IMG/VR virus record: IMGVR_UViG_3300020473_000080
Location: 1-32,864 of that record
From: a virus
Direction: 5' to 3' (one strand)
DNA: 32,864 nt
Made by a program: the position numbers and the translations under genes
Notes under the pieces: generated by a model
Databases searched by the model: none
What the model saw: only the letters and a program-made list of their open reading frames with translations
What the model was told of the DNA's origin: nothing
Shown: piece after piece, positions 1-32,864 of the stretch
Layout: each line of letters begins with the position of its first letter
Numbering within the stretch: the stretch's first letter is position 1

Positions 1-3000
1 ACAGCAGAAGCATCAAGTTTTCCAGTTATACCTGCTGTTACACGAGCATCAGCACGAGCGTTAGTGAAGTATAGGTTAGATCCTTCTGTTAGATCACCAG
101 TGTCAGCAGCAGCGATTCTCGCATCTGCTCTAGCATCTGTATAATAAAGATTGCTTGACCCTTCAGATAGGTCATCGGTATCAGCAGCAGCAATTCTTGC
201 ATCTGCTCTAGCATCTGTGTAGTAAAGGTTAGTTCCTTCAGCAAGATCAGCAGTATCGTGGTTAGATAGAGATGCAATAGTTGTTGGAGTGGTGTAAGAA
301 AGAACACCAGTAGAAGCATTATATCCTAGATCTCCACTGACTGATATGTGTCCACGAGTTCTTGCAGCAGTGGTGAATAGGTTGGTTGATCCTTCTGTGA
401 TATTATCTGTATCAATGTCTGACTGAGTAACAGACAAAGTACCAGAAGAGTGTGTAATACCTGTTCCATATGTAAAGTGTGTTCTGGTTCTAGCAGCAGT
501 TGTAAACAGATTAGTTGAACCTTCAGTTACATTATCTGTATCAATATCTGCTTGAGTAACAGATAGTTGTCCACCACCCGATATCTCTATACCTGTTCCG
601 TAGGTAAAATGAGATCTCGTTCGAACTGCAGTGGTGAACAGATTTGATGATCCTTCAGTTACATCATCTGTGTCATACTCACTGAAGTCAAGAGCAAGGG
701 TATATGAATTAGCAGCATCATCATATGTCTTTGTAAGACCTGCACCAGCAACGAATAGATTATTAACTCTGTCATCTACTCTTTCATCTGTATAGTATAA
801 ATTAGTTGATCCTTCTGTTAACGCATCAGTATCGTGGTTAGCAATACTACCAACCTGTGACTGACCGTATGTAATGTTACCAGTAATAGTTAAGTTACCC
901 TGAACTTCAAAGTTTGTAGTAGATAGGAAGTTACTTACAGATAAAGTGTTAGAGAATGGGTTGTAGGTAAGGTTAGCAGAGTCAGTAAATACACCAGCAT
1001 TACCAGTGTTCGCACCCATAAATGCAGGGTAGAACAGAGTGTTGTTGTTAGTGTTAGTAACGTTAACCAGAGTTGCAGAATCAGCATTACCTGTTACATC
1101 ACCAGTTACATCACCAGTGATCTGACCTGTAACTCCAAGAGTTCCACCGAGGGTTACAGCGTCATCAACGTTAAGTGTTCCTTTGATATCTGTGTTACCA
1201 GATGCAGCAAGGATAGATGCTTTAATACCAGCAGCACCACCAACTGAGAAGTCACCACCAACGTATGCTTTCTTAGCAACGGATAGACCACCATCTGTGG
1301 ATATAGATGCAGAAGCATCAGTGTATCCAGTAGAGTCAGTTACGTTATCTGCCTGTACAAGACCAGCAAAGGTTGCATTACCTGCTGTGACATCTATACC
1401 AGAGTTAAAGTCAGCATTACCATCTACGTTAAGAGTAGAATCGAAGTCAACTGCATTAGTTACCCCAAGAGTACCAGCAGTAGTTGTGTTACCTGTTGCA
1501 GCAGCAACATTGAACTTAGTACTATTAATGTTCAATGAACCAGTTAAGTTCAAAGTTGATTGAAGTGCAGCAACACCAGATGCTGTAATAGCAGCAAAGT
1601 TAGATGCTTGAGTTACTCCAAGAGTACCAGCGATTAATGTATTACCTGTAGGACCATCAACTGTAAATGTTCCACCACCTACATCAAGGTCATCTCCAAT
1701 CCAAGTTTTCTTAGTTACTGCTAAACCACCAGCAGTGTATAGAGATGCAGTATTGTCTGAAGCACTTACAGAATCTTCAGTACTATTTGCACGAACAACT
1801 TCAACGAAGTTAGTTACACCTTCTACATCAAGAGTTCCATCTAATTGTGAGTTACCATAAACTCTAAGTATTCCACCAACAGCAGCGTTCTTAGTAATAG
1901 AAGCACCACCAGATAGTCTTAAAGCACCATCATTAGCAAAGGTTCCTGTGACTCCTGCCTGTGTAGTGCTTGTGTTAGTAATATTTCCAGTAACACCAAA
2001 TGTATTTGTTACATTAGTAGCACCATTTACATCCAGAGTTCCATCAACTACTGTATTACCAGAGGCAGCAGCAACTGTGAACTTAGTAGAGTTAATATCA
2101 AAATCTCCAAGGATGGTACCAGTACCACTAACTGTCAAATTAGATCCAGCTCCAGTTATATTGACTGAAGAAGATAGTGTTGAAATACCAGAGACACCTA
2201 AAGTACCTGCTACTGAAGTGTTACCTGTTGCATTTGCAACTGTAAATTTATTATTATTAACTGCAAAATCGTTTGTTACATCTAAAGTACCTGTGATATC
2301 TACGTTACCACCGAATGAACCTGCATCGGTTACTACGAGATCATCACCCACATAAAGATCAAGACCAACAGAAGCACCACCCCCGACAATGAGAGCACCA
2401 CTTGAAGCATTAGTTGCAGGAGTTGTATCAAATAATTTAATACTACCTGCATCAATACCTGAACGAGTACCAGAGAATACTTCAGAACTGTTAGTAGCAT
2501 TATGATAAACAGAGAACCTAGATGCTGAATCATCCCATCCAAAGAATCCAATCTTAGCAGAACCACTATAGTATCTAAATTCTATACCACGGTCTTTATT
2601 GTCATCTGATACTGGAGCAGTATCTCCACCCAGTGTCATCACAGGGTCATCTAACTGAGTAACAGTTGTATTAAATGTTGTTGTAGTACCATTAACTGTA
2701 AGGTCTCCTTCTACAGTAGCGGATCCACCTACATTCAAATCTTGTCCAGCAGCAAGAGTTACTGGGGAATTAAATTGAGATGTTGCTTCAACGGTTAAAG
2801 CATCACCTGTAGCGTCACCAATAGTGGTTTGAGATCCAGTGATATTAACTTCACGATTAAATGTTGCATCACCGTGAACGGTTAATGTACCTGCAGCATT
2901 AGTACCAGCACCATTACGTCCAATCTCAGTGTTACCTACGTTGTTAACACGGAACTCAATGTTGTCTGTGGTTGCTTTCTTACCAACGTATAGGTTGTCA

Positions 3001-5891
3001 CCAATATGAAGATCAGTAGCAATACCTGCACCACCAAATGATCTAAAGTTAGAATCATTATCCTGTGCAAATGATGGTGTCTTAGCTGATGTAACACCAG
3101 TTCTGAATTTATATCTTACTCTTAAGTAGTTCTGTGTGTTGAATGTTTCAGTAGAACCTAAGTCTTTCTCATTGATAGTACCGTTAACGTACAGGTCATT
3201 AGCAAATAAAATATCACCTGCAACATAACCACCACCATCTACTCGTAAAGCACCATAGTCAGTAGAACCAATTACATAGTTGTTACTACCATCAGTGGTA
3301 ATTGTAGGTGTATCTGATGATTCAAAGTGAACAAGACTTGCTACATTTAAAGTACCTTCAATATCTGTGTTACCAGATGTACTTGAAACAACAAACCTAT
3401 CAGCAGATCCATTGTTTAACTTAAGTGTCTTACCAGTTGTATCAATGATAATGTCATTATGTGATGTTGTGACACCATCTATTTCAACGTCTGCGTTAAG
3501 GTCTGTCTTACCATCAACATTGAGTGTCGTGTCAAAATCAACGCCTTGCTTAACGTTAAGTGTCCCCTCAGTAACTGTATTGCCATTGTCGGAATCGACA
3601 ACAAACTGAGTGCTCCCACTAGCGTTCTTAACTGCAAATTCTTTAGCATCGGCTTGTACGAATAAATTATCAGTAACAGTTGTCTCTAATTGAATATCAG
3701 CAGTACCTTCAATAACTGTATTACCGTTATCAGTATCTACTGTAAACTTATCGACACCTGCATTATTTTGTATTGCAAACTCTTTATTGTCTGCTTTTAT
3801 AATTACATTATTATTAACTTCTGTTTGTCCTGAAATAGTTGTAGTACCACCTACAAATACATTTTCAGAAACACCAACACCACCAGTTACTACCAGAGTC
3901 CCAGTAGTCGTGGACGTTGATCCTGTGTTGGTTGTGAGGCTGAGGTTGCCAGCAATGAGAGCAGCGTCAGTACCAGTGAAAACTTCAGAGGTGTTAGTGG
4001 CGTTGTAGAGGAACCTAAACCCACCAGTGCCAGACCATAGGTTAGCGTTTGCGTAATCCTCGTCCCATCCGAAGAATCCGACTCGTGCTTGTGTGTCATA
4101 ATAGGAAAATTCTATACCACGATCCTTACTATCATCACTTCCTGGAGCTGAGTCTCCACCAAGTACAAATATAGGATCGTCAATTGTTACAATAGTTGAA
4201 TTGACAGTAGTTGTAGTACCGTCTACTTGCAAGTTACCACGAACTTGAAGTGTACCAGATGCAGTATCATCGTCACCTGGATCCAAGATCATAGTAGCAG
4301 CAGTACTACTTAAAGTATCATCTTGGAATTGGAATCCTTCGATATTAACTCTATTAGCTACATTAGTAGCAGAGATTGTAATATCTTCGTCTGCTGTAAT
4401 GTTAATACTAGCAGTACCTGCACCTGAGTTCTCTGAAATAATATCCAGAGTTCTATCAGTAGCAGAGTTTACATTGTGATGGATCTTAAGTGAACCAGCA
4501 GTCCTTTCAATAGTCTGTAAAGGAGTATTGCCAGGTCTATCTAGTTTGATATTCGCACCACTAATATTAGTGTCAACATTAATATCAACTCCACCAGCAG
4601 CAGTATTATCGGTGTTATTAGCACTAAAGAGAAGATTACCAGAGGAGTCATTGATATGAATATGATTTAGATAGTCAAGACCATTGTGTGCAGTAGCAGC
4701 AGTATGCTCATTATCTAATTCAAACGTTTGTACTGAAGTACGATCAGTAAACTTAATTTGATTATTCTGTAATTGAGTGTTATCAACACCCATTGCAGAT
4801 ATAGTTACGTGACCATTTGCGTCAACGTCAAAATCTTCTTGTGCGAATGATGCAAGACCTTTTTGTTCTACAGAAGTATTATTGCAGAATCTCCATCCAC
4901 CTACAGTACCAGATGTATGTGATGGTTCTCCACCACCAGCAGCAACTTCTTGGATTGATTGATATACCTTAGAGTTTGCTTCTAAGATAGAATATCTAGG
5001 ATATACTGTAGCAGCATCATAACTAGCATACTTAGATCCTTCTGTTGCAGTAGCAATAGGAAGGTTTTCTAATGTTGTTATACGACCGTATCTATCAACA
5101 TCAATTCTAGTAGCATTAACAGTTTCTGTACTGTATGGTTCACCATTACTACCAGGACCAGCAATAGAAGTTAATGAAGGTAAGTTATATGAACCAACAA
5201 CAACCTGAGTATCAGCAAGGTCAATGAATGGGTTCTGTGAACTACCATCAGGTACTGTAAATATAATTCTTCCTGCACCACCAGTTAACTGTCTAGTCTG
5301 TACATTACCAACAGAGGTACGTGTAAGAAGACCTAGAGTTGTTAAGCCAGCAATTGCGGATAATTCGTCATCAAGGGGCTGAGCATCAGTAATACCATAG
5401 TTTGCCAAAGTAGATGCAAGCTCAGCACCAATAACCCTACCTTGAGAGTTAACTCGGACTCTAGTATAAAGTGCATCAGCGTTTGGATTATTGGGATCAT
5501 AATGTGGAAGAGTTGTGATTAGAGATAGATCAGTAGTAAGATCTAAGTTCTGAGATCCATCAAAGGATCCTGATCCAGTTACTTGTCCAGAGAGTTGGAT
5601 CTGACGTGCGTTGGCAAGACGTGTAGAGGTAGAGGCATTACCAATTAATGTTGCGGTGACAGCACCTGCTTGGAAGTTACCATCAGCGTCTCGTTTAACA
5701 AGTGTATTAGCAGCGTTCGATTCTGTTTCTAGCGGTCTCTCGTATCTTAATGAGTTCCAAGGGGTTACTCCATCACCAATTTTGATACGTGACGTATCGA
5801 TCTCAATACCAAGTTCACCCTGTGCGAGAATTGGGTTGATGTTCGCCCACTGTTGGGCACCATCACGTCGTAATTGTATTCTATTTGCCAT
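1..5891 (-). CDS. Long repetitive tail-fibre/adhesin-like structural protein with Mtd_N-type N-terminus (3' end outside window)
   Basis: The frame opens at ATG 5891 (MANRIQLRRDGAQQW) and stays open to the left edge, giving 1963 complete codons with no stop, so the C-terminus is missing. Residues 1 to about 55 match the pattern of the Mtd_N (major tropism determinant N-terminal) family, with the signatures LAQGELGIEIDT and KIGDGVTPWNSL; these domains usually cap phage fibres or receptor-binding proteins. The rest is almost entirely beta-rich repeats of the form GNTxIxGTLxV, typical of trimeric fibre shafts. Around residues 550-655 and 1060-1155 lie two related modules containing LGGDxAP, DRGIEF and GFFGWD. 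Near the left edge are repeats with DTDxxTEGSxNLF/Y. A likely late promoter lies at 5934-5941 and the Shine-Dalgarno site is weak. The probable role is a distal fibre or host-recognition protein. The fibre class is well supported; the exact role is inferred. Confidence 0.85.
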   Translation of the reverse strand, partial: MANRIQLRRDGAQQWANINPILAQGELGIEIDTSRIKIGDGVTPWNSLRYERPLETESNAANTLVKRDADGNFQAGAVTATLIGNASTSTRLANARQIQLSGQVTGSGSFDGSQNLDLTTDLSLITTLPHYDPNNPNADALYTRVRVNSQGRVIGAELASTLANYGITDAQPLDDELSAIAGLTTLGLLTRTSVGNVQTRQLTGGAGRIIFTVPDGSSQNPFIDLADTQVVVGSYNLPSLTSIAGPGSNGEPYSTETVNATRIDVDRYGRITTLENLPIATATEGSKYASYDAATVYPRYSILEANSKVYQSIQEVAAGGGEPSHTSGTVGGWRFCNNTSVEQKGLASFAQEDFDVDANGHVTISAMGVDNTQLQNNQIKFTDRTSVQTFELDNEHTAATAHNGLDYLNHIHINDSSGNLLFSANNTDNTAAGGVDINVDTNISGANIKLDRPGNTPLQTIERTAGSLKIHHNVNSATDRTLDIISENSGAGTASINITADEDITISATNVANRVNIEGFQFQDDTLSSTAATMILDPGDDDTASGTLQVRGNLQVDGTTTTVNSTIVTIDDPIFVLGGDSAPGSDDSKDRGIEFSYYDTQARVGFFGWDEDYANANLWSGTGGFRFLYNATNTSEVFTGTDAALIAGNLSLTTNTGSTSTTTGTLVVTGGVGVSENVFVGGTTTISGQTEVNNNVIIKADNKEFAIQNNAGVDKFTVDTDNGNTVIEGTADIQLETTVTDNLFVQADAKEFAVKNASGSTQFVVDSDNGNTVTEGTLNVKQGVDFDTTLNVDGKTDLNADVEIDGVTTSHNDIIIDTTGKTLKLNNGSADRFVVSSTSGNTDIEGTLNVASLVHFESSDTPTITTDGSNNYVIGSTDYGALRVDGGGYVAGDILFANDLYVNGTINEKDLGSTETFNTQNYLRVRYKFRTGVTSAKTPSFAQDNDSNFRSFGGAGIATDLHIGDNLYVGKKATTDNIEFRVNNVGNTEIGRNGAGTNAAGTLTVHGDATFNREVNITGSQTTIGDATGDALTVEATSQFNSPVTLAAGQDLNVGGSATVEGDLTVNGTTTTFNTTVTQLDDPVMTLGGDTAPVSDDNKDRGIEFRYYSGSAKIGFFGWDDSASRFSVYHNATNSSEVFSGTRSGIDAGSIKLFDTTPATNASSGALIVGGGASVGLDLYVGDDLVVTDAGSFGGNVDITGTLDVTNDFAVNNNKFTVANATGNTSVAGTLGVSGISTLSSSVNITGAGSNLTVSGTGTILGDFDINSTKFTVAAASGNTVVDGTLDVNGATNVTNTFGVTGNITNTSTTQAGVTGTFANDGALRLSGGASITKNAAVGGILRVYGNSQLDGTLDVEGVTNFVEVVRANSTEDSVSASDNTASLYTAGGLAVTKKTWIGDDLDVGGGTFTVDGPTGNTLIAGTLGVTQASNFAAITASGVAALQSTLNLTGSLNINSTKFNVAAATGNTTTAGTLGVTNAVDFDSTLNVDGNADFNSGIDVTAGNATFAGLVQADNVTDSTGYTDASASISTDGGLSVAKKAYVGGDFSVGGAAGIKASILAASGNTDIKGTLNVDDAVTLGGTLGVTGQITGDVTGDVTGNADSATLVNVTNTNNNTLFYPAFMGANTGNAGVFTDSANLTYNPFSNTLSVSNFLSTTNFEVQGNLTITGNITYGQSQVGSIANHDTDALTEGSTNLYYTDERVDDRVNNLFVAGAGLTKTYDDAANSYTLALDFSEYDTDDVTEGSSNLFTTAVRTRSHFTYGTGIEISGGGQLSVTQADIDTDNVTEGSTNLFTTAARTRTHFTYGTGITHSSGTLSVTQSDIDTDNITEGSTNLFTTAARTRGHISVSGDLGYNASTGVLSYTTPTTIASLSNHDTADLAEGTNLYYTDARADARIAAADTDDLSEGSSNLYYTDARADARIAAADTGDLTEGSNLYFTNARADARVTAGITGKLDASA
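103..258 (-). repeat. 78-bp direct repeat (26 residues) in the fibre-like gene
   Basis: Two adjacent copies begin at 103 and 181. The first 38 bases differ at only two positions; the second halves diverge more. They encode TDARADARIAAADTxDLxEG units, and a partial third copy follows toward the left edge. Confidence 0.8.
361..720 (-). repeat. Tandem 42-45-residue repeats in the fibre-like gene
   Basis: Three units encode TEGSxNLFTTAxRTRxHFTYGTG followed by LSVTQxDIDTDN-like segments, with starts near 367, 493 and 629 (periods about 126 and 135 bases). They are similar at DNA level but not identical. Confidence 0.75.
2430..2700 (-). repeat. Second copy of the DRGIEF/GFFGWD module in the fibre-like gene
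   Basis: It encodes TTTTFNTTVTQLDDP, LGGDTAPVSDDNKDRGIEF and IGFFGWDDSAS, then a short strand ending NSSEVFSG. The related module lies at 3930-4235. Such modules recur in cyanophage fibre-like proteins and probably form a globular unit inserted between shaft repeats. Confidence 0.75.
3930..4235 (-). repeat. First copy of the DRGIEF/GFFGWD module in the fibre-like gene
   Basis: It encodes TTTTVNSTIVTIDDP, LGGDSAPGSDDSKDRGIEF and VGFFGWDEDYA, ending NTSEVFTG. Compared with the copy at 2430-2700 it has an insertion (NANLWSGTGG) after GFFGWD. The two copies are clearly homologous but diverged. Confidence 0.75.
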
Positions 5892-5933
5892 TGGTTAGGT
5901 CTCTAATCTGCACGGACAATAAGCCTCTCAAGA

Positions 5934-5941
5934 TATTTATA
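5934..5941 (-). promoter_or_regulatory. T4-type late promoter (TATAAATA) for the fibre-like gene
   Basis: The minus strand reads TATAAATA, an exact match to the T4 late promoter core recognised by the phage sigma factor gp55. It lies in the only clear intergenic gap of this part of the window, just after the terminator and 42 bases before the ATG at 5891. With T4 spacing, transcription would start near 5928, giving a leader of about 37 bases. Position and exact match make this convincing. Confidence 0.85.
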
Positions 5942-5945
5942 ACCC

Positions 5946-5972
5946 AAATAAAAAGAGACCTTGCGGTCTCTT
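5946..5972 (-). terminator. Rho-independent terminator after the 69-residue gene
   Basis: On the minus strand AAGAGACC, a GCAA loop and GGTCTCTT form a perfect 8-bp stem with a GNRA-type tetraloop, followed by TTTATTT. It starts 6 bases after the stop codon of the 69-residue gene. The T-tract is present only in the minus-strand direction, so it should stop transcripts of the upstream operon just before the next late promoter. Confidence 0.92.
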
Positions 5973-5978
5973 AGAATA

Positions 5979-6188
5979 TTATTCAGCTGAAACCTCGTCT
6001 ACTGTTTCATTTGGTTTGAGTATATACTCTAGAGTTTCAATTGCTCCTTGCAGTTTTAATGCTTGTTGTTCGTTTTTTCTGATCTGTTGAGCCATCTGTT
6101 GGTTCTCTTCGACCATTTTTTGTAATCTATCCTTAAAGTCTTTCAGGAGTTTCTCCTGATCGACAGTTTCAGGTACATCGGCAGTCAT
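5979..6188 (-). CDS. Small helical (coiled-coil) protein, 69 residues, function unknown
   Basis: I do not recognise a family. The protein is acidic at both ends, with a central stretch (about residues 12-57) rich in K, E, Q and L with heptad-like spacing (LLKDFKDRLQKMVEENQQMA, then QQALKLQGAIETLEYIL), so a long amphipathic helix or coiled coil is likely. The start at 6188 overlaps the previous stop as ATGA, and a good Shine-Dalgarno GGAGA at 6196-6200 lies 7 bases upstream. It is the last gene before a strong terminator and sits between a giant structural gene and a fibre gene. By size, helix content and position it could be a fibre-assembly helper of the T4 gp57A kind, but no sequence similarity to gp57A is claimed. 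Confidence 0.82.
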   Translation of the reverse strand: MTADVPETVDQEKLLKDFKDRLQKMVEENQQMAQQIRKNEQQALKLQGAIETLEYILKPNETVDEVSAE

Positions 6189-6409
6189 AATTTGTTCTCC
6201 AAGTTAATAAGTAAGGATTTAATCTGAGATATCTCAGATTTTAGCACATCAAGTTCACTTTTCATAGTGTCTAATGTTGCATCCCTTTTCCTACGTGCTT
6301 TAGCAGCAGTGCCAGGGGGTGTCTCCTTTGTATTTAGTACCGCACCAGAGCGTGTATCCCGAACTAAATCAGGTTTATTCTTTACCTGTAGGTATCTATT
6401 AGAGATCAC
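6185..6409 (-). CDS. Small basic/coiled-coil protein, 74 residues, GTG start, function unknown
   Basis: I recognise no family. The N-terminal half is basic and probably unstructured (PPGTAAKARRKRDATLD); residues about 46-74 form a likely coiled coil with regular leucine and isoleucine spacing (MKSELDVLKSEISQIKSLLI). The start must be GTG at 6409, since the only in-frame ATG is deep in the protein. This start overlaps the end of the 2404-residue gene by 11 bases, and the stop overlaps the next gene by 4 bases (ATGA), so translation of the three genes is probably coupled. The tight overlap at both ends supports a real gene. It may be a small baseplate or fibre accessory protein, which is inferred from context only. 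Confidence 0.75.
   Translation of the reverse strand: MISNRYLQVKNKPDLVRDTRSGAVLNTKETPPGTAAKARRKRDATLDTMKSELDVLKSEISQIKSLLINLENKL
6196..6200 (-). promoter_or_regulatory. Ribosome binding site of the 69-residue gene
   Basis: GGAGA on the minus strand lies 7 bases before the ATG at 6188, inside the end of the upstream 74-residue gene. It supports the chosen start and shows that this gene can be initiated independently as well as by coupling through the ATGA overlap. Confidence 0.75.
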
Positions 6410-9400
6410 TTAATGCCATTACTCGAAGGTTTTTAATTTCAGGAACATAAGATTGGTTTGTAGAGGTCATAATAACTTTAACTTGTGCTACGTTAAACTC
6501 AGCACCGCTATAAGTGTATTCTAGATCTCTTAGTAAGAATCCTTCAGTCTTTTGAACTGACTTATCTTCCAATCCGTTTCCGTTAAAATATGTATAACCA
6601 ATCTCATCGAATGCGAGAGAGGTACCTATTGGTTGGATACGGTACATAACGTGAATCTCTGTATCAGGATGTCTCCAAGCTTCAAACATTACCTTCAATG
6701 TATTAGCAGGTTGTAGAAGATTGACGACCTTAGTAATATAAACAGCATCATTTAGATCACCTGTATTCTTCTCTGCACCAGAATCTGCAGCAGTAATATG
6801 GTTAATTCTATTAGATGTTGTAATAAGTGAACAACGATCAGTATCAACAATAGGACTGATGTTCTTATTCTCTGTTGATAACAAGAGTCTCATAGTAAGT
6901 GATTTAGAACCACTTAACTTAGCATCTTCATTAACCTTAGAACAAACAAGTTTAGGGAAGGTTAGATAGTTATCTTCATTAGCGATACAGTCAAGATATA
7001 CACCATCATTAATGAATGATGCTTCATCAATATTGTTACCATCCTTAATGGATGTAGCAGAAACAGCATTCAAACGAGGAATGACATCTGTCTCTGGGAA
7101 GATATTCATCTGTAACTGAGGATAGAACTGTTCGAATTGAACGTTCTGAGTTGCAGTAACATTACTTCCACCGTTAGTAATACCATTAGTAGATACAGAT
7201 GTAACTGCGACTTTATAAGAATCTAATGTAGGTGAACCAATTCCAGTATGTAACTTGTTAATTTCTACAAGAGGAATACCGTCAAGGTTATAACACTCAA
7301 TGATACTTAGAGAACTATGTACCAAAGCAGCAGTACCTGCCTTACCACGAGATCCAGAAGGTAGTGTAATGATCTTACCATCAGCAGATATTGCACTATA
7401 TTCAATAATCTCAAAATGTCTTTGACCAACTTCAGGGTCACGAATTATCAGATAACCTGGATTACTTGTTCCTACAGCAGCACCATTAATAGTTGTATGG
7501 AATGCAGATGCATCATTAATGTGTAATGAGAATGTACCTGATACACCATCAGATGCAGTAATACCATTTGTATGGTATGCAGAGTCAATAATTGTAGGAG
7601 CAACTTCTGATTGTACTCCTTCAATCTTAACGTTGTTAGCTGAATCGTGCATACAATGGTTAGCGTGCATCACTGTAATCTCAGTTGCTTGGTTAAAGTA
7701 TGAGATAGGAGCAGCAGGATAATCATTAATATCATCACCACTTATTGTAACACCACCAGATGCGATGGTACCAGAACCAGTTGTAGATCCATCAGTATCC
7801 TGAGTAATAGCATCACCAACAGCAAAGGTTCCTGTGACTGATTTAATTTGAACAACACCAGTACCTGAGTTCCAAGCGGTAACCATACCAGATGCACCAG
7901 TACCATTTGTTAAAGTATCATCAGCATTAAATGTTCCTGTAACACCAGTTAATGTTATATCAGCAAGTGATCTTGAAGATACTAATCTATAAATCCAGTT
8001 AGCACCAGACTGTACACCTTCTCTGAATGTTCCATTAACATCATCAACAATGATGTAAGCATTAGATGATCCTTGTACACCTTGTACAACTTCTCTAATA
8101 ATTGCAGATGGTACAGGGGATGTATCTGTCTGTGTAATCTCAGCACCAATAGTAAAGTTTGCTTGGTGATCGGAAAGAATGATTTTAATTTGGGGTTTTA
8201 AAGTCATTATTGGATTGCTTCTTAGTTCAGCAATACCACCGTTACCTATTGCTAGTTCTGCATTATTAAAGACAGCAGTACCACTTGTACTCTCAGCAAA
8301 CTCTGCTTTAAATAGATTGAACTTAAGATCTTCATACTGGTCAGCAGTCCAAGTAGATGCGTTCTGTGATTTGAATAGAACACCTGCATATGGCTGTTCA
8401 GAGATTGTTCTATCGTTAGTAACATCATCCTCACCCATTCTGGAGATCCAGAGTTTATATTCATTAGAGTCAGAAAGAACAACTAAACAATATTCTCTGT
8501 TTTCTCTAACATAAATTGGTGATGGGAATGTAAACTTAGTAAGAACAGTACCATTCTCAGATAGATTAATCTGTGAAGGTAGAAGAGTAACATCAGAGAA
8601 AGCAAGAACCTTAGTAGTTGGATATCCATTTGCCATCTCCCTAACCTGTATCGATACAGGAATTCTGTTATCTTTTGTGTTAAAGAATAGATCAGCACTT
8701 GTTAAGAATGCACCACCTTTAGACTCAACTAAGAAGGACTGTGCAAGAGGGTCATACCAACCTGTGTCTCTGGTTGATGTAGAGTTGTCATTAACAATCC
8801 TGTCAGATACAACTGTGTCTCTTACAACATCAGCATTTCTAACAGCAAGAATTGTCTGTTGCTTAGTTTCAATAACACCAGATGCAACGTAAGTATTTGA
8901 TGCAGAAGAATCAACCTGACCAGGAATCCTAGAGTCGGTTTCAGATGTTGTTAAACGTACAACACGTGTACCAGTTGCAAATCTTGGGTTGGTAGATACA
9001 GCAGGATTAGGTATCCACATAATACCTTCCATATCACCGTTAGTATTTGCAATCAAACGCTTAGTCTTAACAACTGCACGAGCACCAGAGGTTTGTCCTA
9101 CAAGGATCTCAGTCTCTAATGGGTTACCAAAATATTCACCAGCAACTGTCTCAGACATTGTTTGAGTATCAATGTTGAGTAAAGGTGTAGTAGATGCATA
9201 TGATGTTGGTAGTTCACTCTGATCATAAGGTGATAGTCCATCATCAAATCCTACTTCAGGACTTACAAGTAATAATCTACATCCAGATGTCTGACCAATA
9301 ACCTTTTCACCAGTAACAAATGGTGTATTGTTAGTACGGTTATCATCGACTGGGTTCTTAATAACCTCAATCAATCTTGGTGTAGTGTAGAAGTTTACAT

Positions 9401-12400
9401 CTAAATTATCAATGAAAGCATAGAATCTTGTATTAGGCTTAAGACGCTGAATCTTAAATGCAATGTTTCTAGAACGAATGAATGGAACTACTGTTCTTTC
9501 AATCGTCTTATCTCCCAATGACTGACGGTCAATACGTGGAGTAATTACAGTTCTAATACCAGAACGTGTCTGTGATCTAGTAGTATTTCTTGTAGTTGTA
9601 GTAATTCTTCTAATATAAGGCCAGTGACCTCTTCTCATAGTCCGACTATCAGTTCTACTAGAACTAGAAGTCCAGTTAGTTCTCCAAGAATTCCACTGTG
9701 TTGGAACCATACCTGTGTTTGTGTCTCCACCAAATCTTTGAACCTGTGCAGTAAAGTCACCTTCTAGATTTACAACTTTATCAGGTGCACGACGTGTATC
9801 AACCCAGTCATCAGAAGAAGGATATAGATCCAATCTACCAATATAAGCAAACACGTTGAATGGGTTTACATTCTCAACACGTGAACAATATGGTTGAACA
9901 ATAAATGTTACTTCATCATATGGAAGAGTTAGAGTACCTACCTCGTGAGCTTTAACTCCACTAGATCCACTCTCAGTATATTGTAGTGCTACGTTAGTAG
10001 TATAGTGAGAAGCACGTAACTTACCTTCCGAGAAGTCAACAGCACAAGCAAAGTCTTCGTGATTTGTTGCTGCTGAATCGAAAGAAGTAAAGTCATCTAC
10101 AAGGAAACCATTCTTAAACTTATCAAATCCATCACTATCTTTAACAGATAGAGATGCAGTTTCCATTTCAAGTAAGTTTAATGCAGTATAATATTCTAAA
10201 TTATCAACACGTCTTTCAATTAGACCGATGTCACGCATAGTGAATCGTCTGTTATTCTCTCTTACAATATGTACTCCTTCTGGACCATAACCATAAGGTT
10301 CGTGATATAGAGTTGCAAGTAACATTGCATTATCAATATTTGCAGGGATATCATCTCCCTCACCAGGAATACCTTTAATTATTTTGAATCCTTGCTGATC
10401 AGTTAAGAATAGTTTATCAATTCTACCGACATAATAATCATAGTCACAACGGAAGTCAGACTCTGGCTTAGGAATGTCAATAACAGTAGCGTTATTTGCA
10501 ACACCACCAGATGAGAATCCTCTATCTTTAAAGTCAAGTGATGCACAGTTAACATAGTATGGTGATCCAACAGTACCTGAACCTGATAATACTGGGGTTA
10601 CAGCAGGTCTGAAATCAAGAACATCTCTTAGTTCTCTAGTTTCACCATTAAATTGAATACTTGGGATGTCGGAATAATCGATACCAACATAAGATTGTGA
10701 AGCAAAATAATCACCTGTTGCTTCGTGAGTGAATCTGTTGAATACAATCTTTAATTTACGAAGAGGTGCACTAGCAGAACTGTATCTGATTAGTTTACCA
10801 ATATCATAATAGTGACCTAATTGATTAGGATCAAGGAAGAAGTTTTCAGTAATATTACGTGAACCATTGTTGATTGAACCATCAGCATCATTAACAAGAC
10901 CACTGATTACATTACCAGCAGCATCAAAACCATTAACAGTCTCACCAAGTGTGAACCTATTATCGTTCTCATACACAAAATGACAGACATATGAGACAGA
11001 GTTAAATTCTACAACACGTGCCTTTGCCTTAGATGTTTGTCCCTCAATGATAGTACCATTTTGGAAGATGGTAGCATCTTGCATAGTTAAATGAGGAATA
11101 ACAGCAGCATTATCATCATTAGATTCATATACTGCGTGAATATGATATACGTCAGTAGAACCTAAAGATATCTCTTCATCCTCAATACGTGTACCATATA
11201 ATGAACCATAAGTTAAACCATACCTGATATTGTCAGAAGAATTGGCAGTACGCTCAACCTTCATCACTTCCATCTCAGTAGCATTCTTTAATTTCTTCTC
11301 TGCTTGGTTTTTAGATACTGAAGTAATCAATCTAGCAGTTGTTACACCAGTCAAATTTGTAACTGTTAAAGAAGTTCTAGGTGTACCTGTACTGTTAAAT
11401 GAATGGGTTGTTTCCATATCAATAACTGTACCTGCAGTTGGAGCAAGAGATACTAATTGATAATGATCTTTATCATATGCAAGAAACTGTTCGTCTGCTG
11501 GTAATGAGATCGTAAAGTCATTAGCACCAGTAACAGTTATATCATCAAATGTACGTGCAACGATTGCTGATTCATCAGCGATTGATTTGATAGATGCTTT
11601 AGGCATCTCAATCATAAGGTCAGCAAGTTCTGGATTATAAAGTTGAGGTCTGCGTCTAACTATAAATCCATAGTCAGCATTAGCAATAGGACCAGCATTA
11701 CCACCATAATTAGCACTAGTAGCACTTGTTATTTGGTTGTCAATGTTTGTTGATACTGTACTAATAGGTGTAATTTGAAGTTCATCAACACCATTAACAG
11801 TAAGAATATCACCTGGTCTTATGTCCAATGTGAAGTTTGACTGTGTACCTGTTAGAGTACCACCAGGATTACCATTAACATTAAAGTTAGTACCAGCAAT
11901 AACTGTTTCCTGATCTAACAGTAAATCCATCGCAAAAATAATGGCATTAGTATCAGGATCTTTACCAGTTATACCTTTAGCATCAGTAATCTCATACTTA
12001 TAGTAATCAGTAAGAGTACCAATTTCTACACCATCTCTCTCGATAACTTCACCATCACGGAAGGTACCATAGACTTGGTATACCTTAATTAGATCAACAC
12101 CAGTATAATCTGCTTCTACAAATGCTTTTGCTCTAGAACTACGTCCTCTAATAACGTGTCCTTGTGCAAGAGTTACATTACCACTCATCTTCATAAGAGT
12201 TAGTGGTTGTAAGTCAAACACATACGCCTTAAATACAGTTGCTTGAGCATTAACTGTTGTACCATTATGATACTCAAATGCTGCAACACGACCATATCCA
12301 ACGATATTACCAGATGCAGTTAAGTTATAGTTAGGAGCATCATCTCTAAACTCAATAACCTGATAGTTCTCAGTAATGCTATTACCATTAATAATAGGTG

Positions 12401-13613
12401 AACCCTTAACATTGTTACCTAAGAAGAAGTTACCAAGTTCAAATGGGATAATAGAGTTCTGTAATGCAACAGTGCTCCTTGATTTTTCTAGATCAACATA
12501 GGTAGGAACAAGAGTCTCAGACTCATATCCTCTAACGTATGCTTTACCTGGACCAACTTCAGTTACAAAATATGCTTCAGATGATGCTACACCACCAGGA
12601 GATGTCCTACCAGGTAAATATACACCACCATTGATACCATCATTTCTATGCTCTCTTACACGAACATCAAAATCTCTTACAGTATAATCACCAGACTCGT
12701 CAAATGTTCTTCTAGCAAGTTCCCTTGCCATCTCGTTATATGCAGTTCTCTCAACAAATGTTTCAATCTGTGAATCATTAATTCTTAATAGTTCAATAAA
12801 GTTTTTATCTGTATCATCGTCAATAACTTTCTTAACTAGACTGGTTCTGATTCTAAATCTGTGACCACCAGGAGCAGAGTAGTTAGAAGTACCAGTTGCA
12901 TTATCATTTAGACCAGGATCATCTTCTGGAGTCACAATAGACTCAAAGATTTCTAGACCAACCCTATAAGAAGGACTGTTTGTATACTGATCAAGGATGA
13001 TAGTTTGTTCAACAACGTCAACAAAATATCCACGAATAAAATATACACCTGCAGTAATTGATGCAGTAGAACCTACAGCAGTAGAATTAGTAGGTAACAA
13101 CTGTGAAAATGGAGTTCCGATCTCAATCAAAGAACTACCATAAGTGATTTCAGACTCACAAATCAACTGTTCATTATCAACAAAGGTTGATTCTGTAGAA
13201 TCTGAACCACCAGAAGTCAAATACTTAACATATAATGTAATATAACCACGCTCAGAAGTACTAGCAGGGATGGAGAATAAAATCTTTGCCTTAACACCAG
13301 TAGTCAAACCACTGATAATTGTACCATCTAATTGAGTTCTATATTCTTCAACGTCTGCACCTAAGAATGAACCTTGAAGTATAACTGCTTTAGCGTCTAA
13401 GTCATAACCAATTTGACCTGGGATGACCATAGAGCCATCTTTAAACATATGCGAACCAAACGATTCAACCTGATTCTGCATCAGGGATTGCATAGTAGTA
13501 AGTTCTCTCGCTTGGATAGGATATCCAGGACGGAACAGTACTCTATAAAAGTTATTCGCCTTATCGAAATCGTCGAAATATGGCGATATATTCAGATTGG
13601 TATTCTGTGGCAT
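6399..13613 (-). CDS. Giant virion structural protein, DUF4815-type, 2404 residues
   Basis: The N-terminus (NLNISPYFDDFD, then YRVLFRPGYPIQARELTTMQ and FKDGSMVIPGQIGYD) has the pattern of the DUF4815 family of phage structural proteins common in T4-like cyanophages. Around residues 1310-1420 is a stretch rich in R, T and S ending in RLKPNTRFYAFIDNLDVNFY, and near 1740 the motif QPYAGVLFKSQNASTW, both recurrent in large phage baseplate or tail proteins. Further on are small beta modules (GTFNADDTLTNGTGASG, GTFAVGDAI) like those in gp8 and the 627-residue protein. The gene starts 4 bases after gp8, with no clear Shine-Dalgarno site, so it is probably co-transcribed with gp8 from 15175-15182. 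It sits where T4 has genes 9 to 11, but I cannot align it to those. Likely a baseplate-periphery or tail-fibre-connecting protein. Confidence 0.88.
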   Translation of the reverse strand: MPQNTNLNISPYFDDFDKANNFYRVLFRPGYPIQARELTTMQSLMQNQVESFGSHMFKDGSMVIPGQIGYDLDAKAVILQGSFLGADVEEYRTQLDGTIISGLTTGVKAKILFSIPASTSERGYITLYVKYLTSGGSDSTESTFVDNEQLICESEITYGSSLIEIGTPFSQLLPTNSTAVGSTASITAGVYFIRGYFVDVVEQTIILDQYTNSPSYRVGLEIFESIVTPEDDPGLNDNATGTSNYSAPGGHRFRIRTSLVKKVIDDDTDKNFIELLRINDSQIETFVERTAYNEMARELARRTFDESGDYTVRDFDVRVREHRNDGINGGVYLPGRTSPGGVASSEAYFVTEVGPGKAYVRGYESETLVPTYVDLEKSRSTVALQNSIIPFELGNFFLGNNVKGSPIINGNSITENYQVIEFRDDAPNYNLTASGNIVGYGRVAAFEYHNGTTVNAQATVFKAYVFDLQPLTLMKMSGNVTLAQGHVIRGRSSRAKAFVEADYTGVDLIKVYQVYGTFRDGEVIERDGVEIGTLTDYYKYEITDAKGITGKDPDTNAIIFAMDLLLDQETVIAGTNFNVNGNPGGTLTGTQSNFTLDIRPGDILTVNGVDELQITPISTVSTNIDNQITSATSANYGGNAGPIANADYGFIVRRRPQLYNPELADLMIEMPKASIKSIADESAIVARTFDDITVTGANDFTISLPADEQFLAYDKDHYQLVSLAPTAGTVIDMETTHSFNSTGTPRTSLTVTNLTGVTTARLITSVSKNQAEKKLKNATEMEVMKVERTANSSDNIRYGLTYGSLYGTRIEDEEISLGSTDVYHIHAVYESNDDNAAVIPHLTMQDATIFQNGTIIEGQTSKAKARVVEFNSVSYVCHFVYENDNRFTLGETVNGFDAAGNVISGLVNDADGSINNGSRNITENFFLDPNQLGHYYDIGKLIRYSSASAPLRKLKIVFNRFTHEATGDYFASQSYVGIDYSDIPSIQFNGETRELRDVLDFRPAVTPVLSGSGTVGSPYYVNCASLDFKDRGFSSGGVANNATVIDIPKPESDFRCDYDYYVGRIDKLFLTDQQGFKIIKGIPGEGDDIPANIDNAMLLATLYHEPYGYGPEGVHIVRENNRRFTMRDIGLIERRVDNLEYYTALNLLEMETASLSVKDSDGFDKFKNGFLVDDFTSFDSAATNHEDFACAVDFSEGKLRASHYTTNVALQYTESGSSGVKAHEVGTLTLPYDEVTFIVQPYCSRVENVNPFNVFAYIGRLDLYPSSDDWVDTRRAPDKVVNLEGDFTAQVQRFGGDTNTGMVPTQWNSWRTNWTSSSSRTDSRTMRRGHWPYIRRITTTTRNTTRSQTRSGIRTVITPRIDRQSLGDKTIERTVVPFIRSRNIAFKIQRLKPNTRFYAFIDNLDVNFYTTPRLIEVIKNPVDDNRTNNTPFVTGEKVIGQTSGCRLLLVSPEVGFDDGLSPYDQSELPTSYASTTPLLNIDTQTMSETVAGEYFGNPLETEILVGQTSGARAVVKTKRLIANTNGDMEGIMWIPNPAVSTNPRFATGTRVVRLTTSETDSRIPGQVDSSASNTYVASGVIETKQQTILAVRNADVVRDTVVSDRIVNDNSTSTRDTGWYDPLAQSFLVESKGGAFLTSADLFFNTKDNRIPVSIQVREMANGYPTTKVLAFSDVTLLPSQINLSENGTVLTKFTFPSPIYVRENREYCLVVLSDSNEYKLWISRMGEDDVTNDRTISEQPYAGVLFKSQNASTWTADQYEDLKFNLFKAEFAESTSGTAVFNNAELAIGNGGIAELRSNPIMTLKPQIKIILSDHQANFTIGAEITQTDTSPVPSAIIREVVQGVQGSSNAYIIVDDVNGTFREGVQSGANWIYRLVSSRSLADITLTGVTGTFNADDTLTNGTGASGMVTAWNSGTGVVQIKSVTGTFAVGDAITQDTDGSTTGSGTIASGGVTISGDDINDYPAAPISYFNQATEITVMHANHCMHDSANNVKIEGVQSEVAPTIIDSAYHTNGITASDGVSGTFSLHINDASAFHTTINGAAVGTSNPGYLIIRDPEVGQRHFEIIEYSAISADGKIITLPSGSRGKAGTAALVHSSLSIIECYNLDGIPLVEINKLHTGIGSPTLDSYKVAVTSVSTNGITNGGSNVTATQNVQFEQFYPQLQMNIFPETDVIPRLNAVSATSIKDGNNIDEASFINDGVYLDCIANEDNYLTFPKLVCSKVNEDAKLSGSKSLTMRLLLSTENKNISPIVDTDRCSLITTSNRINHITAADSGAEKNTGDLNDAVYITKVVNLLQPANTLKVMFEAWRHPDTEIHVMYRIQPIGTSLAFDEIGYTYFNGNGLEDKSVQKTEGFLLRDLEYTYSGAEFNVAQVKVIMTSTNQSYVPEIKNLRVMALSDL

Positions 13614-13617
13614 TGTT

Positions 13618-15153
13618 TTAGAACTCTACTACGATCTTAATGTCCTCAATTTGGTCGCCAGCACGGGAGATTGCTCTCCTATTGTCTATGTAGATGACTT
13701 TTCCAGAGTCCTTTTTCACTTCTGGCTTGGCGTAACCAGATGTAAATGACATACCAAGATCATATTCAGTGTTGTTAATAACACGTGTTGCTTCGCCAGG
13801 TACGATTGGGAAGTTAATGTCTGGGTCGGCAGAGGTACCAGATCCAGATCCAACAACAGTATTACCTCCATCAAACACGGTCTTATTACCAGAAATTTCT
13901 GGGAAGATACCATCCACTCTGTTCTGGAAATATTTCAGAACCTTAGTTGTGCTATTCCAAGAAACAACACGTCCTCTAGCAGTCACCTGTTGACCACCAA
14001 TAGTACGTGTTTGTGTAATAATTTCATCAGTATTAAATGAACCTGTGAAATCTGGAGAAAAAATCACAGCATTAGCAGCAGACAAAGTAATAGCGTCTGC
14101 CAATTCTTCGGTACCGTACTTACTTGGATTTAATACTAATCCAATACGACGGTAATCATTATCAGTTGGGAAGTCACCTGATCCTTCATCGTAGGTAAAC
14201 TTCGTGTTAATCATCACTCGGAAACCTCCAAGTTCGATTGCAGGGTTAGATCCGTGACCACCTTTAGGAGGGATGATAACGTCAATAGCACCACCACTAC
14301 CAGTACCTGCACCAATACCATTGATTTCATCAATGATAACTTTACCAAAGGAGTAATTAGATCCTCCAGAGGTTACAGTAGCACTAACAATGCGACCACC
14401 GTCCACCACGACACTAATCCTACCGCCCGTGCCATCTCCCTTGATCGGGATATTTTCGTACGTTCCATTGTTATATCCAGAACCAGATGATTGTATAACC
14501 ACTGTATCTATCTCACCACCAACAGCGTCAGATTGTACAGCAGTATCTTGTAACACAGGCATATAATCGCCTGAGAAGAATTTCAAGACCTGTCCAACGG
14601 GGATAGTAAACATATACTTCCAACGATAACCGTCGGCGGTAGTAATAATAGAAGTACTAGTTCCAGTAGGTTCAACCGTTGAAGGTTTTCCGTTAGGGTC
14701 AGAGGGTGAAGTTCCATTGTATATACATTTGTAAGCTTGATACGATGAGTTGACAACATAGAAGTCAGCATCATATAGCTTAGTAGCACCAGAAGATGCA
14801 GTCTTACTGGATGAATAATCGTGACGATACATATCGTACACATAACCCAAACCACCAGTAGTTTGTTCTGGAGGTATCCAGTCAATACGACGTATGACCT
14901 GAACAGAGTCGTTTGCTAAGACTCTCTTCATAGAGATCATATCATCGTAACTATCTGAGAATTCTTGGAAAGAATCGACAGGAGTTGGAGGGTTATTCTC
15001 ATTATCCCATTCTTGTGGTCTTCCAATAAAAACATACAGACGATCACGATTTGCACCAGCAGCTATATCGCTCTGGTTCTTATCGGGACCTTCTAGCGAT
15101 TTGATGAATTTTTCTGCGGTAAAAATCCTAAATTGATCGGTTAGTAATGCCAT
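13618..15153 (-). CDS. gp8: Baseplate wedge subunit gp8 (T4 gp8 homologue, enlarged)
   Basis: This is a structural subunit of the baseplate wedge. The C-terminus (residues 483-511, SGKVIYIDNRRAI then DQIEDIKIVVEF) matches the pattern at the T4 gp8 end (SGEMIYMENRPPI, DQTEEINILFTF) as I recall that sequence. Other shared features are YVFIGRPQEWD near residues 40-50, PPTPVDS near 55-61, RRIDW near 88-92, YKCIYNGT near 141 and DGYRWKYMFTIP at 174-185, matching DGYVWEYLFEIP. At 511 residues it is clearly longer than T4 gp8 (334). The extra length includes a G-x-G-Y type beta insertion at about 215-300 and a second at about 365-460 with the ARGRVVSWNSTTK pattern, also found in neighbouring proteins. 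The ATG at 15153 is preceded by AAGGAAGG and a TATAAATA late promoter, which fixes the start. Confidence 0.9.
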   Translation of the reverse strand: MALLTDQFRIFTAEKFIKSLEGPDKNQSDIAAGANRDRLYVFIGRPQEWDNENNPPTPVDSFQEFSDSYDDMISMKRVLANDSVQVIRRIDWIPPEQTTGGLGYVYDMYRHDYSSSKTASSGATKLYDADFYVVNSSYQAYKCIYNGTSPSDPNGKPSTVEPTGTSTSIITTADGYRWKYMFTIPVGQVLKFFSGDYMPVLQDTAVQSDAVGGEIDTVVIQSSGSGYNNGTYENIPIKGDGTGGRISVVVDGGRIVSATVTSGGSNYSFGKVIIDEINGIGAGTGSGGAIDVIIPPKGGHGSNPAIELGGFRVMINTKFTYDEGSGDFPTDNDYRRIGLVLNPSKYGTEELADAITLSAANAVIFSPDFTGSFNTDEIITQTRTIGGQQVTARGRVVSWNSTTKVLKYFQNRVDGIFPEISGNKTVFDGGNTVVGSGSGTSADPDINFPIVPGEATRVINNTEYDLGMSFTSGYAKPEVKKDSGKVIYIDNRRAISRAGDQIEDIKIVVEF

Positions 15154-15165
15154 TGGCTGCTTGTG

Positions 15166-15173
15166 CCTTCCTT
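15166..15173 (-). promoter_or_regulatory. Ribosome binding site of gp8
   Basis: AAGGAAGG on the minus strand ends 12 bases before the gp8 ATG at 15153. It lies next to the late promoter: with T4 spacing the transcript would begin near 15169, so only the GAAGG part would be retained in a leader of about 16 bases. Confidence 0.6.
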
Positions 15174-15174
15174 T

Positions 15175-15182
15175 TATTTATA
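15175..15182 (-). promoter_or_regulatory. T4-type late promoter (TATAAATA) for gp8
   Basis: An exact TATAAATA on the minus strand lies in the 35-base gap between the 627-residue gene and gp8. Only three gene boundaries in the window have a gap large enough to hold such a site, and this one matches exactly. It would drive gp8, the DUF4815-type giant gene and the two small genes up to the terminator at 5946-5972. Confidence 0.85.
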
Positions 15183-15188
15183 CTGGGT

Positions 15189-17072
15189 TTAATCAGGCTC
15201 GTTTCGAACTGCTGTAGGATACTCAATTCTTAGAGTAGTTCCTATTGCACCAGTACCAGAACCAGTGATTAATTCATTTGAATTCCATAGGGAATTACCA
15301 TTATTTTCAACTACAGAACCAACAGTAAGTTTCTTGGTCTGACTATCCCAAGCAGTTACTGTTGCTGTAATTCCTGTAATAGATCCTGTTACAGTTTCAC
15401 CTACAGAATAGTATTGAGCAGCACTTTGATCAAGACTACGGAACGTAAATTCAACTGTAGCAACGTGAGCATCACCATCACCTAATGCACCAGCAACTGA
15501 TACTGTAGGAGATAGTGAAGGAACAGAACCATCAGTCATTTGGTCACCAACTGCAAACAAAGTTGTGTTAGTACCACCAAGAGTCTCTTCTATACCATAA
15601 AGTGATATTGCTATACCACCATCTAGATTTATTTCACCTTCATAATCTGTACCTGTATTAATTAGGTCAGGGATACCATCACCTGCACCATCTAATTCAG
15701 CGATATCTTCGAATGCTTTATCAGGTATCTCATTAAATGGATCTGTCAAAGTAACAATGTCGTTTCCAGTTGAATCGACAAGGTTGTGTGGAGCAACACC
15801 AGTTTGAGTTGCAGCTGCAACACCACCAGTAAAGTCAATTACCTGTGATTTAACTTGTGAGCTACCACCATCAATGAATGCTAATTCATCAACTTCAAAT
15901 ACAAGATACAATGAACGAGTTTCTGCAACCCAGTCATAAACACGAGCAACTTTGTTACTTGAACTTTCATTAGTTCTTACAACTCTGTCACCAACGTTAA
16001 AGTTATATCCTGACGTACCATCACTATAATTTGCAAGACTATCTAAGACAACTTTCTGATCATACCTAAAATTAAGTGCACGATCACAACCAGTAAAGGA
16101 TGTTAGTGTCTTACCTGTATAACGAATAACTTCCCTACCAAGTAGGATCTTACCTGAGCCTGGATAGGGAGTAGTTGTCTGTACAAATACAGTCTGATCG
16201 TTCTCTCCAACATCTTGAAGAAGACCTGTTATGTCATATAATGTCGAGTTAAATGACTGTCTATTTCTAGACTCTTTTGTGAGATCAGTATTTCTAGTGA
16301 ATAGAACTTGAGGATCACTGGAATAACCACCACCAGGATTGGTAACAGCAATATTAGTAATAGCACCCAGATCAACTGTTGCTACTGCTTTACCTCCAGA
16401 TCCACCACCTCCATTCAATAAAATTACAGGTGGAGTTTCATAGAACTCACCTTGATTTGATACGTTAATAGATTTAACAATACCAAATTCATCAACCTCA
16501 GTAACACCAGTAGCACCTTGTCCACCGCCACCAGAAATAATAATGTTAACATCACCTATTTCATAACTGGCACCAGCTTGTTCTAATGACAAACCAGTTA
16601 TCAAACCAGTTACAGGACGTAGTTCAGCACCTGATCCACCACCACCTTTTATATCAGCAGTAGTAGCATCAGAGAAGTAATTGTCTCCGTTAGATAAAAC
16701 TTGAATATATTGTAACGAACCAGCTGGAGCAGTTAAATTACCATTAATATCATATTGATCTTCTTCCCATAATATTGCTTTTGCCTTAGCACCGTGTCCA
16801 TCACCAACAGTTTCTATATCAATTCTAAATGGATCATACCCTTCACCAGGATCTAAAACCTTAACAGCAGCGATCTGTCCTCCTGTAGAAATAATAGGCT
16901 CAAGAATAGCCTCCCTAATGGGAGTACCACATCCTGCGATCTTTAGTTGAGGTGGATCAGAGCTGTTATAGCCGTTACCACCATCCACCACATAAACATC
17001 TCGAACGCCAAAAATAGAGTTAAAGAGTGGTTCAATTTTTGCTCCTGATCCTGGGACAGTTCTTGTTGCCAT
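15189..17072 (-). CDS. Virion structural protein with G-x-G-Y beta repeats, 627 residues
   Basis: Residues about 20-260 are roughly six repeats of a beta unit with the pattern V-x-x-G-x-G-Y-x-x-x-P-x-V-x-I, then GGGGSGA, then a short strand, as in GGGGQGATG and GGGGSGGKA; such repeats are common in large cyanophage baseplate proteins. Residues about 283-335 follow the widespread phage motif TPYPGSGKILLGREVIRYTG with FTGCDRALN. The C-terminal part includes YYSVGETVTGSITG and AWDSQTKKL, a beta module also seen in gp8 and in the DUF4815-type protein. The ATG at 17072 follows the previous stop after only one extra in-frame TAA codon, with a poor Shine-Dalgarno site, so translation is probably coupled. 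No T4 homologue is recognised; its place directly upstream of gp8 fits a baseplate component. Confidence 0.85.
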   Translation of the reverse strand: MATRTVPGSGAKIEPLFNSIFGVRDVYVVDGGNGYNSSDPPQLKIAGCGTPIREAILEPIISTGGQIAAVKVLDPGEGYDPFRIDIETVGDGHGAKAKAILWEEDQYDINGNLTAPAGSLQYIQVLSNGDNYFSDATTADIKGGGGSGAELRPVTGLITGLSLEQAGASYEIGDVNIIISGGGGQGATGVTEVDEFGIVKSINVSNQGEFYETPPVILLNGGGGSGGKAVATVDLGAITNIAVTNPGGGYSSDPQVLFTRNTDLTKESRNRQSFNSTLYDITGLLQDVGENDQTVFVQTTTPYPGSGKILLGREVIRYTGKTLTSFTGCDRALNFRYDQKVVLDSLANYSDGTSGYNFNVGDRVVRTNESSSNKVARVYDWVAETRSLYLVFEVDELAFIDGGSSQVKSQVIDFTGGVAAATQTGVAPHNLVDSTGNDIVTLTDPFNEIPDKAFEDIAELDGAGDGIPDLINTGTDYEGEINLDGGIAISLYGIEETLGGTNTTLFAVGDQMTDGSVPSLSPTVSVAGALGDGDAHVATVEFTFRSLDQSAAQYYSVGETVTGSITGITATVTAWDSQTKKLTVGSVVENNGNSLWNSNELITGSGTGAIGTTLRIEYPTAVRNEPD

Positions 17073-17075
17073 TTA

Positions 17076-18737
17076 TCATTTTACCGTAATTGTTCCAGCC
17101 ATATCAGAGTGTTCTGTGCACTGATAATATAAGGTATTTGGTGCATCAAGTGGAACGGTGAAAGTTTGCATACCTGTATTTGATCCACTAACACCAGTTG
17201 TATACTCTGTACCAGATAGTCCAGAAGTAGACTGTAATCTTAATGGATGTGATCCACCTGCTTGGTTGTGCAAGTCATAAGTGAATCCTCTATGGAATAC
17301 TAATCCAGCATTAGATACGTTAGATCCTAATCCAGGACCATTAACTGTATATGCACTCATTCCAGATGCAGTAAACCTATAAAGTAATGTTGGAGATGGC
17401 TTGTAGATAGTTGCATTATCGTGACCCTTAATGATAGATGCACCAGCAGGAGCATTACCTATCTGAGTCTGGAATCCACCACCAACTTCAGTGAAGTTAG
17501 TACCATCATTAGCAATATCAAAGGTACCGTTAGTACCAATCTTCATTCTCTTAGTACCAATCTTGATCTCACCATCAGCAGGGAGTTCAAGGTTACCATC
17601 AGAATCGATCTTTAATTTTCTAGTAGAAGCACCAAATCTAATTTCTCCATCAGGAACTGTTAGGTTACCAGAGGAATCCATTGCCAATTTGTGAGTAGTA
17701 CCAAATTGAATTTCAGTATCCTGATCAAGAACTAAGTTATCATTACCATCAAACTCTAGAAGCTTCTTAGAACTAGAATCTCCAAAACGTATTTTTGATC
17801 CAGTAAGTTCTAAGATACCATTATCATCAAAGAATAATTTGTTACCACTACCAAAGTCTAAATTTTGTCCACCAATATCAACTTTACCAGACTCATCTTC
17901 ACTTAGAAGACGGTTGACTGAAGTGATATGAACAGGATTTGAAACAGATAATTCTTGAGACTGGTTATCACCAACAGCAGCTACTTGGATGTAACCACGT
18001 GCTGCACCTGCTTCAGCAGTGAATGAAGTAAACTCAACCTCTGCTTTAGCACCAGTTGAATCTTCAATTTCTAATTTTGTTCCAGCCTTCATAGCAACGA
18101 AACGTAATCTAAACTTCTCTTCTTGTGTAGAATCTTCTGAAGATAATTTAGAAGCAATGGTACGAGTAGCACCAGTGTCGATACTATTAACTGTATGTGG
18201 TTGTTTCTTCTTACGTTGCATCTCCTGAGTAGTAGGCTCAGTAGATAATGCAGTATCACCCAACCAAAGTGAAGAGTTGACTAAGTAAGCATCTCTGAAA
18301 CGTAATGTAGAAGAACCCAAGTCATAAGCATTATCAGTATTAGGAAGGAAGTTCGTAGAAATAACAACCTCATCACTACCATTGTTGGTAAGATTTGTTA
18401 TTGCAGATCCACCACCTCCACCACCTTGTAGATCATCGCCTGGCTGCCAGCGAGCATTTGCAGTATTCCACTTAAGAACCTGTCCGTTAGTAACCCCGCT
18501 AACGTCCACGTCAGTAAGATTCGATGCTGCAAGTTGTCCCTCCGTAAATGTACTACCATTCCATTTAAGGACTTGGTTCGTTGAGGGTGATGCGATTGTT
18601 ATTTGAAGGTTAGTGCTATCTCCAAGGGATGCGTATAACTCATCTATAACATTATTGAGTTTAATAGCACCGTCTCGTAAGGTATCACCTGTTCCGTCAT
18701 TGGCACTTACGCCAATATTAAGGTTCTGCTTAGCCAT
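17076..18737 (-). CDS. Fibre-like structural protein with C-terminal cupredoxin-like domain, 553 residues
   Basis: The N-terminus (NIGVSANDGTGDTLRDGAIK) is a pattern often seen at the start of phage fibre or tail-associated proteins. Residues 50-100 hold two copies of a short unit with QVLKWN, followed by a Gly run at 105-110. Residues about 290-410 are five short repeats (FGSGNKLFFDDNG, FGTTHKLAMDSSGNL, FGASTRKLKIDSDGNL, IGTKRMKIGTNG), which suggest a beta-helical or shaft fold. Residues about 455-553 look like a cupredoxin: a His in GGSHPLRL (H497), then LYYQC (C540), H543 and M546, the four positions that bind copper in type-1 copper proteins. A basic patch (MQRKKKQPH, about 173-181) is unusual. 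Role inferred: virion appendage or baseplate-associated fibre. Confidence 0.85.
   Translation of the reverse strand: MAKQNLNIGVSANDGTGDTLRDGAIKLNNVIDELYASLGDSTNLQITIASPSTNQVLKWNGSTFTEGQLAASNLTDVDVSGVTNGQVLKWNTANARWQPGDDLQGGGGGGSAITNLTNNGSDEVVISTNFLPNTDNAYDLGSSTLRFRDAYLVNSSLWLGDTALSTEPTTQEMQRKKKQPHTVNSIDTGATRTIASKLSSEDSTQEEKFRLRFVAMKAGTKLEIEDSTGAKAEVEFTSFTAEAGAARGYIQVAAVGDNQSQELSVSNPVHITSVNRLLSEDESGKVDIGGQNLDFGSGNKLFFDDNGILELTGSKIRFGDSSSKKLLEFDGNDNLVLDQDTEIQFGTTHKLAMDSSGNLTVPDGEIRFGASTRKLKIDSDGNLELPADGEIKIGTKRMKIGTNGTFDIANDGTNFTEVGGGFQTQIGNAPAGASIIKGHDNATIYKPSPTLLYRFTASGMSAYTVNGPGLGSNVSNAGLVFHRGFTYDLHNQAGGSHPLRLQSTSGLSGTEYTTGVSGSNTGMQTFTVPLDAPNTLYYQCTEHSDMAGTITVK
17079..17375 (-). other. Cupredoxin-like domain of the 553-residue protein
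   Basis: This encodes residues 455-553. Strand-like segments precede GSHPLRL, and the end reads LYYQCTEHSDMAG followed by TITVK, as in the last two strands of plastocyanin-type domains. All four type-1 ligand types (H497, C540, H543, M546) are present. The C-x2-H-x2-M spacing is shorter than in plastocyanin (C-x2-H-x4-M), so copper binding is plausible but not shown. Confidence 0.6.
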
Positions 18738-18761
18738 AGTAGTGGGGTTTTTCTACAGTTT

Positions 18762-18769
18762 TATTTATG
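18762..18769 (-). promoter_or_regulatory. Possible late promoter (CATAAATA) for the 553-residue gene
   Basis: The minus strand reads CATAAATA, one base off the T4 late core, overlapping the stop codon of the upstream gene and 24 bases before the ATG at 18737. The 27-base gap here contrasts with the overlaps or 3-4-base gaps at most other boundaries, which supports a signal. The first-base mismatch makes it less certain than the other two sites. Confidence 0.5.
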
Positions 18770-20501
18770 TAAGGTCGAATTCATAATTAGTTAGGTCAAA
18801 ACGTACATCATTTCTAGTAAAGTCTGGATTGTTATTGTCTCTATCAAATGGAATAGATGTCATATCGAATTTACCAACAATACTGTCCCATTTCAGTACT
18901 GCTGAAGTATCTTCGCCACTAGTACCACCAGTGACTGTAAGGATAACAAGATTAGATGCAAGAGGGGAGTTAGATGCCTGTTGTGTTTCACCTAAAGGAC
19001 CAGTAACAATACATCTAAATCGATATCCAGTCATATATGCTTGGGCTAAGACTGAATAAGATGAGGTATTAGCACCAGTAATATTCGCCCAGGCAAAGCC
19101 TCCATCAGTTGAAACTTGCCATTGATACCCTTTAGTACCATCTTCAGGTTCAATTACGGCAATCAAACTAAACGTTTGAGTACCACCACTAGCAATAGTT
19201 GCATTAGTAGGTTGATTAGTAATGATAATACTAGGAGTAGTAGGTGCATCTCCACCTTCTCCTCCACCTTCACCACCTGATGATTCCTGTCCAATACCCT
19301 GATTTGCTGGTATATTTAGAGTTTCTTTAGAAGAAAGACCAAATATATAAGGGAATTTTGGTGTCATATAACGATTGGGAAGAACCGTTATTACATTAGT
19401 ACCCCCCATCTCTGGGTGATATAGGCACCAATAATAGAGATTTGCAGGTGCATCTTCAGGTACCGTGATCTCTACATACGCTCCTGGATCACCAGGTGTA
19501 CCAACAACAGTAACACCATCGGTATACTCAGTTCCACCTTGATGCGTTCCATCTACAGTAGATGAAAATCTAAATGGATGTGGATGATTGCTACTATCTG
19601 ATTGATCAAATCTATATGTACTTCCCTTTATAAATGTTAAGTTTGCAAATTCTACTCCATCTATAAAGTAATCACCTTGTTGTAAGGTTACCGTATAGTT
19701 TTTACTTTCTGTTTCGTCTCCCCAGAGGGTGATGAAGTAAGCAAAAGTGCCATTGGGATACTCAGGAGTATAACAAAAACGACCATTATAAACATCTAAA
19801 TGCCTTCCTACTTTATCTACATTATATTCATAATCCTCCATTAATGCACCTTTAGGAGGATTTGCTGTTGTAGTACCATATGCAGGTCTATTAACAGCAA
19901 TAGATTCTTTCATCTGATATCCAGTCTCCATTAAAACTACTGGAGAAGTATTATCCTGTGGTAAATTATATCCATAAGGACCATAAACAGGATAACCATC
20001 AAATGCAATACCTAAAATCTTAGAGTGTCCGTCAGGGTGACGCATATTGTCACCAACATACTGACTTAATCCATAATAATCATTATAAGCACCCATCACC
20101 TGATTGGTTTTCCAAGCACCTATAAACTCACCGTCAATATAATGATATTGATCATTAGCATTAGGACGACCACCAGCATCATCATCACCAGGATTGTACA
20201 TACCAAAAGCATCAGTAGCTACCCAATTAAATCCATTTGGAGGACTACCAAGAGTACCTGCAGATGGATTATTTAAAACAACTCCATTAGCACTTATTCC
20301 AACAACACCTAGTGGTAAACTACCACCTGCTTGAGTGTTAGTACCACCTCTATATGAAAAAGCGTGACTAAAAGTATAAGACTCAACATCATTAGAATTG
20401 TTTGCATTAGGGAAAGTACCCTTAGCAACGGGATGCGGTAAACCATCTCCCGTTACTGTGAGTACATCATTGCTTGGATTGTAACTACCGTTTGCTGCCA
20501 T
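18765..20501 (-). CDS. Structural protein with YHYH, cupredoxin-like and Ig-like domains, 578 residues
   Basis: Residues about 1-260 resemble the YHYH-domain family: the name motif occurs as QYHYIDG (119-121 YHY), followed by GHSKILGIAFDGYPVYGPYG at 158-177 and CYTPEYPNGTFAYFIT at 243-258, the three typical signature blocks. Residues about 286-373 look like a cupredoxin, with H306 and H308 (NHPHPFRF), C359, H362 and M365 (YYWCLYHPEMGG). A Gly/Glu linker (408-418) leads to an Ig-like domain at about 424-524, with GYQWQVSTDGG and YRFRCIVTG. The C-terminal 45 residues contain SIPFDRDNNNPDF. The ATG at 20501 overlaps the previous stop by one base (TAATG), so translation is probably coupled. It is likely a surface-exposed virion protein; biochemical activity is unknown. 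Confidence 0.85.
   Translation of the reverse strand: MAANGSYNPSNDVLTVTGDGLPHPVAKGTFPNANNSNDVESYTFSHAFSYRGGTNTQAGGSLPLGVVGISANGVVLNNPSAGTLGSPPNGFNWVATDAFGMYNPGDDDAGGRPNANDQYHYIDGEFIGAWKTNQVMGAYNDYYGLSQYVGDNMRHPDGHSKILGIAFDGYPVYGPYGYNLPQDNTSPVVLMETGYQMKESIAVNRPAYGTTTANPPKGALMEDYEYNVDKVGRHLDVYNGRFCYTPEYPNGTFAYFITLWGDETESKNYTVTLQQGDYFIDGVEFANLTFIKGSTYRFDQSDSSNHPHPFRFSSTVDGTHQGGTEYTDGVTVVGTPGDPGAYVEITVPEDAPANLYYWCLYHPEMGGTNVITVLPNRYMTPKFPYIFGLSSKETLNIPANQGIGQESSGGEGGGEGGDAPTTPSIIITNQPTNATIASGGTQTFSLIAVIEPEDGTKGYQWQVSTDGGFAWANITGANTSSYSVLAQAYMTGYRFRCIVTGPLGETQQASNSPLASNLVILTVTGGTSGEDTSAVLKWDSIVGKFDMTSIPFDRDNNNPDFTRNDVRFDLTNYEFDLT
19383..19646 (-). other. Cupredoxin-like domain of the 578-residue protein
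   Basis: This encodes residues 286-373, starting LTFIKGSTYRFDQ and ending YYWCLYHPEMGG, then a final strand. It has the same order and C-x2-H-x2-M spacing as the domain at the end of the neighbouring 553-residue protein. A candidate first ligand His is present twice (H306, H308). A Pro-rich loop (TPGDPGAY) precedes the strand TVPEDAPANLYYW. Confidence 0.62.
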
Positions 20502-23500
20502 TAGTCGTCATCAAATATTTGATCTGGGGTGAAGTTATCAACTGTGGTAGAACCTATGTTGATTGTCAGTATGGAAGATTGAGATAGGGTTGGTGTAGCA
20601 CCAAGTGATGTTAATCCGACTCTAAATTCATCTCCTCCGTCACCCTGAGTTGTAGCAGGTGTAGTATATGTTGGTGATGTAGCTCCGTTAATATTTATCC
20701 ATTCATTAGTACCGTAATCCTTCTTCTGCCACTGATAGTTAATAACTCCACCAGCAGGAGTTGTGGATGCGATTACAGTAAAGGAAGCAGTTTGACCTTG
20801 GTTAACTGTTGTGTTAACTGGTTGTGATTCAATAGTGATATATGATTCACCTTGTGCTTCAGATTCACCTTGAGGAATGTAGTTAGGATCATAAATGTCA
20901 ATACCACCGTTAACACCAGAACCTGTAGGTCCTAAGAATGTTTCATCAACTGTCGTATGAACATCTACTGAAGGTAGTACATAACCTTGACCAGCATTCT
21001 TAACATCAATACGTGCAAGACCAACAAGTGCTTTGATCTTACCACCAAAACCAGAGGAGGAAATCACATCAACTTGAGGACGTGATGTATAACCATCACC
21101 TGAATTTGTTAGAATTGCTTCAGTAATACGACCTCTCTCTATAGTTGCTAGAGCGTCTGCGTTACGTCCACGTACAGATCCTGTGTACTCGAAAGTAATT
21201 AATGAGTTAGAAGACTCAATTAGAGCAACTTCTCTTTCAAATTCCTCACCCTCGATTGCTAGTTTATCACCAGTTTCAATTGGAGGTACAACTGTTGCTG
21301 CTATAACGTCAACATCAGAACCAATGTAGGAGAATGCAACGAATGTAGAACCCGCACGAGGAACTTCAGAGAAGATAATACGTGAACCAACAAGTTCAAA
21401 ACCGATACCTGGTTCCTGTACAACACCATTTAACTGACAAATAATATTATTCTCAGGTCTGATAGTGTTAGACTGTACACCTTCAGTCAATGTTAGTGAG
21501 TAGAATACTCCACCTAACTTCAAGTTAAAGGAGTTACGTAATGAATCAAAGTCGAATGAGATGTCATCTAATTGTCTCAACTTACCTACGTAAACACCGT
21601 GGAATGTTGAATTAATTGCAGGTGCTTCAGTGAACTGAATGTTATCTGAGAATGCGGTGAATGCATTATTACCACCTGGAGGTTGTAGGATTCCATTCAC
21701 GAAGATCATCATATGACCTGCAGGATCTGGGAAGTATGCAGTACCGTTATTTTCGGTTAACTTGAAGTCCTTAGTTACACCATCAAATCCTCTGAAGTAC
21801 CTTCTTACACGACCACGTAGTGTCTTCGCAACTGAACAAGCACCTCTGAATCCATAATCACCAATAATCTGTGAGTTCTTCAGGAAGGTTCCAGCAGCAT
21901 CACCAAGATGAATGATTGCACGTAAACCAATTTGCTCAATTCTCTCAATACGTCCATATGCAGTTGTTGCGGTAATTACAACAGAAGAGATAGCGGATGT
22001 GTATACACTTGGGAAGTTAGATCCAGAAGGAATCTTAGCAAGTTGATAAGCAACATCACCAGCAATAACTGTTAAATCATCACCGATAGCAGAGAATCTA
22101 CCTTCTTCATTTGCAAGGTAAACGTACTTGTTATCAACATCGTGTTCAGTAACAACGAATGTGTGACCAACTGACTGACCTGCATTTTGAAGTTGTAGTA
22201 CATCACCAACCTTAAATGTATCATCTACACCAAAGTCAGTAATTAATGATGCATATTCAAATCTAGTAATCTCGGTAGAATGGATATACTCACCAAATCC
22301 AGGCATAATATTAAATGCCTCAACTTCAATAATTTGATCAGTAACAGAACCGTAGATAACATCTCCAACACCATAGTTACCAGTAACAGTCTCAATATCA
22401 AATGTTACACGACCTGACTGGTTATCGAGTAGAGCACCATCATTATTGCGTACGATAAGTGCATTTGCTCTACCAGAATCTTGCTTACTGAATAAGAGAT
22501 CAGTTGCAATAAATTCACCCATTCTAAAGTTAACTAATATACGCTTATGGGTAGCATCACTAACAGTACCTTGAGCACCAGATGTTAATCCTTCAATATT
22601 ATCTCCTTGTACAATGTTACCACCAGTAAGAACTAACTTAATGTAAGTAGTATTATCTGTTGCAAGGATGGTTCCTTTATTTCCTGTAGCACCAGTCTTA
22701 ACAACTTCCTCACCATTAACAAATATTTCAGGATCGCTAGTAACTGTAAGTGGTAAGTAAATGACGTTATAAAGAACCTTAGCCCAGTTATCTTGTATTC
22801 TAATAACTTCAGCATATGCACCAGTAGTATCACCGAAGAATATATCTGCAGGTTGTATACCACCAGCGATAGGTGTTGGTACATTACGCTCACCAAATGT
22901 TGATGCAGTACGTACAATACCAGTCTCATCAACTACAGATAATGTATGAACTTGACCTGCTGTTCCTGGAGATAATAATTCAATCTTATCACCATCAATG
23001 TATTCTGAAATCCATATTAGATTTTCAGTAGTATCTGGGTGAATGAAATATACTTGCTTGTCTAGTTCAGCAATAGCAGAACCTAGAACTGTGTAAGTAA
23101 CACGATCATATGCTTCGAATAAATGTCCATTAGGAGCATCAATAGAACCATCAGTATTAACCATAGTTCCAACATTAAATTGGAACTTAAGGTAAGCTGT
23201 AGGTAGAGTTGATCTATTAAGTGCAACTTCAATTAAGTGGAATAACTGCCAAACCTTATGTTGTGCTGTTTCAGTAGGACGTAGTTCTCGATTCTCATAT
23301 GGTACCTCTTGGTTATAAGGACCAGGATTATCTGCTTTTTGCTGAAGAACTTTAAGTACCATATCTTTAACAGCAGCAGTATGATACAACAGATATGTTC
23401 TGAAGATATTAGGGAACGCTATGAAGTTACCCTCGGCATCAAACCAACTGTTAACTAATTCGAGAGTTTTGATATTACCATCAGTAATTAAGTCATATAT

Positions 23501-26500
23501 CAATGCTTTACGGATATTAGTTGAGAATGATTCGTCTCCTGTATATCCACCATAATTTTGCATAGTCTTGAAGTATGACTCACGATCAATATATTGATCA
23601 TTAAACCATATCAATCTTGCTGCCTGACGATACATCTCAGGTGCACGACCAAGTGTCATATTAATCATATCTGCTAATGTATTAGCAGCAGATACTACGT
23701 TGTAACAAATACCACCACCAGATTGTAATGTATTATTTTGAAGTGGAGCCTGTCTAAAGACAGATTGATTAGTAAACCAATTACCATTACCTTGAGCAGC
23801 AGTGTCAATAACATTAAGTGGATAATTAAACAACTGTATTATTTGAGATCCAACAACAGCACACTCACCATTACCAGCTTGATCATAAGTTATTGTTAAA
23901 TCACGAATTGCAGCACGTTCACCTGTTAGTGGCCATTCACCTGGTAGAGTTCTATTAATACCAGCAATGTATGCTTCAGGATTACTTACACCAGAACCAA
24001 ACAGATTGATAGGAATATTCATCAATGTAGTAATAGCAGATGCTTCATTGCTACAACGTGCAGCACCACCACCTGTATAAGAGGTAACAGCATTACTCTG
24101 AGAACTAATGAAGGTATGAGCATAAGCACCACCAGTGTGTACTGCTGCTCTTCTAATTCCGTGAGGAGTAGCACTCACAAATGTATGAGTTGTGGTGTTA
24201 GTAGAAGGAGCAGATGCTAGAACCTGTACAGTAAATGTGTCAGTTGTGACGTTAGAAATAGTCATAACTCTATTACTGAACGGATCAGTTGGACGTGGAT
24301 ATGGGTGCTCAGTATTGTTACTATCTTCTAAGCAAGTAAAGACTAATGAATAATCATCAAGGATAATTCCATCACCATTACTCCATCCGTGATCAGGAAC
24401 TGTAACTGTCATAATACCTGTAGCAGGTAAGTATGAAGCATTAGTTACTGTCTTCTTAGTTGGTCCTTCAAATACGTGTGTATAAATTCCACCACTACGT
24501 ATTGCCATTCCCTTAGAACTTACATACTTGTGCTCATAAACTCCACCACCAAGTACTTGAGGTTTGGTGATTGAATTAGCAGCAGCAGACTGGAATACGT
24601 GAGTTGTAGTGTTTGTAGAAGGAGTTACATCTAGTACCTTCACATCAAATGTGTTAGTAGTTACATTAGAAATGCGAAGCATTCTTCCAGATGCAGGGTC
24701 ACCAGGACGAGGATAAGCGTGATCTGATCCTTGACCATCTTGATCACAACGGAATGTTACTGCATTATCAGCAAGATAAATGTACTCACCTTCATAGAAC
24801 TTATGGGCATCAGCGAATGATAGTGTCATAACACCTGTTGTTGGGTTGTATGCAGCACTGCTAGGTGTCCAAGTTGTCTGTTGATTGACGAAGTTATGAG
24901 TTGTAGTGTTAGAAGAAATACCAACGTTAATTGAAATTGTTCCATCAAGATGATGAATACCATTAGAAGTAGCAGATACAAACTGATGAACTGTCTTATC
25001 AAGATTAGCGTGTCCTACATATACATCAAAATCGTTTGTACCTACATTAGAAATTGGTAGATACTCATCATATGAAGGATCATTTTCTCTTGGATATGAG
25101 TGAAGTGTTTCATTATCATCTCTAGCACAAGTAAATGTGATGGAATTTTCAGCCATCTTAATACTATCTCGTGCAACTTCAAGTCCATCAGCAGTTGCAG
25201 ATACAAATGTATGAGCAGTCTGGTTAGAAATTGGACCTCTACCGAAGAAATTACCAACGTTAACTTCAAATGTATTGGTACTTGCGTTAGTAACAACTAA
25301 GAAACGTTGAGATGCAGGATCACTTGATCTTGGATAAGTATGGTTTGTAGCATTACTATCCTGAGCACAAGTGAATGTTAAAGAGTTATCAGCAATTCTT
25401 ACTCTGTCACCATTCTTCATTCCGTGAGCAGCACTTGTTATTCTTAACATACTGGTTGTCACATCGTAAGTAGCACCAGTTACTGTCTTTTGGAGAGAGG
25501 TAGTAAACCCGTGATTCGGTATGGTGAGATTCATCACACCAGTATTGGGGTTATACTTAGCATTGGTTACAGTATGAGTAGTGTATCCAACTTGATCAAT
25601 GTTAATTCCACGCTGATAGAATGGATCCTTCTTATGAGTCATTGCAGTAGTGCTTATACCAGTATTGGTATGTGTGTAAATACCACCACCTCTGATTGCA
25701 GATCTTGTTATGCAATTAGCAGTACAAGACTTAAAGATATGTGTTGAAGTATTTGTAGAAGGTGCAGTCTCAAGAACCTTAACATTGAAGGTATCCTGAG
25801 TAACAGTATCAATTACCATCCACTTATCCCAGAATGGATCTGTTCTTCTTGGATAAACGTGATCACTAGCGTGACTATCTTTGTCACAAGTGAATGTAAG
25901 TGAGTTCTCAGCAATCTTGATCATATCACCATCGTTATAACCGTGATTAGCAATAGTCACAGTCATAACACCTGTATTAGGATTGTAGTTAATATCAGTT
26001 GGTGTCTTACCTACTTGCTGTACAAATTGATGAGTTGTAGTGTTTGTAGAAGGTTGTGAAGCAAGAACCTGTACAGAAATTGTAGTAGGTGTTGTTGCAA
26101 TAATAGGAACAGATGTCTGATAAGTAGGATCTCCTAAACGTGGATAGGTATGATCTGTTTGATAGTTATCCTGAGCACATCTGAAGGTTAATGAATTAGC
26201 AGCAATACGAATCTTATGATCAGTAGTAAATTCGTGCTCACCAATCTCCATCTCCATAACACCCGAAGTTGGGTTGTAACTTACAGTGATAGGTTCAAAT
26301 CCTGTGGTTGGTGTTTTACCAACTTGAACTTTAAATGTATTTGCCTGTACATCCTCGACTGGTAACCAATTACCGTAAGTAGGATCAGTAGCACGTGGAT
26401 ATGTGTGGCTGGAACCATTGTTATCCATTGTGCAAGTAAATGTAAATGCATTTAACTCAAACTTAACGAAGTCTCCATTAGAGTATCCGTGGTTGTTCAT

Positions 26501-29500
26501 TGTTAGAAGCATATATCCAGTTTCAGGATCATATGATACTGCTGTAGGTGCAGTTACTACAGTATTTGCTCTTGGATAAGTATGATTTGTCTGGTTGCTA
26601 TCTAATCCACAAGTAAATGTTAATGAATCAGGTGAAATTCTAATATTGTCGTGCCTGTTAAAGTAATGGTTACCTATACCAAGTACCATTGTACCTGTAA
26701 TTGGGTTGAAGTTAGCAGTAGAAACTGTATGTCCAGTTGAAGGAGTAGCACCAACGTTAACAGTAACCCATCCAGTCTGTTCTTTTAATCCACCAGCAGT
26801 AGCACCAACAAATGTATGAGCAAAGTTACCACCAGCAGAGATACCAACATTAACAGTGAATGTATTGGCATCAGGTGTTGATAGAACTTCTAACCAATGT
26901 CCTGCTTCTGGATCATCTGCTCTTGGATATGTGTGGTTAGAAGCGTTGCTATCCTTAGTACAATTAAATGTAATTGAATTAAGATCAAACTTAACTAAAG
27001 TAGGAGCAACGTGAATACTATTACTATTAGATGCTTCGAATACGTGAATACTCTGATCAGAGATAGCACCACCTAAAGCATTTGATCCAACATTAACTGT
27101 GAATCTATTTCTAGATGCTTTCTTAACTATTAAGTAAGTTCCTGATGCAGGGTCAGTTGATCTTGGATATGGGTGAGTTGAACTGTATTGGTCTTTAGAA
27201 CATCTGAATGTAACAGCACCATCATCCATCATTACACTATCACCAACAGCAAGTTTATTGTCTGCAGAATAAACTTCTAAATCACCTGTTGCTGGATCAA
27301 ACTTAGCAAAGGTTGGTGATATTGTACGCTTAGACTGGAATCCGTGACTATTAATAGTTGCAGTTAATACACCACTTGTAGGAGTATAAGTTGCACCAGT
27401 AATAGTATGAGAGTTAGAACTTGACTCTTTTATTTTTAAAGCAGTGTTTCTAGCAGGGTCAGTTAGACGTGGATAAACGTGCTCTGAAGCGTGACTATCC
27501 ATATCACAGGTGAATGTTAATGCTTCATCTGCAATCTTAATAGTAGTACCATCGATTAACTTATGAGCACCAACCTTAATCATCATATCGCCAGTTTCAC
27601 CATCATAATTAGCATCACCAACGCTATAGAATACAGCAGGTGTTGTACCAACGTTAACAGTAACAGAACCAGATTCTAGTTCTACACCATCATCCTCAGC
27701 AGAAATAAACTTATGACTGTAATTACCACCAGTAGTTACACAATTATTTGTAGCAGATATAAATGTATGCTGAGTTACGTTAGTAGATGGAACAACTGGT
27801 AAAACGTTTAAAGTAATAGAAGTAGCAGTTGTACCTGTAATTTCTAAAGAGTTACCATATACAGGGTCTTTAGATTTAATAATACAGTTAGTTTCAGCAC
27901 GAACGAATGTGTGAGTGTAGTTACCACCTGTTGTTATACAAGCAGGTACTGCTTCCTTAAAGATATGAGCAGTTGTATTAGAAGAGATACCAACATTAAC
28001 TGTAATAGTATTATCCTTTTTAATAATTCCGTTAGATAGACCAGAAACAAATGTGTGAGTTGTAGTATTTGAAGATGGAATAGCATCTAATACTTGTACA
28101 CTAAATGTAGTTGCATTTGGAACAGTACTAACTCTAATCCACTTATCACTAATTGGATCAGTTGCTCTTGGATAAGCGTGGTTAGAATTATTACTATCTT
28201 CTAAGCAAGTAAAGGTTACTGCACCATCTCTTAACTTAACATAATCTCCAACAACTAATCCGTGATTAGCAGATGTTGTTACCTCAAGAATACCTGTAGT
28301 TCCACTGTAAGTAGTACCACTCGCAGCAGTCATTGGAGTACCTTCGTACTTAATGTTAACTGATGAATCGTATGTTTGGTCTTTCTTAGCAGTTAGAGAA
28401 CCAGCAGTTGAAGAAACATAAGCGTGTGTGTAAATACCACCAGCTCTTACAACACATCTCTCAATACTATTAGCAACAGCACTTACAAAGTTGTGAGTTG
28501 TAGTATTGGTTGAAGGTACATTCTCTAGAACTTGAATACTAAAGGTATTAGCATCAATGTATGTGATAGGAATAAACTTATTAGATACAGGATCTTTTGG
28601 TCTTGGATATGAGTGATTAGTTTGATCACTATCTTGACCACAAGTAAAGGTTACAAAGTTATCATCAACTTTAATATGATCTCCATTTACCATACCGTGT
28701 CCAGTAACAGTAAGAGACATAACACCTGTTGATGGGTTATATGATGCTCCAGTTGGAGTTAACTTAGTAGGAGCCTGCCAAGTATGAGCAGTTGTGTTAG
28801 TAGATGGTTGCGAACTTAGAACCTGAACTGTAATTGTGTCTGCTGTAGTCTGAGTAATTGCACAAGCAGTATCATAGAATGGGTCATTCTGAGTAGCACC
28901 ACCTTGACCTGAAGCACGAGGATATGAGTGATCAGTAGCATAGTTATCAAAGGCACATTTGAATGTAAGTGAATTCTGAGAGAACCTTACAGATTGACCA
29001 ACAGATAAATTATGTCCCTGTCCAATGGTCAATGTCATTAAACCTGTTGTTGGATTGTAATCAACCATTGTTGGAGCAAATCCAACAGTAGGAGTCTTAC
29101 CAACATTAACAGTAAATGTTGTATTACCAGTTACATCAATCTCTAACCACTTACCAGATGCAGGGTCAGTTGATCTTGGATATGGATGGTTAGAACCATT
29201 ACCGTCCATAGAACAAGTAAATGTAATAGCACCATCAGCAAACTTAACTTTGTCACCATCCTGAAGACCGTGATTAGCAGCAGTTGTAACGGTCATTATT
29301 CCTGTTTCAGGATCATAAGAACCGTTATTAATGTCAGATACTGTATAAGTTGTATTTCTAGGATAAGGGTGAAGAGTTTGATGACTATCTTGTGCACAAG
29401 TAAATGTAAGACCACCTTCAGCAATCTTAAGTGCAGTTCCTGCAGTAAGACTATGATTACCAATGGTCATCTTCATATCACCAGTAGTAGGGGTGTAATC

Positions 29501-32500
29501 CACTGCTGTTGGTGTGAAACTTACTTTAGGTGATTCACCAACTTTAAATGTAAATGTATTTGTAGATACTGCTTCAACTCTCATCCAAGAATCAGCTGCA
29601 GGGTCATCTTGTCTTGGATATGGATGCTCAGAAGCATTTCCGTCCATATCACAAGTCATCACAATTCCGTTCTTCTCAACGTGAACCATTTCACCAACTT
29701 TGAATCCGTGGTTAGCAACAGTAACAGTTAAGTGACCATTAACAGGATTGTAAGAAGCATCAGTTGGAGTAACAGTAGTTGTTTGAGCTCTTGGATATGT
29801 GTGGAAGGTAGCATCATCATCTTCCTTACAAGTAAATGTTAAGGAGTTAGGTGCTAACTTAATATGAGTACCAGTTGTTAAACCGTGTACACCAAGTACA
29901 AGTTCTAAACCACCTGTATCAGGATCATAATTTGCTTGAGATGGTGTGAAGTATTTGATAGGAGTCTTACCAATACTCATCTCAAAAGTATTCTTAGTTA
30001 CGTTTGAGATTGGTAGGAAACGTCCACTAGCAGGATCAGACAGTCTTGGATATGTTTTCTTGCTGTAATGCTCATCCATATCACAAGTAAATGTCATAGA
30101 ATCGTTAGCGAGTCTAATCTTGTCACCATTCTTAAATCCGTGATTAGGAACGGTAACATTCAACATACCAGTAACAGGGTTGAAGTCTGCCCAAGTTGCT
30201 GTATGGTGAGTTGTTCCAACTGAAACGATATCTAATGCTTTATCAACTGCTGGATCAGTAGCACGAGGATACTTATGAACAGATCTATAGTTATCCTGAG
30301 AACAACGATAATTTAATTCATCCTGAAGAATCTTAAGTGTTTGACCTTCTCTTAAACTATGAGATCCAATATCAAGAGTTAATAGACCTGTTTCAGGATC
30401 ATAAGTAGAATCCTTAGCATCAAAGTTAACTCTCTGTGTTATACCAACATTGACTGTAATATCGTTACCACTTACGTTAGTTACGGGTAGTAAAGCAACA
30501 GCTGCTGGGTCGGAAACTCTTGGATAAGTATGTTGAGTCTGATGATCATCTTGATCACAAGTGAATACAAGTGAATTTGTATTAATTCTAATTGTATCGT
30601 TAGTAGTTACATTGTGTGATGCACCTAAAGTTAAGACTAAATCACCAGTTGCAGGATCATAAGTTGCTGCTGTCGGAGTATGTTGACCAGCTGCAGTTTG
30701 TTGATCAATAGTAATTTCATCATCATATACTGGATCACCTTCTGTATAACCATTAGTAGCAACTAACTGTTGTCTCATTACTTGAATAGCAATATCTCTT
30801 GCTTGTTCAAATACATACTTAACTTCATTTGGTTGACCATTGATATGCTGAACTGCATTAGAATCAGTAACATAGAACTCAGTGGCATACCATATCTTAT
30901 TATTACCACCGTGTGCTAAGTTGAATATCAATGCTTCTAAGATATCAACACAGTCATCAACACAGGACTGATAACCATATCCACCAAATCCTAATGATGG
31001 GTACTGAGAAACACCACGACCAACAGCAGTAGAAGCAATAAATCTTAAGTTATTTTTAATTTCATCAGCAGCGTTATATGCCTTATTACCAGACTCATTA
31101 TTATCATAATCACCACGTGCTGCACCACCGCCACCTTGGTTACCACCTTGACCACCGCCACCTCCACCGAAGCCACCACCGCCACCTTGACCGCCACCAG
31201 CTCCACCGCCTGCAGAATAATCAGGGTAGGGATTAAACCCTAACTTGTTTTGGATCGCCAAAGCAGACATATCCCTAGCCATCTTCATAGCAAAGGCAGT
31301 TTCTTCAGTCTCATCAGTAACGTGCTTCAGTCCATTCTCAGTATTCAGATATAACATCGCTGCATCATAAGTTGCAGAGTTAGAATTGAATCTAAGGTCG
31401 TGAATGATAGCTTCGATAACGTCAACAATATCATCTTCACAATGATTCTTACCACCTTTAACACTGAAGTGATAATGTTTAAATGCAGAACACTTAAGCA
31501 TAAGATCAACTGCTTCACCTGCAATAGTACGCTTGTTAGTTTCAAGCATATCAGCAGCATCTAATGCTCTTTGAGAACCTGCATAGATTTGAGGATCGTG
31601 TAAGAAGGTAGGTTCAGTTGCCTGATCCTTACGGAATGCAGCGAAATCTGTATATTGGAATTGGAAGAAGTCGTCAATAGTTTGAGCATTTGTACCAGCA
31701 ATATTTGCAAGGTTTTCACTACGTCCAACTAAAGCATTCTGTAGTGCCTTCTCCATCAACATCTTAGAGTAACCAATTGCATCAAGCATTGGAAGTAATT
31801 CCTCTTCCACTTGAATAACCTTACCTGAAGAATCTAAGTATTGATCAATAATACCTTGAACGTTAGCATTACCACCAGTTAATAGGTCACCAGCAATAGC
31901 AGGTATGATGTGATCTCTAAGGTCACGAACACACTTCTCACGACCTGGAGTACCACCAGGAATGTCAAACTTATCTTCTTGAACGAAGTTAATAGTTACG
32001 TTATACTGTTCTTCTAACCAGAAAGCAACTTCATCAGCGATACATTTACGGTTGAAGTATAGTAAATCAGCACCATCTCTAAATCTGTTACCTGTAGGAC
32101 CAAGAACTAATAATAGACTATCTACCAGATCAGTAATAAAGCTCTGTATACCAGCAGCCGCAGGAGATGAGAAGTAGTTAGGAATACGAATACGTGTTGT
32201 ATGCTCACCAGTTAAGTCATCAGCATTAGCAGTAATAACAGTATTGCAAAGTTTACCAACTTCTCTCCAAGCATAGATGGATTGAAGCAATTCTCCGTTA
32301 ACGTGTGCTAATTGTCCTTCTTGGTTAGCAAGATATCCTCTTGCAGCAACGATACTATTAAAGTTACCACCATACCTTAGATCATTAACGATAGCAGGTA
32401 TAATGTATTCATAAGTATCTCTTAAGCAAGTTTGTGTACCTTGATCTGAAGTACCAGTATCACCAGGTATCACAAAGTCAGGATACATAGCCTTCATTCT

Positions 32501-32864
32501 ACCAACTGCTTCTTCAGCAATCCAGTACTTGTTCTTGTCAATAATATCGGCACAATCAACATAATCATCACGAGAAAGATCAACTCCCTCAGTCATAATC
32601 TCATCACGCCATAGTTCTACACCCTCAGCAGTAGCAGTAGAAGTTATAGTTTGTTGGAATGTAGCATAAATTTCACCCTTAATAATAGGAATAGGTGTTT
32701 CACCATTAAATCCAAACTTAAGATTTATATCTGTATCATCATAAGTTCCACTAGGAGTAAAGTCGCTAGTATAATCAACAGCAGTAGTACCTAACTTAAT
32801 CATTAGGTTCTCCATATTACCTGTAAATGCCTGAGCATTAGCAGCATTAGCACCAATCTTAACT
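20501..32864 (-). CDS. Giant repetitive virion structural protein (>4120 residues, 5' end outside window)
   Basis: The frame is open through the right edge. The first ATG, at 32815, has no good Shine-Dalgarno site and is preceded in frame by 16 protein-like codons (IGANAANAQAFTGN), so the real start probably lies outside. Numbering from that Met: residues about 85-690 hold four related helical domains with (D/N)xADxxxxNKxxIAxEA and C-x-x-D...AIxxDLxxGGN, with a Gly-rich linker (about 535-566) before the fourth. Residues about 709-2915 are a beta-repeat array with 21 copies of F-x-C-x2-D-x5-H-x-YPR. Then come another helical region (about 2915-3160), beta domains including two VNG-x-x-Q units (LQPPGG, VQEPGIG), G-x-G-Y repeats and a C-terminal Ig-like domain (about 3985-4090). 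It lies upstream of gp8, where T4 has gp7, but I see no alignment with gp7. Probably a baseplate-periphery or long appendage protein. Confidence 0.85.
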   Translation of the reverse strand, partial: VKIGANAANAQAFTGNMENLMIKLGTTAVDYTSDFTPSGTYDDTDINLKFGFNGETPIPIIKGEIYATFQQTITSTATAEGVELWRDEIMTEGVDLSRDDYVDCADIIDKNKYWIAEEAVGRMKAMYPDFVIPGDTGTSDQGTQTCLRDTYEYIIPAIVNDLRYGGNFNSIVAARGYLANQEGQLAHVNGELLQSIYAWREVGKLCNTVITANADDLTGEHTTRIRIPNYFSSPAAAGIQSFITDLVDSLLLVLGPTGNRFRDGADLLYFNRKCIADEVAFWLEEQYNVTINFVQEDKFDIPGGTPGREKCVRDLRDHIIPAIAGDLLTGGNANVQGIIDQYLDSSGKVIQVEEELLPMLDAIGYSKMLMEKALQNALVGRSENLANIAGTNAQTIDDFFQFQYTDFAAFRKDQATEPTFLHDPQIYAGSQRALDAADMLETNKRTIAGEAVDLMLKCSAFKHYHFSVKGGKNHCEDDIVDVIEAIIHDLRFNSNSATYDAAMLYLNTENGLKHVTDETEETAFAMKMARDMSALAIQNKLGFNPYPDYSAGGGAGGGQGGGGGFGGGGGGQGGNQGGGGAARGDYDNNESGNKAYNAADEIKNNLRFIASTAVGRGVSQYPSLGFGGYGYQSCVDDCVDILEALIFNLAHGGNNKIWYATEFYVTDSNAVQHINGQPNEVKYVFEQARDIAIQVMRQQLVATNGYTEGDPVYDDEITIDQQTAAGQHTPTAATYDPATGDLVLTLGASHNVTTNDTIRINTNSLVFTCDQDDHQTQHTYPRVSDPAAVALLPVTNVSGNDITVNVGITQRVNFDAKDSTYDPETGLLTLDIGSHSLREGQTLKILQDELNYRCSQDNYRSVHKYPRATDPAVDKALDIVSVGTTHHTATWADFNPVTGMLNVTVPNHGFKNGDKIRLANDSMTFTCDMDEHYSKKTYPRLSDPASGRFLPISNVTKNTFEMSIGKTPIKYFTPSQANYDPDTGGLELVLGVHGLTTGTHIKLAPNSLTFTCKEDDDATFHTYPRAQTTTVTPTDASYNPVNGHLTVTVANHGFKVGEMVHVEKNGIVMTCDMDGNASEHPYPRQDDPAADSWMRVEAVSTNTFTFKVGESPKVSFTPTAVDYTPTTGDMKMTIGNHSLTAGTALKIAEGGLTFTCAQDSHQTLHPYPRNTTYTVSDINNGSYDPETGIMTVTTAANHGLQDGDKVKFADGAITFTCSMDGNGSNHPYPRSTDPASGKWLEIDVTGNTTFTVNVGKTPTVGFAPTMVDYNPTTGLMTLTIGQGHNLSVGQSVRFSQNSLTFKCAFDNYATDHSYPRASGQGGATQNDPFYDTACAITQTTADTITVQVLSSQPSTNTTAHTWQAPTKLTPTGASYNPSTGVMSLTVTGHGMVNGDHIKVDDNFVTFTCGQDSDQTNHSYPRPKDPVSNKFIPITYIDANTFSIQVLENVPSTNTTTHNFVSAVANSIERCVVRAGGIYTHAYVSSTAGSLTAKKDQTYDSSVNIKYEGTPMTAASGTTYSGTTGILEVTTSANHGLVVGDYVKLRDGAVTFTCLEDSNNSNHAYPRATDPISDKWIRVSTVPNATTFSVQVLDAIPSSNTTTHTFVSGLSNGIIKKDNTITVNVGISSNTTAHIFKEAVPACITTGGNYTHTFVRAETNCIIKSKDPVYGNSLEITGTTATSITLNVLPVVPSTNVTQHTFISATNNCVTTGGNYSHKFISAEDDGVELESGSVTVNVGTTPAVFYSVGDANYDGETGDMMIKVGAHKLIDGTTIKIADEALTFTCDMDSHASEHVYPRLTDPARNTALKIKESSSNSHTITGATYTPTSGVLTATINSHGFQSKRTISPTFAKFDPATGDLEVYSADNKLAVGDSVMMDDGAVTFRCSKDQYSSTHPYPRSTDPASGTYLIVKKASRNRFTVNVGSNALGGAISDQSIHVFEASNSNSIHVAPTLVKFDLNSITFNCTKDSNASNHTYPRADDPEAGHWLEVLSTPDANTFTVNVGISAGGNFAHTFVGATAGGLKEQTGWVTVNVGATPSTGHTVSTANFNPITGTMVLGIGNHYFNRHDNIRISPDSLTFTCGLDSNQTNHTYPRANTVVTAPTAVSYDPETGYMLLTMNNHGYSNGDFVKFELNAFTFTCTMDNNGSSHTYPRATDPTYGNWLPVEDVQANTFKVQVGKTPTTGFEPITVSYNPTSGVMEMEIGEHEFTTDHKIRIAANSLTFRCAQDNYQTDHTYPRLGDPTYQTSVPIIATTPTTISVQVLASQPSTNTTTHQFVQQVGKTPTDINYNPNTGVMTVTIANHGYNDGDMIKIAENSLTFTCDKDSHASDHVYPRRTDPFWDKWMVIDTVTQDTFNVKVLETAPSTNTSTHIFKSCTANCITRSAIRGGGIYTHTNTGISTTAMTHKKDPFYQRGINIDQVGYTTHTVTNAKYNPNTGVMNLTIPNHGFTTSLQKTVTGATYDVTTSMLRITSAAHGMKNGDRVRIADNSLTFTCAQDSNATNHTYPRSSDPASQRFLVVTNASTNTFEVNVGNFFGRGPISNQTAHTFVSATADGLEVARDSIKMAENSITFTCARDDNETLHSYPRENDPSYDEYLPISNVGTNDFDVYVGHANLDKTVHQFVSATSNGIHHLDGTISINVGISSNTTTHNFVNQQTTWTPSSAAYNPTTGVMTLSFADAHKFYEGEYIYLADNAVTFRCDQDGQGSDHAYPRPGDPASGRMLRISNVTTNTFDVKVLDVTPSTNTTTHVFQSAAANSITKPQVLGGGVYEHKYVSSKGMAIRSGGIYTHVFEGPTKKTVTNASYLPATGIMTVTVPDHGWSNGDGIILDDYSLVFTCLEDSNNTEHPYPRPTDPFSNRVMTISNVTTDTFTVQVLASAPSTNTTTHTFVSATPHGIRRAAVHTGGAYAHTFISSQSNAVTSYTGGGAARCSNEASAITTLMNIPINLFGSGVSNPEAYIAGINRTLPGEWPLTGERAAIRDLTITYDQAGNGECAVVGSQIIQLFNYPLNVIDTAAQGNGNWFTNQSVFRQAPLQNNTLQSGGGICYNVVSAANTLADMINMTLGRAPEMYRQAARLIWFNDQYIDRESYFKTMQNYGGYTGDESFSTNIRKALIYDLITDGNIKTLELVNSWFDAEGNFIAFPNIFRTYLLYHTAAVKDMVLKVLQQKADNPGPYNQEVPYENRELRPTETAQHKVWQLFHLIEVALNRSTLPTAYLKFQFNVGTMVNTDGSIDAPNGHLFEAYDRVTYTVLGSAIAELDKQVYFIHPDTTENLIWISEYIDGDKIELLSPGTAGQVHTLSVVDETGIVRTASTFGERNVPTPIAGGIQPADIFFGDTTGAYAEVIRIQDNWAKVLYNVIYLPLTVTSDPEIFVNGEEVVKTGATGNKGTILATDNTTYIKLVLTGGNIVQGDNIEGLTSGAQGTVSDATHKRILVNFRMGEFIATDLLFSKQDSGRANALIVRNNDGALLDNQSGRVTFDIETVTGNYGVGDVIYGSVTDQIIEVEAFNIMPGFGEYIHSTEITRFEYASLITDFGVDDTFKVGDVLQLQNAGQSVGHTFVVTEHDVDNKYVYLANEEGRFSAIGDDLTVIAGDVAYQLAKIPSGSNFPSVYTSAISSVVITATTAYGRIERIEQIGLRAIIHLGDAAGTFLKNSQIIGDYGFRGACSVAKTLRGRVRRYFRGFDGVTKDFKLTENNGTAYFPDPAGHMMIFVNGILQPPGGNNAFTAFSDNIQFTEAPAINSTFHGVYVGKLRQLDDISFDFDSLRNSFNLKLGGVFYSLTLTEGVQSNTIRPENNIICQLNGVVQEPGIGFELVGSRIIFSEVPRAGSTFVAFSYIGSDVDVIAATVVPPIETGDKLAIEGEEFEREVALIESSNSLITFEYTGSVRGRNADALATIERGRITEAILTNSGDGYTSRPQVDVISSSGFGGKIKALVGLARIDVKNAGQGYVLPSVDVHTTVDETFLGPTGSGVNGGIDIYDPNYIPQGESEAQGESYITIESQPVNTTVNQGQTASFTVIASTTPAGGVINYQWQKKDYGTNEWININGATSPTYTTPATTQGDGGDEFRVGLTSLGATPTLSQSSILTINIGSTTVDNFTPDQIFDDD
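24070..30690 (-). repeat. Protein-level tandem array: 21 C-x2-D-x5-H...YPR beta repeats
   Basis: Each unit runs Y-x-P-x-T-G-x-M-x-L-T, then HG-x-x-x-GD, then LTFTC-x2-D-x5-H-x-YPR-x-x-DP and ends TFTVNVG or TFTVQVL, sometimes with an extra SNTTTHxF tail. I count 21 YPR motifs; C, D and YPR occur in all, and the His in 20 (the third copy has Lys, at about 30060). Units vary in length and some are truncated hybrids. Confidence 0.85.
31117..31210 (-). repeat. Gly-rich low-complexity linker in the giant protein
   Basis: About 31 codons are nearly all Gly with a few Gln, Phe, Asn and Ala, locally richer in G+C than the surrounding AT-rich DNA because of CCACC-type plus-strand triplets. It separates the third and fourth helical domains and probably acts as a flexible hinge. 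Confidence 0.85.

Follow-up and report, generated by a model that had tools for sequence, protein, structure and literature searches.

Predicted cupredoxin domains with a type-1-like ligand set in two neighboring baseplate-cluster proteins of a marine T4-like cyanophage

RESULTS

The window, by which we mean the whole stretch of DNA that was analyzed, is a 32,864-base virus fragment in which all large genes lie on the minus strand. Read along that strand, the genes encode a giant baseplate protein (20501..32815; syntenic with SZBM1_208), a virion protein of 578 amino acids (18765..20501), a gp9-like baseplate protein of 553 amino acids (17076..18737), a baseplate wedge protein of 627 amino acids (15189..17072; PHROG 708/22827, syntenic with SZBM1_205), and the gp8 baseplate wedge subunit of 511 amino acids (13618..15153; PF09215, and PHROG 438 with an E value of 4e-215), followed by two more very long open reading frames. 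The giant protein contains 18 C-x2-D...H-x-YPR repeats. Gene order in the isolates S-WAM1, P-RSM6, and S-SZBM1 is identical to that of the window, and because of this match, the phage very probably infects Prochlorococcus or Synechococcus. By the same synteny, the window is a piece of a T4-like cyanophage baseplate cluster. The 553- and 578-amino-acid frames, which the original prediction took to encode virion proteins that each carry a cupredoxin-like domain, are open where it placed them, and both lie on the minus strand.

The N-terminus of the 553-amino-acid protein matches PF07880 (T4 gp9/10; Pfam E value of 5e-11), and residues 393 to 553 match PHROG 677, “baseplate wedge tail fiber protein connector” (E value of 2e-69). 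These matches, together with a location in a baseplate cluster adjoining gp8, mark the protein as a gp9-like connector. The PF07880 N-terminus, PHROG 677, and the baseplate neighborhood with gp8 are what it shares with T4 gp9. The difference lies at the C-terminus, since T4-type gp9/gp10 structures match the protein at its N-terminus only and its C-terminus is a predicted cupredoxin (domain A; residues 445 to 553, 17079..17405, minus strand), recognized by AlphaFold2 and Foldseek. The candidate metal ligands of domain A are H497 (17247..17249), C540 (17118..17120), H543 (17109..17111), and the axial M546 (17100..17102), all encoded on the minus strand and all invariant in an alignment of 36 sequences (alignment A1). 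C540 is the sole Cys of the domain and the last residue of a strand that DSSP assigns to residues 91 to 96 of the AlphaFold2 model. In T4, the N-terminus of gp9 binds the baseplate, the long tail fiber joins the C-terminal domain coaxially, and the virion contains 18 gp9 copies (PMC3004832). Domain A stands where the T4 gp9 trimer has its C-terminal head, on which the long tail fibers of T4 are mounted. Long tail fibers are reported to be absent from S-SZBM1 and its relatives, on the basis of transmission electron microscopy for S-SZBM1 (PMC9146016); thus, a role as fiber socket may not apply in that lineage, where domain A may instead meet the cell directly.

The 578-amino-acid protein matches virion protein PHROGs and contains a YHYH domain (PF14240; Pfam E value of 7.5e-29) and an Ig-like domain that matches 9ncf. 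Between these two lies the second predicted cupredoxin (domain B; residues 262 to 377, 19371..19718, minus strand), recognized from a structure model and its PDB matches. Its ligands, placed by alignment and likewise encoded on the minus strand, are H308 (19578..19580), C359 (19425..19427), H362 (19416..19418), and M365 (19407..19409). The full His-Cys-His-Met sets are therefore present in both domains with the residues originally named, with one refinement: either H306 or H308 had been offered as the first ligand of domain B, and it is H308, the second His of NHPHPF, that occupies the invariant His column, so H306 was rejected. No cupredoxin domain besides A and B was found in the rest of the window.

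Searches with single sequences placed the domains below the cutoffs of known families. PF00127 scored 14 to 15.6 bits in Pfam against a gathering cutoff of 21.2, which we treat as a hint, and the best NCBIfam match of domain A was amicyanin (TIGR02657; E value of 0.0013), at 19.1 bits against a cutoff of 110.2. When the profile of 36 relatives (A1) was compared with the PDB, most of the 10 matches were copper proteins, with a best E value of 0.0019 and mostly weak E values; where an alignment with plastocyanin was printed, its His and C-x2-H columns coincided with those of the profile. AlphaFold2, supplied with A1, gave a predicted, metal-free structure of domain A with a pLDDT of 94.6 and a pTM of 0.86, and all 50 of the 50 PDB matches listed by Foldseek for this model were cupredoxin-fold copper proteins, among them rusticyanin, NirK, plastocyanin, amicyanin, and laccases. 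In a 380-residue model of the 578-amino-acid protein, the domain B region had pLDDT values of about 82 to 96 over most of its length and 72 to 77 at its end, while the rest, including the YHYH part, was poor; the best PDB matches of domain B in Foldseek were laccases, NirK, rusticyanin, and plastocyanin. TM-scores against solved cupredoxins were modest (0.4 to 0.6). In the domain A model, the first His stands directly before one of the earlier strands, the Cys closes the penultimate strand, and the His and Met that follow it belong to the last loop; strands and ligands are arranged in the same way in known cupredoxins. Judged by these models, both domains belong to the cupredoxin fold superfamily. 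An unrelated fold had been named beforehand as one of the findings that would refute the original prediction, and the fold that emerged in both neighboring proteins was the predicted one.

In A1, where mean column identity is 47%, no more than seven columns are invariant, and the ligands make up four of the seven, an agreement that goes beyond chance. Among 83 copies at ≤70% identity, the ligands are among the six most conserved columns. The H/C/H/M set is intact in 82 of 90 nonredundant copies (≤70% identity) and in all 17 of the gp9 homologues examined from isolate phages, which represent many Kyanoviridae genera. Joint loss of ligand pairs in the 83 copies gave a mean phi of 0.80, compared with 0.12 for controls of like conservation; because they are lost together, the four residues behave as one metal site. 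Conservation of the ligands in homologues, the other requirement of the original prediction, is thus seen, and where the ligands are lost they go together. Degenerate copies sit in multicopy giant proteins or in a few other proteins, and some copies in multicopy proteins have lost all ligands while keeping the sequence family, which indicates that the fold does not need the metal. One copy has Gln instead of Met, a swap also seen in stellacyanin.

We scored ligand state at every locus. Some of our scans used patterns that include ligand residues, and counts from those scans alone would be biased; the counts to rely on are those from a ligand-free viral scan and from the isolates found by tblastn. 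In the ligand-free scan, whose query lacked every ligand residue so as not to preselect intact sites, 76 of 78 distinct copies had H/C/H/M, one of the remaining two being cut by a contig end and the other lacking the His and Met. A single Cys is present in 76 of the 82 intact domains, and an intradomain disulfide was rejected on this basis. Pro follows the first His in 74 of the 82. As in a type-1 site, the domains have His, Cys, His, and Met (or Gln) in that order, with the Cys ending the penultimate strand.

The C-x2-H-x2-M spacing, which had been singled out as differing from that of familiar copper proteins, did not prove unusual. Amicyanin, with ligands H53/C92/H95/M98, has the same loop spacing as the phage domains, and the spacing can also be read in the CTLHPWM loop of copper nitrite reductase 9cck, which aligns with the phage loop. 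A new ligand spacing was accordingly rejected. With amicyanin and plastocyanin (PF00127; TIGR02657 and TIGR02656), the phage domains share the cupredoxin fold and the four type-1 ligands in the same order, but they fall below the family cutoffs, are fused into tail proteins, and have Pro after the first His, where small blue copper proteins usually have Asn or Ser. In multicopper oxidases, the type-1 His is followed by Pro, as it is here. Rusticyanin and the domains of copper nitrite reductase and multicopper oxidases are the best Foldseek matches; in contrast to these proteins, with which it shares 12 to 21% identity, the phage domain is single and small and lacks type-2/3 copper motifs. A special link to the plastocyanin of a cyanobacterial host, raised in the original prediction, did not hold up: PF00127 stayed below its cutoff, the NCBIfam plastocyanin model TIGR02656 matched neither domain A nor domain B, and none of the 40 genome loci found was cyanobacterial. 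The absence of a TIGR02656 match and of cyanobacterial loci also led us to reject a captured host plastocyanin gene (petE).

Mass spectrometry of S-SZBM1 detected SZBM1_206, a “baseplate wedge protein” of 498 amino acids, by 9 peptides (24.9% coverage) with an emPAI of 0.98, near the value of 1.37 for gp8 in the same virions (PMC9146016). SZBM1_206 is the syntenic gp9 homologue, and its sequence carries domain A with intact H/C/H/M. SZBM1_207, which occupies the position of the 578-amino-acid protein, was represented by one peptide (PMC9146016). Its sequence gave no cupredoxin match, so the virion location of domain B is indicated only by gene position and the virion-protein PHROGs. Peptides from a syntenic relative thus support a virion location for the domain A protein.

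Relatives of domain A were found by tblastn in 334 phage records and relatives of domain B in 238, essentially all of them phages of marine-type hosts (Synechococcus, Prochlorococcus, Pelagibacter, and Methylophilales) or uncultured phages. The gp8 protein of the window matches 517 records; compared with this number, domain A is frequent in relatives, though not all of them have it. The matched proteins are annotated, among other names, as baseplate connector, long tail fiber proximal subunit, and tail fiber, and many of them are tail fiber proteins; in S-TIM61, the domain is in a protein encoded two genes away from the portal. A scan of cell genomes with a further alignment (A4) found the domain in SAR86, Marinimicrobia, and MGII archaea, in ordinary chromosomal neighborhoods. 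The cellular copies are small proteins with a lipobox-like N-terminus, those of MGII lying behind a collagen-like stalk, and from these features they look like exported surface lipoproteins. Matches on Pelagibacter contigs (L190 and L192) look like phage fiber genes.

The two domains appear to have different histories. DNA identity between the window and one relative (L005) is 97 to 99% up to about residue 234 of the 578-amino-acid protein, falls to 63 to 72% over residues 267 to 360, and recovers afterwards; two others (L010 and L011) show the same drop over domain B. At the protein level, the L006 homologue is 98% identical to that of the window in the YHYH part and 64% identical in domain B, while the L010 homologue is 83% identical in the YHYH part and 93% identical in domain B, and some relatives have a YHYH protein without a cupredoxin. 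Domain A shows no such break, with identities of 85 to 100%. These patterns show that domain B is a cassette exchanged between close relatives, and domain A behaves as a part inherited with the core baseplate. That domain B is swapped while its ligands persist fits a surface-contact module. In a tree, domain A groups with gp9 domains, the S-SCSM1 proximal fiber, and the P-SCSP2 fiber (support of 0.95), and domain B groups with other YHYH-protein and pelagiphage copies (support of 0.79 to 0.92). This separation and an identity of only about 33 to 38% between A and B led us to reject a recent tandem duplication as the source of the pair.

DISCUSSION

Taken as a whole, the predicted fold, the conservation and set-wise loss of the ligands, the swapping of domain B, and the presence of a gp9 homologue in the virions of a relative lead us to favor, with a probability of roughly 60%, the view that both domains are true cupredoxins with a type-1-like site and form a copper-pinned baseplate module for docking or host contact. 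The site in each domain of ~110 amino acids would be built from a His between two strands and from a Cys-x2-His-x2-Met that ends the penultimate strand, and both domains would lie at the surface of the tail baseplate in a marine T4-like cyanophage. Each domain would take up one metal ion, probably copper, either after lysis or in the cell envelope, and the metal would pin the small beta-sandwich, making it a stable module that withstands seawater. Position and modularity suggest that domain A could be a docking head for a fiber or another partner, stabilized by copper, and that domain B could make contact with the host surface. Exposure and adhesion are also in keeping with the swapping of domain B alone, with the many tail fiber proteins that contain the domain, and with the surface-lipoprotein appearance of the cellular relatives.

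Other explanations account for parts of these data. The fold could be a mere beta-sandwich spacer or adhesin, like the Ig-like domains of phage tails, with H/C/H/M persisting as a relic or for packing. The domain does adjoin Ig-like and other modular domains, and a few copies have no ligand at all; however, few columns are as conserved as the ligands, whereas the remainder of the domain diverges, and the ligands vanish together instead of decaying one by one. If they were a relic, the gp9 sites would not all be intact, as 17 of 17 are in many Kyanoviridae genera, so we judge this explanation unlikely. We give little credence to a site that holds another metal, such as zinc or iron, or to a Cys that serves elsewhere, for example, in an intersubunit disulfide of a trimer. 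Cross-linking is possible for an exposed Cys in trimers, but a Cys conserved together with two His residues and a Met in cupredoxin order is typical of copper.

It is also quite improbable, in our estimation, that the virion is redox active, its copper sites swapping electrons with the host envelope or quenching oxidants at attachment. Electron-transfer proteins have this ligand set, and among solved folds rusticyanin, plastocyanin, and amicyanin are the nearest; yet the window shows no redox partner, the usual Asn or Ser after the first His is replaced by Pro in most copies, and some copies are internal repeats in long fibers, far from any likely partner. Type-1 copper sites bury their metal and would present it poorly to a receptor, which argues against a metal “Trojan horse” in which the virion shows copper to a metal-uptake receptor of the host. 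Domain A, moreover, is conserved rather than swapped, and no receptor is known. We therefore consider this very unlikely, even though phages exchange domain B as they do receptor-binding parts and a precedent exists in T4 gp37, whose seven irons are held by HxH motifs and form the basis of the Trojan Horse hypothesis, the iron counterpart of this idea (PMC11705849). That “Ferrojan” proposal and our domains have in common that exposed tail proteins of marine phages conserve the residues that act as metal ligands (PMC11705849); T4 gp37, however, holds iron between the His pairs of an intertwined trimer, whereas the phage domains have a mononuclear copper-type site within one domain.

The copper-pinned module that we favor is made of known parts, since its fold, its ligands, and their spacing in the loop are all familiar. 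We did not find it described that these parts serve widely as a module in virion baseplates and tail fibers: a search of the open-access literature for virions with cupredoxin, blue copper, or type-1 copper proteins returned nothing relevant, and the closest published idea is that of iron held in tail fibers by HxH motifs (PMC11705849). The domain is a recurring, unnamed tail module of marine phages that also occurs in surface lipoproteins of SAR86 and of MGII archaea, and it merits a family model of its own. Because hundreds of other marine phages have the same domain, their virions may carry copper. A bolder extension, in which marine phage virions are copper proteins with tens of type-1 sites per particle on baseplate and fibers and the copper acts in host recognition or electron exchange during attachment, is speculative, and we regard it as rather unlikely. 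Were copper bound, most T4-like cyanophages would be metalloprotein particles, with 18 sites per virion from domain A if T4 stoichiometry applies. Such binding would connect marine viruses with the chemistry of copper, much as they are connected with iron in the iron proposal, and would raise the question of how phages load the metal or use it at the host surface.

Possible further metal-binding and repeat motifs in the baseplate cluster

The 578-aa protein that contains cupredoxin domain B (positions 18765 to 20501, minus strand) also carries a YHYH domain (PF14240; residues 64 to 258), in which His46, His155, and His159 were conserved together with many Tyr and Asp residues; the predicted fold of this domain was of poor quality. 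The giant 4,104-aa open reading frame (positions 20501 to 32815, minus strand) contains 18 copies of a repeat of the form [FMI][TKR]C-x2-D-x4-6-H-x-YPR (for example, FTCDKDSHASDHVYPR) in which Cys, Asp, and His are conserved, and this repeat is possibly a further metal motif or a cross-linking motif.

Cupredoxins in other phage and cellular proteins

Single phage proteins of about 2,770 to 3,110 aa at five loci (L077, L056, L059, L062, and L066) each contained seven cupredoxin-like copies in a mixed ligand state, some copies having no ligand at all and others being intact. Several cellular loci encode exported lipoproteins that each contain a single cupredoxin belonging to this family: L176, L189, and other MGII archaeal loci, where a collagen-like stalk precedes the cupredoxin, and L193, L196, L203, and L206. 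These lipoproteins are a cellular family without a name. BFVD fold matches included A0A481YWX9, A0A481Z6J5, and other “beta-sandwich proteins” of marseillevirus- and pithovirus-like giant viruses. Finally, a structural protein of phage S-TIM61 (locus L312, positions 646 to 2103) has the same cupredoxin domain, and because its gene lies two genes from that of the portal, the domain may occur on phage heads or necks as well.
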